Below, piece by piece: positions 1-54,949 of a DNA stretch of 54,949 bases (within the stretch, counting starts at the first letter, position 1; each line of letters begins with the position of its first letter). The notes below the pieces were generated by a model that made no database searches, was not told the origin of the DNA, and was given only the letters and a program-made list of their open reading frames with translations. The position numbers and the translations under genes are program-made. Origin of the DNA: Clostridia bacterium (GTDB lineage Bacteria; Bacillota; Clostridia; Christensenellales; Aristaeellaceae). Where the stretch lies: positions 1 through 54,949 of the forward strand of contig JAFTWV010000062.1 of assembly GCA_017465155.1 (NCBI GenBank), written 5' to 3'.

Positions 1-1142
1 ACACCTACATCAAGTACTGCCGCATGGACTGGCTGCGTGCTGTGGGTTATGACCATGTGCCCAAGAGCTACGCCGAGCGCGTGGATGCCATCAACAAGAT
101 CATCGCTGCCGGCCTGACCGATCAGGCGCCTCTGGGCCTGGGCATCCCCACCGCTGCTTACGTACAGAACTTCGGCTACCGTGACATCCCCGTCAACGAG
201 GCCGAGTGGGCCATGCACTCCTCTCTGGGCACCCCCAGCCTGTCCTGGGAACCCACCAAGAAGCTGCTCAAGCGTCTGAACAGCGAGTACCACATGGGTT
301 GGTATTCCTCTGAGTTCGATCTGGAGAGCAACTCCTCCGGTGCTGCTGCCGATCAGCTGCAGACCGACTTCATCAACGGCAAGACCTACCAGTACGGCGG
401 CTACATGGCTGCTAACGTGGACTGGCTGAAGGCCTTCTACGCCAACAATCCCAACGCTGAACTGGCCATCGCCAGCAACTACGCGGGCGTTGAGCCTGGC
501 GTCATCGAAGATGCTCAGCTGCGTGCTGACAACCCCTTCGGCATGATCGTTGGCTTCTCCTCCTTCGCTACCGAGGATCAGCTGAAGGCTGCCTGGATGC
601 TGATGGAGTGGATGATCCAGCCCGAGAACCTCTTCGTTCTGGAGAATGGTGTTGAAGGCGTTACCTATGTGATGGGCGAAGACGGCCTGCCCGTCGTCGA
701 CGGCGCTTACATGGGTACTGAGATGCTGAACCACAACATGAACATCGACATGACGTGTCTGGTGCTTGCCTCCAAGGTTGTTGGTACCATCGAAGATTCC
801 ATCAAGGCGATCACTCCTCAGGGCATCCCGCAGGACTTCTATCAGGGCATCCTGGACAACTACTATGCTCTGAAGGCCATCGCTGACAAGGGCAACGCCT
901 ACTCCGATCCCATCTTCGCCGTGGCCATCGAGTCCGAATCCGAGTACAGCGCCACCCTGCTGGCCCTGTATCAGGAAGCCTACGCCAAGCTGGTCAAGTG
1001 CGACCCCGCTGAGTTCGACGCCCTGTACGAGCAGCTGGCCAAGGAATTCCTCGAGGCCGGTTATCAGGAGATCATCGACGAGCGTCTGGAAGCTTATGAA
1101 GCCGGCAAGACCACTAAGCTGCCTGCCCGTCCCGCTCAGTAA
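1..1142 (+). CDS. Sugar ABC transporter extracellular solute-binding protein, C-terminal part (cut by window edge)
   Basis: The reading frame is open from the first full codon at base 3 to a TAA at 1140-1142, so the N-terminus, including any lipoprotein signal, lies outside the window. The visible 379 residues resemble the C-terminal lobes of family 1 extracellular solute-binding proteins: mixed helices, many aromatic residues (WMLMEWMIQPENLF, QDFYQGILDNYYALKAIAD) and an acidic helical tail ending in LPARPAQ. Such proteins bind oligosaccharides outside the membrane and deliver them to an ABC permease. Codon choice is strongly biased (CTG, ATC, AAC, GGC), as expected for a highly expressed binding protein. 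The next gene encodes a secreted GH26 enzyme, so a mannan-derived or related oligosaccharide is a plausible but unproven ligand. A strong terminator follows 20 bp downstream, separating the two genes transcriptionally. Confidence 0.75.
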   Translation, partial: TYIKYCRMDWLRAVGYDHVPKSYAERVDAINKIIAAGLTDQAPLGLGIPTAAYVQNFGYRDIPVNEAEWAMHSSLGTPSLSWEPTKKLLKRLNSEYHMGWYSSEFDLESNSSGAAADQLQTDFINGKTYQYGGYMAANVDWLKAFYANNPNAELAIASNYAGVEPGVIEDAQLRADNPFGMIVGFSSFATEDQLKAAWMLMEWMIQPENLFVLENGVEGVTYVMGEDGLPVVDGAYMGTEMLNHNMNIDMTCLVLASKVVGTIEDSIKAITPQGIPQDFYQGILDNYYALKAIADKGNAYSDPIFAVAIESESEYSATLLALYQEAYAKLVKCDPAEFDALYEQLAKEFLEAGYQEIIDERLEAYEAGKTTKLPARPAQ

Positions 1143-1160
1143 TCACAGTTGAACCCCACG

Positions 1161-1189
1161 CCGGGGCCCGCAAGGGCTCCGGTTTTTTT
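1161..1189 (+). terminator. Intrinsic terminator of the solute-binding protein gene
   Basis: A 9-bp stem (1161-1169 with 1174-1182, one G-T wobble) closes a GCAA tetraloop and is followed by seven T residues at 1183-1189. It starts 19 bp after the stop codon and has all parts of a rho-independent terminator. Confidence 0.93.
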
Positions 1190-1217
1190 GCAATCGGCAG
1201 GCACTGCAGCCTCTCCC

Positions 1218-1251
1218 TTGACAGATATCCGCATCTGTTGTAGTGTATAAG
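1218..1251 (+). promoter_or_regulatory. Candidate promoter of the GH26 gene
   Basis: A perfect TTGACA lies at 1218-1223. The -10 is ambiguous: TAGTGT at 1241-1246 gives the ideal 17-nt spacer but is a poor match, while TATAAG at 1246-1251 matches better but with a 22-nt spacer. It follows the terminator of the upstream gene and precedes the GH26 ribosome binding site. Confidence 0.4.
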
Positions 1252-1291
1252 CAGCAAAAACGCATCTCATTATCCTGCAAGGAGGTTCCCT

Positions 1292-2767
1292 ATGAAGCGA
1301 ATCACATCCCTGCTGCTGGCGCTGCTGATGCTGCTTTCCAGCCTTCCCGCGTTCTCTGAATCCACAGAGGCGTGGACGCCCCGCGAGGCGCCTGCCATCC
1401 GCAACGCCATGTCCGAGGCCGAGAAGCTGGCTGCACAGGAGACCATTCTGGCCGACGCGACCATCCTTTTTACCGGCAAAACCAACGCCGGTTATTACCC
1501 CGCCAACATCGATTGGCTGACCGAAGCCCAGCCCACGGACGCCATTGCTCTCCTGTGGGCCTGTGACGATGTGACCCACGGCGGTTGGGGTGTTCTGGGG
1601 CTGTCCGTGAACGGAAAGCAGCTGAACATCGCCGCCGTCTCCGACCAGCCCGACAAGGAACGCCTGACGGTTTACACCGTACAAGAGCTGATGGCTCAGG
1701 CACAGGTCAGCAGTCCGGCCGAAATCACCGCCTTCTCTCTGGGCGCATGGAACGGCGGACGCATCGCCGCGCTGTACTTCTTGTCCGCCGAGGTTGCTTT
1801 GGCGCTGAACACGCATCTTGATACCGTCGCAGACGCCGAGCAGATTATCCACACCTACAACGGCGGTCTCTCCAACGTCAACGCCATCGACTCTGCCAAG
1901 GCTGTCTACGCCTATCTGCAAGAAACCTGGGGAACAGCCTGCCTGACAGGCCAGATGGAATCCACATGGATGACCTCCCCGGATTATGAGATGAATTTCA
2001 TCTTCAAGCACACCGGCAAGCTGCCTGCCATCCGCGGCCTTGATTTCATGCACAACGATTTTCAGGGTGTGGTGAACCGCTCCATCGCATGGTGGAAGCA
2101 GGGCGGCATCCCTCACATCTGCTGGCATACCGGCAGCGACTTCGCTTCCGGCTACAACGAAAGCAAGAGCCATAATCTCGACTGGGATGCAGCCCTCACC
2201 CCCGGCACAGAGGCCTATACCGTGCTGCTGTCCGCCATGGATCGGGCGGTTCCCTACCTCCAGCAGCTGGAAGACGCAGGCGTACCGGTGCTCTGGCGGC
2301 CCTTCCACGAGCTGGACGGCGGCTGGTTCTGGTGGTCCAAGGGCGGCAGCGACAGCTTCGTCAGGCTCTGGCAGCTGATGTACAGCCGTTACACCGATTA
2401 CTGGGGACTCGATAACCTGATCTGGCTGCTGGGGTATTCCGGAAACGGCGGCAACATGGCCGCATGGTATCCTGGTGACGCCTATGTTGATCTGATCGGC
2501 GCTGACAGCTACACCCCCGGCGCAAACGGCCGCCTGTACGCAGAGGTTGCGGGCGTCGCACCCGAGGGCATGCCCATCGTATTCCACGAATGCGGCACAA
2601 TCCCCACACAAGCGCAAATGGAAGCGGCTGACGCACCATGGCTGATGTTCATGGTCTGGCACACCAGCCATCTCACCGACGGCAAGAGCAACACCCCCGC
2701 CTCCCTGAAGAAGATCTACACCAGCGAGTACTTCATCACCCTCGACGAGCTGCCCGCCTTTCAGTAA
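1292..2767 (+). CDS. Secreted glycoside hydrolase family 26 (beta-mannanase-like)
   Basis: A 491-residue secreted glycosidase. The start is supported by AAGGAGG at 1279-1285, 6 nt before the ATG. Residues 1-23 form a signal peptide with a hydrophobic leucine core ending ALPAFSES-like (SSLPAFSES). A clan GH-A barrel follows. Typical GH26 motifs are visible: GLDFMHNDFQ, WWKQGGIPHICWH, the acid/base strand VLWRPFHELDGGWFWW with Glu about residue 340, LIWLLGYSG, and the nucleophile strand IVFHECGTIP with Glu about residue 433. GH26 enzymes are mostly retaining endo-1,4-beta-mannanases; some cleave other beta-glucans or xylans, so the substrate is not fixed. Residues 30-170 precede the barrel and may be an accessory domain. 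No anchor or carbohydrate-binding module is obvious at the C-terminus. The preceding sugar-binding protein fits a role in uptake of plant polysaccharide fragments. Confidence 0.87.
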   Translation: MKRITSLLLALLMLLSSLPAFSESTEAWTPREAPAIRNAMSEAEKLAAQETILADATILFTGKTNAGYYPANIDWLTEAQPTDAIALLWACDDVTHGGWGVLGLSVNGKQLNIAAVSDQPDKERLTVYTVQELMAQAQVSSPAEITAFSLGAWNGGRIAALYFLSAEVALALNTHLDTVADAEQIIHTYNGGLSNVNAIDSAKAVYAYLQETWGTACLTGQMESTWMTSPDYEMNFIFKHTGKLPAIRGLDFMHNDFQGVVNRSIAWWKQGGIPHICWHTGSDFASGYNESKSHNLDWDAALTPGTEAYTVLLSAMDRAVPYLQQLEDAGVPVLWRPFHELDGGWFWWSKGGSDSFVRLWQLMYSRYTDYWGLDNLIWLLGYSGNGGNMAAWYPGDAYVDLIGADSYTPGANGRLYAEVAGVAPEGMPIVFHECGTIPTQAQMEAADAPWLMFMVWHTSHLTDGKSNTPASLKKIYTSEYFITLDELPAFQ

Positions 2768-2818
2768 TCACTCCGCTCAAAGATAACCACCATCAATGTC
2801 GATACGCATAAATCAGTC

Positions 2819-2858
2819 AACAGGCACAGCAGTATGATCCGCTGTGCCTGTTCTTATA
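2819..2858 (+). terminator. Intrinsic terminator downstream of the GH26 gene
   Basis: A perfect 12-bp inverted repeat (2819-2830 with 2841-2852) encloses a 10-nt loop and is followed by the T-rich run TTCTTATAT on the plus strand, about 50 bp after the GH26 stop. Confidence 0.8.
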
Positions 2859-2896
2859 TAGCCAGCCGAATGATGACACTACAAAAAGGCACTAAC

Positions 2897-2931
2897 AAAG
2901 AGGACTGTCCCCCAAGGAGACAGTCCTTTTA
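2897..2931. terminator. Terminator between convergent genes, mainly for the minus-strand LRR gene
   Basis: The arms AGGACTGTC (2901-2909) and GACAGTCCT (2919-2927) pair, flanked by A-rich sequence on the left and TTTT on the right. It can therefore work in both directions. It lies about 45 bp beyond the stop of the minus-strand LRR gene, between converging transcription units. Confidence 0.75.
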
Positions 2932-2973
2932 CTAAACCAGCAGCGTGTGCTTTTTCAGACTTCCTTCCGTCTG

Positions 2974-5900
2974 TTACTTCAGGATGTCTCCGTAAATCAC
3001 ACCAGCCATGTTGACCGTATCAATGAGCAGCTGCTTATACAGCATGACCTCTACATCACTCCGATCGTAATAATCATTAAACCAGCGTTCAAGGTCCGCA
3101 TCAGTGCAGCCATCAAGCGCGTAGACATAGTACAGTGCACTTCCTGCCACCGGCAGCGGACAGGTTCCATGATTTTGTGTCCGGTCTCGTCTGGCGGTGT
3201 TCAGTATCTTTGCGGGAATCATTCGCTGATAGTAACTCATTCCGTCGACATATGGACCGTATGCAGGGTTTTTTTCGAAGATATTCCGTACTTCGCTGAT
3301 TGACAGATGGATGAAACTGCGCAGACGGTTCATATCCTTTTCATCTGACACCCGCTGGAAGTTCCGGTGAAGCATATCGACCAGTTTACCGGCAGTGGAA
3401 AACGTTCCCATCTTATCAAGAAGCGTATTCACCCCCAATTCAGCCGTCATGCTTTTTTCGATCTGATCGTACAGCACAATGTCATCCAGCGTCACCTTCA
3501 GTTCCTTATAGGTAAACGGATCATAGTCGTACACCACCCGAAGCGCCTTTACCAGTGTCTCGAAGGCATCGTCTCCGACCGCCTCCAGATCCAGGCCATA
3601 ATTTTCGCCATTGCTCTTCAGATAGGGCACCTTATCAACAATCGCCTGCCAGATCTTATCTGTTGACATTGTCGAAGGATCCAACGCTGCGTCCACCAGA
3701 CTTCCGTACAGCACCTCATACGCTGCGCGTGCCGCACCCTGATAGCCGGATGAGATCACCTCCTGTACCCAATTTTCCGAAATCTGATCATCCCACTGCG
3801 CAAACACGGTGGGCGTGATCGTTTCGCTGACAATCTTATCAATGTAGTTTCCGATCACCTGATCTGTCATGCTGTCGAACGCTGCATGTACCTGCGCATC
3901 AATCTGATCCATGGTCACGGCCGGCTTGATCCAGCTGTCATCGACATTGTATGCTCGTCCTCCCATGTACAGCCATTCATTGGGAACAATGCGCCAGGTG
4001 CCATCCGTCTTTGTTTTGTATTCAAACTTCAGCTTTGCAACACCATCGCTGTTATAGTACTTGATGACAAGCGGCATAATGGTTCCTGCTTTAAGCTCCA
4101 TTCCTTTTGTTGTCACAGACTTTGCAAAACCATTGTACCATTTTTTGCCGCCATATTCCTTCAGCTTTTCATAATCATCTTCCACAACAGCATATTGCAG
4201 ACTCAGTTCAATGCCATCATCGCCCGTCAAGCGGAAGGTATATCTATCATCAGTTGGCACCCGAAGATATCCATTAAAGAATGCCGCAAAGTTCTTTGTG
4301 CTGACATACCTGATGATCAGATCAGACCCTGAACCGTCGTACTTTGTAGTGCTCACATACGAATAGCTCTTCTGCGATCTACCATTTGTCCACCGGAAAT
4401 CAATCTGCCGAATATAGGAGTTCTGATATTCCGGTTTCAGTACGCCATTGGCAAAGTCATATGGACTGTAACCATACTCCCATCTCTTATTCGCATCGGA
4501 GAATGCTCCATTTTTATTTCCGTCACGGAACTGGAAGTATTCTGCCCACAGGCCATTCGGCTTGTCCGCAATGATTGAACGGAACCAGCTCTGATGTCCA
4601 TCACCCAATTTGGGAATGCCGGTAATATCGCCGGTTTCATTTTCTCCTGCGTCCGTAGCCAGCGAATAGACAGCATCTTCAAGGTCAACCGTCGTATTCG
4701 TTCTGCTCTGCAAGGCAAGAATCTCTTCCCGGCTCAGGGTAGCAAACTCAATATCATTGCTGGTTAACTCAATGATGTATGTTGCTCCTATTTCACAGCC
4801 TGTAAAGGTAAACAGGCCGTCTGCGCCGGTCACCATGGAACCTGCGTTCAGCTTCTCCGTTTCCGTAATTTTGAACAGCTCGACTGTGATATTGTCCAAC
4901 GGCAGCATGTTGATCGTCGCTTCGGTGACAATATTACCCGATTCGTCCGTTTCCTCGCTGATATATTCATATTCGCAAACGCGGCCTGAAATCGTTGCAT
5001 CCTCTGCAAGTACCTCCGCAGGCGTCGAGAACACGCGCTCGCTCCAGCCAACCATGGAGTCCGTGGATTCCAGCCCCGGAGGCACTGCGCCCACGGCTAT
5101 CCGGTACTCACGTCCCATGAAGAAATACTCTGCAGGAAGCAGCGTTGTGCATGCAGAGCCCAGCGCCTGTTTCTCATGATAGATCAGCAGCGTGTCTGTC
5201 GTCAGATCCCGCAGCGAGATCACATAGTAGGCCGCGTTTTCGACTGCCTCCCATGTAACGGTCACAGAATCATACGGCAGCTCCAGCCCATCCTCTGCCG
5301 GCGTTGTGATCGTCGGTGCATCCAGCTTCGCCGCCGTCGCACCCGCCTGAACAACCGGGATGCTGATGCTCTGCGAACCGCAGGTGACCTGGATTTGCCC
5401 GACGCGCACCGCCCCTTCATTCGCAGAGACGACCGCTGTGACGGTTTGCCCGGGAGCTGCGCCCGAACCAGCCGAAAGCGTGATCCAATCCGAATCAACA
5501 GATGCAGTCCATGCGTCGCTGCTGATGATGTTCAGCTCGACTGCTGCTGCCCCGGCCTCGGCACGCACTACCGTCATCGGCACAAGCACATATTCCTCCG
5601 CAACCTCCGCAACCAGCGTCGGCACCGCTTCAGACACATCGGACGTCGTAAAAAGCACATCCTCAAACGTCAGCGGTTCCAGCTCGCAGACAATCCGATA
5701 CGTCGTATCCGGGTAAAGCCTGGCGATGCTCCACAAGCCATCAGCGTTTGTCTCCGTCGACGCAACCGATGTCACGCTTTCTTCCTGATAGACAGTAATG
5801 CGCGCACCCGGCAGAACCGTTTCGTCACTCAGCTTCACCGAACCAGACAGCACAATCCACACATCATCCTCAAGATCGCCCGGGAATGGCTCTGTGCTGA

Positions 5901-8862
5901 ATATAATGTTGTTTTCATCGCAATAGCTTTCTGCATAGGAACCGGGCTCGCCGTAAACGGTCATTGCAGGTGAATGTCCTTCAAAGGCGTCATCTGCAAT
6001 TGCCGTAACCGTCTGCGGAATGGTCAGGCTCATCAAAGGGGTCCAATAGAAGGCCCCCTCACCAATACTTGTCACGCCTTCCGGAATCGCTATGCTCTTC
6101 AGGGCACAACGTGAAAAGGCATATGGTTCAATGCTCGTCAAACCTTCCGGGAGCACCACGCTCGCAAGTGCTTTACAGCCCGCGAATGCCCGGTCTCCAA
6201 TGAACACTACACCCTCCGGAATGACGATTTCTGTAAGCCGTTCGCAGTCCCAAAATGCATATTCGCCAATGCTGGTCACGCTGGCCGGAATGGTGACGTC
6301 CATAAGGTTCGAACAATCTGAAAACGTATATCGGGCAATTTGCGTCACGCCATCCGGAATAGCAATCTCCGTAAGGCTTGTGCAGTCCATAAACGCGTAT
6401 TCGCCAATGCTTGTCAGGCCTTCCATAAGCGTTACACTTTCCAGCGCTGAACAGCCCCGGAATGCACACCCGCTGATGCTCGTCACGCCAGCAGGAATCG
6501 TAATCTCCACAAGGCTTGTGCAGTCCATAAACGCGTATTCGCCAATGCTTGTCAGACCTTTCATAAGCGTTACACTTTCCAGCGCTGAACAGCCCCGGAA
6601 TGCATAACCGCTGATGCTCGTCACGCCCGCCGGAATCGTAATCTCCACAAGGCTTGTGCAGTAAGCAAACGCAGATCCGCCAATGCTTGTCACACTGTCC
6701 GGAATGGTAATCTCCATAAGGCTTGTGCAGCTATTAAACGCAGATACGCCAATGCTTGTCACACCGTCCGGAATGGTAATCTCCGCAAGGCTTTCACAGT
6801 TCCAGAAAGCACCGTAGCCAATACTTGTCATATCTTCCGGCAGAACCGCATACGCCAGACTTGTGCAGCCATCAAACGTTCTATCGCCGATGCTTGTTAC
6901 TCCTGCCGGGATGATGATCCCCGTCAGATTTGTGCAGCCTAAGAATGAACATCCTCCGATACTTGTTACACCATCCGGAATCGTAATATCCGTCAGACCC
7001 GTGCAGCTGCTAAAAGCATAATCTCCGATATTTGTTACACCATCCGGAATCGTAATATCCGTCAGACCCGCGCAGCCGTTAAACGCCCCAGCTCCGATAT
7101 TTGTTACACTCTCCGGAATAGCAATACCCGTCAGGCTCACGCAGTCGCGGAATACCTGATCGTAGATAGAAGTCAATCCGGCAGGAAGCAGCACGTTTGT
7201 CAGCTTTGTGCAGCCATCAAAAGCATTATGTCCGACACTTGTTACACTATCCGGCAATATCACGCTGATCACATCCGTGCAATCCAAAAAAAGGTTACTG
7301 CCAACACTGGATACCGGATGCCCGCAAACCTCTGCCGGAACTACCACCTCTGTCATACCGCAGGCAGGATCGAATTCACTCACCCACAGGCTTCCATATC
7401 CATACATATAGTTGAAGGCACTGCCGTAAATCATTACAGTGCTATCCGGCTCGAAGGCATCCGAAGCAAACACGCATTGATCATGCAGCGTTATAGGAAA
7501 CAGCATGCAGCCTGCAAACGCCTTGGAACCAATGCTCGTTAAGCTCTCCGGAGCAACAAAGCTCTTCAGGCTTCTGCAGCTATAAAATGCTGCGCTGCCA
7601 ATCTCCGTAACGCCATCGGGAATCGCACACTGAAGCAAGCTCTTGCAGTTTCTGAAACAGTTTTTACCAATCGTTTTGAGGCCTGCCGGAAGCGTCACGC
7701 TTTCCAGACCCTCGCAGCCGTAAAACAGATCGTCCACCAACGCCGTTACGCCTGCAGGAATCGTCATGCTTTTGAGACTCTTGCAGCTGTAAAACGCCTT
7801 TGCTGCAATCTCTGTGACAGTATCCGGCAGCACAGCTTCCTGCAATGCAAAGCAGCTGGAAAACGCACGCTCACCAATCTGGAGCAGTCCCTGTGGAAAG
7901 CGCAGACTTTGCAGATTTGTGCAAGTATAAAAGGCCTGCTTACCGACATTGGTAACGGCGCCCTCAATCGTAACATTCTGCAGGCTTGTACATGCATAAA
8001 AGGTTCTGTCTTCAATCTCCGTCACGCCTTGCGGAATCACCATCTCCTTCAGACTTGTGCAGCCATAGAACGAATACCCGCCAATCCGCTCCAGCCCCTT
8101 GGGCACTGTGACCTCAGCAAGGTTTTCACAGCCATAAAAAGCAGACGCACCCAGTTCAACCAGAGACGCCGGAAGCGATATGCCCGTCAGGCTGACACAC
8201 TCTTCAAAGACTGAATCTCCCATGTTCGTCACAGCGTCAGGAAGCCTGACGTCGCTCAGCAAGGAGCAGCCGTAAAAACCGTATTCCCCGATGTATGTCA
8301 CAAAACGCGGAATACGGGCGCTGGTAATGGCAGAAGCTCCGTCGAAGACATAATTGTTAATTTTTGTCACAGGATATCCGTCAATGATATCCGGAACGAC
8401 GATTTCCGTCTCCGCGCATCGGTCATCATAGCTCGTGATGTGCGCTTCCTGATTCTGGATTTCATATGTGAAGAACTCCATCGGCGTAGGCGGCAGGCCG
8501 GTAGACACAATCAGCCCAGCACAGCCCAGAAAGCTGTCCGCCTCAATCCGGCAATTTTCTGGCAGCACAATGACTCCACTCAGACCCGTACAACCCGAAA
8601 AGGCCCCTGCCTCAATCGCAGTGACGCTATCCGGAATCACAACCTCCGTCAGGCCCGTACAACCCGCAAATGCCTCCGCGCCGATGGTCGTAACGCCCTC
8701 TGGTATGGTCAGCTTCCCGCCCAAACTCGTATCATTGATGAACGCTTGCGCTTCAATGACTGTCATCTCAGACGGCAAAAGCACATCAGCAGACGCAGCT
8801 GCCGGCATAAGCAGCAACGTAATGCCCAGCATAACGATCAACTTCCATAGTATTTTCGACAT
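2974..8862 (-). CDS. Giant secreted BspA-type leucine-rich-repeat protein with BACON-like and PA14 domains
   Basis: A predicted surface protein of 1962 residues. The frame is open 141 bp further upstream, but the Met at 8862 begins a clear signal peptide (MSKILWKLIVMLG, then LLLMPAAASA), has a GGGGGA ribosome site at 8871-8876 and lies just inside a strong promoter, so I start there. Residues about 30-960 are some 35 BspA/LRR_5 repeats of about 23 residues (AFxxCxxLxxIxIPxxVTSIGxxAF). Then come a carboxypeptidase-regulatory-like domain (about 1000-1057), a BACON-like domain (about 1100-1180, SDAWTASVDSDWITLS), an Fn3-like segment, a second prealbumin-like segment from about 1287, and a PA14 domain (about 1435-1620, GLWAEYF, YTFRLTGDDGIELSL). 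The last 300 residues are helical and I do not recognise them. No LPXTG anchor is seen. Such proteins usually bind host or carbohydrate ligands. Internal near-identical repeats indicate recent expansion. Confidence 0.85.
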   Translation of the reverse strand: MSKILWKLIVMLGITLLLMPAAASADVLLPSEMTVIEAQAFINDTSLGGKLTIPEGVTTIGAEAFAGCTGLTEVVIPDSVTAIEAGAFSGCTGLSGVIVLPENCRIEADSFLGCAGLIVSTGLPPTPMEFFTYEIQNQEAHITSYDDRCAETEIVVPDIIDGYPVTKINNYVFDGASAITSARIPRFVTYIGEYGFYGCSLLSDVRLPDAVTNMGDSVFEECVSLTGISLPASLVELGASAFYGCENLAEVTVPKGLERIGGYSFYGCTSLKEMVIPQGVTEIEDRTFYACTSLQNVTIEGAVTNVGKQAFYTCTNLQSLRFPQGLLQIGERAFSSCFALQEAVLPDTVTEIAAKAFYSCKSLKSMTIPAGVTALVDDLFYGCEGLESVTLPAGLKTIGKNCFRNCKSLLQCAIPDGVTEIGSAAFYSCRSLKSFVAPESLTSIGSKAFAGCMLFPITLHDQCVFASDAFEPDSTVMIYGSAFNYMYGYGSLWVSEFDPACGMTEVVVPAEVCGHPVSSVGSNLFLDCTDVISVILPDSVTSVGHNAFDGCTKLTNVLLPAGLTSIYDQVFRDCVSLTGIAIPESVTNIGAGAFNGCAGLTDITIPDGVTNIGDYAFSSCTGLTDITIPDGVTSIGGCSFLGCTNLTGIIIPAGVTSIGDRTFDGCTSLAYAVLPEDMTSIGYGAFWNCESLAEITIPDGVTSIGVSAFNSCTSLMEITIPDSVTSIGGSAFAYCTSLVEITIPAGVTSISGYAFRGCSALESVTLMKGLTSIGEYAFMDCTSLVEITIPAGVTSISGCAFRGCSALESVTLMEGLTSIGEYAFMDCTSLTEIAIPDGVTQIARYTFSDCSNLMDVTIPASVTSIGEYAFWDCERLTEIVIPEGVVFIGDRAFAGCKALASVVLPEGLTSIEPYAFSRCALKSIAIPEGVTSIGEGAFYWTPLMSLTIPQTVTAIADDAFEGHSPAMTVYGEPGSYAESYCDENNIIFSTEPFPGDLEDDVWIVLSGSVKLSDETVLPGARITVYQEESVTSVASTETNADGLWSIARLYPDTTYRIVCELEPLTFEDVLFTTSDVSEAVPTLVAEVAEEYVLVPMTVVRAEAGAAAVELNIISSDAWTASVDSDWITLSAGSGAAPGQTVTAVVSANEGAVRVGQIQVTCGSQSISIPVVQAGATAAKLDAPTITTPAEDGLELPYDSVTVTWEAVENAAYYVISLRDLTTDTLLIYHEKQALGSACTTLLPAEYFFMGREYRIAVGAVPPGLESTDSMVGWSERVFSTPAEVLAEDATISGRVCEYEYISEETDESGNIVTEATINMLPLDNITVELFKITETEKLNAGSMVTGADGLFTFTGCEIGATYIIELTSNDIEFATLSREEILALQSRTNTTVDLEDAVYSLATDAGENETGDITGIPKLGDGHQSWFRSIIADKPNGLWAEYFQFRDGNKNGAFSDANKRWEYGYSPYDFANGVLKPEYQNSYIRQIDFRWTNGRSQKSYSYVSTTKYDGSGSDLIIRYVSTKNFAAFFNGYLRVPTDDRYTFRLTGDDGIELSLQYAVVEDDYEKLKEYGGKKWYNGFAKSVTTKGMELKAGTIMPLVIKYYNSDGVAKLKFEYKTKTDGTWRIVPNEWLYMGGRAYNVDDSWIKPAVTMDQIDAQVHAAFDSMTDQVIGNYIDKIVSETITPTVFAQWDDQISENWVQEVISSGYQGAARAAYEVLYGSLVDAALDPSTMSTDKIWQAIVDKVPYLKSNGENYGLDLEAVGDDAFETLVKALRVVYDYDPFTYKELKVTLDDIVLYDQIEKSMTAELGVNTLLDKMGTFSTAGKLVDMLHRNFQRVSDEKDMNRLRSFIHLSISEVRNIFEKNPAYGPYVDGMSYYQRMIPAKILNTARRDRTQNHGTCPLPVAGSALYYVYALDGCTDADLERWFNDYYDRSDVEVMLYKQLLIDTVNMAGVIYGDILK
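6373..6648. repeat. 138-bp near-identical tandem duplication inside the LRR gene
   Basis: Two adjacent 138-bp copies (6373-6510 and 6511-6648) differ at only a few positions and encode two LRR units (46 residues, including CSALESVTLM and EYAFMDCTSL). The frame is preserved. Neighbouring 69-bp units near 6965-7070 are also very similar. This points to growth of the repeat domain by unequal recombination or slippage. Confidence 0.9.
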
Positions 8863-8892
8863 ATACAATTCCCCCAAGGCTGCTCTCTTTTC

Positions 8893-8921
8893 ATTATACC
8901 CGTTTTTTCCACTTTTTGCAA
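8893..8921 (-). promoter_or_regulatory. Promoter of the LRR surface protein gene
   Basis: On the minus strand TTGCAA (8916-8921) is followed after exactly 17 nt by a consensus TATAAT (8893-8898). Transcription would begin near 8886, giving a leader of about 25 nt with the ribosome site GGGGGA before the ATG at 8862. Confidence 0.85.
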
Positions 8922-8958
8922 CATACCGCCCATTCAAAGATGCCTGTATACCAATAAA

Positions 8959-9239
8959 GACTGCCCCCGACAAAGGGGCAGTCAGACTGTCAAAAAGCTC
9001 CATGGGAGGTGTCGGAGGGCCCGCAGCCCTCTGACTGTAATCGTATCGCGGGGCTTTGCCGCGCGGGCGGGGCGGTTTTGGCTTCAGCCGAAACCATTCC
9101 TTACATTTTTCGCGGCCGTCAGCCTTGGCTGACAGTGAAAAATGACCGCTTCCGCAGAAGCGGAACCTCTTCCCCTTTTCGAAAAAGTGGCTGTGGCCAC
9201 TTTTTCGACACGCTGACTGCCCCCGACAAAGGGGCAGTC
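8959..9239. repeat. Chain of eight short hairpins bounded by an identical 25-bp palindromic repeat
   Basis: This 381-bp gene-free stretch holds consecutive inverted repeats: 8959-8983 (GACTGCCCC arms), 9015-9031, 9047-9063, 9074-9095 (loop TTCA), 9118-9133 (GTCAGCC arms), 9146-9163 (CCGCTTC arms, loop CGCA), 9180-9207 (12-bp arms, CACTTTTTCG) and 9215-9239. The first and last are identical 25-mers 256 bp apart. The 9215 and 9180 hairpins come right after the VanZ stop on the minus strand and probably end that transcript. The regular series of compact stem-loops looks like an intergenic palindromic element or a MITE-like insertion between two 25-bp copies, not a single terminator. No protein-coding gene is convincing here. 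Confidence 0.75.
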
Positions 9240-9243
9240 CTGT

Positions 9244-9801
9244 CTATACCATTTCCGTTTTTTCCGCACGCCTGACCATCGGTCTGACAAACGCTGCATA
9301 CAGCATCAGACCCAGCACAGCGCCCAGCATATTGTTCAGCACATCGTCCAGCTCGAACCAGCCGATGCGGAACACCAGCTGCGCGATTTCCGTCAGGGCG
9401 CTGGCACCCAGAGCAATCAGCAGGGTCTGCCAGCCTTTCAGTCTTTTCAGGACATACGGCAGCAGATATCCCATGGGAACATACAACAGGATGTTCAGCA
9501 GGATCGAATACAGCAGTACGCGGCGTTCCACCTGCACGGTTCCCTTTACAAGGCTCATCAAGCCATCCGGAAACGTCAGCGCCTGCCGGTAGGACCAAAG
9601 CAGTCCCCATTCAACCGGTCTGTCAGGCTGTACCGCTCTGAACAGGAGCGTATGCTGCACATTGGCCAGCAGATACACGCCAAGGATCATCCATTTCACA
9701 GCCCGTAGCCATCCGGGTTTTCGGTGCAGGACTAAGCTGATTCCCGGCAGCAGCAGTGCCGCCAGCAGTACAAGCGCTGCAATCCGCACGACACGCTCCA
9801 T
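9244..9801 (-). CDS. VanZ-like membrane protein
   Basis: A 185-residue integral membrane protein of the VanZ-like family, named after the accessory teicoplanin-resistance protein; the molecular function of most members is unknown. Four to five hydrophobic segments are visible, with the family pattern NILLYVPMGYLLPYVL in the middle, then TEIAQLVFRIGWFELDD and NNMLGAVLGLMLYAAF. The start at 9801 has AGGAGG 7 nt upstream. The gene lies 48 bp after the UDP-glucuronate epimerase gene on the same strand, so it may be the last gene of the sugar-acid operon, although nothing ties its function to sugar metabolism. It is followed directly by the hairpin chain, whose first two stem-loops probably stop transcription. 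Confidence 0.8.
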   Translation of the reverse strand: MERVVRIAALVLLAALLLPGISLVLHRKPGWLRAVKWMILGVYLLANVQHTLLFRAVQPDRPVEWGLLWSYRQALTFPDGLMSLVKGTVQVERRVLLYSILLNILLYVPMGYLLPYVLKRLKGWQTLLIALGASALTEIAQLVFRIGWFELDDVLNNMLGAVLGLMLYAAFVRPMVRRAEKTEMV

Positions 9802-9849
9802 CCGTCAACCTCCTGTCTGCCGGATTCCGGGATCATCCCCGCACAATGG

Positions 9850-10905
9850 TCAGACCTTGTAAAACGCCTTGTACCACTCCGCAAACTTCCGCAGGCCTTC
9901 GCGCAGGGAGGTGGCGGGCTTGAAGCCGAAGTCCCGCTCCAGCGCCGTCACGTCGGCGTAGGTCACCGGCACGTCGCCGGGCTGCATGGGCACCAGCTCC
10001 TTGTGGGCCTCGAAGTCGTAATCCGCCGGCAGCACACCCGCCCGGATCAGCTCCTGCTGCAGGATATCCACGAAGTCCAGCAGGTTCTCCGGGCTGTTGT
10101 TGCCGATATTGTAGACCATGTAGGGCGGCAGGGGCAGCCCATCCTCGCCCATGGCCTTCTCCGGCGCATGCTGCATGATGTTCACCACACCCGTGACGAT
10201 GTCGTCCACGTAGGTGAAGTCACGTTGACAGTTGCCGTAGTTGAAAATCTGGATGGTCTCGCCCTTGAGGAGCTTGTTGGTGAAGCCGAAGTACGCCATG
10301 TCCGGGCGACCGGCAGGACCGTAGACGGTAAAGAAGCGCAGACCCGTGGAGGGAATGTTGTAGAGCTTGGAATAGGCGTGGGCCATCAGCTCGTTTGACT
10401 TCTTCGTCGCGGCGTAGAGGCTGACGGGATTATCCACCTTGTCGTCGGTGGAATAGGGGATCTTCTTGTTCGTACCGTATACAGAGGAAGAGCTGGCGTA
10501 CACCAGATGCTCCACCGGATTGTGACGGCAGGCCTCGAGGATGTTGTAGAAGCCGATCAGGTTCGCTTCGATATATGCGCCGGGGTTGGTGATGGAGTAG
10601 CGCACACCTGCCTGCGCGGCCAGATTCACCACAATCGCGGGCTTGTACTGAGCAAAGAGGCTGTCGATCAGTGCCTTGTCAGCCAGATTCCCCTTGATGA
10701 AGGTGAAGGCAGGAAACTTCGACAGCTCCTGCAGGCGGTACTCCTTCAGGGACACATCGTAGTAGTCATTCATATTGTCCAGGCCGATGACAGTGATATC
10801 CTCCGCCATCTCGTACAGACGGCGTACCAGGTTCGCACCGATAAAGCCTGCCGCACCGGTGACGAGGATCGTTTTGCCCTTCAGGCTCACGTTGAATTCA
10901 ACCAT
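9850..10905 (-). CDS. UDP-glucuronate 4-epimerase-like SDR enzyme
   Basis: An extended short-chain dehydrogenase/reductase of 351 residues, predicted to interconvert UDP-glucuronate and UDP-galacturonate in the cytosol. The NAD-binding motif GAAGFIG lies near the N-terminus, followed by LDNMNDYYDVSLKEYRL, a pattern typical of CapI/LspL-type UDP-glucuronate epimerases. The catalytic YAATKKS, the substrate motif GRPDMAYFGFT and NYGNCQRDFTYVDDI all support this subgroup over plain GalE. I start at 10905 because GGAGG is 9 nt upstream; the alternative ATG at 10914 touches the ribosome site. The gene follows the nucleotidyltransferase stop by 15 bp in one operon with a galacturonokinase-like kinase, so the three steps could salvage free galacturonate or glucuronate. 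Substrate assignment is inference from motifs. Confidence 0.85.
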   Translation of the reverse strand: MVEFNVSLKGKTILVTGAAGFIGANLVRRLYEMAEDITVIGLDNMNDYYDVSLKEYRLQELSKFPAFTFIKGNLADKALIDSLFAQYKPAIVVNLAAQAGVRYSITNPGAYIEANLIGFYNILEACRHNPVEHLVYASSSSVYGTNKKIPYSTDDKVDNPVSLYAATKKSNELMAHAYSKLYNIPSTGLRFFTVYGPAGRPDMAYFGFTNKLLKGETIQIFNYGNCQRDFTYVDDIVTGVVNIMQHAPEKAMGEDGLPLPPYMVYNIGNNSPENLLDFVDILQQELIRAGVLPADYDFEAHKELVPMQPGDVPVTYADVTALERDFGFKPATSLREGLRKFAEWYKAFYKV

Positions 10906-10920
10906 TGCTCTCATCCTCCG

Positions 10921-11661
10921 TCACTTGGTGATGCCCTTGTAGGTCTGCTGCACCTGCTGGTAGCTCTCCAGATTGCCGATGTCGTAGCGGCTGCCGGGCA
11001 TCTCCATGGAATGCACAGGCGTCTGGGTACACAGCCAGGCGATGTAGCTGCCGGGCGCATCCGTGCCGCAGCCCTGCTCGATACCGACCTTCACCAGCTG
11101 CGCATCCTTCTTCGTGTAGAAGTAGAAGGGAGGGGTCGCCCAGTGGGATTTGGGTTCGGCAGGCTTTTCCTCCAGGGAGAGGATCAGGTCGTTCCCGTCC
11201 ACCAGCGCCACGCCGCACTTTTGAAGCTTCTTTTCGCTGGGCTCGTGATAGCGCATCACGCAGGAGGTGCCCTTTTCCTTTGCATAGGCGATGAACTTCG
11301 TCAGGGAGAAGTCCAGCACATTGTCGCCGGCGATCACCAGCATATCATCGTTCAACCCCAACTGGTCAATTGCGAACTGGATGTCCTTTACCGCGCCCAG
11401 ACGGGTCTCGTTGGTGCTGGTACCGTCATCCACAACCGTGATCTTCTGCTTTTTTGCCGCCGCCCACTCGTCAAAATGGGGCGCAAACTTGTGGTTGGAG
11501 ATCACCACATACTCGTCCACCAGTCCGGCCGTGTCAATATCGTCCACCAGCCAGTCCAGAATAGTCTTTTCGCCCACCGTCAAGAGGGGCTTGGGGAAGT
11601 TTTCCGTCAGGGGGTACAGACGGGTCGCATAGCCCGCCGCAAGAATCAGACACTTCATCAT
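10921..11661 (-). CDS. Sugar-1-phosphate nucleotidyltransferase
   Basis: A 246-residue NTP_transferase-family protein related to RmlA, HddC and MurU-type enzymes. The signature MKCLILAAGYATRLYPLT, with KPLL close by, forms the nucleotide-binding loop; MLVIAGDNVLDFSL carries the metal-binding Asp; ILSLEEKPAEPKSHW is the usual sugar-phosphate segment. It lacks the left-handed beta-helix acyltransferase domain of GlmU. It would transfer a nucleotide from UTP or another NTP to a sugar 1-phosphate. It is placed between a galacturonokinase-like kinase (12 bp upstream) and a UDP-glucuronate 4-epimerase (15 bp downstream), so the likely substrate is galacturonate or glucuronate 1-phosphate with UTP; this is inferred from context. 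GGAGG lies 6 nt before the first of two adjacent ATG codons. Confidence 0.85.
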   Translation of the reverse strand: MMKCLILAAGYATRLYPLTENFPKPLLTVGEKTILDWLVDDIDTAGLVDEYVVISNHKFAPHFDEWAAAKKQKITVVDDGTSTNETRLGAVKDIQFAIDQLGLNDDMLVIAGDNVLDFSLTKFIAYAKEKGTSCVMRYHEPSEKKLQKCGVALVDGNDLILSLEEKPAEPKSHWATPPFYFYTKKDAQLVKVGIEQGCGTDAPGSYIAWLCTQTPVHSMEMPGSRYDIGNLESYQQVQQTYKGITK

Positions 11662-11673
11662 TCATTTCCTCCT

Positions 11674-12846
11674 TCACAGGGAGACGCCATCGGCGCTTTC
11701 ACACAGGTGGAAGGAGTACTTGCCTTCCAGCTGCGGGAACACCTTCAGGTACTCCGCACCGACCTTCTGCTCGATGGACTCCGCAAACGCCGGGTCGATC
11801 AGCGCCATGCAGCAGCCCTTGAAGCCTGCTCCGGAGAAACGTCCGCCGTAAATGCCGTCGGTATTCTTCATGATTTCATACAGCGTGCGCAGCTCATCCG
11901 AGCCGGTTTCCCAGTTGTAGATGGAGGAATGGCCGCTCTCGAAAGACACTCTGCCATATGCCTCCAGATCACCCCGGCGCCATGCCTCTGCGCCGCGCTG
12001 CACACGGTCGTACTCGCCATAAAAATGCTCTGCGCGCTTGCGCCAGTTGTCCGGCAGGCGATCCTTATACTGATTGAACACCGCCCACGGAACGTCGCGC
12101 AGCCGTGCCTCATTGAACTTGCCGTACTCCACGCCGGAATAGGCCATCAGCGCATACGCCGCGGACTTCGCCTCATCCACGCGCATGTTGAACTTACTGC
12201 CCGCCAGATTCCGCTCAATGCCCGAGAAGAAGATGGCGATCCGGTAGGGCTTCATATCCGGATGCTGGGGAATCAGCTCAAAGCTGTTGTCCTTTGTATC
12301 CAGATACAGCAGGTGATCCTTCTTCGACAGCACCTCGCAGCTCTGGTCCAGCGTACCCACGGAAACGCCCACATAATCCCGCTCCGCCTCCAGGGCGATC
12401 TGGATGATCTCCTGCTGCTCCAGTTCAATCCCGTTAACCTTTGCCAGCGCAGACAGGAACGCGATAATGACCGCCGCCGAGGAGGACAATCCGCCGATGG
12501 GCATCGTGCCCTCGACCACGCCGCACAGGCCGACATGCAGCGTATGGTGCTTGGCCAGCGCCCATGTCGCACCGCGCAGGTAATCTGCCCAGTCGCCGGT
12601 GGGCTTTTCAGGCACCTGCGCAATATGCCACTGTGCCCGGCGGTCAAACTGCAGCGAAGACAGCTCCACCACACCGTTCTTCTTTGGGCCATAGGCGATG
12701 TGCACGCCCTTATCAATCGCGAGGCCAGTGATCAGACCATACTGATGATCCACATGCGCGCCGATGGGGCAGATGCGGTAAGGGCAGAAAGATGTATAAT
12801 CCGGCGAACGGTGGTAAATCGTTTCGAACAATTCGGATGCCTTCAT
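11674..12846 (-). CDS. GHMP kinase resembling galacturonokinase (galactokinase family)
   Basis: A 390-residue GHMP-superfamily sugar kinase. The galactokinase signature is replaced by CPYRICPIGAHVDHQYG at residues 21-37, motif II is PIGGLSSSAAV at 116-126, and motif III GRFSGAGFKGCCMAL is near residue 345. True galactokinases have RVNLIGEHTDYN in motif I. The CPYRICPxGAHxDHQ version and the RFSGAGFxGCC ending match my memory of plant galacturonokinase better than of GalK, so I predict phosphorylation of galacturonate (or glucuronate) at C1. The adjacent nucleotidyltransferase and UDP-glucuronate 4-epimerase would complete conversion to UDP-sugar acids. The start has AAAGGAG about 9 nt upstream, and a strong promoter lies 39 bp ahead, making this the first gene of the operon. 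Automatic pipelines would probably call it galactokinase; substrate is inference. Confidence 0.8.
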   Translation of the reverse strand: MKASELFETIYHRSPDYTSFCPYRICPIGAHVDHQYGLITGLAIDKGVHIAYGPKKNGVVELSSLQFDRRAQWHIAQVPEKPTGDWADYLRGATWALAKHHTLHVGLCGVVEGTMPIGGLSSSAAVIIAFLSALAKVNGIELEQQEIIQIALEAERDYVGVSVGTLDQSCEVLSKKDHLLYLDTKDNSFELIPQHPDMKPYRIAIFFSGIERNLAGSKFNMRVDEAKSAAYALMAYSGVEYGKFNEARLRDVPWAVFNQYKDRLPDNWRKRAEHFYGEYDRVQRGAEAWRRGDLEAYGRVSFESGHSSIYNWETGSDELRTLYEIMKNTDGIYGGRFSGAGFKGCCMALIDPAFAESIEQKVGAEYLKVFPQLEGKYSFHLCESADGVSL

Positions 12847-12884
12847 TGATTTCAGCTCCTTTTATATCATAGTGCAACAAGTTC

Positions 12885-12913
12885 ATCATACTATGCGTCG
12901 GTCTTTTTTGCAA
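12885..12913 (-). promoter_or_regulatory. Promoter of the sugar-acid salvage operon
   Basis: On the minus strand TTGCAA (12908-12913) is followed after 17 nt by TATGAT (12885-12890). The predicted start near 12878 leaves a short leader with AAAGGAG before the kinase ATG at 12846. Confidence 0.85.
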
Positions 12914-12937
12914 GTCTTACCGCTGTCTTTTTGATTT

Positions 12938-15900
12938 TTAGCGGCTGAACATGATGTACTCAGCCGTGCCTGAGTAGCTCTGCACGTTCTGATGAGCACT
13001 GGCATAGGACTTGCAGTAGCTTGCCAGCTCCGCATAGGTGAGCGCGTCGTCTGCGTCATCGTCTGCCGGCATGGCTCCGGAGTAGATGCCGCCGGGATAC
13101 GTGCATCCCATCGCCTGTGCAAATGCCCGGGTCAGCACGCCGCCCCATACGCCGTTGATCTGCGTGGTCACAGAATTCTCTTCGTAGGCGCTGCCCGTGA
13201 TGACGATGAATTTCGTCTGCCGCAGCTCCGCCGCACGTTCTTCAGCAAACAGTCCGGAAGAACCTTGCAGCACGCTGTCATGGGCACTGAAGGCGCTGAT
13301 CACACCGCTGTTGAACCTGCCCGCGTCAAAGGCAAATGCATCATCCTCCCGTGCCGTGCCGGTCAGGACCGCATCTGTTCCATCGGATACAGCCGCGCCG
13401 CTTCCGCAGCTGTCAAGGATTACAATCACCTTGCCCGGCACCTCCGCCAGCAGCGACGCCAGCTCCTGTGTCGTGATGTACTGATAGTCCACCGTCTGCA
13501 GCGCGCCGGAGTAGTATTCTCCCGATCCTGTCACGCCGTGCCCGCTGTAATAGAACAGCGATACATCATCCTCCGTTGCGCCGCTGAAGGCAATGCTGAT
13601 CAAATCGACAATCTCATCCCGCGTCGCGTCCGTCTGCGTGAGGATGCTGTAATCCTGCTCGACCCCCGACAGCACCGCCCTCATGGCGCGCACATCATTA
13701 TCCGGGCCATTCAGAGTCTCCACATAACTCGTTTCACCGATGAGCAGCGCACGGTAAACCGCCTTGCTCAAGGGCTCGAATTCAACCTCCGCAGAGACTG
13801 CCGTAACAACCGGAGTATCCCCAAAGAATCGCTGAGCCTGTACGCTGATCCTGCTGCCCTGCTGCTCCTCAGACAGCGTAACCTCCGTTTCACTGGTTGT
13901 CTTAACAAGCTCCCCGTCCACAAAGACAGCATAGGACGATGCGCCCGCAATCTCCTCCCAGCATGCACGGCCTGAACCGTCCTCCTGCGCCTCCACCGTC
14001 ACGACTGGAGCATCCTGATTCCAGTAGACCGCCATGTTTGACGGCAGGCTGTAATACATGCCGTTGAGCCCTTCCCTGCCCGCACGGATGTGATAGGCAT
14101 AAACCACGCCCGTTTCCAGGCTGAGATTACTGGTCGAGGTTCCGTTTACACTCTTGATCCGTGTCCAATCGCCTCCGTCTGCGCTGCGGTACAGCACGTA
14201 TTCTTCCACATCAGGACTGTCATCCGTCCAGACAAGGCTGACAGACGTACGCGTACATGCATCGATGGTCAGATCCGCCACCGTTGTGAACGCGTCGCCG
14301 AGCGTAAAATCAACCGCATTGGATGATTCGCCCTGTATCTCTTTGTCGTCAAGGGTATATGCCGGAACGATGCGGTACCGGTAAGCCGTCCCCTCCGTCA
14401 GGGACAGGTTGGAGACGGATGCTTCTGCCGTTTTCTTGATACGCACCCAGCTGCCGCCGTCCACGCTGCGGTACAGCACGTAGTATTCAGCATTTTCCAC
14501 GGGCTCCCATTGAATCCATACGCGATCCGTTCCCATCTGACCCAGGGTGATCTGCGGCGATGCAAGCGGAAGCCGGAACAGGATGCTCACCGCGCTGCTG
14601 AAATCGCTGATTTCCATGACGTCGCCCGTCTTGCAATATGCATACAGGCGGTAGCGGTATGTGCTGTTGAATGTCACATCCTGATCGACCCATGTCAGAG
14701 CGCTCAGACTCTTGACGCGCGTCCAGGAACCATTCTCCGCAGCCTTGTAGATCACATAAGCCGCCGCACCCTCCACCGCATCCCACGAGAGACGGATGCC
14801 GGAATCCTCCTGCCGGACCGCGGTCAGGTTCTCAGGCGCAGGCAGGGCATAGCCCATGGTCATGACCGCTGCATCTGAAAATCCACCCTTATAGCTGCCC
14901 GTATCCGTCCGGAAGCAGGCCCGTACCTTGTAGCTATACTGTTTGCCATTGGTCAGACTCAGGTTGGAGGCCGCCGCTTCCGTTACATCCTTCACCCAAA
15001 CCCACGAGCCGCCGCCCACCTTCCGGTACAGCTGATAATACGCACATCCCGGCATTTCATCCCATGTCAGCTTCACTGCATTCAGGGCCGAGCGGTACAC
15101 CGTCACATTCTGCACCCGGATATCCGTCATCACGATGGTCGCCGTATCCGACCAGGCGCTGTAATACCCGCCATCCGGCGTGGTGAAATACGCACGCACG
15201 CGGTAAGCGTATGTTTTTCCCACCGTCAGGCTGAGGTTAACCGCCTCCGGCACGTCAGCCGTCTTGACCTTGACCCAGCTGCCGCTGCCTGTCCGGCGAT
15301 GCAGCTCATAATTCGCCGCACCGCTGACGTCATTCCACTGCAGCCTGACGCTGTTTACCGCACTTCTTTGAACAGACAGTCCGCTTACCTCCGGATACCT
15401 GATAACGATCTCCACGACTGCGGAATAAGCACTGTACGTCTTTGTTCCGTCAGATTCAAACACCGCCCGGACACGGTAGCAATAGGTTTCTCCGTCGTTC
15501 AGGTTCAGGTTTGAGCAGGACTCTCCGGTAATGTTCTTCACCTTGCTCCATACGCCATTCTGGCCAACCTTCCTGTATAGCTCGTAATAAGCTGCACCCG
15601 GCGCTGCATCCCACACGAAGCGCACATCGTCCGTACTGGACTGCCAGCCTGTAAAGCCTGTGACCGGCTCCTCCTGCGTTTTCTTTTCCGCCTGAGTGAC
15701 CACGGCTGTCTCCGGTTCCGGCAACGCCCCCGCCGTCAAATCAGTTGCTGTTGCGATCTCTGCTGATCCACTCGCTCCGCCGGCGGGCTGTTCGTCTGCT
15801 GCCAGCGCCACATTGGCCAATCTGATGTTCCCAGCATACAGAATATCATCATTCAGCTGCTGCTGATTGCTTTCAATTTCATCCTCCGACAGCGGCTTCA

Positions 15901-16603
15901 CGCGGTCTGCCCGCACATATGCCGTGCAGACTGCACCCGCAGCTGCATATCGGATCTCCACCGGATCACAGTCCGGCTCATATGTATTCTGCCTACCAAC
16001 GGCGTACACCACGGCGCTGCAGGCAAGGGTTCCGATCCTTCTCGCCAGTGTCACATCCTGATACAGTACAGTTCCTGCACTGACGCTGCAAAGCCCTTGC
16101 GAAAACAGGCTGGTTTCCTCTTCATCTGTGGTTTCTGCTTCCGGCGTGCCTGACGTTGCTTCCTCGTCAGCCGCGCTGCCGGTTTCTGCTTCCGGCGTGC
16201 CTGACGTTGTTTCCTTGTCAGCCGCGCTGCCGGTTTCTGCTTCCAGCGTGCCTGACGTTGCTTCCTCGTCAGCCGCGCTGCCGGTTTCTGCTTCCGGCGT
16301 ACCTGACGTTGCTTCCTCGTCAGCCGCGCTGCCGGTTTCTGCTTCCGGCGTGCCCGACGTTGCTCCCTCGTCAGCCGCGCTGCCGGTTTCTGCTTCCGGC
16401 GTACCTGACGCTGCTTCTTCGTTCGCGGCTTCTTCCTTCTGGGTCAAATCGCTGTCCGCCGCCATTTCCATATGATCCGCAGCAGTTTGCTCCGATTCCG
16501 TCGTGCTTCCTGACAGATCAGTGAACGTTGCCTCAGCCATGGCAGGCAGGATACAGCCCAGCAGCAGCATTGCAGCCAGCAGTACCGTAACAATCCGTTT
16601 CAT
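12938..16603 (-). CDS. Secreted caspase-like (peptidase C14) protein with Fn3 repeats
   Basis: A 1221-residue exported protein. I start at 16603 (MKRIVTVLLAAMLLLGC), where GAGGA stands 6 nt upstream; upstream in-frame ATGs lack ribosome sites. The signal peptide ends near LPAMAEA; a weak lipobox-like LLLGC is also present. Residues about 55-160 are an acidic linker of 17-residue repeats (GTPEAETGSAADEEATS). Residues about 175-255 form an SH3-like module, followed by seven Fn3-like repeats to about 930 (for example AAYYELYRK, AANYELHRR). The C-terminal 270 residues are a caspase p20-like fold: ALLIGETSY, GPDNDVRAMRAVL, the catalytic His in SLFYYSGHGV (about 1020) and the catalytic Cys in VIVILDSCGSG (about 1066). 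It is therefore probably an active clan CD cysteine protease outside the cell. It lies just downstream of the giant adhesin gene, which carries the same modules. Confidence 0.85.
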   Translation of the reverse strand: MKRIVTVLLAAMLLLGCILPAMAEATFTDLSGSTTESEQTAADHMEMAADSDLTQKEEAANEEAASGTPEAETGSAADEGATSGTPEAETGSAADEEATSGTPEAETGSAADEEATSGTLEAETGSAADKETTSGTPEAETGSAADEEATSGTPEAETTDEEETSLFSQGLCSVSAGTVLYQDVTLARRIGTLACSAVVYAVGRQNTYEPDCDPVEIRYAAAGAVCTAYVRADRVKPLSEDEIESNQQQLNDDILYAGNIRLANVALAADEQPAGGASGSAEIATATDLTAGALPEPETAVVTQAEKKTQEEPVTGFTGWQSSTDDVRFVWDAAPGAAYYELYRKVGQNGVWSKVKNITGESCSNLNLNDGETYCYRVRAVFESDGTKTYSAYSAVVEIVIRYPEVSGLSVQRSAVNSVRLQWNDVSGAANYELHRRTGSGSWVKVKTADVPEAVNLSLTVGKTYAYRVRAYFTTPDGGYYSAWSDTATIVMTDIRVQNVTVYRSALNAVKLTWDEMPGCAYYQLYRKVGGGSWVWVKDVTEAAASNLSLTNGKQYSYKVRACFRTDTGSYKGGFSDAAVMTMGYALPAPENLTAVRQEDSGIRLSWDAVEGAAAYVIYKAAENGSWTRVKSLSALTWVDQDVTFNSTYRYRLYAYCKTGDVMEISDFSSAVSILFRLPLASPQITLGQMGTDRVWIQWEPVENAEYYVLYRSVDGGSWVRIKKTAEASVSNLSLTEGTAYRYRIVPAYTLDDKEIQGESSNAVDFTLGDAFTTVADLTIDACTRTSVSLVWTDDSPDVEEYVLYRSADGGDWTRIKSVNGTSTSNLSLETGVVYAYHIRAGREGLNGMYYSLPSNMAVYWNQDAPVVTVEAQEDGSGRACWEEIAGASSYAVFVDGELVKTTSETEVTLSEEQQGSRISVQAQRFFGDTPVVTAVSAEVEFEPLSKAVYRALLIGETSYVETLNGPDNDVRAMRAVLSGVEQDYSILTQTDATRDEIVDLISIAFSGATEDDVSLFYYSGHGVTGSGEYYSGALQTVDYQYITTQELASLLAEVPGKVIVILDSCGSGAAVSDGTDAVLTGTAREDDAFAFDAGRFNSGVISAFSAHDSVLQGSSGLFAEERAAELRQTKFIVITGSAYEENSVTTQINGVWGGVLTRAFAQAMGCTYPGGIYSGAMPADDDADDALTYAELASYCKSYASAHQNVQSYSGTAEYIMFSR
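16131..16420. repeat. 51-bp coding minisatellite in the caspase-like gene
   Basis: Units of 51 bp begin at 16131, 16182, 16233, 16284, 16335 and 16386, giving about 5.7 copies with few mismatches. They encode the acidic 17-residue linker repeat (TSGTPEAETGSAADEEA). The frame is kept in every unit, so copy-number changes would only alter linker length. Confidence 0.92.
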
Positions 16604-16662
16604 GTGCTTCCTCGCCTCTTTCATGTCCGTACAATCCGCCCTTAGCAATCTGCATAATCACA

Positions 16663-16712
16663 CAGCCGGAGCAGCAGCGGGCACATTGCGTGCTCTGCCA
16701 CTGCCCCGGCTG
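16663..16712 (-). other. Long stem-loop between the giant adhesin gene and the caspase-like gene
   Basis: Arms at 16663-16674 and 16701-16712 pair over 12 bp with one wobble, and further pairing is possible in the loop. No T-run follows on the minus strand, so it is not a classical terminator; partial termination or mRNA processing between the two genes is possible. I see no clear promoter for the caspase-like gene in this 146-bp gap, which hints at co-transcription. Confidence 0.5.
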
Positions 16713-16749
16713 CTTATGTTACACTGACTGAACCGTCAGCGTTTGCTGG

Positions 16750-19700
16750 TTACTGACCAGCAGGTGCAATGAGTTCAACCTTGAAGCCGTATCTGGTGAC
16801 GCTGCCGTCCGTCTTCAGGCGGATGTTCACCGTATCGCCCGTGACGATCAGGTATGCGCCTGCCAGGTTCGTCCATGTGTAGGTTCCCACAGCAGCACCG
16901 TTGCCATCGGTAACGTACAGCTTATCGTAGCCGCTCTCAAACAACGTATCAGACGAGAACTTCACGATCAGGTACTGCGCACCCTCCAGGGTATAGGTCC
17001 AGGTCGTGTTCATGCTGTTTGCGTAAGGATGGTCGGACTCGGGATACGCCTCCGCCGTATAGCGGATGGGCGTGATCGTCATCTCATTGGAGAAGTCACC
17101 GTAATGCACGACGCCATCTTCTTCACGATAAGCACGGACCTTGTAGGTGTAGGCGGTACCGACGGTCAAGCCGGAGTTGTAGCCCGTAAGCGCATCCAGC
17201 GTCTTTACCTTCACGTAGGATCCGCTGCCGGTCTTGCGGTAGATCTCGTAACCCGTCGCATTGGTCACAGCGGTCCAGAACAGATCCACACGGGTGTTGG
17301 AAGTCTGGTACATCCGCTGCAGCGTGGGTGCGGACAGCAGCGTGATGCTTGCCGGCGTGGAGTACGCGCCATATTTCTTCGTGCCGTCTTCCTCGACATA
17401 GGCACGCACCCTGTACAGGAACGCGCCGCCGTCAACCAGGTTGGCGGAAGTGGTGGTGGTGGTACCAGTCAGGGTCTTCACGCGGGAGAACGTACCGACC
17501 AGTGCATCAGCCATGGAGATTTCGTAGCCATCAGCGCCAGCGACTGCCTTCCAGGTCAGCTCAACCGTCGCGCCCTTGGTCTGGCGCACCTCAGTGATCG
17601 AGCTGACGCCCAGATCAACAATCTCAATGCTCTTTGCCAGAGAACGCGGGCCCTCATTGCTGATCACGCCGTTGTCTACCACAGCCGTCACGCGATAGTA
17701 GTACACTTCACCCACCGTCAGACCGGTGTTATACGCCGTGGTGGTCGTGACATTCTTGAGCAGGGTGTACGTACCGTTGAGCTCGGTGGAGCGATAGACA
17801 TTGTAGCTGGCCGCACCGTTCACCGCATTCCAGGTGAGGTCGACGCGCTTGTTGGCCGTACGCTCCAGTGCAGTAATTTCCACAGCAGGCAGGATGGTCG
17901 CGCCGTAAGCAGCGGAGTTCATGCCGAATGCCTTGGTGCTGCTGACCGTCTTGTAAGGCCGTACCTTGTAGTAGTAGGTCTTGCCGGTGGTCACATCGCT
18001 GTCCGTGTAGGACGTGCCGGTCTGAACCTTCAGGGAGGTGTAGACGCCATCTTCCGTCTCAGAACGGAGGATCTCATAGCCGCTCGCGCCGGTCACCTTC
18101 TTCCAGATCAGCTGGATGCTTGTGGCCGTGCTCTGCTTACGGGAGTTTATAACCGCCTTGTCAAGCGTGGTCACGTATGCGCCCTTCGCTGCGGACTCCT
18201 GGCTGTAATAGTTCGTTCCGTCCTCGGCGCTGTACGCAACAACCTTGTAGTAGTACCACTTGTTCTGCGTCAGGCTGATGGAGTTGGTCTGAACATCCGT
18301 CACCTTCTTGAGGTAGGTGTACTCGCCATCCAAAGAATCTGAACGGTAGATACGGTAGCCGGTGGCCATGGGCACAGCGTCCCAGGTCAGGGTCAGGGTA
18401 GTCGCCGCCGTCTGCTCAATGGTGTTGATCACCGGGCGCTCCAGGATGCGGATGCCCTTGGCAGCCGTCGGGCGGCCTTCCTGCTTCACACCGTCAACCG
18501 TGGTGTAAGGGATGACCTTGTAGTAGTAAACATTGCCCTTTGTCAGGCCGCTGTTGCCGATGGTGGTAGCGGTGGTGGACTTGATCTTGGTGTACTCACC
18601 GTCGATGGCGTCCGAGCGATACAGGTCATAGCCCGTCGCGCCGGAGACCTTGTCCCAGGTGATGCTCACAGCCGCACCGCCGGTACGATCCACAGAGGTG
18701 ATCTGCGTCTTCTCCAGCAGACGGACGCGCTTTGCATCCGTGTAGAAGCCATAAACCTTGCTGCCATCCTCATCGAGGGTATAGGCACGGACCTTGAAGC
18801 TGTAAAGCACGCCCGTATCAAGAGTAAAGATGGTGGTCGTGGGAACATCGACGGTCTTGGTCAGCGTGAATTCCTCGCCGGGGATCTTCTTCCAGACCTC
18901 GTAGCCGTCTGCGCTCTTAACCTCCGTCCAGATCAGCAGGGCAGAAGCAGTGCCGTTCTGCTCAGCCACCTCCAGAGAAGGCGTGCCGATCATCGTGATC
19001 GAAACAGACTCGGAGAGCGCGCCTTCTACGCGGGCGTCGCCGGTACCCTTGTAGGCCAGCACACGGAAGTAGTAGGTCACGCCGTCGTTCAGGCCCTCAA
19101 TGTAGGCCACCTGACGGTCAACCGTCGTGGTCAGCTCGTAGTTCCCATCGGTTGCCGTGCTGACCCACACCTCATAGCCGTCCGCAGTGGACAGGCCATT
19201 CCAGGTCAGCTGCACCTTGTCGCCGGACTGCCTGGTTACCGCCAGACCCGTCACCTGCGGTACATTGCTGTAAGCGATGGACACAACGGGAGAGTCGTTA
19301 CTCAGGGTGACGCTGCCGTCGTCATTGTTGACATACGCGCGCACGACGAAGTAGTAGGTATTGCCGGCCTCAATGCCGCTGCCATTGGAGGTGGTGGTAC
19401 CCGCCACGTTCTTGATCCACGTGAAGGGGCCCTCGGGAGAAGTGCCGCGGTACAGCTTGTAGCCGTCAGCGCCCTTCACAGCGTCCCACGTGAGCGTCAC
19501 AGTGGAGGCAGTGTTCTGGACAATGCTGGTGACAACAGGCGTTGCGATACCCTTCATGTTCACTTCAGCAGGCTCGGACTCTGCACTATACACCTTTTCG
19601 GAATTCTCAAAGAAGTAAGCCTGAACCTTGTAGGTATAGGTCTTGCCTTCCGCGAGGCTCGTGTTGGTGGTGTAGGTATTGGTCAGTTCACGCACCTGCT

Positions 19701-22700
19701 TGTAGGAACCGCCGTTGATGCTGCGGGACACGATATATGCATCCGCGCCGGGAACGGGATCCCAGGAGATCTTCGCTGCGCTGGCGGACGTTTGCAGAAC
19801 AGTCACGTTCACCGGAGCAGTCAGGTACTTGTAGGGCATGTGGAAGTAGTAGGTCTCCGACCAACGGCTTTCCTCCGTGGTAGTGCCGTCACTATCCTCG
19901 GTGATCGCCTTGACGCGGTAGTAGTAATCCTGACCGGGGATCAGGCCGGAGTTGGTGAAGGTGGTCTTGGTGACCGTCTTCAGGTAGACATAGGGGCCTT
20001 CGATCACATTGGAGCGGGAAATCACGTAGGCGTCCGCGCCCTTTACAGGCTGGAGCACCATGGTCGCGGTGGTTTCGCTCTTCTGCGTAACGCTTTCAAC
20101 TGCGGGCGTACCCAGGCTGCTCAGGTAAACCGAGGTCACCTCAGATTCGCACACAACAGCGCCCTCGCTGTCCAGCGCAACCATCTTGACCCTGCAATTC
20201 TGGCCGATCTGACCCAGCGTGACTTCCGCCTGCGTGCCGGTGCCGGTAGTCAGGTACACATAGCCGGTTTCCTCGTCCGTCATTACAGCAACCGCGTAGG
20301 AAGAAGCGCCCTGCACCTTGTTCCACTTCACCAGTGCATCCACGTCACTGGTCATGGTCAGGCCAAGGATCTTGATGATCGTAGAGGTCTTGTAGCCGAT
20401 GGTCACATCCGGGTCGAATGCATAAACTGCGTCCTCCTTCAGCGCGGTGGGAACATACACGCTCTCAAGGCTCGGGCAGTTCACGAAGGATTCCACGCCC
20501 AGGTTGACCAGCGTGGTGGTGATATTGACCGTATCGAGGTACTCACAGTCGTAGAATGCGCGGTAGCCTACCGTCACCGTACCCTTGGGCAGCGTGATCT
20601 CCATGAGGCTGGAGCAGCCCTGGAAGGCATGATCGCCGATGGTACGCAGCCTGGTGGTCAGGTTGATGCTGGACAGGCCCGCCGCATTCAGGAACGCACC
20701 GGCCTCAATCGTCGCGAGCTTGGCTGCGCCCTTGACCGTGCGCACAACGGAATCCGCAAAGGCATAGGCGCCGATGCTGGTCACCGCCGCAGGCAGGGTA
20801 ATGGACAGGATGGTATCGTTGTTCTTGAAAGCATAGGCGCCGATCCGGGTAACCTTGTAGCCGTCAATGGTGTCAGGGATGGTCAGGGAGACCTTGCTGC
20901 CGTTATAGCCGGTCACCTCGATCGTGCCATCTTCAAGCACATTGTAGGCGTAATCATCGGTCACGTTGATGTTCGCGATACGCCACAGGGCGTACAGGGT
21001 CACATCATTGCCGGGCATGACCGATTCATTGGTCCACTGGTTGTTGTAGCCAGTGTCGGTGTACCAGCCGCCGAAGTAGTAGTTGCTGCGGATGGGCACA
21101 GGCAGCGTCACCGTGGAGCCCTCGGCCACGACCAGATCGCTGACCAGAGAGCCGCCCATCTCCTCAAAGGAGATCGTATACCGGATGGGAGACCAGTTCA
21201 GGCCCATGCTCTCGGCATATGTCTGCGCATAGCTGCCTTCATTGGCGTAGACCGTCAGCTTGCTGGAGAGCGCTCCGTTGACGATGTTGGTTACACAGTC
21301 AGGGATTGTCACGGAGGAATACTTCGCGTTCGTAAGAGCGCCCGCCGCAATGCCGGTGACGGGATAACCGCTGATGGTCTCGGGAATCACCACATCGCGC
21401 GCGCTGCCCTTGTAACCGGTGATGATCACGCAATCATCAACGAGCACGATGGAGAAGAGGGAATCCCACTTCAGGTACAGCTGCAGGACGCTGGCGGGCA
21501 TCGTGTCAGCCGCGAAATCCCACTCCTCTGTCAGCGCAGAGTCCTTGCACCAGCCGCCGAAGTACTGCAGGTCGGTAATGGGCTGGTAATAATCGCCGAT
21601 CAGGGTACCAGCCTGAATCAGCGCCGTATACAGCAGCTCAGTACCGTCATAGTATTCGACATTGTAGTAGTTGTAGCTCACACCGTGCTTCTCGGCGAAG
21701 CGCTTTGCAGCACAGTCGTCCACAGAACCGTACAGCGTCATCATGAGTACGCCTTCAAAGGCCTGCTCATGGATGCTGGTGACGGAATCCGGAACATACA
21801 CCTTCTCCAGGCCGTACTGGTTGAGGAATGCACGCTTGCGGATCATCACCACGCCGTCCGGCACCGTATATTCGGTGTAGCTGCGGCCCTGCGGCGCGTA
21901 GATCAGCTGCTTGCCGGACTTGAGGTACAGCACGCCGTCCTCATGCACGGAGTAATACTGGTCACCCAGCAGGATGATGTTCGTCAGGTTCGGGCAGTTG
22001 AAGGCGCCCGGAGCAATGGAGGAAACAGCCGCAGGAATCGTGATGGACACAATCGTGCTGCCGAGGAATGCTTCCTCCGCGATCGCAGTCACAAGATAGC
22101 CGTCGACCGTGTCAGGAATCAGAACATTCTGCTGATCGCCATTGTAAGCAAGAATCGTCGCCGTGCCGCCAAGCACAGAGTAGTCGAACAGGTCCTTCTC
22201 TTCAACCCACTTGGCATACAGCGTGACGTTATTGGACGGCATGGTATCGTTGGCAAAGTCCCAGGGCGTCGTGAAAGACGGATCCGTGTACCAGCCGACG
22301 ATCTCGTAGCCCTCGACCTCGATGTTCTGCATGGGGATGCGGTCGCCGGCGTTGACGAACAGTTCAGCAACCGTCTGCGTGGCCGCCTCTTCCGATTCAG
22401 ACATGACGCCCAGCAGGAGCGTCACACGGTAGGAGCCGCCCAGGCTGACAATCGTCTTGCCGTTGTTCTTGCACCACGTTTCCGCGTAGGAACCACGGTA
22501 GACGTAGAATGTACCGTTCACGCCGGAGAAGGCGCCGCTGCCGTCAATGTAGGTAACCGTCGCAGGGATGGTGACCTCCGTGACTTTGCTGCAGCCATAG
22601 AACGCATAGCCCGGGATGGACGTCAGCGTTTCGGGAATCGTGATCTTCGTCGCGCCCGTACAATAGTAGAATGCACGGTAGCCAAGGCTCGTCATGCCCT

Positions 22701-25700
22701 CGGGCAGGATGATCGAAGGAAGCGCATAGTTGTAGTAGAACGCATACTGCCCGATCTGCTTAAGGCCGGCAGGCAGCGTAATGCTGCTCAGTGCATTACA
22801 GTTGTAGAACGCATAATTGGAAATGAGGGTTACGTTCTCAATGCCCCGGATCGTCGTCAGCTTTTTCGCATCGCTGAAGGTGCGTTCCGGAATGGCCTTC
22901 AAGCCGGAGCTCCAGTTCACGCTGGTCAGCGCCGAGCAGCTTGCAAAGGCATAGGTGCCCATGCTGGTCACGGAGTTGGGGATCGTAACATCCGTCAGCT
23001 TCGTACAGCCGTAGAAGGCATATGCACCAATGCTGGTCACCGTATCAGGAATGGTGACGCTGGTCATCGATGTGTTATTCTTGAAGGCGTTGTCAGCAAT
23101 GGCCGTCACAGGATAGCCCTCGTAATAGCTGTCGATGACATAGGAAGCCACATCGTTGTTCCAACCGGTCACAGTCGCCGTGCCGGTCGACTCGTCAACC
23201 GCATACTGAACATCCTTGACGGGCTTCTCGCTATACTCGGTATCGACAACATAGTTGCCCCATTCGATGACGTAATGCGCCGTCTGGGTGTTGCTCAGAG
23301 TCGTCCACTTACCCGAGCTTCTGCGCAGAACTGCGTTGTACTGAGAAGAGCTGGTCACAGGATTGGATTCCCAATTCTTATAGACAACCTTCTCACCGGT
23401 TGCCCAATGCTCCCAGTCAGCCTCGCTGGTCATACCCAGCCACAGATAGGTCTGGGCACAATCCTGATACAGATACTGCGCCAGGAAGGCCTGCTCCTCG
23501 GCGGAGTTAATCGTCGCCAGATAGCCGCCCAGGCTCTTCGCATGCGCAACAGCCTCGGAATACGTCACATACGTCATGATGTGCTTGTAGGAGTGGCCAT
23601 TGAAGGTACGGTCGCCCGAGGAGGAGCTGCCCGCCGCATAGGGGTCATAGCCCACAGACTCGGTCCACTTCGCATACAGCGTCATGTCGTCGTCAGGCAT
23701 CACATCATTGCTGAAGTCCCATGCCTCCGCAAATGCGCTGTCCTTATACCAGCCGGCGAAGATGTAATCCATGCGCATCAGGTCGGCAGGTCTGGTCAGC
23801 TTCTGACCGGGGATAACCTCCTCCGTAAAGTCGGAATCCGGTTGACCGTTGTTGCACACATAGGTAACAGTCTTGGTCGGAACGTCCCACTTTGCGTACA
23901 GCGTCATATCGGCCTTCACCTTGTCGGAGGAGAAGTCCCACTGCTTGGTCAGATCCTTATCCGAATACCAGCCCAGCAGCGTACCGACCAGATTCTTCAG
24001 CTCAGGTTCGGTCACCTTGGCGCCGCCCATGATGACCTGATCCGGCACGGTTTCTGATGTACTGGTATAGAATTTGACTGTGAATTTATTGTCGTACGTA
24101 CATTTCTTGACAACGCCCTTGCCTATCTCATAATGCCAGGAGCCCAGCTTCTTGGAAAGATTGATGATTTCCCAACTGAAGCCGCCCTTGCCGGACAGGT
24201 TATCGCTGATCTTTTTCAGCACGTCCTTCAGGATATCCAGCTCCACCTTGAAGGTCAGCGTCAGCTTTGCTTCCGCACTCAGGTCTATACAGGTTGCAAG
24301 CCAGTCTTTGGTTGATACCTGTCCTGTTGATGGGTCTACTGTACCCGCTGCGCCAAGGTTGACCTCCGCCTTTGCAGAGGCAGCGATACCTATGAACAGC
24401 TCAACAGAAACCACCTTGCCCACCACGGCACAGTGCAGCTCGACCGCCGGTGCAAAGCCAAAGGTCAGATCAATGCCTGCAGAGAAGGTAGGCGTCTTCC
24501 ACTTCCAGGTGTTGATGCCTTCCCACTTGCTCTTGGAATTGTTCCACTCAAAGCCCAGCTCACCGCTGCCGGAGAAGGTGATCGAAATCTCACCGGAAAC
24601 AGAAACCTTCAGATACACCGCAACCTTGACTTCCACCACCTTTGCGGCGGAAACCAGCGGGACACTGCCGATGCGATAGGTATAATCCTTGGGTTTGACC
24701 ATTTCAGTGGTCGTATGGGTATTCTGATCCGTATTGCTCACGCCAGCCTTGATGCCGCCGGTCACTGTAATATTCGGCTCCAGCACCAGCTTGGCAGTAT
24801 TCAGCTCATTGGGCGCAAACAGATGGATCTCATAATCCAGCGACGCAGTACCCTTGACAGAGAACTTGCCGTTGGCAAACAGTTCAATGGCGCCGCCCGC
24901 TGTATGATCGCCGAATTCCTTCAGTTTCTTGCTCCATTCCAGCTCAATGGAGCCCTCGAGAGAGGAGGAGAAATCCAGCTTTTCTTCGGTAATCGTCACA
25001 TCATCCGACCACACCGCTCTGCTCCAGTCAGCGGTCAGGCCTTCATTATACACCGCGAACCGTTCGATGGCATCCGACGGATTTGCTTCCTTATAGGAAA
25101 CATACACCCAGCCATCGGCGGCGTTCAGGTCAGTAACCTGATAGATGGTGCGCAGATTTCCGTACACCTCGGGCACATAGAACAGACTGCCGATCGACAG
25201 CTGCGCAGCTTCCGCAGGACGGATCTTCATCACGGAAGACGTCATGTTATCGTAGCGGCTGCCGGGTGCATAAGAGAAGTCAATGACGGCCTCGGTGAAG
25301 ATGAAATACTCCACACTCGTCAGGTTTTTCGACGGCATGCCATGGTTCTTCGCATAGTAAAGCACCTCTGTGCCGTTGTAGCCGGACAGAGTCACGTCCT
25401 TGCTTGCGAAGGCGTCATGCGCGATGGAAATCACGTTGCCGTGCACACGCAGATCCACCAGCGCAGTGTTCTGCACAAATGCCCTGCTCTCAATGGCATT
25501 GACATAGTAACCGCCCAGCTGATCAGGAATCGTCAGGCTGGTTACACTGTAATCAAGATAGCCCAGAACATTCGCATAGCCATCCACGATCTCGTACAGC
25601 CAGTAGCCCTCCAGCAGGCCTCTTTCCATCGGGTCAACAGTGGCTTCAGGCTCTGCAGTCGCTTCGGGTTCCTCGGTCGCTTCAGGTTCCTCGGTCACTT

Positions 25701-26469
25701 CGGGTTCCTCGGTGGGCTCCACGGTGGGCTCCGCAGTGGGCTCCACGGTGGGCTCCACGGTGGGCTCCGCAGTGGGCTCCACGGTGGGCTCCGCAGTGGG
25801 CTCCACGGTGGGCTCCGCAGTGGGCTCCACGGTGGGCTCCGCAGTGGGCTCCGCAGTGGGCTTCACAATGCCGAAACCGTTGCCGGACGAAACGGCATTA
25901 CTCTGGCCTGCCGCCACATATGCACTCACAGGCAGCGGATACCCATTCTTCGAGCGGGCTGCATCATCAGCGCCGTAGATCTTTTTCAAGCCTTCGGACT
26001 CGCTCTCAGAAATACCCTGCACGCTGGAACCGGTCACATATCCCGTCATCAGCGAGCTGCCGGCCTTCCGGGCGCGCTCCGTATCGAAGGTGATCTTCCA
26101 CCAGGCGTTTCTCTCGCCCGCCTCACCCTTATACAGCTCAGCATACACAATCGCCGAGGACGCAAAGCTGCCGATCTGCACCGACTTGGATGCAGACGAA
26201 TACACCTTTGTGCCCATCGCTACGCGGGCATAGCCCTTTTCGGACTGCTTCTGTGCGGGCGCAGCAGTTGGCTGCGCTGTCGCCTCGTCAGCAGGCTTCT
26301 CCGTGGGGGCAGCGGTCGGCTGCACCTCGGGTTCGATTGTTGGCGTCGACGTTGCTGCCGGCTTCGACGGACTGTTGCTGGAAGAGCCGAAGCCCGCCGC
26401 CAGCGCAGTCATCGGCAGACTGCTGAACAGCATCGTCAACACCAATGCGAAACTCAAGAACCGTTTCAT
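16750..26469 (-). CDS. Giant secreted mosaic adhesin (LRR, InlB-type repeats, C-type lectin, 12 Fn3, CUB-like)
   Basis: A 3239-residue exported protein; ATG at 26469 has GGGAGG 7 nt upstream. Approximate order: signal peptide 1-25 (LPMTALAAG); Pro/Thr-rich linker 30-75; SH3-like module 80-160; TAEPTVEP linker 200-276; a short LRR block 290-370; a large beta-rich region 400-760 that I do not recognise; two InlB/Flg_new-type repeats (GWYSDKDLTKQWDFSSD, MTLYAKW) 793-933; a C-type lectin-like domain 950-1070 (GGYLATINSAEEQAFL, YLWLGMTSEADWEHW, VIEWGNY); alternating BspA-type LRR blocks and further InlB-type repeats 1120-2020; twelve Fn3 repeats 2026-3143; and a CUB-like C-terminal domain 3145-3239. 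No LPXTG sorting signal is present. The domains argue for adhesion to glycans or host/plant surfaces. It follows the exopolysaccharide operon. Confidence 0.85.
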   Translation of the reverse strand: MKRFLSFALVLTMLFSSLPMTALAAGFGSSSNSPSKPAATSTPTIEPEVQPTAAPTEKPADEATAQPTAAPAQKQSEKGYARVAMGTKVYSSASKSVQIGSFASSAIVYAELYKGEAGERNAWWKITFDTERARKAGSSLMTGYVTGSSVQGISESESEGLKKIYGADDAARSKNGYPLPVSAYVAAGQSNAVSSGNGFGIVKPTAEPTAEPTVEPTAEPTVEPTAEPTVEPTAEPTVEPTVEPTAEPTVEPTEEPEVTEEPEATEEPEATAEPEATVDPMERGLLEGYWLYEIVDGYANVLGYLDYSVTSLTIPDQLGGYYVNAIESRAFVQNTALVDLRVHGNVISIAHDAFASKDVTLSGYNGTEVLYYAKNHGMPSKNLTSVEYFIFTEAVIDFSYAPGSRYDNMTSSVMKIRPAEAAQLSIGSLFYVPEVYGNLRTIYQVTDLNAADGWVYVSYKEANPSDAIERFAVYNEGLTADWSRAVWSDDVTITEEKLDFSSSLEGSIELEWSKKLKEFGDHTAGGAIELFANGKFSVKGTASLDYEIHLFAPNELNTAKLVLEPNITVTGGIKAGVSNTDQNTHTTTEMVKPKDYTYRIGSVPLVSAAKVVEVKVAVYLKVSVSGEISITFSGSGELGFEWNNSKSKWEGINTWKWKTPTFSAGIDLTFGFAPAVELHCAVVGKVVSVELFIGIAASAKAEVNLGAAGTVDPSTGQVSTKDWLATCIDLSAEAKLTLTFKVELDILKDVLKKISDNLSGKGGFSWEIINLSKKLGSWHYEIGKGVVKKCTYDNKFTVKFYTSTSETVPDQVIMGGAKVTEPELKNLVGTLLGWYSDKDLTKQWDFSSDKVKADMTLYAKWDVPTKTVTYVCNNGQPDSDFTEEVIPGQKLTRPADLMRMDYIFAGWYKDSAFAEAWDFSNDVMPDDDMTLYAKWTESVGYDPYAAGSSSSGDRTFNGHSYKHIMTYVTYSEAVAHAKSLGGYLATINSAEEQAFLAQYLYQDCAQTYLWLGMTSEADWEHWATGEKVVYKNWESNPVTSSSQYNAVLRRSSGKWTTLSNTQTAHYVIEWGNYVVDTEYSEKPVKDVQYAVDESTGTATVTGWNNDVASYVIDSYYEGYPVTAIADNAFKNNTSMTSVTIPDTVTSIGAYAFYGCTKLTDVTIPNSVTSMGTYAFASCSALTSVNWSSGLKAIPERTFSDAKKLTTIRGIENVTLISNYAFYNCNALSSITLPAGLKQIGQYAFYYNYALPSIILPEGMTSLGYRAFYYCTGATKITIPETLTSIPGYAFYGCSKVTEVTIPATVTYIDGSGAFSGVNGTFYVYRGSYAETWCKNNGKTIVSLGGSYRVTLLLGVMSESEEAATQTVAELFVNAGDRIPMQNIEVEGYEIVGWYTDPSFTTPWDFANDTMPSNNVTLYAKWVEEKDLFDYSVLGGTATILAYNGDQQNVLIPDTVDGYLVTAIAEEAFLGSTIVSITIPAAVSSIAPGAFNCPNLTNIILLGDQYYSVHEDGVLYLKSGKQLIYAPQGRSYTEYTVPDGVVMIRKRAFLNQYGLEKVYVPDSVTSIHEQAFEGVLMMTLYGSVDDCAAKRFAEKHGVSYNYYNVEYYDGTELLYTALIQAGTLIGDYYQPITDLQYFGGWCKDSALTEEWDFAADTMPASVLQLYLKWDSLFSIVLVDDCVIITGYKGSARDVVIPETISGYPVTGIAAGALTNAKYSSVTIPDCVTNIVNGALSSKLTVYANEGSYAQTYAESMGLNWSPIRYTISFEEMGGSLVSDLVVAEGSTVTLPVPIRSNYYFGGWYTDTGYNNQWTNESVMPGNDVTLYALWRIANINVTDDYAYNVLEDGTIEVTGYNGSKVSLTIPDTIDGYKVTRIGAYAFKNNDTILSITLPAAVTSIGAYAFADSVVRTVKGAAKLATIEAGAFLNAAGLSSINLTTRLRTIGDHAFQGCSSLMEITLPKGTVTVGYRAFYDCEYLDTVNITTTLVNLGVESFVNCPSLESVYVPTALKEDAVYAFDPDVTIGYKTSTIIKILGLTMTSDVDALVKWNKVQGASSYAVAVMTDEETGYVYLTTGTGTQAEVTLGQIGQNCRVKMVALDSEGAVVCESEVTSVYLSSLGTPAVESVTQKSETTATMVLQPVKGADAYVISRSNVIEGPYVYLKTVTKTTFTNSGLIPGQDYYYRVKAITEDSDGTTTEESRWSETYYFHMPYKYLTAPVNVTVLQTSASAAKISWDPVPGADAYIVSRSINGGSYKQVRELTNTYTTNTSLAEGKTYTYKVQAYFFENSEKVYSAESEPAEVNMKGIATPVVTSIVQNTASTVTLTWDAVKGADGYKLYRGTSPEGPFTWIKNVAGTTTSNGSGIEAGNTYYFVVRAYVNNDDGSVTLSNDSPVVSIAYSNVPQVTGLAVTRQSGDKVQLTWNGLSTADGYEVWVSTATDGNYELTTTVDRQVAYIEGLNDGVTYYFRVLAYKGTGDARVEGALSESVSITMIGTPSLEVAEQNGTASALLIWTEVKSADGYEVWKKIPGEEFTLTKTVDVPTTTIFTLDTGVLYSFKVRAYTLDEDGSKVYGFYTDAKRVRLLEKTQITSVDRTGGAAVSITWDKVSGATGYDLYRSDAIDGEYTKIKSTTATTIGNSGLTKGNVYYYKVIPYTTVDGVKQEGRPTAAKGIRILERPVINTIEQTAATTLTLTWDAVPMATGYRIYRSDSLDGEYTYLKKVTDVQTNSISLTQNKWYYYKVVAYSAEDGTNYYSQESAAKGAYVTTLDKAVINSRKQSTATSIQLIWKKVTGASGYEILRSETEDGVYTSLKVQTGTSYTDSDVTTGKTYYYKVRPYKTVSSTKAFGMNSAAYGATILPAVEITALERTANKRVDLTWNAVNGAASYNVYRSTELNGTYTLLKNVTTTTAYNTGLTVGEVYYYRVTAVVDNGVISNEGPRSLAKSIEIVDLGVSSITEVRQTKGATVELTWKAVAGADGYEISMADALVGTFSRVKTLTGTTTTTSANLVDGGAFLYRVRAYVEEDGTKKYGAYSTPASITLLSAPTLQRMYQTSNTRVDLFWTAVTNATGYEIYRKTGSGSYVKVKTLDALTGYNSGLTVGTAYTYKVRAYREEDGVVHYGDFSNEMTITPIRYTAEAYPESDHPYANSMNTTWTYTLEGAQYLIVKFSSDTLFESGYDKLYVTDGNGAAVGTYTWTNLAGAYLIVTGDTVNIRLKTDGSVTRYGFKVELIAPAGQ
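25711..25866. repeat. 12/24-bp tandem repeat coding the TAEPTVEP linker
   Basis: Alternating 12-bp units GGTGGGCTCCAC and AGTGGGCTCCGC run about 13 times. In the coding strand they give VEPT and AEPT units, a flexible Pro/Glu/Thr linker between the N-terminal module and the LRR part of the adhesin. Flanking units with EEPEVTEEPEATEEP are related but diverged. Confidence 0.9.
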
Positions 26470-26492
26470 ACTGGTACCTCCCTTTTATTTAA

Positions 26493-26506
26493 CAGGCATT
26501 TGCCTG
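26493..26506. other. 14-bp palindrome in the adhesin leader
   Basis: CAGGCA-TT-TGCCTG lies between the putative promoter and the ribosome site of the giant adhesin gene. It could be an operator or a small leader hairpin; one copy only is seen, so its role is uncertain. Confidence 0.3.
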
Positions 26507-26532
26507 CATGGCACACATTGGTTCCTTCCTCC

Positions 26533-26561
26533 ATCGTACAATGGAATCCCTGCGGATACAA
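26533..26561 (-). promoter_or_regulatory. Candidate promoter of the giant adhesin gene
   Basis: On the minus strand TTGTAT (26556-26561) and TACGAT (26533-26538) are spaced by 17 nt. The -35 overlaps a perfect 7-bp hairpin (26551-26557 with 26561-26567) that begins one base after the flippase stop codon and lacks a T-run. The 98-bp gap thus may hold the end of the exopolysaccharide operon and a start for the adhesin gene. Confidence 0.45.
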
Positions 26562-26568
26562 TCCGCAT

Positions 26569-28083
26569 TTACTTGCGTCTCTTCAGTACGCGCTTCATAA
26601 AGCCGGCCAAATCACGCAGCTCCTTGCGATAGAACACCAGGGACACCAGCAGCACCACCGCGCTGCAGCCCACGCCCACGCCCAAAGAGCCCAGAATCCA
26701 GCCCATATAGCTGCCGGAGGGCGCCGCCGGGATCAACGCTGCAAACAGTGCAATACCCGCGATTTCCACCAGCGAAACCACGATTCGCTTGAGTTCCTTC
26801 TTCAGGCCCTCGCGCTCGCCCAGCAGGTGCACATGGTAATACCACACATACTGACTGGTACGGAACACCATGGACACAAACGCACCGATCGCCACGCCGA
26901 TCAGGCCGAAGAAGTGCACCAGAATCACCGACAGAACGATGTTCAGCGCCGCCTCTCCCAGTGCGCCGTTACGGGTCTGGCGGAAGTGCCCCGCTGCGTA
27001 CACCACCGACTGATACGGCATGCGGATGCAGTACATTGCCTCGGCAATCAGCAGCACTACGCCAAAGGCCGGCCGCAGATAGTTTGCATCCGTAACGCCC
27101 CGGGTGTAGAGTTCGATGAAGGGCGTGATGATGATGACCGCTGTGCTGAACAGTACAACTGCCACCTGCACCGTCAGCGTTGAGCAAAGCCACACACGAT
27201 CCCGCAGCGTATCCTTCTCTCCCTTGGCGATCATGTTGCCAAAGGCAGGCTCCAGACTCGAAGAGAAAACATTGACCACCTTGGAACAGCCCGCAACCGC
27301 CAGCATATACACCGAGTAGACCGAGACCTCCTTGACATTGGTCAGGATCGTCAGCACGGCAATGCCCGTATTCTTGTGGATGAAGTAAGCGATATGCTGG
27401 GCCAGACCGTCCCAGCGCTGCTTAAGGATATCGTTGTTCGGCACAGCCTTCTTGTCGATGCTGTAATGCTTTGCCACATACATGTACAGCACCACAGGCC
27501 GGATGGCAAAGGCCACGGCAGAACCAATCTTGACCACATGAGCGCTTGCACCCATACGGATCAGCACAACCGTGAAAATCATGTTGAGCAGCAGCGTCAG
27601 GGCCTGCAGCAGCGAGGGAATGCTCTTGCGCTGATCCGCCTGAATGACCGTCTGGGATGTGATGCCGAAATAGTACTGGATGAAGGTGCTGAAGGCAAGG
27701 ATCACGATCATGGTTGCCGTGTATCCCCAGGAGAACTCCTGATTCACCAGCAGCGGGAACAGCACCGCCAGCACCGCCATGTAGCCGATGAAGGCGTAGG
27801 AAACCTTCTTGTAGAAATTGTCCAGCGCCTTTACATTGCGGCTCAGCATGCCGGTATCGCCATCCGCCAGCGGCTTGTACAGGCTCGTCCGGCCGATAGC
27901 GCCGATGCCGGATTCGATCAGCGCAATGTAGCTCAGGAACTGCGTGATGGACGAAATCAGACCGTTCACGCTGGAACCAAAGGCATGAATAATATAGTGT
28001 GGAACAATGAAGCTGGTCACCGTGGCGATAATTAGCTCCACCACGGAGGCCAGGAAGTTGATCATTGCTTTCTTGCTGCGCAT
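26569..28083 (-). CDS. Wzx-type polysaccharide flippase
   Basis: A 504-residue polytopic membrane protein of the MOP superfamily, with about 14 hydrophobic segments. It begins MRSKKAMINFLASVVELI, then FIVPHYIIHAFGSSVNGLIS, the usual opening of Wzx-like polysaccharide flippases. It would move lipid-linked repeat units across the membrane for the polymerase encoded just upstream. AGGAGG is 8 nt before the ATG. The gene is the last of the exopolysaccharide operon, 16 bp after the EpsG-like gene. The C-terminus is basic (FMKRVLKRRK), as expected for a cytoplasmic tail. Confidence 0.87.
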   Translation of the reverse strand: MRSKKAMINFLASVVELIIATVTSFIVPHYIIHAFGSSVNGLISSITQFLSYIALIESGIGAIGRTSLYKPLADGDTGMLSRNVKALDNFYKKVSYAFIGYMAVLAVLFPLLVNQEFSWGYTATMIVILAFSTFIQYYFGITSQTVIQADQRKSIPSLLQALTLLLNMIFTVVLIRMGASAHVVKIGSAVAFAIRPVVLYMYVAKHYSIDKKAVPNNDILKQRWDGLAQHIAYFIHKNTGIAVLTILTNVKEVSVYSVYMLAVAGCSKVVNVFSSSLEPAFGNMIAKGEKDTLRDRVWLCSTLTVQVAVVLFSTAVIIITPFIELYTRGVTDANYLRPAFGVVLLIAEAMYCIRMPYQSVVYAAGHFRQTRNGALGEAALNIVLSVILVHFFGLIGVAIGAFVSMVFRTSQYVWYYHVHLLGEREGLKKELKRIVVSLVEIAGIALFAALIPAAPSGSYMGWILGSLGVGVGCSAVVLLVSLVFYRKELRDLAGFMKRVLKRRK

Positions 28084-28099
28084 TTGTGCACCCTCCTGC

Positions 28100-29215
28100 T
28101 TAATAAATCATCATTCTGTCCGGATACAGCCAGAACGGTGTGAAGGTCGCCGGGATCAGCTTGCCGGTCAGGCTCTTATACAGCACCCACACCAGGAAGA
28201 ATGCCACGACGCCGGCAGCCACCAGCATCCGCGTGTTCTTGTTGGAGATGCGTTTGATCGCTTTGTCGAAGCTGATGATGGCGCAGGGAGCAAAGTACAG
28301 CGCAACGCGCGAAAAGAGAAGAATTCTCAATACCGACAGCACCGTACACATCATGAACAGGAACGTACCATTCAGCATCAGGTTGTTGAAGCGCTGTGGA
28401 TTCCTGATCTGCTGCCGGAGCCGGGGATCATACCAGTTCCGCTTGCGGCTGTACATGTTGATCAGGATCATCACACCGCAGGCCAGCGCCAGCACAAGGC
28501 GCAGGCTGTTTGAAGACGTCATGCCGTAGCTGGATTCTCCATAGTCCGAATACAGGAAGCGCTGGAAGAAACTGATAATCGGTCCGTTAAACGCAAGAAT
28601 CACTGCGCCCACGAAGGTATAGGCATAGACATTCTTCTTCGTCAAACCGATATTTGCAAGAAAATACATCGGATAGAAGAAAATGGCTGACGTGTGAACA
28701 AAGAACGCCGCGAACATCGTGAGGTTATACTTCAGGAAGTCCTTGTTCAGCAGGTATTTCCAAGAGAGGATCGTCACAGCGACCGCCAGAGTCTGACGGG
28801 TCGTGTTGTTGCCCTGGAAAAAGCCGAACTCACTGAAATACAGCAGTACGCACAGCCACAGACAATCCGCGTATTTCTCAAAGCACTTCATATGCGTGCC
28901 CACCATGAACGCGGCAGACAGAATGAAGTACCACTGCGGATCCTTGAATACCATCGCCACCGATTTACGGAACAGCTGATGGATAAAGTCTGTTGAGTAT
29001 GTGAGTGCTTCGCCCCACGTTTGCCGCGACGCCTGAATCACTCGGTTGTAATTGACCTGAAAGTCGCTGAATTCGTTCTGGAACCGGCAGCCGGAAACGA
29101 TCACAAGCATAATAAAGCACAGTGCCAGATAAAGCTTACGGCCCTTGCTCTGCCCAAATGGCTTTGCCGCCAGCGCAAAAAGGAATATACCGGCCAACGC
29201 CAGATTATAAACCAT
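28100..29215 (-). CDS. EpsG-family polysaccharide polymerase-like membrane protein
   Basis: A 371-residue membrane protein with about ten hydrophobic segments. The N-terminal pattern, a hydrophobic helix followed by VSGCRFQNEFSDFQVNYNRV, and the later FSEFGFFQGNNTTRQTLA and FFVHTSAIFFYPMYFL segments match the EpsG family, whose members act as Wzy-like polymerases in exopolysaccharide clusters. It would join repeat units on the outer face of the membrane. The ribosome site AAGGGTGA overlaps the stop of the upstream glycosyltransferase, so translation is probably coupled. The flippase gene follows after 16 bp. Confidence 0.82.
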   Translation of the reverse strand: MVYNLALAGIFLFALAAKPFGQSKGRKLYLALCFIMLVIVSGCRFQNEFSDFQVNYNRVIQASRQTWGEALTYSTDFIHQLFRKSVAMVFKDPQWYFILSAAFMVGTHMKCFEKYADCLWLCVLLYFSEFGFFQGNNTTRQTLAVAVTILSWKYLLNKDFLKYNLTMFAAFFVHTSAIFFYPMYFLANIGLTKKNVYAYTFVGAVILAFNGPIISFFQRFLYSDYGESSYGMTSSNSLRLVLALACGVMILINMYSRKRNWYDPRLRQQIRNPQRFNNLMLNGTFLFMMCTVLSVLRILLFSRVALYFAPCAIISFDKAIKRISNKNTRMLVAAGVVAFFLVWVLYKSLTGKLIPATFTPFWLYPDRMMIY

Positions 29216-29227
29216 GATGACTCACCC

Positions 29228-30130
29228 TTAGCTCTTGGAATTAAAGCGGCGCATACGAACCAGCCATGCCGCAGGCATCAGCACAATCGCCCAGCCCTTG
29301 TGCTTCGCATTTTTGAGCCAGTCCTTGTCCTTGCCCAGCAGGCAGCCGCAGTCATACATGATGCCATTCTTGATCAGCTGCTTCAGGTTCGGCGCAAGAT
29401 CAAAGCTGAAGCGCTTGATGCAGGTGTAGCCGCGCGGGTTGCGCATAATCACCTTGCGCTTGTTCTTCGTCAAGCCGTCAGCAATATATTCGCAGCAGCA
29501 CAGCTGATCCCAAGACGGCTTGTAGGCGCGATCACGGGTAATTTCATACTGCATCCACGCAGGAGAGACAAACTTCTCGCCCGGGAATTCCGGGAAGCGG
29601 TACTGCTTGAGCAGCGCCGTCTTGTAGAAGCAGATGAGCTCCGTCTTGAGGTTCCAGCGAAGGAAGATATCCACGGCTGTCACCTTTTCGGTCCCCTCCG
29701 GGATGGGACGTCCGCCCATCACTCGCCCGTCAGGATTATTGCGCAGGGCCAGCAATCCGCAGTATGCATCGTCATCACGGATGCTGTCGAGCTGCTCCAG
29801 AGCGATCTCCACCGCCCGGGGATAGAAGGTATCGTCAGAGTCAAGGCACACGGCGTAGCGGGTCTCCAGCAGACCAATGCCCACGTTCAGCGCGGACGCC
29901 TTGCCGCCGTTGGGCTTTTTGTGGTAAGCAATCTGCAGCTTTCCCTCCTTCACCCAGCCGTTCACCAGCTCCTCGGTACGATCCGTGGAGCCATCATCAA
30001 TAATCATCCAGAGGAAGCGCTTGTCCGTCTGCGCGCACAGGGAAGCATATACCTCCGGCAGCGTGTGCGCACGGTTATAGCTGGGGGTTGCAACGGTCAG
30101 CAGCACATCTTTGTTCAGAAGTTCCTGCAT
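29228..30130 (-). CDS. Family 2 glycosyltransferase
   Basis: A 300-residue GT-A fold glycosyltransferase. The N-terminus shows VLLTVATPSYNRAHTLPEVY, the nucleotide-binding IIDDGSTDRTEEL and the metal-binding VCLDSDDTFYP, all standard for family 2. It would add one sugar of the repeat unit on the cytoplasmic face. AAAGGAG lies about 8 nt before the ATG. It is followed by the EpsG-like gene 12 bp downstream and preceded by the TupA-like gene. The sugar donor and linkage cannot be read from sequence. Confidence 0.87.
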   Translation of the reverse strand: MQELLNKDVLLTVATPSYNRAHTLPEVYASLCAQTDKRFLWMIIDDGSTDRTEELVNGWVKEGKLQIAYHKKPNGGKASALNVGIGLLETRYAVCLDSDDTFYPRAVEIALEQLDSIRDDDAYCGLLALRNNPDGRVMGGRPIPEGTEKVTAVDIFLRWNLKTELICFYKTALLKQYRFPEFPGEKFVSPAWMQYEITRDRAYKPSWDQLCCCEYIADGLTKNKRKVIMRNPRGYTCIKRFSFDLAPNLKQLIKNGIMYDCGCLLGKDKDWLKNAKHKGWAIVLMPAAWLVRMRRFNSKS

Positions 30131-30200
30131 GGTGTTTCTCCTTTATCTGCGGCGATGCTGCAGGATGTTCCCCGCAGCCGCGCCGATGCACTCTCAATCA

Positions 30201-31094
30201 TCAGGTGTTTTCGATATTAAACTGGCGGCCGAGCTCCAGATCGAAGCTGTCGGGCGTGAACTGCACATAACCGCTCCAGGGATAGAAGGTCAATTCGCCA
30301 AAGACGATCCGGCCCTCAATGTTGTACAGATCCACACGCACCGCAGGGAAATCCTCGGACAGAATCGACGCGATCTCCAGCATCCGTTCGAAGTTCCGGG
30401 GCTTTTCCACCTCATCGTCGAAATTCGGGCAATCGCTGCCGACGTCCATACGCTTCCAGTTCAGGTCATAGAAGTTGCGCTTATGGCCCGTGTAGCGATC
30501 CTTATCATACACGACGCAGTAGGGTTTGCCGCCAAAGCACAGGAACTTATAATCGCACACAGCGCCATCCGGCGTTGTGGGATCCTTCAGCAGAGCCTCG
30601 ACGATAATCTTCTTCGTCGCGCCGGAATACGCCCACTCACGACCCGCAGAAGCCTCCGTCCGGACAAGGTAGGCGTCCATCTGCTGCCTGGTTCCGGGAA
30701 TATCAAAATTCGCCTTATCCCGGCAGATGATGTTGGTACCGCTGCCGTTGGTGGTCTTGATGATGAACTCATTCGGCAGGGCGTCGAAGTTGATTTCATC
30801 CGCATGGTCGCCCACGGCATAGAGCTCGTTCAGGATTTCGTCAAGGCCCTTGCTGTGGATATACTCGCGCACGCGATACTTGTCCACGCAGGTGTGCATC
30901 ACAGGGTTGCGATAATACAGCTTGTACCACTGCAGCTTTTCGGTATAGCGCGTGGGATGCTTGAGCTTCAGCCAGCGCTTGAGCTTGAGAAAATACTGCA
31001 GGCGCAGCATCGGCTTGTCCGGAATAAAGCGCAGAAACTTCAGAATGGCAAAACGTGCATTCTGGCTGCGGATAATCTTCTTGTAAAAATTCAT
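30201..31094 (-). CDS. TupA-like ATP-grasp protein
   Basis: A 297-residue protein resembling the TupA-like ATP-grasp family, linked with teichuronopeptide synthesis and common in polysaccharide loci. Features include the basic N-terminal region PTRYTEKLQWYKLYYRNP, VDKYRVREYI, the ATP-grasp strand FIIKTTNGSGTNIICRDK and the C-terminal metal/nucleotide segments VRVDLYNIEGRIVFGELTFYP. Family members are expected to join an amino acid or peptide to a carboxylate of the polymer; if so, a uronic acid in the exopolysaccharide would be a natural acceptor, and the window encodes a UDP-GlcA/GalA epimerase. That link is inference. GGAGG is 8 nt before the ATG and overlaps the end of the previous gene. 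Confidence 0.82.
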   Translation of the reverse strand: MNFYKKIIRSQNARFAILKFLRFIPDKPMLRLQYFLKLKRWLKLKHPTRYTEKLQWYKLYYRNPVMHTCVDKYRVREYIHSKGLDEILNELYAVGDHADEINFDALPNEFIIKTTNGSGTNIICRDKANFDIPGTRQQMDAYLVRTEASAGREWAYSGATKKIIVEALLKDPTTPDGAVCDYKFLCFGGKPYCVVYDKDRYTGHKRNFYDLNWKRMDVGSDCPNFDDEVEKPRNFERMLEIASILSEDFPAVRVDLYNIEGRIVFGELTFYPWSGYVQFTPDSFDLELGRQFNIENT

Positions 31095-31097
31095 GCC

Positions 31098-32204
31098 TTA
31101 CACCTCCAGCAGCTTGAGCATTTTCGCGTTGACGACGTTCACATCGTAGCGCTCCCGGCAGATCTCAATGCTCCGCTGTGACATCCGGGCAACCTCCTCG
31201 GGGTGCTCGATCATCCAGCACATCTTATCCGCCAGCATTTCCGCATTCTTCGGCTCGGTCAGCAGACCGTTCACACCGTCCTGCACCGCGTCGCGGCAGC
31301 CGGGCCAGTCTGTTGTGATCACGGGGCGCGCCATGGCCATTGCCTCAAGAATCGTGCGCGGCACGCCCTCACGGTAATAGGTCGGCAGCACGAAGTACCG
31401 GCACTGCTTCACCAGCGGCGACACATCCTTCACCTCGCCGGGGAATTCAATGGTGCCGTTGTCGATGTAGGGCTTGATTTCTGCAGGATCAAGACCGCCC
31501 ATGGCCTGATCATAGCCGCCCAGCAGGATGCAGCGGGCCTCAGGATGCTTTTCGCGGACAATCTGAGCCGCCTTGCAGTATTCCATCACGCCCTTTTCAC
31601 GGATGATACGGCCTACCATCAGGAAGCAATGCTCCTCCGGAAGACCGTCGAAGTGGAAGCGGGTCATGTTTACGCCCGAACCGTCAATATGTGCCGTCTT
31701 ATCCCTGCGAACCAGCCCTGCATCCACAAACTGGTTCAGATCGTCATGATTCTGGAAGATCGCCTTTGTGCAGCAGGTGAAGGCCATGCGGTACAGGGTG
31801 TTTGTGATCAGGCGCAGCACCTTCGTCTTGAGGCTGTTGGAGGTATACACGCGGCCCAGACCCGTGATCATCACAACGACCTTTTTCACGCCGGCCAGCC
31901 GGGCAGCCATGCTGCCGTACACCACAGGCTTGATGTTATAAGCAAACACCATGTCCGGCTTCTCAGCCTTGAACACCTTGCGGAGCTTGAACATATACCG
32001 CACATCGCCCATGATGCCGGTATTGTCCTTGACCAGCGGAACCTCATGGAAGGACTTGACGCCCAGCGCCATCACATCCTCGATAAAATCCTGATTCGGG
32101 CCGGTAACGAGCACCTCGTGTCCTCGCGCAACCAGCTCCTTGACCAGATCGCCGCGGAAGTTAAAGACCGTCTTGTTTTTCGCGGAAATGACCATGATTT
32201 TCAT
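31098..32204 (-). CDS. Family 4 glycosyltransferase
   Basis: A 368-residue GT-B fold enzyme. I start at MKIMVISAKNKTVFNFRG (32204); the frame extends further upstream but only into the preceding gene. Typical features are VYGSMAARLAGVKKVV, MITGLGRVYTS, the NDP-sugar-binding domain with FLMVGRIIREKGVMEYC and the EX7E-like segment YREGVPRTILEAMAMARPVI. It resembles galactosyl- or N-acetylgalactosaminyl-transferases found in capsule loci, but the sugar is not certain. The gene starts 19 bp after the 2-hydroxyacid dehydrogenase stop and ends 3 bp before the TupA-like gene, within the exopolysaccharide operon. Confidence 0.88.
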   Translation of the reverse strand: MKIMVISAKNKTVFNFRGDLVKELVARGHEVLVTGPNQDFIEDVMALGVKSFHEVPLVKDNTGIMGDVRYMFKLRKVFKAEKPDMVFAYNIKPVVYGSMAARLAGVKKVVVMITGLGRVYTSNSLKTKVLRLITNTLYRMAFTCCTKAIFQNHDDLNQFVDAGLVRRDKTAHIDGSGVNMTRFHFDGLPEEHCFLMVGRIIREKGVMEYCKAAQIVREKHPEARCILLGGYDQAMGGLDPAEIKPYIDNGTIEFPGEVKDVSPLVKQCRYFVLPTYYREGVPRTILEAMAMARPVITTDWPGCRDAVQDGVNGLLTEPKNAEMLADKMCWMIEHPEEVARMSQRSIEICRERYDVNVVNAKMLKLLEV

Positions 32205-32223
32205 AATCCATGCTACTCCAATA

Positions 32224-33135
32224 TCATTCGTTATACTGCCGCAGGTTGTCCATGATGACAGCCGCCATGCGGGCATTGTTGCCGTCGCCCACAAAGGAAT
32301 TGTGGGGCGTAAGGATCACATTGGGCATGTCCCACAGGGGAGAATCCGCCCCCAGCGGTTCCTCCTCAAACACATCAAGCACCGCGCCGCCCAGCTGCTG
32401 CGTCAGCGCTTCCGTCAGCGCAGCGGTATCCACCACCGCACCGCGGGCGATGTTGACCAGCACTGCACCGGGCTTCATCCGTGCCAGACGGGCGGCATTT
32501 ATCAGATGCCGCGTCTCCTTCGTCAGCGGAAGCGTCAGGACAACCACATCAGCCTGAGGCAGCTCAGCCTCCAGCTGTTCCAGCGGGACAATCGCGTCGA
32601 AGCCCGGACGGGGTGCGGTCACGACGTCCACACCCGACACCTTGCAGCCCATGGCGCCAAAGCGCTCAGCACAAGCCATACCCACGCTGCCGCAGCCGAC
32701 CACACAGACTCTGCTGCCTGCAAGCTCCCGCAATCCGCGGTGCTTGCGCCACGCATGCTCCTGCTGCGCCCGGAGGAAATGCGCTGCACCCTTGAACAGC
32801 TGCAGCACGCCGCACAGTGCAAACTCTGCCATCGGCACGCTGTACACACCGCGGGCATTGCGGATGACAATGCCGTGCTGCTGCACATAGTCCATCGGTA
32901 CGCGGTCGAAACCGGCGCTTGTCAGCTGAATGTAGCGCAGCGACGTAAACTGTTCAATGGGCGTGTAGAGGAACAGGCCGTTGCCTACCACGCCCTCATA
33001 TGCAGCAGGATCAATGCCCTGCTCCTGCAGCGGAATCCGCTCGTCCTGGATGAAGGTCGTCTCATGTCCCAGAGCCTCGACCGCCCGGATCTGCTCCTGT
33101 TTCCATGGATATGCGCCTGTCAGCAGCAGCTTCAT
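32224..33135 (-). CDS. D-isomer-specific 2-hydroxyacid dehydrogenase
   Basis: A 303-residue NAD(P)-dependent oxidoreductase. The start at 33135 overlaps the upstream acyltransferase stop as ATGA, showing translational coupling. The Rossmann motif VCVVGCGSVGMACAERFGAMG, the substrate-domain VVLTLPLTKETRHLI, the catalytic Arg in VLVNIARGAVVDTAAL, Glu in VFEEEPLG and the His in NVILTPHNSF are in place, so it is probably active. Such enzymes reduce 2-keto acids to D-2-hydroxyacids. It is unusual in an exopolysaccharide operon; with the aldolase two genes upstream and the acyltransferase next to it, it could make a hydroxyacid substituent. That role is speculative. Confidence 0.85.
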   Translation of the reverse strand: MKLLLTGAYPWKQEQIRAVEALGHETTFIQDERIPLQEQGIDPAAYEGVVGNGLFLYTPIEQFTSLRYIQLTSAGFDRVPMDYVQQHGIVIRNARGVYSVPMAEFALCGVLQLFKGAAHFLRAQQEHAWRKHRGLRELAGSRVCVVGCGSVGMACAERFGAMGCKVSGVDVVTAPRPGFDAIVPLEQLEAELPQADVVVLTLPLTKETRHLINAARLARMKPGAVLVNIARGAVVDTAALTEALTQQLGGAVLDVFEEEPLGADSPLWDMPNVILTPHNSFVGDGNNARMAAVIMDNLRQYNE

Positions 33136-34100
33136 GCCTTTCGCATCCTCCCGATGATTCGTTCCGCGCCCTTGACCACGGCGCTGTTCAACCACTGCAG
33201 CGCAAAGGCCGCCAGCAGAATCACACCCGTCACAATCAGCCAGTTCAGCGGGAACGGGGCCGCCTTCGCCAGCTGCTCAATGACCACGTACTGCACCAGA
33301 TAGATCTCCAGCGTCAAACCGGCAAGGAATGAGACTGCCTTCCACACCCCTGCAGGCAGACGATGCAGCCAGCCCTCCGTCCGGGACATATGGCTGAACA
33401 CTGAATACAGCAATGCCAGCAGCACAAACTGATTCAGCAGCTGCCACGGCGCCAGCGATGCACGGCGGGAAAACAGCAGCTTCGTTGCAAAATACAGCAC
33501 GATCAACGCAAACAACAGCAGAAACGACAAACAGCGCTTCCCCCGATTCGTGCTTCCGGGTCGTTGGAAACGCTTGAAATACAGGCCCATGAGCATCGCT
33601 TCAAAGAAAAGGAAGCGAATCATCGGTTCCCTGACGGTATCAATATGATAGCGGCTCTTGTCATAGCCGAATGCGTATGCCAGCACCCAGACGGCCAGCA
33701 CCGCGCCGGCTACCGCCAGCAGCTGCTTACGGCTCTTGACATATTTCGCCACAAAATAATAGGGAATGTACAGCACAATGATTGACGCCACGAAATGATA
33801 ATACGTGGGGTACAGATACCACTGCGCCAGGTTCCACTCTCCCAGCCGGTAGAAGCCCAGCAGCATATAAATCAGCGTAATGAGCAGCACCGGAGGATAC
33901 ACGCGCATCAGGCGCTTGCCGTACCATGGCAGGAAGCCCGTGCGGATGTTGCTCAGGCAGTATCCCGAAACGGCAAAAAACAGCACATCGCCCAGCAGGC
34001 CGCCGCTGGCTATGATACTGACAGGATACACGTCTGTGTAATGCGCATTGGTGATCAGGATGGCCGCCAGCGCACGCAGAGCCGTGATGAAGAACACCAT
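33132..34100 (-). CDS. Acyltransferase 3 family membrane protein
   Basis: A 322-residue polytopic membrane protein of the acyltransferase 3 (OafA/WecH-like) family, which O-acylates sugars of surface polymers. The N-terminal MVFFITALRALAAILITNAHYTD holds the family pattern of R-x10-H, followed by LGDVLFFAVSGYCLS and WYGKRLMRVYPPV. About ten hydrophobic segments follow. I choose ATG at 34100 because GTGAGG is 7 nt upstream; the TTG at 34106 is only 1 nt from it. Its stop overlaps the next gene's start by 4 nt. It probably decorates the exopolysaccharide repeat unit with acetyl or another acyl group. Confidence 0.85.
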   Translation of the reverse strand: MVFFITALRALAAILITNAHYTDVYPVSIIASGGLLGDVLFFAVSGYCLSNIRTGFLPWYGKRLMRVYPPVLLITLIYMLLGFYRLGEWNLAQWYLYPTYYHFVASIIVLYIPYYFVAKYVKSRKQLLAVAGAVLAVWVLAYAFGYDKSRYHIDTVREPMIRFLFFEAMLMGLYFKRFQRPGSTNRGKRCLSFLLLFALIVLYFATKLLFSRRASLAPWQLLNQFVLLALLYSVFSHMSRTEGWLHRLPAGVWKAVSFLAGLTLEIYLVQYVVIEQLAKAAPFPLNWLIVTGVILLAAFALQWLNSAVVKGAERIIGRMRKA

Positions 34101-34114
34101 ATGCAAACCTCACA

Positions 34115-34948
34115 TTAAAGGGTCGAAACGATCTCTGTCACCTTTTCCGCCAGCTTCTGCCGGTTTTCCGCCAGATCACAGCAGGTCGTGCAGCGACGCT
34201 CGAAGCCGCGGATATCCGCGACGCCGGTCTCGAAGACACGCTTGAGCTCCTCCAGATCGTCGATCTGGTTTACGTTGCAGAAGCTGCGGGACAGGATTGC
34301 AATGCTGGAGCCCAGACGGTAATGCTCGCAGATGATCATCTCCGCCGGAAGCAGCCCTTTGCCCAGCGAGGCAATGCCGCCAAAGCCGTAAGCGGTGATT
34401 CCCGCCCTGCGGATCCTGTCGCACAGACGCTCCACCGTTCCATCGGAAAGCAGTTCAAACATGAACTTCTTACCATAGGAGATGCTCAGATCGTTCATAC
34501 CGATGTGCACCTCATCAATCCCGGGGAGCCCGAGGATCTCATCCAGATGCTCAACGGCCTCCTTGGTTTCGACCAGCAGCATCGTCTTTGCCCGGCCGTT
34601 GACGCACTGCAGGAAGGTTTGCACCTCCTCCACCGTCTTGAAGTACGGCAGCATCAGCACATCCGCACCGGCGGCAATCACGCGTTCAACCTCCACAGCA
34701 GTACCCATGTGTCCGTCTTCCGCCGCATGGACAGGGTTGATACGGACCAGCAGCTCCGATTTTTTCAGCACTGCCCGGACCGCCGCCACATCCTCCACCG
34801 TATGGTGGCTCTGAACGGTATCCATTCCGCCCTGCCGCGCGCTCTTGCCGATATACTCCATATCGACGAACACACGATCCACGCCTGCATGCTCAACAAC
34901 CTGTGCAACCTCAGGCTGGTTTGTGATATACATCAGTTTCAGCGGCAT
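34115..34948 (-). CDS. HpcH/HpaI-type aldolase, polysaccharide-cluster subgroup
   Basis: A 277-residue TIM-barrel protein of the HpcH/HpaI aldolase/citrate lyase family. AAAGGGG stands 7 nt before the ATG at 34948. The metal ligands appear as Glu in LLVETKEAVEHLDEI and Asp in IGMNDLSISYG, and the conserved Arg is in LVRINPV. In HpaI the catalytic His lies in an EHAP motif; here the same place reads VDMEYIGKSARQGG, with Tyr instead of His, and a distal SHHTVED follows. The reaction may thus differ from classical class II pyruvate aldolases. The C-terminus has a cysteine cluster RRCTTCCDL. Located between the initiating sugar transferase and the acyltransferase, it probably serves the polysaccharide, in an unknown way. 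Confidence 0.8.
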   Translation of the reverse strand: MPLKLMYITNQPEVAQVVEHAGVDRVFVDMEYIGKSARQGGMDTVQSHHTVEDVAAVRAVLKKSELLVRINPVHAAEDGHMGTAVEVERVIAAGADVLMLPYFKTVEEVQTFLQCVNGRAKTMLLVETKEAVEHLDEILGLPGIDEVHIGMNDLSISYGKKFMFELLSDGTVERLCDRIRRAGITAYGFGGIASLGKGLLPAEMIICEHYRLGSSIAILSRSFCNVNQIDDLEELKRVFETGVADIRGFERRCTTCCDLAENRQKLAEKVTEIVSTL

Positions 34949-34970
34949 ACGATAACCCCTTTCGTAACCG

Positions 34971-35591
34971 TCACAGCGCCTTGTCCTGCGAATCGTTGAG
35001 CGTCTTGCCCGTGTTCTCATTGTCCGCATTGGTCAGCACTTTGAAGAAGGTCATAAAGAAGATCTTCAGATCCAGCAGGAAGGACATGTTGTCCACATAC
35101 CAGACATTCAGCTCGATGCGCTTATGCCATTCCACGCCTTTACGGCCGTTGACCTGCGCCCAGCCGGTCACGCCGGGACGAACGTCGAACATGCGCTTCT
35201 GCTCATCTGTGTACTTGTCCCACGTCCAGGGGTGATAGGTCAGCGCAGGTCGGGGACCAATCAGGCTCATCTCACCCTTGAGGATGTTGACCAGCTGGGG
35301 CAGCTCATCAATACTGGTTGCGCGGATAATCCGGCCCACGCGGGTCACGCGGGCGTCACCCTTGCCGGAATAGACGCCGCTGCCAGTCTTCTCCGCACCC
35401 ACAGTCATGGAACGGAACTTGTAAATCTTAAATACCTTGCCCTTAACGCCAAGACGCTCCTGCGCAAAGATCACCGGGCCCCTGGAATCCAGCTTGATCG
35501 CAATCGCAGTGATCAGCAGAAACGGCGACGTGATGATCAGTCCGAACAGGGACAACAGAATATCCATCACGCGTTTGACGAATTTATACAT
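34971..35591 (-). CDS. Undecaprenyl-phosphate sugar phosphotransferase (initiating transferase)
   Basis: A 206-residue bacterial sugar transferase lacking the large N-terminal membrane domain of WbaP/WcaJ, so like the short PglC-type enzymes. One membrane helix is at residues 8-30 ([18 protein letters not shown]). Core motifs follow: [29 protein letters not shown], the Asp-Glu pair in [25 protein letters not shown] and [13 protein letters not shown]. It transfers a sugar 1-phosphate from a UDP-sugar to undecaprenyl phosphate, the first step of repeat-unit assembly. GAGAGG lies 6 nt before the ATG. It follows the CapD-like dehydratase gene by 35 bp, a pairing that suggests the product of that enzyme is the first sugar. 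Confidence 0.92.
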
Positions 35592-35626
35592 GCAGTACCT
35601 CTCTCTAAATAACCTGTATCGTGTTA

Positions 35627-37633
35627 TCAGCCCGCCGCAGCTGCGCCGCGGGTCATTTGCATCTCTTCCGCACGGCCGGCTTCCGCATTGATCTCCTCCG
35701 GCGTTTTGAACGTCGGAACAACCTCATGCAGCGCAGCGCGCACCGCCTCGTCGTCGCCGCTCTCGACCGCCAAGTTCAGGCGCTCCAGCTTTCCGGCGAT
35801 CACACGCATCGTTTCCGGCTTGTCCCGCTCCACGAAAATCATGCTGCTGCTGGTCTTGTCCAGTTCTTCGGTCTTGATCAGCAGCTCCTCATAGAGCTTC
35901 TCGCCGGGGCGCAGGCCCGTCTCCACGATGTCAATGTCCTTGTACGGCTCGAAGCCGCTCAGGCGGATCATGTTCTCCGCCAGCTCAAGGATCTTGACGG
36001 GCTTACCCATATCCAGCACATACAGCTCGCCGTTCTTCGCCATCGCGCCGGACTGCAGCACCAGCTGGCTGGCTTCCGGGATGGTCATGAAGTAGCGGAT
36101 GATGCGCTTGTCCGTCAGCGTCACCGGGCCGCCGTTCATGATCTGCCGCTTGAACAGCGGGATCACAGAGCCGTTGGAGCCCAGCACATTGCCGAAGCGG
36201 GTCGCAGAGAAATTCGTCCTGGTTCCCGTGCGGCTCTGCACGATCATCTCGCACATGCGCTTTGTTGCGCCCATGACATTCGTGGGGTTGACTGCTTTGT
36301 CGGTGGAGATCATCGTGAACTTGCCAACGCCGTGCTTCTCGGACGCCTCGACAATGTTCAGCGTACCGAAGACGTTGTTCTTCACAGCCTCCACACAGTT
36401 GCGCTCCATCAACGGCACATGCTTATGTGCCGCAGCATGCAGCACCACATCCGGCTTATGCTCGGCAAAGATCCGGTCCAGCGCCTCCCGGTCACAGACC
36501 GTGGCAATCTCCACCACCAGATCCAGCTTCGCGCCATAGCGGATGCGCAGCTCCTGCTGGATGTCATACGCGCCGTTCTCATACACGTCCAGAATCACCA
36601 GACGCTTGGGCTGCATCTTCGCAATCTGCCGGCACAGCTCGCTGCCAATGGAGCCGCCGCCGCCGGAGATCAGCACCGTCTTGCCGCGGTAATATTGCTT
36701 CGTCTGCTCATCCATGAATTCCACCTGCTGGCGGAAGAGCAGCTCCGTAATGTCAAACTCACGCAGCGTACGCTTGCTGCCCATCTTCTGGGGATCCGGG
36801 TAATCATAGACCTTGATCTTGCAGCCGGTAGCCTTGTACTGCTTGTACAGCTGCTGCTTACGGTCCGTATCCACATCCGGCATCGCAAACACGATCTCCT
36901 GAATGGGGAAGGAGGCCAGCACCTCGCTGGTCACCTCCGCTTCTGCAAACACCCGCAGACCGCTGATGTAACGGCCGATCTTCTCGCTGTCGATGTCAAT
37001 GAAGCAGCAGGGCTGATACGCCGCAGCAGGGTTCTTGAGCAGCTCCTCTGCCAGCATCACGCCCACGCGGCCCGCGCCGACAATCGCGATGTTGATCCTG
37101 CGGCCCGCCGCATTGCCGGCTGCCTGCATACCCGCCGTCTGCGCCACAGGATCAATCTTGATGCCCGTGATGGCACGCGTCACGCGGCGCATGAACTTGC
37201 CCACCGGCGACTTGAGGCTGTTGTACTCGTACATGTACTGGTACATCAGACGCACGGCAATGGCTGCCAGCAGATCCAGCGCCACAATCGTCAGCGCGCG
37301 CAGCACTGCGATCGTCTCAAAGGGCAGCAGGAACATCAGCAGCAGGTATACCGCGCCGCCCGCTGCATCGCTGAGGATCAGCCGGATGTACTGCGACGTA
37401 CCGCCGTAGCGCCAGATCTGCTTATAGATGCCGCCCAGAATCCTGCAGCTGGTAATCGCCACCACGCTCATGGCAAACTGAGCAATCACGCCGGTCTTCG
37501 TCAATGGATGGATACCGCTCGGATAGATCACGAGCATCAATAGATCCACGCACACCAGCAGGATCAGGTCATAAAACACCAACATCGTGGAATGCTTGCG
37601 GCCCTGCCTGTGCAGTTTCTGATTTTCCTGCAT
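35627..37633 (-). CDS. Membrane-bound nucleoside-diphosphate sugar 4,6-dehydratase (CapD/WbpM-like)
   Basis: A 668-residue protein. I start at 37633 (MQENQKLHRQGRKHS) where AGGGG is 8 nt upstream. Four membrane segments occupy about residues 15-135. A first Rossmann-like domain (INIAIVGAGRVGVML) is followed by the catalytic SDR domain with VLISGGGGSIGSELCRQI, HAAAHKHVPLMERN, TDKAVNPTNVMGATKR (Met-Lys catalytic pair as in WbpM-type enzymes) and TRFGNVLGSNGSVIPLF. Such proteins convert UDP-GlcNAc to a 4-keto-6-deoxy sugar, a precursor of bacillosamine, QuiNAc or FucNAc. No aminotransferase is in the window, so the final sugar is unknown. The gap to the upstream kinase (114 bp) contains inverted repeats but no clear promoter. 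Confidence 0.9.
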   Translation of the reverse strand: MQENQKLHRQGRKHSTMLVFYDLILLVCVDLLMLVIYPSGIHPLTKTGVIAQFAMSVVAITSCRILGGIYKQIWRYGGTSQYIRLILSDAAGGAVYLLLMFLLPFETIAVLRALTIVALDLLAAIAVRLMYQYMYEYNSLKSPVGKFMRRVTRAITGIKIDPVAQTAGMQAAGNAAGRRINIAIVGAGRVGVMLAEELLKNPAAAYQPCCFIDIDSEKIGRYISGLRVFAEAEVTSEVLASFPIQEIVFAMPDVDTDRKQQLYKQYKATGCKIKVYDYPDPQKMGSKRTLREFDITELLFRQQVEFMDEQTKQYYRGKTVLISGGGGSIGSELCRQIAKMQPKRLVILDVYENGAYDIQQELRIRYGAKLDLVVEIATVCDREALDRIFAEHKPDVVLHAAAHKHVPLMERNCVEAVKNNVFGTLNIVEASEKHGVGKFTMISTDKAVNPTNVMGATKRMCEMIVQSRTGTRTNFSATRFGNVLGSNGSVIPLFKRQIMNGGPVTLTDKRIIRYFMTIPEASQLVLQSGAMAKNGELYVLDMGKPVKILELAENMIRLSGFEPYKDIDIVETGLRPGEKLYEELLIKTEELDKTSSSMIFVERDKPETMRVIAGKLERLNLAVESGDDEAVRAALHEVVPTFKTPEEINAEAGRAEEMQMTRGAAAAG

Positions 37634-37747
37634 TTTGTCACCCCTGAACATTTTCCAACAAAAGTTCCCAAACATACAAATATGCCTGTGCCCTGGAATA
37701 TCCAGCGCAAGCAGGCACAGCGGCAGCATTCGTGCCGCTTTGGAACC

Positions 37748-38467
37748 TTACTTCTTCTCGCCGTATGCGCCGTAATAGTAAGAGGAGTAGCGTTCCGACT
37801 TATAATAATACTTGCGGTTGGTGAAGGAATCAAATTCAACATTGTTCAGCACCGCGCCCAGCACCGGGCAGCCCGTCTGCTTGATCTGACGCGTAACCTC
37901 GGCAATGTCCTTCTTATGGCCGCGGTTGGCGGAAACCACCAGCAGCGCGCCCGTGCAGTACTTGGCCATCTCAAGGCCGTCAACAATAACGCCGACAGGG
38001 GGCGTATCCACAACCACGATATCAAACTCCTGCGCCAGCACCTCCATCAGGGGGCCCATACGGTTGGAGGACAGCAGCTGCAGGGAGCTCTCGACCTCAC
38101 GGCCGATGGGCACCATGTATGCATTGGGGATATTGGTCTGATAAACGACCTCATCCATCTCGCAGATGCCGGCAAGATAGTGCGCCAGGCCCTTGTTGTG
38201 CTCCGGCGCAAACCTTACGCCGTAGTGGGAAACCAGACGGGAACGGCGCAGGTCGGTATCCACCAGCACCACATTCTTGCCCAGGCTCGCCAGCGTGCGC
38301 ATCAGGTTCAGCGTCAGGAAGGACTTGCCCTCATCCGCATAGCGGCTGGTCAGCATGACCGTCTTGACATTATCGCCGCAGTAGAACAGGTTGGTCGCCA
38401 GCGTATTCATCGCCTCATTACAGGCAAAGTCCAGCTGCGGAAGGCGGGTAAACTCTAATTGATTCAT
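37748..38467 (-). CDS. CpsD/CapB-type tyrosine kinase
   Basis: A 239-residue bacterial tyrosine kinase (BY-kinase) of the type that pairs with a separate Wzz-like activator. The start overlaps the Wzz-like stop as ATGA. Walker A is atypical, SRYADEGKSFLTLN, where most CpsD proteins have PGEGKST; Walker A' is VVLVDTDLRRSRLV and Walker B FDIVVVDTPPVG. The C-terminus is tyrosine-rich (KYYYKSERYSSYYYGAYG), the site of autophosphorylation in this family. It should control chain length and export of the exopolysaccharide through phosphorylation cycles. No cognate phosphatase gene is seen in the window. AAGGAG lies 8 nt before the ATG. Confidence 0.9.
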   Translation of the reverse strand: MNQLEFTRLPQLDFACNEAMNTLATNLFYCGDNVKTVMLTSRYADEGKSFLTLNLMRTLASLGKNVVLVDTDLRRSRLVSHYGVRFAPEHNKGLAHYLAGICEMDEVVYQTNIPNAYMVPIGREVESSLQLLSSNRMGPLMEVLAQEFDIVVVDTPPVGVIVDGLEMAKYCTGALLVVSANRGHKKDIAEVTRQIKQTGCPVLGAVLNNVEFDSFTNRKYYYKSERYSSYYYGAYGEKK

Positions 38468-39324
38468 GCCTTGCGCTCCTTCCTGTGCTTCTGGGTCTTC
38501 TTTCTGTTCTTGGCAATGTTCTGCTCACGCGGCACAACTGCCAGCGTGGGGATACCCGCCATCTTGGTAATATCGTCGGGCGTATGGGGACGATCGTCCA
38601 GCAGAAACTGCAGCACCAGAATCGCCGTCACCAGACAGGCGCCGCCCAGGAAGCCCAGCATCATGTAGCGGCTCTTGCTCATGCCCACAGCAGAGCCGGG
38701 CACCAGCGCGATGGAGAATTCGTTGGGTTCATCGCCCTCCATGACCTGATAGATGAAGTTCTTGGCTGCACGGGCGTAGGAATTAGCGATTTCCATGGCC
38801 ATCTGCGGATCAGTGTGACGCACGGTGATATACAGCAGGCGCGTATCCGAGGGATTGGAGATCGTCAGCATGGACTGCAGCTGAGCATAGCTGTAATCCA
38901 GATTCAGATCGCTGCGCACCATCTCGTGGACTTCCCAGGTCTTGAAGACCTCCTGATAGTCCAGCGTCAGGGTGGACGCCACCTGCAGGTCGGACATGCT
39001 CACGGAAATGCCGCTCTGATTGAGGATGTACAGCTTGGACGTCGCCTGATAATACGGCACAACCTTATACTGCACATACAGTCCCGCCAGCAGCGTACCC
39101 AGCAGCGCCGCGAGAATCACATACTTGATCTTGCCCAGCACATGGAAGAACAGTTCCATCACATCAAAGGATACACCGTTCTCCTGCGTATCGCCGGACT
39201 GCTGCGTACCCGCGCCGTTCTGTGTCACCTGTACCAGCGCCGCGGACAGCGCTTCCACCAGCATTTTCTGATCCATCTCCGGCTGCTGGCCATTCCGGGA
39301 CTGTCTCTGATAATCCTGTGCCAT
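38464..39324 (-). CDS. Wzz/YveK-type chain-length determinant (BY-kinase activator)
   Basis: A 286-residue membrane protein. I start at MAQDYQRQ (39324), with GGAG 8 nt upstream; the longer frame from 39381 has no ribosome site. A Gln/Asn-rich cytoplasmic N-terminus of about 55 residues precedes the first membrane helix (VILAALLGTLLAGLYV), an extracellular domain with YYQATSKLYILNQSG and TLTLDYQEVFKTWEV, and the second helix (MMLGFLGGACLVTAILVL), followed by a cytoplasmic tail with the usual DDRPHTPDDI and a very basic end. It regulates polymer length and activates the kinase encoded next, whose start overlaps its stop by 4 nt. Confidence 0.9.
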   Translation of the reverse strand: MAQDYQRQSRNGQQPEMDQKMLVEALSAALVQVTQNGAGTQQSGDTQENGVSFDVMELFFHVLGKIKYVILAALLGTLLAGLYVQYKVVPYYQATSKLYILNQSGISVSMSDLQVASTLTLDYQEVFKTWEVHEMVRSDLNLDYSYAQLQSMLTISNPSDTRLLYITVRHTDPQMAMEIANSYARAAKNFIYQVMEGDEPNEFSIALVPGSAVGMSKSRYMMLGFLGGACLVTAILVLQFLLDDRPHTPDDITKMAGIPTLAVVPREQNIAKNRKKTQKHRKERKA

Positions 39325-39468
39325 GCCATCTGCTCCATTTCTGATGTTACTCTGTTGGTTGGTAAACGAGGATGAAAGCATGCCGTTTGCACGCGCTCAT
39401 CGCCGCTTACCCGTGTTTCCGCCATCGTTGGGGAACCTTTCCGCCGCCATCTGTTTGCTGCATTCACA

Positions 39469-39505
39469 CAGCCGGCGCAGCAGCACACAGCCACTGCGCC
39501 AGCCG
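39469..39505 (-). other. Stable hairpin between the secreted-protein gene and the wzz-like gene
   Basis: Arms 39469-39480 and 39494-39505 pair over 12 bp (two wobbles) around a 13-nt loop, starting 14 bp after the stop of the secreted-protein gene. There is no T-run, so it is more likely a processing or stability element, or a partial terminator, than a full stop. The remaining part of the 194-bp gap shows nothing else. Confidence 0.5.
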
Positions 39506-39518
39506 GGAATACATCGCA

Positions 39519-40070
39519 TCAGGCGATAGGGGTGCTCATGACGACCATCAGCGCGGGAGCAGCTTCCATCTGGGTCAGCTCAGCGCCGGTGAACAGCACC
39601 TCAACCTTACCTTCTTCAACCACGCACTTCTGCACAGACCAGACGTCGGTCTTCACAGCCACGGTCAGCTCAGCGCCCTCTTCGAAAGCGGTGGCAAACA
39701 CAAACTTCGCGGGCACGTCGCCGTACTCAGCCTTGTAGCCAGAGCAAGCCACGGGCACCAGCTCGTAAGCAACCAGCGCGGCAGGATCAGCAACCAGCTC
39801 AGCCAGCTTTGCCTGGGTTTCCTCGTCATAGTAGGTGGCGATGACGTCGGTGGCAACGTGATCAGCCATGGCGGCAATCTCGGCCTCGATAGGCTCAGTA
39901 GGATCGGTCACAAAGATGGCAAAGCCAGCCTCCGGCACTACGCCGTTGACGGGCATGCCAGTCTCAGCGGCGGTCAGATCCTGCGCAGTCTTGCTGGGGA
40001 ACGCAGCAAAGGCCACAGAAGCGGTCAGCACCATGCAGACGAGGGTAACCAGAGCCAGGAACTTCTTCAT
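39519..40070 (-). CDS. Small secreted protein of unknown function
   Basis: A 183-residue predicted exported protein with a very strong ribosome site (AAGGAGGAG, about 6 nt before the ATG). Residues 1-22 are a signal peptide (MKKFLALVTLVCMVLTASVAFA). The mature part is acidic, Ala-rich and probably mixed alpha/beta, with GFAIFVTDPTEPIEAEI, a helical segment DEETQAKLAELVADPAAL, and two strands near the end (VLFTGAEL, APALMVVMSTPIA). I recognise no domain. Codon use is highly biased (GCC, CTG, GTC), suggesting strong expression. It lies 50 bp after the LCP gene, inside the start of the exopolysaccharide operon, and is followed by a stable hairpin, an arrangement suited to higher expression than downstream genes. 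Confidence 0.7.
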   Translation of the reverse strand: MKKFLALVTLVCMVLTASVAFAAFPSKTAQDLTAAETGMPVNGVVPEAGFAIFVTDPTEPIEAEIAAMADHVATDVIATYYDEETQAKLAELVADPAALVAYELVPVACSGYKAEYGDVPAKFVFATAFEEGAELTVAVKTDVWSVQKCVVEEGKVEVLFTGAELTQMEAAPALMVVMSTPIA

Positions 40071-40120
40071 AGTAATCTCCTCCTTGTTTTATCATCAAAG
40101 CTACCTTTGAATGATCAGGT

Positions 40121-41158
40121 TTATTCACAGAATGTGCCGATGATGTACTCCGTCAGCGCATCTGTATCGGGGTGGAATTCGACAAAGCCATCGCTGCCTA
40201 CGGTATGCTCGCCTTGCAGCCGCGCAAGCTTCGTCCGGGTGTACTGCCGTGCCGCGTAGGCCTGACTGACCAGCCAGCCGTTCTCACAGCTGGCGACCAG
40301 ATGCTCCTCCAGCGCCTCCAGCAGCTCGCCCACATACTCGGGGTCTTCTGCCATCCGTTGGGTCAGCAGCTCCGCCGCGGCCTCCATAAACGCTGCCTGA
40401 CGGTTCATGCGGCCCTGATTGGTACCGTCGCCCACCGTCATGCGGCTGCGCAGGAAGTATTCCGCCTGCCGCCCCTGCAGCTTGATGGCCGTGCCGGCCT
40501 TCATCGCCGGATCAAGATCGGTAAAATCCTCCTCCAGCGTCACCGTCACGCCGCCCAGCGCGTCGTTCAGAACGGTCATACCGTCCATATCCAGCGCGAT
40601 GTAGTGATCGATCGGAATGCCGCCAAGCAGGTCCGTCACCGCCCTGACCGTGTTCTGACAGGCCTTTTCAGTGGTCGTGCCAAAGGCGTAGGACAGACAT
40701 ATCTGCGTGTTCCGCTTGCCCGCCGGATTACCAAACGCGCCGTATACCTGCACCTCGGCAATCGTATCGCGGTCAAGCTGCAGCAGATCGACCTGCCGGT
40801 GATCCCGGTCGATGGTCATCAGCAGCAGAAAGTCCGCCTGACCGCCCTGACGCATGGACACGCTGTTCAGCGCCGATTTATCCACGCCAATGAAAAGGAT
40901 GGTCGTGTAGTCCAGCTCCTGATGCGCATAAGTCCGCCCCTTGTGCTCAAGGGTCAACGTCGGCTGAAAGCGTCCCTCCAGACTGCCGCGCACCTCTTCG
41001 GCGTCCGGCTCCAGCCGCTGGCCGATATATGACACGCCCATCAGTCCTGCTGCGAACAGTAAAGCCGTCAGCAGCGCCATCAGCAGCAGCCGGTCGCGCG
41101 GCGGCTTACCGCCGTCGTACCCCTTCTGCCTGCGATGCTTCCTATGCCTGTGAGCCAT
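40121..41158 (-). CDS. LytR-CpsA-Psr (LCP) family protein
   Basis: A 345-residue membrane-anchored protein; the start at 41158 has GGAGAGGGAG about 5 nt upstream. A basic cytoplasmic N-terminus (MAHRHRKHRRQKG) precedes one membrane helix (residues about 25-47). The extracellular LCP domain shows TTILFIGVDKSA, ADFLLLMTIDRDHRQVDLL, QLDRDTIAEVQVYG, ALGGVTVTLEEDF, the conserved LQGRQAEYFLRSR and NQGRMNRQAAFM. LCP enzymes transfer undecaprenyl-linked polymers to peptidoglycan, so this is the likely wall-attachment enzyme for the exopolysaccharide. It is the first gene after a consensus promoter at 41227-41255, and heads the operon. Confidence 0.92.
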   Translation of the reverse strand: MAHRHRKHRRQKGYDGGKPPRDRLLLMALLTALLFAAGLMGVSYIGQRLEPDAEEVRGSLEGRFQPTLTLEHKGRTYAHQELDYTTILFIGVDKSALNSVSMRQGGQADFLLLMTIDRDHRQVDLLQLDRDTIAEVQVYGAFGNPAGKRNTQICLSYAFGTTTEKACQNTVRAVTDLLGGIPIDHYIALDMDGMTVLNDALGGVTVTLEEDFTDLDPAMKAGTAIKLQGRQAEYFLRSRMTVGDGTNQGRMNRQAAFMEAAAELLTQRMAEDPEYVGELLEALEEHLVASCENGWLVSQAYAARQYTRTKLARLQGEHTVGSDGFVEFHPDTDALTEYIIGTFCE

Positions 41159-41226
41159 CTGCACTCCCTCTCCGTCAGCACACTCATTGATCCACGGCAC
41201 CACTTGGACACAATGAATCAGGATTA

Positions 41227-41255
41227 TTATACCGCATAACAGGCTTCACGTCAAC
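41227..41255 (-). promoter_or_regulatory. Promoter of the exopolysaccharide operon
   Basis: On the minus strand TTGACG (41250-41255), a 17-nt spacer and a consensus TATAAT (41227-41232) form a strong sigma-A-type promoter. It lies 68 bp upstream of the LCP start and 67 bp after the stop of the deacetylase-like gene. Confidence 0.9.
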
Positions 41256-41321
41256 AAAAAATCCCAGCAACTTAACAGGTGTGGATGAATCCTCCAGACC
41301 GGACATTCACGGCGCATACCG

Positions 41322-42275
41322 TTATTGGTGCAGGTTCTGCGTCCCAAGGTCACGCAGCTTCTGCTCGATCTCTCTGAGGCGGGTTTCAAGACTTTCCCTC
41401 TTTGTCTGCCAGCTCTGGTATTCAGCTGCACAGCTTTCCTCCACCTGCAGATACCTCTGGTATGCCGAGCCAATCGTCGTTACAGCAATCTGTCCCGCTT
41501 TCTCGTATTCCTTGAAAACATCAAGATTGGTGCGGAAATCATTCTGGGAAAATGTTTCCCGGCTATTTTGCCATCCCTCGGTCAGCACCAAAGCGGTCTT
41601 GCCCGACAGGGCCGCAGAGAAGGCATTGTCAATCTCACTGTCCATCGTCCCGCATGCCACGGGATACCAGCCGTCGGAAGAACCACCGTCCACAAGCCCC
41701 CCTCTGCCATACTGGATGATCACCGGGATTCCAAGGGACTGAATCAGCGTCTCAGTCTGCTTTGTGCAGCTGCCATCCGGGAAATACGCTGCACAGGGTG
41801 CTGCAATGCCTGCCGCATTCATGCGCTGCACAAGGTTTGACACATCCGTATCTGCCGTGATGCAGGCCACAACCTCCCACCCCTGCGCTGTCAGCCCATT
41901 AAGTTCCTCCGCCGTCAGGCAGCCATCGCCGCCCGGAAAGAACGTCTCCGATACGGCCACCACGCCAGTGTAGCCGTACTCCGCCATCAGCGGTACAGCC
42001 TCTGCAAGGATACGGGAGTCCGGCTCCGCAAACAAGATATGCGCCGTCGCTGTATGGGCAAAAGCCATTTTCTCTTCCCGTTCCAGCATGGCCAGCTCTG
42101 TATTGATCTCCGTCATCTCAGCCAAATAAGGACGTCGCGCCTCCTCCAGCGCAGCTGCCGCGCTCTGCTTTGCCTCCATCTCCCGCTGATCACTGATCAT
42201 CATCGCCGCAATCGCCAGCGCCGTCAGCACAATCAGGCTGTACACAAGCACGGTGTGTATCTTTCTCCTGTTCAT
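41322..42275 (-). CDS. Membrane-anchored coiled-coil protein with a degenerate polysaccharide-deacetylase-like domain
   Basis: A 317-residue protein with GGAGG 9 nt before the ATG. Residues 7-28 form a membrane anchor (VLVYSLIVLTALAIAAMMI), followed by an Ala/Glu-rich coiled coil (about 30-70). Residues 75-260 look like a NodB-fold deacetylase: LAEAVPLMAEYGYTGVVAV, EELNGLTAQGWEVVACITAD, LGIPVIIQYGRGG, TALVLTEGW. The catalytic TFDDG and zinc-binding HxxxH motifs are not visible, so catalysis is doubtful. A C-terminal coiled coil (residues about 275-317, SLETRLREIEQKL) ends the protein. The gene starts 18 bp after the nucleotidyltransferase gene and closes the peptide/glycosyltransferase cluster. 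A binding or scaffold role is possible; I am unsure of the fold. Confidence 0.6.
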   Translation of the reverse strand: MNRRKIHTVLVYSLIVLTALAIAAMMISDQREMEAKQSAAAALEEARRPYLAEMTEINTELAMLEREEKMAFAHTATAHILFAEPDSRILAEAVPLMAEYGYTGVVAVSETFFPGGDGCLTAEELNGLTAQGWEVVACITADTDVSNLVQRMNAAGIAAPCAAYFPDGSCTKQTETLIQSLGIPVIIQYGRGGLVDGGSSDGWYPVACGTMDSEIDNAFSAALSGKTALVLTEGWQNSRETFSQNDFRTNLDVFKEYEKAGQIAVTTIGSAYQRYLQVEESCAAEYQSWQTKRESLETRLREIEQKLRDLGTQNLHQ

Positions 42276-42293
42276 ATCATCCTGCCTCCAGAA

Positions 42294-43490
42294 TCAATGC
42301 TTCTCCTCATATACCGTGCGGAGCCCCAGACGCCTGAACAGTACAATCCGGTCGCGGCTCTCGTCATAGGAACTCAGCACCTCCCGTATGCCAAGCCCGC
42401 GCTTCATGCTGACAAAAAGCAGTCTGAATATACGGAACAGCCATGCAAAGGGCTTCAGGAAGGGCAGAGAATCAAACAACCTTCGATGATTGCGCAGTCC
42501 GCCCTCCTGCAGCTTTCCGAACAGCTGACGCAGATTGCCAACATCCATCCATTCCCGGGCAGCAATACGCTTTTCACCGTATTTCACGCCAAAATCCCCG
42601 TTGGCCAGCACAAAGGCAAGCAGGCTTTCGCAGCTCTCCTCGTCTGCAGCGCGGCACCATGTCCGATCCTGCAAGGACAGTCCCAGATACCGCTGCGCCA
42701 TAGCTGTCAGCACCACGGCAAACCGCTCCAGTCCGATCTGTGCCGCTGTTTTTCGGAAGGACCCGTGCCACAGCAAATCATCCAATTCTGCCGCTGCATA
42801 CATCATCCAGTCCGACACATGACGCAGTCCCACGCCCTCCTGCAGGTGCTGATACGCGTGCGTCAGCAGTACAAGACCATTTTGAAGCCGCGGCAGCACC
42901 GGAAACTCAAACCCGGCGATACAGGCCGTTTCCGCCTTGTTGATCCCCTCAAAAAGCAGCGCGTCCAGACCGCCGTCCTTCTGCTTTGCAAAAGATTTGT
43001 GTATCTCAAATTCGACGCCATCCCTGTTCAGGCTGTAATGGCGCGGATTGTGATCCAGCGGTTCGGACAGGGCATAGCCGTTGGCCAGCATCAGCTGCAT
43101 CGCCTCGTCCGCCCGTCCCTCCTCCACCAGCAGGTCAACATCTCCCATGCTGCGGTAATCCGGATTGGGATAATACATGGCCGCTGCCGTTCCCTTGATT
43201 ACAACAGACCGTATCCCTGCTTCCTGCAGCAGCGTCAGCAGCGCCGACTGCGCCTGCAGAATGCCATAGAAACGCCGCATGTTCATCACAACAGCCACTG
43301 ACCAGCGCTGCCTGCTGGCATCATCAAGCCCGGGCAGCTCCGCCAGCATCCCGCCGGGAAGGCAGGCAACGGCATGCAGAGACAGTTCCCTGCATACAGC
43401 TTGCCAGTCTGTCTCCGGATCTGCCTGAAGCGGCCGATTAAACAGCGCTTTTCTCAGCAGCGCCAGCGCCGTCTGCTGTATTTCCTCCAT
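42294..43490 (-). CDS. NTP_transf_5-type nucleotidyltransferase
   Basis: A 398-residue protein resembling the uncharacterised nucleotidyltransferase family PF14907. I start at MEEIQQTALALLRKALF (43490), with AAGGGTGAG close upstream; the previous gene's stop is 4 bp away. The key segment is SVVIKGTAAAMYYPNPDYR followed by SMGDVDLLVEEG, giving a nucleotidyltransferase-like KG plus DxD pattern, and then GVEFEIHKSF with another acidic residue. The rest is helical. Family members often sit with PqqD-like proteins and HPr-kinase-like enzymes in peptide (for example lasso) loci, where tailoring of the peptide has been proposed. The same partners are present here, so it may modify the 34-residue peptide or a glycan; the substrate is not known. 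Confidence 0.82.
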   Translation of the reverse strand: MEEIQQTALALLRKALFNRPLQADPETDWQAVCRELSLHAVACLPGGMLAELPGLDDASRQRWSVAVVMNMRRFYGILQAQSALLTLLQEAGIRSVVIKGTAAAMYYPNPDYRSMGDVDLLVEEGRADEAMQLMLANGYALSEPLDHNPRHYSLNRDGVEFEIHKSFAKQKDGGLDALLFEGINKAETACIAGFEFPVLPRLQNGLVLLTHAYQHLQEGVGLRHVSDWMMYAAAELDDLLWHGSFRKTAAQIGLERFAVVLTAMAQRYLGLSLQDRTWCRAADEESCESLLAFVLANGDFGVKYGEKRIAAREWMDVGNLRQLFGKLQEGGLRNHRRLFDSLPFLKPFAWLFRIFRLLFVSMKRGLGIREVLSSYDESRDRIVLFRRLGLRTVYEEKH

Positions 43491-43494
43491 CAAC

Positions 43495-44706
43495 TCACCC
43501 TTCCCTGCATGTCTCCAGCTCGTGATACAACGCAATGTATTCCTCGCACATGCGCTCCACGCTGAACCTCTTCGCCCGTTCAAGGCATGCCTCGCGGGTC
43601 ATCGCACCCGTACGCGCCTGCTCATGGATCGCTGCGATCATAGCATCCACATCACCGTAGGGAATTACGCGTCCGCAGTATTCATCCGGAATTTCTGCGC
43701 TGCCGCCGGTGTCGAAGGTAATGACCGGCGTCCCGCAGGCCAGTGCCTCCACGTTCACAAGACCGAATGTCTCCTCCTGTGTCGTCTGCAGAAACATATC
43801 CGCGGCAGAGTAAATCCCCGCCAGACGAGCCGTATCACGCGTATTCCGAATAGACACAATCTCCGGCGGAAGCATCTCTTCCACCTCTTCATCTGTTCCA
43901 ACCAGTACCAGCTGATAGCTTTTATCCAGTTTCTCAGCCAGTGTGATCATCGTCTTCAGGCCCTTCCGGCGCCGCCAGTCATCTGCCACGCCCAGAAGAA
44001 CCGTTTTTCCTTCCAGACCGTATTCCTCCCGGAAATTGCCGGCTACCGGCCTGAATCTATTCAGGTGAATACCACAGTAAATCAGTCTTCCCGGATATTG
44101 ACCAAGAAAAGATTGCTTCACATCCCGCTCCAGCCACGCAGCCGTGCTGACAACGACCATCTTATCTACGCCAGCGAACCATTGCTTCTTCATCTGCCAC
44201 ATAGCGGCCGTGTTATCCACATCGCTGTATGGCCAGCGTTCCATCAGCGGGCACTCGCCACAGCCCGTTTTCCACTTATCGCACTTCGCCATGCTATAAT
44301 GGATGCACTTGCCCGTGTAGGGCCAGCAGCAGTGCAGCGTCCACACAACAGGGATGTGACGTTCCCGAATCCAGTCAAAAAGCATCGGCAGGTTCAGAAC
44401 GAAGTTATGCAGATTGAACAACTGAACCAGCTCAATCCCCAGCTCCTCAAAAGCACGCAGCATCTCCCGGGTGCCGTCTTCCTCAAAGCAGCCGTTGAGG
44501 CCTGTACGGATTCCTTGTTCGATATGCTCCTGGTGAGAAGCCGGCGTGCCGATCTCGAAGCTCCACGGCAGGATCTTCACAGCACCCTCCTCAGCCGGAG
44601 TAAAGGTATACATCTCGTGCCCCTGCTTCCACATATATATTGCCAGATCGTTCATAATCTGCCCCGTAGAAGAGCCCTTCACCCCATTAACCGCTGCGAT
44701 GCGCAT
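43495..44706 (-). CDS. Family 4 glycosyltransferase
   Basis: A 403-residue GT-B fold enzyme. The start at 44706 (MRIAAVNGVKGSSTGQIMND) has GGAGG 10 nt upstream. Features include WTLHCCWPYTGKCIHYS with a following cysteine-containing segment (KCDKWKTGCGECPLM), seen in WcaC/WcaL-like family 4 enzymes, LLGVADDWRRRKGLKTMI, and the acidic donor-site segment TTQEETFGLVNVEALACGTPVI. It would act in the cytoplasm on a nucleotide sugar. It lies between a family 2 glycosyltransferase (19 bp upstream) and the NTP_transf_5 gene (4 bp downstream), inside the cluster holding the PqqD-like and kinase-like genes. Confidence 0.9.
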   Translation of the reverse strand: MRIAAVNGVKGSSTGQIMNDLAIYMWKQGHEMYTFTPAEEGAVKILPWSFEIGTPASHQEHIEQGIRTGLNGCFEEDGTREMLRAFEELGIELVQLFNLHNFVLNLPMLFDWIRERHIPVVWTLHCCWPYTGKCIHYSMAKCDKWKTGCGECPLMERWPYSDVDNTAAMWQMKKQWFAGVDKMVVVSTAAWLERDVKQSFLGQYPGRLIYCGIHLNRFRPVAGNFREEYGLEGKTVLLGVADDWRRRKGLKTMITLAEKLDKSYQLVLVGTDEEVEEMLPPEIVSIRNTRDTARLAGIYSAADMFLQTTQEETFGLVNVEALACGTPVITFDTGGSAEIPDEYCGRVIPYGDVDAMIAAIHEQARTGAMTREACLERAKRFSVERMCEEYIALYHELETCREG

Positions 44707-44725
44707 AAACCCGTTTCCTCCAAAG

Positions 44726-45721
44726 TCATTCTGTCCACACGAACCCCGGAACACCATCGCCAGCTGTACGGAGGAACTCGCACACCGCCGCGGCGTCCCC
44801 TCGCGCAACCAACCTCCATAAGCAGGTATCATCTGGCGTTTTAGGCGTTTCAGCAAAACACCTCTCCCTCAGAAGCGGCTCCTGCAGATACATCTGCATC
44901 ACCAACAGCCGTTGTCTTTCCGGCATTGCTTCGATCTGCGCCAATTTCTTCAGATGTTTGCAGATTTCATATACATAGCGCTTATCGAAAAACGTCAGCG
45001 CCGCCGGGACGCCTGCAAACACCCTGCGCGTCAATCCCCATGCCCGTGCGCTGATCTCCGGCTGATCCAGCCAGAAGCGCTTTCCCAGCGTGTTTTCCCT
45101 GCCGTTCCAGCGGTAATGGTACAGACTCTCCGAAATAAAGCGGATCCCCTGCGCATGCGGAAGGTATTCAAGATTGAAGATGAGATCCTCAGCATGGCGC
45201 AGGCTTTCATCAAAACGACAACAGATGCTTGCACGCCGGTAGAGCTTCGTACAGGCAGACAACACACCGTCCCGCCATATTTGCTCCATATATCCTCCCA
45301 TCTCCCGAACATCGCCAAAGGAGTATGCCTTATCCAGCCATCCCGTGCCGCTTTCCGGAAAACGCGCCAGTCCGAAGGCCACCACATCAGCCCCCTCTGA
45401 ATGGGCCAACGCCGTCTGCAGCGCTTCCGGCGCCAGCTTGTCATCGCCATCAAGAAACAAGACCCACTCGCCCCGGGCCATATCGAGTCCGGCGTTGCGC
45501 GCACTGGCCAGGCCACCGTTCTCCTTATGGATCACCCGGATGCGCACATCCCGTGAAATCCACGCATCGCACATCGCGCCAGACGCATCCGTGGCGCCAT
45601 CATCTACCAGGATCAATTCCCAGTCCGTATTTGTCTGCGCCAGCACACTGCCGACAGCCTCATCCAGATACGCTGCCACATTGTATACCGGCACAACCAC
45701 CGTGACCTGCGGAGCGCTCAT
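44726..45721 (-). CDS. Family 2 glycosyltransferase
   Basis: A 331-residue GT-A enzyme with VTVVVPVYNVAAYLDEAV, LILVDDGATDASGAMCD and the metal-binding VLFLDGDDKL. I prefer MSAPQ (45721): it aligns with the MSGAQ start of the neighbouring double glycosyltransferase and has GGAGAGAAGG close upstream. An upstream ATG at 45745 overlaps the preceding stop as ATGA and is the alternative. The C-terminal half resembles that of the double glycosyltransferase encoded just before, suggesting gene duplication. Donor and acceptor are unknown. Confidence 0.85.
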   Translation of the reverse strand: MSAPQVTVVVPVYNVAAYLDEAVGSVLAQTNTDWELILVDDGATDASGAMCDAWISRDVRIRVIHKENGGLASARNAGLDMARGEWVLFLDGDDKLAPEALQTALAHSEGADVVAFGLARFPESGTGWLDKAYSFGDVREMGGYMEQIWRDGVLSACTKLYRRASICCRFDESLRHAEDLIFNLEYLPHAQGIRFISESLYHYRWNGRENTLGKRFWLDQPEISARAWGLTRRVFAGVPAALTFFDKRYVYEICKHLKKLAQIEAMPERQRLLVMQMYLQEPLLRERCFAETPKTPDDTCLWRLVARGDAAAVCEFLRTAGDGVPGFVWTE

Positions 45722-45741
45722 CAGCCTTCTCTCCATACATC

Positions 45742-47646
45742 TCATCCGTTATCCAGCAATTTCAGCAGCATCTCCACGTCCCTGCGGAGCACTGCATCCC
45801 AGAATTCCTGCAAGTCATCATTCAGCAGCGCCGTGCTGATGCGCCCGTGATCGAAGCTATCGTCTCCCAGCCACAGCTGTATCATCAGCCGCCGTACATC
45901 CTTCGGCAAGCTCTTCTGACCCGCATAATACATCAGATACAGCCGCAGCTCAATCACATACCACCGCGAGAGCGTCTCCATGACAGGCGACCCATCAGGG
46001 AACATCCCGCCAAAGAGCCGCAGGCTTTCGCGTACCTGCTCCATCCTGTCGATGCGGAAGGCGTGGGTAAGGGAATCCGGCCGCTGCGCATAACAGTAGG
46101 TATCGTCCGGCACGAACACCACCCGCTGCCAGTGGGCAAAGTTCGCTATCAGGAAGGTGACGTCGTCGATGTAGCTCACATCTGTCCGGAAGGGCACGAC
46201 GATGCCTTTGCAGCGGTAAAGCTTGTTGATAGGGGAGTGGAACATGCGCAGGTAGAATAGCTCCGTCAGCTCCTCCTGCGTGATTTCTGCAAGCTCGAAG
46301 CACTTTGGCGCGTCTACCGTGCGCCAGGGTGCCCTCTGCCCCGGAAAATGCCCCACTACCACATCCGCGCCCTGCGAATGGGCCAGCAGCTTTTCCAGCG
46401 CGTCCGCCTCCATCCAATCATCGCTGTCGACAAACAGCAGCCATTCGCCCCGTGCTTGCGCCATCCCGGCATTACGCGCTGCGGATGAGCCGCCATTCTC
46501 CGTATGCAGGCAGGAGATCCGCTCATCCCGGGCAGCATACTCATCGCATACCGCGCCGCTGCCATCCGTGGAGCCGTCATCCACCAGAATCAATTCCCAG
46601 TCGGATACCGTCTGCGCAAGTACGCTGCCAATGACCCGCGGCAGATATTGCTCCGTATTATATACGGGGATCACAATGCTGACAATGGGCCGCCCGGTCA
46701 GGCGCAGCAAGCCCTGCACGTCCTGTGCACGCAGGAGCGCCGGAACGCGCCAGTGCCACGTCGGCTGCCCACCATACTGCAGCAGTTCCGCATCTCCGGC
46801 GCAATCCGCCACGCACACATCCATCAGCAGGTCCCTACGCTCTCGGGACATCTGCTGCGCGCCGTTCACGCACGACAAATACAGACACAGCTCCTCTGCA
46901 TACCACCGCGACTGCAGGCACATCGCATCTTCACAATCCCTCAGCAATTCACGGAGCATATGAAAACAGCGGCGTACCTGTCTCATCCTGTCCAGCCGAA
47001 AGGTGCAGGAGAGTGAATCCGGCCGTATCGTGTAGTGATACGTCGCATCCGGAATCACCGTCACCCGCCGCCAGTTCGGCCACTGCTGCAAGTTGAAGAC
47101 CACATCCTCGATGGAATAGAGTCCCGACTCGAAGCCGCCGGTAATTCGCCCGCGCCGGTAGAGCTTGTTCCACACCGGGTGAAACATCTTGAGAAAGAAC
47201 ATCTCCGACAGTTCCTCCTGCGTAGCCTGCGCAGGAACGAAGGTCCGGAGCGCATCCACATTGCGCCAGGGCAACGTTTTCTCCGGATAATGACCCATCA
47301 CCACATCCGCGTCCGCAGAACAGGTCAGCAGACGCGCCAGAGCATATGGTTCAATCCAGTCGTCGCTGTCGATGAAAAAAAGCCACGTCCCCGCCGCCAG
47401 CGCCATGCCGGCATTGCGCGCACAAGATGGCCCCGCATTCGCCTGATGCACAACCCGCACCCGCGAATCGGTCTGCGCATACTCATCGCATACCGCGCCG
47501 CTGCCGTCCGTGGAGCCGTCATCCACCAGAATCAATTCCCAGTCGGATACCGTCTGCGCAAGTACGCTCTCCACCGCGCGGGACAGGTACTGCTCCGCAT
47601 TGTACACGGGAATGACAATACTCACAAGGGGCTGCGCTCCGCTCAT
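45742..47646 (-). CDS. Tandem double family 2 glycosyltransferase
   Basis: A 634-residue protein with two complete GT-A domains in tandem. Residues 1-320 and 321-634 each show VSIVIPVYN, LILVDDGSTDGSGAVCDEY, a conserved ARNAGMA and FIDSDDW or FVDSDDW. Both catalytic sites look intact. Parts of the two halves are almost identical at DNA level (about 46551-46620 and 47500-47570), so the duplication is recent or kept alike by gene conversion. Such two-domain enzymes may add two sugars in turn. GAGGAG is 8 nt before the ATG. The gene follows the PqqD-like gene by 62 bp; that gap has a 7-bp inverted repeat but no promoter. Confidence 0.9.
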   Translation of the reverse strand: MSGAQPLVSIVIPVYNAEQYLSRAVESVLAQTVSDWELILVDDGSTDGSGAVCDEYAQTDSRVRVVHQANAGPSCARNAGMALAAGTWLFFIDSDDWIEPYALARLLTCSADADVVMGHYPEKTLPWRNVDALRTFVPAQATQEELSEMFFLKMFHPVWNKLYRRGRITGGFESGLYSIEDVVFNLQQWPNWRRVTVIPDATYHYTIRPDSLSCTFRLDRMRQVRRCFHMLRELLRDCEDAMCLQSRWYAEELCLYLSCVNGAQQMSRERRDLLMDVCVADCAGDAELLQYGGQPTWHWRVPALLRAQDVQGLLRLTGRPIVSIVIPVYNTEQYLPRVIGSVLAQTVSDWELILVDDGSTDGSGAVCDEYAARDERISCLHTENGGSSAARNAGMAQARGEWLLFVDSDDWMEADALEKLLAHSQGADVVVGHFPGQRAPWRTVDAPKCFELAEITQEELTELFYLRMFHSPINKLYRCKGIVVPFRTDVSYIDDVTFLIANFAHWQRVVFVPDDTYCYAQRPDSLTHAFRIDRMEQVRESLRLFGGMFPDGSPVMETLSRWYVIELRLYLMYYAGQKSLPKDVRRLMIQLWLGDDSFDHGRISTALLNDDLQEFWDAVLRRDVEMLLKLLDNG

Positions 47647-47708
47647 GCTTCCATCTCCTCACATCAGCGAATCACAGCCCCCGCAGGTGTTATTCGCTTT
47701 TCTCTTGC

Positions 47709-47972
47709 TCACTCAACGCAGCCGATCTTCACCAGCGGCGCAAGGAACGCCTCGACGTCCTTCTCCGCCTGCAGCAGTTCAATGCCGTACTCCTTCGCCA
47801 GTGCATCGGCCAGATCAGCCTTCTCCGCACCATCCTTAAGCAGGTTCCAGAGCATCACGCCGCTGGCATTGAGCTTGATGATGCCATTGAGCTTCGCGCT
47901 GGCCACGCCGATGGGCATCACGACGCTTTCGTTTGCGACCTTGCGCAGGATAAATCCTTCGGTAATCTTCAT
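47709..47972 (-). CDS. PqqD-family peptide-binding protein (RRE-like)
   Basis: An 87-residue PqqD-like protein. These winged-helix proteins bind the leader of a ribosomally made peptide and present it to a modifying enzyme. The typical pattern is seen: MKITEGFILRKVANESVVMP, then LNGIIKLNASGVMLWNLL, DGAEKADLADALAKEY, a DVEAFL helix and a final IGCVE. I prefer ATG at 47972, with AAGGAGA 9 nt upstream; the ATG at 47981 touches that ribosome site and overlaps the preceding stop as ATGA. It lies between a glycosyltransferase and a double glycosyltransferase, in the same operon as an HPr-kinase-like gene and downstream of a small YxxP peptide, its most likely partner. The binding is not proven. Confidence 0.87.
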   Translation of the reverse strand: MKITEGFILRKVANESVVMPIGVASAKLNGIIKLNASGVMLWNLLKDGAEKADLADALAKEYGIELLQAEKDVEAFLAPLVKIGCVE

Positions 47973-47977
47973 ATTTC

Positions 47978-48988
47978 TCATTCTCCTTCGATCATTTCAG
48001 TCCAGAGCCGCTCGTCCTGCCACACCGGTCGATGGGGTTTATCAGCCGGATGGAGCCCTGCCAGCCATCGGGTCAGCGTTTCCGCCCCTTCCGACCTGCG
48101 CAGAGACAATACCGGTATCCCCAGCGCCTGTGCTGCAGCCCCTGCGCCCACATTCTCGTCGTCGAAATTTACCACGCCGTCACAATGCCGCAGCATCGCA
48201 TTCAATTTATCATCCGCCGCCCCCTGCGAAAATACCTCTTCACACACGTCGTTCAGGATGATTTCCCGCAGAAGATATGGCTGCCGCGGTCCATCGCCAA
48301 TGATGTGCCACCGAAGGCGCGGACAAACCTTTCGCGCCTGCGCTGCCAACGCAGGGATCCGTTCCGCCTGACGCCACTCCATCAGCGGTTCCGCTGTCAG
48401 GATGTGAAAACAGTCCGTCTCCATCGTCTGGGGCGCAGCGGCTTCCGGCGCTTCACAGGGCAAGTGAGCCAGTACGCTCCTGATCTGCGGGAACATATCG
48501 GTAAAGTTTTCCTGCGTCCAGCGGGTCGCTGCCGCAACGGCGTTAAGCGCTCCCCAAACCGGCGCATAGGCAACCTTATCCGCGTCCGACAGAAACAGGC
48601 GAGGCTCACAGGGAAGGTACGCCACTTTCCGCGCCGCCCGGATCCGATACAGTGCCGTGGCAAGACACCATGGATGCAGACCATCCAGTGCAACCGCACA
48701 GTCCCATTCACCCGGCAGCGTTGGCACCTCCATCCAGGCCGCCAGCCCTCGCTGCATGTATGTTGCATGAGACTGCCCGGACACGTCTGCCGCAGCATTA
48801 TCCAGCAGCACTCCGACGCCATCAGGCAGTTCTTCATACATTTTATCCCGGAATGCCCTGAGGACAAGCGTGATGTGATACCTTCCACGCCAACGGCGTA
48901 CCAATTCCCGCAGCGTCTGAGCACCGCCGGGCAGAAGGCGGCCATCCTCCACGAGATCCGGCGGTATGACCAGTGCAACGCGCTTCAT
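47978..48988 (-). CDS. GT-B-like glycosyltransferase
   Basis: A 336-residue protein resembling family 4 glycosyltransferases but divergent. The N-terminal domain shows RVALVIPPDLVEDG, a glycine-rich LLPGGAQTLREL and KVAYLPCEPRLF; the C-terminal domain has HILTAEPLMEW, LRWHIIGDGPRQPYL and VVNFDDENVGAGAAAQALG, where the last acidic segment takes the place of the usual EX7E donor motif. Activity is likely but less sure than for the neighbours. GAGGAGG suits the second of two ATGs (48988) better than the first (48991). Its stop lies within the ribosome-binding region of the PqqD-like gene, so the two are translationally linked. Confidence 0.75.
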   Translation of the reverse strand: MKRVALVIPPDLVEDGRLLPGGAQTLRELVRRWRGRYHITLVLRAFRDKMYEELPDGVGVLLDNAAADVSGQSHATYMQRGLAAWMEVPTLPGEWDCAVALDGLHPWCLATALYRIRAARKVAYLPCEPRLFLSDADKVAYAPVWGALNAVAAATRWTQENFTDMFPQIRSVLAHLPCEAPEAAAPQTMETDCFHILTAEPLMEWRQAERIPALAAQARKVCPRLRWHIIGDGPRQPYLLREIILNDVCEEVFSQGAADDKLNAMLRHCDGVVNFDDENVGAGAAAQALGIPVLSLRRSEGAETLTRWLAGLHPADKPHRPVWQDERLWTEMIEGE

Positions 48989-49000
48989 CATATCGCCTCC

Positions 49001-50008
49001 TCAGAATTTCTCAAAGCTGCTCATCTCCGGCAGCCGACGCTCAAACAGCGCGCGAATGTACGCTGCACGCGGCGCAAAGTCGAACTGCTCATTCCCTTCG
49101 TTCAAGCACAGAACGCGGGTGTCCGGGGAGAGGATGGCGTCACGCAGCGCTTCCTCTGACGCTCCCACTGTCATAAGCCGACGCCCCGGCTGCATATAGG
49201 GAACAAAACGACCAGTCGCCAGCTGCCAGTAGCGGATAAGCCAGTTATTCACGTTCGTGATGTCACGGAAACGGCTCCGGCAAGACACCTCAAGTCGTGC
49301 TTTCTCTTCCCGCCATACTTCCCTGTAGGTGGACAGCTTAAGCGGAACAGGAAAATGGTCTCCTCCAAAGCCTGCAAAACAGCGCCAGCGCAGAGCAGCC
49401 CGATTATCCGCACGCACAGTTTCCGAGTATGCTTCGCTAAACCAGTACTGCGGCAATCTTTCCGCGCATTCCCGAGCAGCAAAATGGCGATTGATAGCCG
49501 CCATGTCATTCCAGAGAATGTGTCCAAAGCTGGTCGTACACCGGTCAGTGATAGGCTGCACATGCAGATAATCACAGGGAAGGCCTTCCCGGAAATACTC
49601 TTCCTTCCCCTGCGGACCTAAGAAATAAAAATCATCATTTGCGGAAATAAAACATTCTGCGAGGCCTTTGATCCGATGAAAGTTCAACTCAATCGGAATG
49701 GAGGAAAACACAGGTCTGTATTCTTCCGGCAAGAAATCCTCATGCCGGACAATATGCAGTTTTGGATGCTCCGTATTGAGCCACGGCGGCAGGTGGCCCC
49801 AGGTAACAAAATGCACACGTCTGATCCACGGCAGATACTTATCCACCCCGCGAAACCAGTAACGCATCAATCCCCAATCACGAAACATCGAAGGTTCCAA
49901 TGGCTTTTGATCCAAATATTGCTGCCGTTGCTTCTGCCAGGCCGTATCCTGATCGTCCAGCCAGGTAACGACCAGATCGATCTCTGCACTCTCCTTCGCA
50001 CAGCTCAT
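49001..50008 (-). CDS. Stealth-family phosphotransferase
   Basis: A 335-residue protein with the four Stealth conserved regions: CR1 IDLVVTWLDDQDTAW, CR2 from RYWFRGVDKYLPWIRRVHFV through SSIPIELNFHRIKGL to CFISANDDFYFLG, CR3 around RCTTSFGHILWND with HFAAREC, and CR4 near SRFRDITNVNNWLIRYW. Stealth proteins transfer hexose 1-phosphate from UDP-sugars to glycans, making phosphodiester-linked polymers, as in meningococcal CsaB-type capsule enzymes. The start overlaps the HPr-kinase-like stop as ATGA, so the two are translated together. A Stealth enzyme coupled to a peptide-kinase-like gene is uncommon and may mean a phosphosugar is put on the peptide or on a glycan linked with it; this is inference. 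Confidence 0.88.
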   Translation of the reverse strand: MSCAKESAEIDLVVTWLDDQDTAWQKQRQQYLDQKPLEPSMFRDWGLMRYWFRGVDKYLPWIRRVHFVTWGHLPPWLNTEHPKLHIVRHEDFLPEEYRPVFSSIPIELNFHRIKGLAECFISANDDFYFLGPQGKEEYFREGLPCDYLHVQPITDRCTTSFGHILWNDMAAINRHFAARECAERLPQYWFSEAYSETVRADNRAALRWRCFAGFGGDHFPVPLKLSTYREVWREEKARLEVSCRSRFRDITNVNNWLIRYWQLATGRFVPYMQPGRRLMTVGASEEALRDAILSPDTRVLCLNEGNEQFDFAPRAAYIRALFERRLPEMSSFEKF

Positions 50009-50745
50009 CGTGGCCTCATCCCTTCCCAGGCAACATACGCCGCCCCCACATCCATGTTGCAGTGCAGTACGTACACCGGCACCTTCTCCACCAGGCGCTC
50101 ATAGAGTCTCAAGTGTGCCTCCAGCGTATCAGGAGTGACGCGGGTATTGCTGCGGAACAACAGCGTAAGCGCCGCCGCCGGATCAATGCGGTCGATGCGA
50201 TTCTCCTGAGCATGCCGGAGGAAGCAGATACCCCTGAGCGGCACTCCTGTGTTGACCTGCTTCCCTTCTTTACCGCAAAACGGCGTACCAAAGGCATGGA
50301 ACACACCGTCCATCTCCCGCAGGATTGGGTTATCGCCATTGATAATCCGCGTCCGATCACCGAAAGCTTCCAGCCACAGCTGCGCATGAGTGCTCTTGCC
50401 ATACCCACTGGGCGCCGTGAAGGCATACGCTGCGCCCTCCATCTCCAGCACCGAAGCATGCAGCCAAAGCGCGCCAAAGCGCGTCAGCTGTGGGTACATC
50501 GGATGGGCGATACAAGCAAACTCCGCCTCACCCATGGAGACCTCAGCGCCCTCTTCATCCAAAAACCACTGCTGCGCTTTTCTGACAGCAGCTTCATCTC
50601 CGCCAATAGTCAGTTGTGCCGGCTCATCATCCATGACAATATAGTCAGCACAGCGGCACCGCACAACATCGTAAAGGTCGTTCACTTCTACCGTCAGACC
50701 TGCTATTCGGATTTTAAAGTGTTTTCGGTTCTCCCATGCGCACAT
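50005..50745 (-). CDS. HPr kinase-like protein of the peptide-modification type
   Basis: A 246-residue kinase-like protein related to the C-terminal domain of HPr kinase/phosphorylase. I start at 50745 (MCAWENRK), with GGGGA about 7 nt upstream; a TTG at 50778 is possible. Residues 85-125 have the family core: MYPQLTRFGALWLHASVLEM, then Walker A APSGYGKST (111-119). IINGDNPIL (Asp) and FHAFGTPFCGKEGKQVN follow, corresponding to the magnesium and substrate loops. The protein is much shorter than true HprK. Similar kinases in lasso-peptide loci (PadeK type) phosphorylate a precursor Ser. It lies directly downstream of a 34-residue peptide gene with Ser at 25 and 32, a plausible substrate. It overlaps the Stealth gene by 4 nt. 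Confidence 0.85.
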   Translation of the reverse strand: MCAWENRKHFKIRIAGLTVEVNDLYDVVRCRCADYIVMDDEPAQLTIGGDEAAVRKAQQWFLDEEGAEVSMGEAEFACIAHPMYPQLTRFGALWLHASVLEMEGAAYAFTAPSGYGKSTHAQLWLEAFGDRTRIINGDNPILREMDGVFHAFGTPFCGKEGKQVNTGVPLRGICFLRHAQENRIDRIDPAAALTLLFRSNTRVTPDTLEAHLRLYERLVEKVPVYVLHCNMDVGAAYVAWEGMRPR

Positions 50746-50784
50746 GATGCCATCCCCGTTTTCCCAGTTGCCTGTCAAAATAGA

Positions 50785-50818
50785 ACAAAAAAGCGGCAGG
50801 GCTTTAGCACCCCACCGC
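50785..50818 (-). terminator. Terminator directly after the small peptide gene
   Basis: On the minus strand the arms at 50810-50818 and 50793-50801 form a 9-bp stem with two wobbles and an 8-nt loop, then TTTTTTG. It begins 18 bp after the peptide stop. Leakage through it would supply the kinase operon, for which I see no separate promoter. Confidence 0.85.
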
Positions 50819-50835
50819 CGAGGCGTTGGTTCTGT

Positions 50836-50940
50836 TTAGATAGGAGATTCGAGCCGGCCCTGGCCAGACAGTGCAGCCAGCACGTAGTCCTTCTCGAAGT
50901 CAATGACCTCCGCCACGGGAGCTTCATACTTGTTGTTCAT
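50836..50940 (-). CDS. 34-residue precursor-like peptide with YxxP motif
   Basis: A 34-codon gene with an excellent ribosome site, AAGGAGG (50949-50955), 8 nt before the ATG, its own promoter 136 bp upstream and its own intrinsic terminator directly after it. The peptide begins MNNKYEAPVAEVIDF, continues with the acidic EKDYVLAAL and ends SGQGRLESPI. The YxxPxxxxI pattern near the N-terminus is like leaders recognised by PqqD-like/RRE proteins in lasso and related systems; SG at 25-26 could open the core. No Cys or Thr is present; Ser25, Ser32 and Tyr/Asp/Glu/Arg are possible modification sites. With PqqD-like, HPr-kinase-like, nucleotidyltransferase, S26-like peptidase and exporter genes around it, it is probably a modified exported peptide. 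Its end product is unknown. Confidence 0.78.
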   Translation of the reverse strand: MNNKYEAPVAEVIDFEKDYVLAALSGQGRLESPI

Positions 50941-51026
50941 GGGAAATACCTCCTTCATTTTTATGTCAGGCGCATGCTTCAGCATCTTCTGAATAAAGCA
51001 ATGCACTGTGCTATCGGCAGGAATTC

Positions 51027-51041
51027 CCGCCCACACGGCGG
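51027..51041 (-). other. Small hairpin in the long leader of the peptide gene
   Basis: CCGCC (51027-51031) and GGCGG (51037-51041) pair around a 5-nt loop in the roughly 130-nt untranslated leader. A short palindrome GCACTGTGC is at 51003-51011. These may affect mRNA stability; I do not recognise a riboswitch. Confidence 0.35.
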
Positions 51042-51075
51042 ACTGTCCACAGCAGTAAGACAATGCTCCATTAGC

Positions 51076-51104
51076 AGTATAACATAGCTTCTTTCCAATT
51101 GCAA
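51076..51104 (-). promoter_or_regulatory. Promoter of the small peptide gene
   Basis: On the minus strand TTGCAA (51099-51104), a 17-nt spacer and TATACT (51076-51081) make a strong promoter. The predicted start near 51069 leaves a leader of about 130 nt before the peptide ATG. Surrounding DNA is AT-rich compared with the rest of the window. Confidence 0.87.
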
Positions 51105-51139
51105 TAACACAATTTGTTTTTTTCAACATTTTCCCATTT

Positions 51140-51311
51140 TCATCCGTTTATCTGCACAAGGAAAGCCGTCCACAGACGCAGCCGCATGCGGGTGTTCTTT
51201 CCATATCCTCCGGGCGCAGCGAAGGCAAAGCCCGCTCCCTCCATGCCGATCAGCGCCAAGCGCAGCCAGAACGCCCCTGCCGGGCCAGCCGCGGATATAC
51301 GCCGTAACCCA
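51140..51311 (-). pseudogene. Remnant of a second HPr-kinase-like gene
   Basis: In two minus-strand frames this short region encodes pieces clearly homologous to the intact kinase gene at 50005-50745. One frame gives VYPRLARQG (intact: MYPQLTRFG); after a frameshift the next gives AFWLRLALIGMEG then AGFAFAAPGGYGKNT (intact: ALWLHASVLEMEG then AAYAFTAPSGYGKST), followed by unrelated residues and a TGA at 51140-51142. The Walker A Ser is changed to Asn and the conserved His before it to Arg. Both ends of the gene are missing. It is a decayed fragment of a duplicated kinase, lying between the S26-like peptidase gene and the precursor peptide. Confidence 0.85.
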
Positions 51312-51331
51312 CAGAGAGGAGGGCCGTAATA

Positions 51332-51808
51332 TCATGTTTTCCGCACCGGGTGCAGCATGCGTTTCATCCGTGCCCGCAGCCCTTCCGGCAGCCTTTTATA
51401 CAGCACCAGCAGGCCATGAAGCTTCGGCCATATCCAGGCATATGCGCGATAGCGCAGATCATTTGCTTCAATATATTGTTCATCCCGGTAGAAGCCCTTC
51501 ATCACAGCGATAATCTGTTCCTCCCGGATCGTTTCCTTTTCACTGCTATTATCGCCGCGAATGATATACCCGGTCTTCCCGACCCGCAGCACCCGGTGCA
51601 TCACCGCCATCCCATCTCTGCGGTAGAGCGCCACATCGCCCTTCTTCAGCCGGCCCTGCAGCGGCACAAACAAGACGCTGTCCCGGCGCGGACGGATCAT
51701 TGGACGCATGCTGCCGCTGATGGGCGTGCCCAAGTCAAAGCCGTGCCGTGCAAGCATTTGTTCATGTGTGCAGCTCTTGCTTACGACAGTCTCCCTGCAA
51801 CAAGCCAA
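51332..51808 (-). CDS. S24/S26-family peptidase (signal-peptidase-like, no membrane anchor)
   Basis: A 158-residue protein starting at a TTG (51808), with GGGAGG 8 nt upstream; the frame extends ten codons further to another TTG without a ribosome site. It has the family pattern GTPISGSMRPMIRPRRDSV (catalytic Ser about 33), LKKGDVALYRRDG, MHRVLRVGKTGYIIRGDN (His about 71). The Lys base of classical signal peptidases is not evident, so it resembles Ser-His SipW-like or peptide-locus S26 enzymes. There is no transmembrane helix. In peptide loci such proteins are thought to remove leaders; the 34-residue peptide is the likely client. It is the first gene on the minus strand after a strong promoter and diverges from the ABC exporter. 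Confidence 0.82.
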   Translation of the reverse strand: MACCRETVVSKSCTHEQMLARHGFDLGTPISGSMRPMIRPRRDSVLFVPLQGRLKKGDVALYRRDGMAVMHRVLRVGKTGYIIRGDNSSEKETIREEQIIAVMKGFYRDEQYIEANDLRYRAYAWIWPKLHGLLVLYKRLPEGLRARMKRMLHPVRKT

Positions 51809-51846
51809 TTTCCGTTCCTCCCGTCCGCACAAGATCAATCGAAGTC

Positions 51847-51875
51847 AGTATATCATGCGACTCCTGTACCGTCAA
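51847..51875 (-). promoter_or_regulatory. Promoter of the S26-like peptidase gene
   Basis: TTGACG (51870-51875), a 17-nt spacer and TATACT (51847-51852) are on the minus strand. It faces away from the exporter promoter, with 46 bp between the two -35 boxes. Confidence 0.88.
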
Positions 51876-51921
51876 GCAACACCCTCACACAAAAAAACGC
51901 GCCGTTCAACTGTCTTTATGC

Positions 51922-51950
51922 TTGTCAATCCCCCCTTCCTATGCTACACT
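51922..51950 (+). promoter_or_regulatory. Promoter of the ABC exporter gene
   Basis: TTGTCA (51922-51927), a 17-nt spacer and TACACT (51945-51950) are on the plus strand. The predicted start near 51957 gives a leader of about 37 nt with AGGTGA at 51982-51987. Confidence 0.8.
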
Positions 51951-51993
51951 GACACAAATGCAACTCATTCTATTGTCAGGCAGGTGAACCGCT

Positions 51994-53676
51994 TTGAACC
52001 ATCCGAACCGTTTTCCTGCGTTGCGCTGGATTGCTGCGCGCGCCCGGGGACAATACATACGGGTCTTCTATCTCATTCTGTCCGACACACTGTCCGCACT
52101 GCTTGCCGTCAGCTATGCGCTGCTGTGCCGGAACATCATTGATGCAGCCGTAGCCGGCGATGCATCGAGTCTCCTCCGCGCCATCCTTCTGATTGCCAGC
52201 ATGATTCTGCTGGATGTGATCCTGCAGGCATCACGCCGCGTCATCGCAGAGCTGGTTGCTGTCCGGTTGAATTTGGCTTTGCAAAATCACGCTGTCCGCC
52301 AGCTGATCCAGCGGAATTTCTCCGCCGTTGCCGCCTACCACAGCGGCGAGCTGCTCAATCGCATCTTCTCGGACGTGCGCGTGATCTCCAACAGCGCAGC
52401 CAACCTGCTGCCGTCCCTTTCCTATATGGCGGCGCGGCTGCTCGGCGCGGCCGCAGCCCTTTTTGCCCTTGCGCCACGCTTTACGCTGCTGTGCCTGATC
52501 ATCGGCGCGGCAGTATCCCTGCTGATGATGCTCATGCGGAACACGATCAAGCGCCTGCACAAGGAATCACAGGCTGCCGAGGGCAAAACGCGTTCCTTTA
52601 TGCAGGAAATCATGGAGCGTCTGCTCGTCATCAAGGTATTCGGCGCAGCTGAAGCTGTTCAGCAACGGCTCATGTCCCTGCAGGAAGCTCTCGCCGCATG
52701 CCGCATGAAATCCCGGGCGGCGAGCATTGCATCCAGCACAGGCTTTTCGCTGCTGTTTGATTTGGGGCATTTCTCCGCGCTTGTCTGGGGCGCCCTGGGT
52801 ATCCTGAACAAAACCATTTCCTACGGAACGCTGACCGCCATGCTTCAGCTGGTCGGGCAGGTGCAGCAGCCCTTCAGCAGCTTCTCTAACCTGATCGCGC
52901 AGGTCTTCACCGTCACTGCCAGCGCCGAACGCCTCATGGAACTCGAAGAACTGCCTCTGGAATCCCCACAGCCTGACATTTCCTATGACGACCTCGTTTC
53001 CATCCGTTTCGACCACATTGACTTCACCTATGGCCGCACGGATGTGCTGCGGGACGTGAACATCACGCTTCGCAAGGGTGACATGATTTCCATCACCGGC
53101 ATATCCGGCGGAGGCAAAAGCACACTGTTCCTGCTCCTGCTGGGCGCATACAAGCCTGCAGCAGGCGAGGTATGCTTCGCGCTGAGCACCCCGCCGTATA
53201 CGCTGGCTCCGGGCGAGGCTACACGCCGCCTCTGCGCCTATGTGCCGCAGGGAAATTACCTGCTGTCCGGCACGCTGCGGGAAAACCTGACGCTTTTCAG
53301 CGCCAATGTAGCCGAATCCTCCATCTGGCAGGCTCTTGCGCAGGCCTGTGCGGCAGACTTTGTCCGCGAACTGCCGCTGGGGCTGGAAACGCCGCTGGGC
53401 GAAAGAGGTCACGGTTTGTCCGAAGGCCAGATGCAGCGCATCGCCATCGCCCGCGCACTGCTCAGCAACGCGCCTGTCCTGCTGCTGGACGAAGCCACCT
53501 CCGCGCTGGACGAGGCCACGGAAGCCCTTCTTTTGCAGAACATCTCCGCCCTGCAGCACCGCACCTGCCTGATCGTCACCCACCGCCGCTCCGCACTGGC
53601 CATCTGCAGCCGTCATCTGCTGATTCAGGACGGACGGGTATTTGAGCGCACCGCAGAAGAGATCGACAACCTGTGA
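51994..53676 (+). CDS. ABC exporter (fused permease and ATPase)
   Basis: A 560-residue half transporter. It begins at TTG (51994) with AGGTGA 6 nt upstream. Residues about 20-300 contain six membrane segments of the ABC exporter type 1 fold. The ATPase domain has Walker A SITGISGGGKSTLFLLLLG (about 368), Q-loop region LCAYVPQGNYLLSGTLREN, signature GLSEGQMQRIAIARAL (about 474), Walker B VLLLDEATSALDEAT and the switch His in LIVTHRRSAL. There is no N-terminal C39 peptidase domain, so any leader removal must be done by another enzyme, such as the S26-like protein encoded divergently. Its position suggests export of the modified 34-residue peptide. It is the only gene on the plus strand right of 2767. 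Confidence 0.92.
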   Translation: MNHPNRFPALRWIAARARGQYIRVFYLILSDTLSALLAVSYALLCRNIIDAAVAGDASSLLRAILLIASMILLDVILQASRRVIAELVAVRLNLALQNHAVRQLIQRNFSAVAAYHSGELLNRIFSDVRVISNSAANLLPSLSYMAARLLGAAAALFALAPRFTLLCLIIGAAVSLLMMLMRNTIKRLHKESQAAEGKTRSFMQEIMERLLVIKVFGAAEAVQQRLMSLQEALAACRMKSRAASIASSTGFSLLFDLGHFSALVWGALGILNKTISYGTLTAMLQLVGQVQQPFSSFSNLIAQVFTVTASAERLMELEELPLESPQPDISYDDLVSIRFDHIDFTYGRTDVLRDVNITLRKGDMISITGISGGGKSTLFLLLLGAYKPAAGEVCFALSTPPYTLAPGEATRRLCAYVPQGNYLLSGTLRENLTLFSANVAESSIWQALAQACAADFVRELPLGLETPLGERGHGLSEGQMQRIAIARALLSNAPVLLLDEATSALDEATEALLLQNISALQHRTCLIVTHRRSALAICSRHLLIQDGRVFERTAEEIDNL

Positions 53677-53683
53677 CGCAAAA

Positions 53684-53730
53684 GCGACTCCTTCCGACGC
53701 AGCACGCACCGGAAGGAGTCGCTCTTTCTG
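53684..53730. terminator. Bidirectional terminator between exporter and VanZ-like gene
   Basis: A perfect 13-bp stem (53684-53696 with 53710-53722) has an A-rich left flank and TCTTTCTGTTT on the right. It lies 8 bp after the exporter stop and 14 bp from the end of the convergent VanZ-like gene, so it can serve both. Confidence 0.92.
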
Positions 53731-53736
53731 TTTCGT

Positions 53737-54237
53737 TCAGGTTCCCGTGCGGCGCTTGCCGTAGCGATCAAGCAGCACCAGCATCGTATGAGCCGCCATG
53801 ATGCCCGCCAGCACACCGAAGCTGTCCAGCGCCACGTCCTGCCACATCGCCGCCCGTGCGGACACAAACAGCTGATGCAGCTCATCCGTGCAGGCATAGA
53901 GGGTACCCGCCAGCCATGACCAGCGCGTTCCGCACCGCAGCCCATAGCTGCTGATCAGCAGGCGGATCAGGCAGCCCAGCATCGCAAACTCAGCAAAATG
54001 CGCGCCCTTGCGTACAAGCTTTTTTACAAACGCAAACACGCTGATCTGATCCGCCTCAGGCAAGGCGTCGAAATCCGGGTCGATCATCTGGATGATAAAC
54101 CGAACCACTGCATCGCTGGCCGCCGATGATTCCGGCCCCTCCTGCGCTGACAGCGAAAAAATTGTCACGCCCATCGCCACGGTCAGGATCCACAAAATCA
54201 GCCGTATCCATTTCAGCCGTTTGTTCCCCATGTTCAT
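53737..54237 (-). CDS. VanZ-like membrane protein
   Basis: A 166-residue VanZ-like protein. I start at 54237 (MNMGNKRLKWIRL), with AAAGGAG 5 nt upstream. The family pattern is clear: a first membrane helix, FSLSAQEGPESSAAS, RKGAHFAEFAMLGCLIRLL, CTDELHQLFVSARAAMWQDV then DSFGVLAGIM. This is a better match to the VanZ core than the protein at 9244-9801, with which it shares little detail. The biochemical role is unknown; distant relatives give modest glycopeptide resistance. It has its own consensus promoter and a strong terminator, so it is probably monocistronic. Confidence 0.87.
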   Translation of the reverse strand: MNMGNKRLKWIRLILWILTVAMGVTIFSLSAQEGPESSAASDAVVRFIIQMIDPDFDALPEADQISVFAFVKKLVRKGAHFAEFAMLGCLIRLLISSYGLRCGTRWSWLAGTLYACTDELHQLFVSARAAMWQDVALDSFGVLAGIMAAHTMLVLLDRYGKRRTGT

Positions 54238-54261
54238 TCGCGCTCCTTTGCATACGGACTG

Positions 54262-54290
54262 ATTATACCACATCATGCGTTCCTGCACAA
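54262..54290 (-). promoter_or_regulatory. Promoter of the right-hand VanZ-like gene
   Basis: On the minus strand TTGTGC (54285-54290), a 17-nt spacer and a consensus TATAAT (54262-54267). The leader to the ATG at 54237 is about 20 nt. Confidence 0.8.
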
Positions 54291-54419
54291 GCAGTGCCGC
54301 CGGAGCCGCGCCGCAACGAGAAAGGCATAAGAAAAGCCGCGTTTCCTGCTCATGGAGACGCAGCCGTTGCAATGAGGCTGTCGCTGCTCCGTCAAGGCGC
54401 AGGGCTGCCCGTTATGAAA

Positions 54420-54949
54420 TTACTTGGCCAGCAGCGCATTCACCGCGTCCACAACCGCCTGAGAGGTGATGGTCGCGTAGGACACTGCGTCGATGCTCTC
54501 GCCCAGCGCGAAGGGGCCAGTCTTGCCGATGAACTGGCTCAGGAAGGCTTCCTCGGCGCACTTCTTGCCAAGACCGGGGCTCTGGGTGTCCGCATTGACC
54601 GTCAGGGTCGCGATGGTGCCATCCTCGTTCAGTGTCACCGTCACGACCACGTCAAGCTCCTTGAAGCCGGGAACAGTAGCAGTCAGGTCAGCAGGCGTTT
54701 CCGCAGCAGGCTCAGCGGTGGGCTCGGCAGTGGGCTCAGCCTCCACCTCCGCAGGCGCAGCCACGCTGGCCAGCGCCGCGTTCACTGCGGCAATCACGCC
54801 GTCCGTGGTGAAGGTCGCACCCGCTACTGCGTCGATGTTCTCTCCCTTCACAAACGGGCCAGTCTTGCCGATAAACTGATTCACAAACTCAGGCGCTGCA
54901 CACGCGTCGCACACAGGCGGAAGCTGCTTGCTCACGTCCACGTCCAGCG
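54420..54949 (-). CDS. Protein with tandem FMN-binding-like domains (cut by window edge)
   Basis: The frame is open to the right edge, so only the C-terminal 176 residues are seen. Two related units are present, each with FIGKTGPF then a helix after a small-residue motif: the first has IDAVAGATFTTDGVIAAVN, the second IDAVSYATITSQAVVDAVN. This is like the FMN-binding domain of RnfG/NqrC-type and other electron-transfer proteins, where a Thr in an S/A-G-A-T motif carries FMN. In the second unit the Gly is replaced by Tyr. A linker of TAEPTAEPAAE joins the units. Similar linkers occur in the giant adhesin. It is probably exported and may take part in extracellular redox, but the signal peptide is outside the window. 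The 182 bp to the VanZ-like start shows no further gene. Confidence 0.75.
   Translation of the reverse strand, partial: LDVDVSKQLPPVCDACAAPEFVNQFIGKTGPFVKGENIDAVAGATFTTDGVIAAVNAALASVAAPAEVEAEPTAEPTAEPAAETPADLTATVPGFKELDVVVTVTLNEDGTIATLTVNADTQSPGLGKKCAEEAFLSQFIGKTGPFALGESIDAVSYATITSQAVVDAVNALLAK

Follow-up and report, generated by a model that had tools for sequence, protein, structure and literature searches.

The window analysed here (the whole 54,949-nucleotide stretch, from a gut-type Clostridia genome) very probably carries, beside a capsule/EPS gene set, a clostridial RiPP locus of the Linear Polyphosphorylated Peptide (LPP) type. This reading draws on the gene set, the conserved residues of its products, the recurrence of the leader and the co-occurrence of the module in relatives, all directly observed, and on a second mixed locus (L256), a Wzz capsule link and published LPP biochemistry. 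LPPs were described from Bacilli by Popov et al. (May 2026; PMC13381572); six functions (lppA-K-B-S-D-N of Paenibacillus alginolyticus) make up the set, with a kinase that adds several phosphates to one core serine. The window has this core set, and the original prediction was wrong in calling the system undescribed.

Table 1. Features of the locus, with coordinates in the window.
Feature	Coordinates	Strand	Remarks
LytR-CpsA-Psr glycopolymer ligase; start of adjoining capsule/EPS gene set	40121..41203	-	
Membrane-anchored protein	41322..42275	-	no Pfam match over cut-off
NTP_transf_5 protein, LppN/PsmN-like, likely start about 43490	42294..43583	-	PF14907 E 7e-40
GT4 glycosyltransferase, likely start about 44706	43495..44856	-	over cut-off
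GT2 glycosyltransferase	44726..45745	-	over cut-off
Double-domain GT2 glycosyltransferase	45742..47646	-	over cut-off
PqqD-type discrete RRE, LppB-like	47709..47981	-	PF05402 E 2e-14
GT4-like glycosyltransferase, weak match	47978..48991	-	E 0.0013, below cut-off
Stealth-type sugar-phosphate transferase	49001..50008	-	Stealth_CR2 E 3e-36
HPr-kinase-like peptide kinase, LppK-like	50005..50778	-	likely start ATG 50745
Terminator-like hairpin directly 3' of peptide gene	50792..50819	-	MFE -22 kcal/mol, z -2.6
34-residue precursor peptide, LppA-like: MNNKYEAPVAEVIDFEKDYVLAALSGQGRLESPI	50836..50940	-	likely phosphoacceptor Ser25
Promoter-like site upstream of peptide gene, TTGCAA-17-TATACT	51076..51104	-	consensus match only
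Remnant of second HPr-kinase-like gene, P-loop region only	51173..51280	-	similarity to intact kinase
S26/SipW-type peptidase, LppS-like leader peptidase	51332..51838	-	Ser43, His81, GD at 95-96
MsbA-like ABC exporter, LppD-like, membrane and ATPase parts fused	51994..53676	+	

Gene content of the locus

Profile matches and ORF coordinates placed every gene named in the original prediction where it had been proposed, and its picture of a peptide-modification locus equipped with accessory proteins of the lasso type, yet lacking a cyclase, was confirmed. Genes for the S26-like peptidase, precursor, kinase, Stealth protein, PqqD-type RRE, four glycosyltransferases (one with two GT2 domains) and NTP_transf_5 protein lie on one strand, and the exporter gene is divergent from them. 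The tight packing noted earlier was also seen, with 4-base overlaps of the kinase and Stealth genes (50005-50008) and of a glycosyltransferase and the PqqD-type gene (47978-47981). A homologue of the membrane-anchored protein is encoded immediately upstream of the kinase gene in one related locus (L111).

The kinase has no useful Pfam match and its best NCBIfam match, ScmC (E 1.4e-8), is below cut-off, as are all matches of the S26-like protein; that both proteins miss every curated cut-off counts against the LPP reading. Both retain residues conserved in their relatives according to alignments, with 16 columns invariant in 12 kinase sequences and the HprK-like site intact, and with Ser43 and His81 of the S26-like protein present in 30/30 aligned sequences, window included. 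At four other conserved positions (N150, F167, H189 and S210) the window kinase differs from the consensus, which also counts against the LPP reading. The S26-like protein has no membrane segment (best 19-residue hydropathy 0.49) and presents the features of a SipW/SpI-like peptidase, being soluble and Ser-His. Residues K130, G131, R144, D148 and D150 of the NTP_transf_5 protein occur in 93% of 16 aligned sequences. The exporter matches the MsbA model (E 1e-70), yet below that model's cut-off, and no peptidase domain was matched in it.

The precursor, its RRE and their recurrence

The ATG of the peptide gene is preceded by GGAGG, and the gene is followed by a terminator-like stem of 11 pairs and then a run of T (a consensus match); a similar hairpin lies at the same place in L256 (z -4.9). 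A second set of 60 loci was scanned with the leader profile; three of these repeat first-set loci, and none of the three supplies a kinase-near match. The scan gave 10 matches in the 0.56 Mb of strand around the kinase and 2 in the remaining 1.09 Mb, and this concentration indicates that the peptide is no chance ORF. The bare YxxP pattern, present as YEAP in the window peptide, was rejected as a peptide finder (103 matches vs 99 in one random shuffle; with a ribosome site, 16 vs 9).

The published signature Px9Fx[T/A] is absent from all 61 related precursors, window included, which counts against the LPP reading, and we therefore regard the window as a variant working like LPP. At 34 residues the window precursor falls one below the 35-200 range given for LPPs (PMC13381572), a further point against that reading. 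A junction serine is present in 46 of the 54 leaders having a letter at that column. By analogy with LppA, Ser25 is the likely phosphoacceptor and cleavage is predicted most likely after Ala22 (between VLA and ALSG), giving a core of ~12 residues; a cut after the conserved serine was dropped, since in LppA the cleavage site lies ahead of the phosphorylated Ser3 (PMC13381572). Within this genome, the ending ESPI is found only in the peptide and one very short frame.

PF05402 matches 15/15 aligned RRE sequences, window included, and Asn38 and Asp75 of the window RRE align with N33 and D70 of LppB, the residues that grip YxxP in the LPP work, where the same pair is also given for many lasso and PQQ RREs (PMC13381572). 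The Asn is kept in 130 of 137 RRE frames and the Asp in 92 of 137; a solved paeninodin-type RRE has Gly and Gln at these positions. The scores place these RREs closer to those of lasso loci than to LppB, which counts against the LPP reading: TbiB1, TfuB1 and PbaB1 all score above LppB (fourth of four) with the 15-row profile, and the window RRE alone places TbiB1 first and LppB second. Given this ranking and how widespread the pair is, the RRE does not single out LPP, and the ranking lowered our confidence in the LPP reading to the level given at the outset.

Of the 180 kinase loci, which include at least 4 repeats, 104 have kinase, PqqD and S26 genes on one strand within 5 kb; seven single frames fuse two of the module's functions, and no kinase, PqqD, S26 or NTP_transf_5 match was found in 20 hand-picked control regions. 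The usual order is kinase-PqqD-S26-ABC-NTP, from which the window differs, and a radical SAM gene lies within 5 kb of the kinase at 24 of 40 family loci. The refuting condition set by the original prediction, relatives that have these genes but no YxxP peptide, was checked: no such peptide was detectable within 5 kb in 25 of the 44 loci that combine kinase, PqqD and NTP_transf_5, or in 88 of the 133 that have kinase and PqqD. The latter count weighs against the LPP reading, although some peptides may have been missed where contigs are cut or leaders divergent.

Each chemical step can be proposed from published LPP and lasso work. The PqqD-like RRE would bind the YEAPVAEVIDF leader, the HPrK-like kinase would add one or more phosphates to Ser25, and the soluble SipW-type peptidase would cut the RRE-presented leader just before Ser25, likely at the site given above; NTP_transf_5, perhaps with Stealth and the glycosyltransferases, may attach sugar, and the MsbA-like pump would export the product. 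Phosphorylation as the likely main modification, S26-like leader removal and export had all been anticipated, and the present reading agrees with the original prediction on these points.

Sugar genes, surface proteins and other readings

The interleaving of module and glycosyltransferase genes is real in the window and recurs in L256, but is not general, no Stealth gene being present in the 180 kinase loci fetched first. L256, from another genus of the same family, encodes in one direction PqqD, a similar peptide followed by a hairpin, Stealth, GT4, GT2, part of an S26 protein, NTP_transf_5, kinase and part of an exporter, and is the only such case among 27 other Stealth-bearing family genomes; the module is absent beside Stealth in the other 26, and within 1.5 kb of it in 14 genomes of the class. 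At L260 NTP_transf_5 alone of the module parts is beside Stealth, and L034, L048, L050 and L070 have no glycosyltransferase like the window's. L256 provides the best match of the window kinase (of 181 loci), PqqD (of 112) and GT2s, and the second best of NTP_transf_5 (of 44), and the two leaders share YEAPxAExIDFExxxVLA; its S26 ranks only 62nd of 114. The mixture, rare but not unique, is no general trait of the module, yet is more than an accident; the view that the module never includes sugar genes was dropped after the remaining Stealth loci revealed L256.

The module also lies inside EPS operons of Blautia schinkii (L122) and a Faecalibacterium MAG (L137), and, among 60 kinase clusters with the window excluded, 6 contigs carry Wzz no more than 15 kb from the kinase vs roughly 0.8 expected; EPS hallmark counts (20/120 loci vs 1/20 controls) are too weak alone.

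A tentative refinement of the LPP reading is a sugar-adding subtype in which the phosphopeptide is the acceptor for Stealth and the glycosyltransferases, an idea that rose from improbable to possible when L256 was found. A phospho-glycopeptide or peptide-linked glycan would fit the two 4-base overlaps, the same mixture in the locus with the closest kinase, PqqD and GT2 relatives, the EPS operons, and PsmN of lasso peptides, which puts hexoses on phospho-Ser (PMC9266682). The mixture is nevertheless confined to two loci, with Stealth missing from the kinase loci, the module missing beside Stealth in the family and class genomes, and the S26 of L256 a low-ranking match; in the published LPP system, deletion of lppN caused no detectable change (PMC13381572).

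Somewhat more speculative is a surface role for the clostridial LPP module, in which a window/L256 phospho-glycopeptide joins the capsule or envelope while elsewhere peptide and stalk proteins carry one tag. Stealth and the co-translated glycosyltransferases would then extend a core of 9-12 residues from its phosphorylated Ser, and in other relatives kinase-near lipoproteins or SLH stalk proteins would also display the C-terminal core sequence. Such stalk proteins, Ser/Thr/Glu-rich lipoproteins or of SLH type, lie near the kinase in relatives, and pooling both sets, in which a few loci are repeated and many frames are spurious, shows their architecture to be enriched. In the first set, stalk and peptide tails match in 5 of 45 loci, and 8 of 1281 peptide-protein pairs score >= 22 vs 0.9 expected, two of the eight being the tandem peptides of L035. 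The tail match was not replicated in the second set, where none of 149 pairs scores even 18 (0.36 expected) and a weak likeness is seen only in L234 and L240.

It is improbable that the locus is decaying or rewired, with a peptide no longer modified: of the second kinase only a fragment is left (53% identity over residues 101-136 of its intact counterpart), the gene order is unusual and four conserved kinase positions are altered, but conserved residues, the ribosome site and the overlaps are all preserved in the intact frames, and L256 retains the same parts in another order.

The absence of lasso cyclase, leader protease and radical SAM genes from the contig was borne out, with neither an Asn_synthase-type macrolactam cyclase nor a Radical_SAM match found on it. 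A radical SAM enzyme in trans was considered and rejected; the genome has 17 matches, none on this contig, and a 463-residue radical SAM frame with a weak PqqD match (C134) is one that we take to be a SCIFF-type maturase. A lasso locus whose cyclase and B2 protease were lost or lie elsewhere is very unlikely and was set aside on the Transglut_core3 and Asn_synthase results: the RREs resemble lasso B1 proteins, and HprK and NTP_transf_5 accompany lasso clusters (PMC9266682), but Transglut_core3 has no match in this genome (~69% complete) and in 19 of 43 kinase genomes is partial, with one match just over cut-off and none beside the kinase, the one Asn_synthase match is on another contig and partial (49/354 positions, over cut-off), the locus has an S26-like peptidase of its own, and a lasso would probably need a longer core.

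Comparison with known systems

The clostridial precursor branch is common in gut and rumen species, including cultured Faecalibacterium prausnitzii and Blautia schinkii, and its leader signature would escape the published scanning motif. The window and L256 form a small testable pair for the question of LPP glycosylation, and the radical-SAM-coupled forms and nearby stalk proteins offer hints about function.

Among known systems, HPr-rel-A shares PqqD and an HprK-like kinase but the window scores below cut-off (16.8 vs 200 bits for TIGR04352; 21.2 vs 35 for TIGR04353), and the SynChlorMet cassette (ScmC/ScmD) includes the kinase's best named match, ScmC (TIGR04249), at 34.5 vs a cut-off of 125 bits, whereas the contig has no radical SAM gene. 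Phosphorylated lasso peptides (paeninodin, pseudomycoidin) have in common a B1-type RRE, HprK-like kinase and NTP_transf_5, but also have a macrolactam cyclase and transglutaminase-like protease not found here (PMC9266682). LPP loci differ in leader (YxxPxVLxHQxIxFETxxS vs YExPxxEvIxFExeDVITtS in the window family, with Pro-to-junction-Ser spacing one to two positions longer here) and core (45 vs ~12 residues), and the window departs from them in its order split by Stealth and glycosyltransferase genes, divergent exporter and kinase fragment. They share with the window a cluster without cyclase or B2, capsule loci rich in glycosyltransferases, six functions, a YxxP leader, the LppB-type Asn/Asp pair and a SipW-like peptidase.

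Locus, surroundings, and precursor peptide

Every gene named in the original prediction was found in the window (see table). The peptide gene has a strong ribosome site, and scans returning consensus matches only place a promoter-like site 5′ and a terminator-like hairpin 3′ of it, signals with which the peptide may be expressed at a higher level than the enzymes. A decayed second-kinase fragment lies between the peptidase and peptide genes, and more than one kinase is also present in the fetched regions L051, L052, L054, and L057.

We take several genes in the window to be a capsule/EPS set, of which Wzz was confirmed by Pfam. In a rough count with the window excluded, Wzz lies within 15 kb of the kinase on 6 contigs among 60 kinase clusters, versus ~0.8 expected. 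In Blautia schinkii (L122), CapD-like, NTP_transf_5, peptide, kinase, PqqD, S26, LytR-CpsA-Psr, and priming transferase genes run in a single direction. Adjacent to the EPS genes are two very large proteins that look secreted and, by eye, have BspA-like repeats; a further secreted-looking protein shows, again by eye, repeats of fibronectin type and a C-terminal region resembling a caspase.

In the first sets, a leader profile partly trained on the near hits matched 51 peptides near a kinase versus 6 elsewhere (E up to 1e-3), and in the class set 10 near a kinase (0.56 Mb) versus 2 elsewhere (1.09 Mb). The leader consensus is [KM]-[KE]-K-[YF]-E-x-P-E-x-E-[VI]-[IV]-x-F-E-x-E-D-[VI]-[IV]-T-T-S-G, with the Ser kept in 46 of the 54 leaders having a letter at that column. 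A peptide lies within 5 kb of the kinase at 25/40 family, 15/80 GTDB, and 10/60 class loci. Loci that have a short precursor but no radical SAM gene include L048, L050, L070, L104, L105, and L117; L034, from the window's genus, is another, although its contig begins at that point. From the register of the window peptide with FET|AQS of LppA, the precursor of Linear Polyphosphorylated Peptides (LPP), and because the L256 peptide also has its VLA, the leader would be cut after Ala22 and Ser25 would carry the phosphate.

Features of the window and of regions fetched around relatives of its genes
Region	Feature	Coordinates	Strand
Window	Secreted-looking protein, 2009 aa	2974-9003	
Window	Secreted-looking protein, fibronectin-type repeats	12938-16648	
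Window	Secreted-looking protein, 3239 aa	16750-26469	
Window	Flippase- and polymerase-like genes (presumed capsule/EPS)	26569-29215	minus
Window	Priming sugar transferase (presumed capsule/EPS)	34971-35591	minus
Window	CapD-like (presumed capsule/EPS)	35627-37729	minus
Window	Wze-like with Wzz-like (presumed capsule/EPS)	37748-39381	minus
Window	LytR-CpsA-Psr	40121-41203	minus
Window	Membrane protein	41322-42275	minus
Window	NTP_transf_5	42294-43583	minus
Window	GT4	43495-44856	minus
Window	GT2	44726-45745	minus
Window	Double GT2	45742-47646	minus
Window	PqqD	47709-47981	minus
Window	GT	47978-48991	minus
Window	Stealth	49001-50008	minus
Window	HPrK-like kinase	50005-50778	minus
Window	Precursor peptide	50836-50940	minus
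Window	Kinase fragment	51173-51280	minus
Window	S26-like peptidase	51332-51838	minus
Window	Exporter	51994-53676	plus
L256 (G663:C65)	Whole composite	759-7875	minus
L256	Kinase	759-1472	minus
L256	NTP_transf_5	1480-2652	minus
L256	DUF285/LRR-repeat frame, S26 part fused behind repeats	2652-4148	minus
L256	GT2	4171-5136	minus
L256	GT4	5158-6402	minus
L256	Stealth	6432-7415	minus
L256	Peptide MVYEAPKAEIIDFENEEVLAIDFSNAEEE	7469-7558	minus
L256	PqqD	7603-7875	minus
L256	Partial exporter	contig end	minus
L096	Acidic lipoprotein	9684-9956	
L103	Acidic lipoprotein	9695-9976	
L106	Acidic lipoprotein	2677-2940	
L112	Acidic lipoprotein	5782-6099	
L105	Tail-matching stalk protein, secreted or lipidated	9425-9982	
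L115	As L105	9524-9982	
L117	As L105	229-798	
L129	As L105, two proteins	3198-3479, 3534-3953	
L144	As L105	7915-8439	

Gene company of the kinase relatives

Kinase relatives are present in 43 of 150 family genomes, the window's own included, and the family set comprises 40 regions fetched around part of the kinase places in these. A GTDB contig scan gave at least 558 confirmed relatives; the best 80 of these were retained and by record titles are mostly from gut or rumen Clostridia, including Faecalibacterium prausnitzii, Ruminococcus flavefaciens, R. albus, and Blautia schinkii. The kinase profile matched in 106 of 391 class genomes but also picks up HPr-kinase-like proteins of other length, and the class set consists of 60 of the full-length places. 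The 180 kinase loci include at least four pairs with identical kinase, and many regions end at contig ends.

Within 5 kb of the kinase and on the same strand (family, GTDB, and class sets in that order), PqqD is present in 29/40, 62/80, and 42/60 loci, S26 in 28/40, 53/80, and 32/60, both together in 24/40, 49/80, and 31/60, NTP_transf_5 in 9/40, 20/80, and 15/60, a module-like exporter in 18/40, 18/80, and 9/60, and a radical SAM gene in 24/40, 9/80, and 0/60. Twenty hand-picked control regions gave no match to kinase, PqqD, S26, or NTP_transf_5, a radical SAM match in one, and an ABC match in two. The most frequent order is kinase-PqqD-S26-exporter-NTP_transf_5, and two functions are fused in one frame in seven cases, two of them kinase-PqqD.

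SPASM-type radical SAM genes occur in LPP-like modules of L040, L042, L052, L054, L057, L059, L061, L062, L121, L131, and others, the cores of which mostly contain Cys while leader and junction Ser are unchanged. These modules, common in the window's own family, are possibly phospho/radical-SAM hybrid RiPPs. A 70–95 residue protein with an 'xLDxVxGG'-like N-terminal motif recurs 5′ of the kinase near such modules (L049, L054, L057, L058, L059, L061, L062, L066, L068) and is possibly a second substrate. Small acidic lipoproteins are encoded directly 5′ of kinase-PqqD-S26 in L096, L103, L106, and L112, where no YxxP peptide was detected, and may be the module's substrate there.

In many relatives a gene near the kinase codes for a protein that is secreted, lipidated, or of SLH type and that has a short tail and a linker rich in Ser/Thr/Glu/Asp. 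By one crude rule with sets pooled, this stalk architecture is found in 27 of 884 frames 5′ of the module versus 24 of 7112 other frames; none was seen beside the window locus. In the first set, 5 of the 45 loci with a peptide (L105, L115, L117, L129, and L144, with L105 and L117 close kin) have a tail that matches the C-terminal end of the peptide encoded there; at L129, for example, the peptide has EDELPWVPA and two of the proteins have EDELPW[IL]PA. Among the 12 peptides of the second set no pair reached threshold, and the sequence match was thus not replicated. The LPP report (PMC13381572) nowhere uses 'lipoprotein', 'surface', 'S-layer', or 'radical' in its main text.

The Stealth and glycosyltransferase composite

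None of the 180 kinase loci contains a Stealth gene, and L034, L048, L050, and L070 have no glycosyltransferase like the window's; in L041 a pair of GT2 genes lies on the opposite strand. Stealth is present in 28 of 300 family genomes, the window's own included. Six of the other 27 also have kinases, but on other contigs or more than 400 kb away, and the remaining 21 were examined as 22 regions, one of which, L256 from another genus, has the module beside Stealth; in L260 NTP_transf_5 alone is beside it. The L256 leader resembles the window's, and an 11-pair hairpin lies 3′ of the peptide, as in the window. Among 181 loci compared, L256 is the best match to the window kinase, GT2 genes, and PqqD (112 loci matched) and second best to NTP_transf_5 (44 matched), but ranks only 62nd for S26 (114 matched). 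No module gene lies within 1.5 kb of Stealth in 14 other Stealth genomes of the class (391 searched), and the PqqD relatives in L256's genus (14 of 45 genomes) have no other Stealth within that distance.

With L256 the sole second composite among the Stealth loci checked, the composite is rare, is present in two genera, and probably either predates the window's species or was transferred from one genus to the other. Its Stealth and glycosyltransferase genes make a sugar-adding LPP subtype worth testing.

Relationship to LPP and lasso systems

The LPP description (Popov et al., Nat Commun 17:6633, 20 May 2026; PMC13381572) lists a precursor LppA, HprK-like LppK, RRE LppB, SipW-like LppS, MsbA-like LppD, and NTP transferase LppN, encoded in glycosyltransferase-rich capsular loci, about two thirds without lasso enzymes; the capsule link is described for Bacilli. 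There, LppK puts several phosphates onto core Ser3, LppS cleaves after Thr-1 aided by LppB, and lppN deletion has no visible effect. In lasso relatives (PMC9266682), the C-terminal Ser is the phosphorylation site of PadeK, and PsmN attaches hexoses to phospho-Ser.

The window RRE is alike at 19 of 56 residues aligned with an LppB segment and 15 of 76 with a PbaB1 segment, and it retains both YxxP-holding residues (Asn, kept in 130 of 137 RRE frames, and Asp, kept in 92), a pair that PMC13381572 places in many other RREs. With a 15-row RRE profile the lasso RREs TbiB1, TfuB1, and PbaB1 score above LppB, the window RRE alone finds TbiB1 first and LppB next, and NCBIfam's two lasso RRE models are matched by all 15 rows, the window well below cut-off. 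An LPP-like function therefore rests on the whole gene set and not on the RRE.

All six LPP functions are also present in the window, and the proposal of an undescribed system gives way to an LPP-type locus, a kind already published (PMC13381572). It differs in that the scanning motif Px9Fx[T/A] given there is found in 0 of 61 precursors here, in a core of ~12 residues rather than 45, and in the Stealth and glycosyltransferase genes interposed between kinase, PqqD, and NTP_transf_5. The window carries a genuine LPP-type locus of a clostridial variant, a known kind in a new branch.
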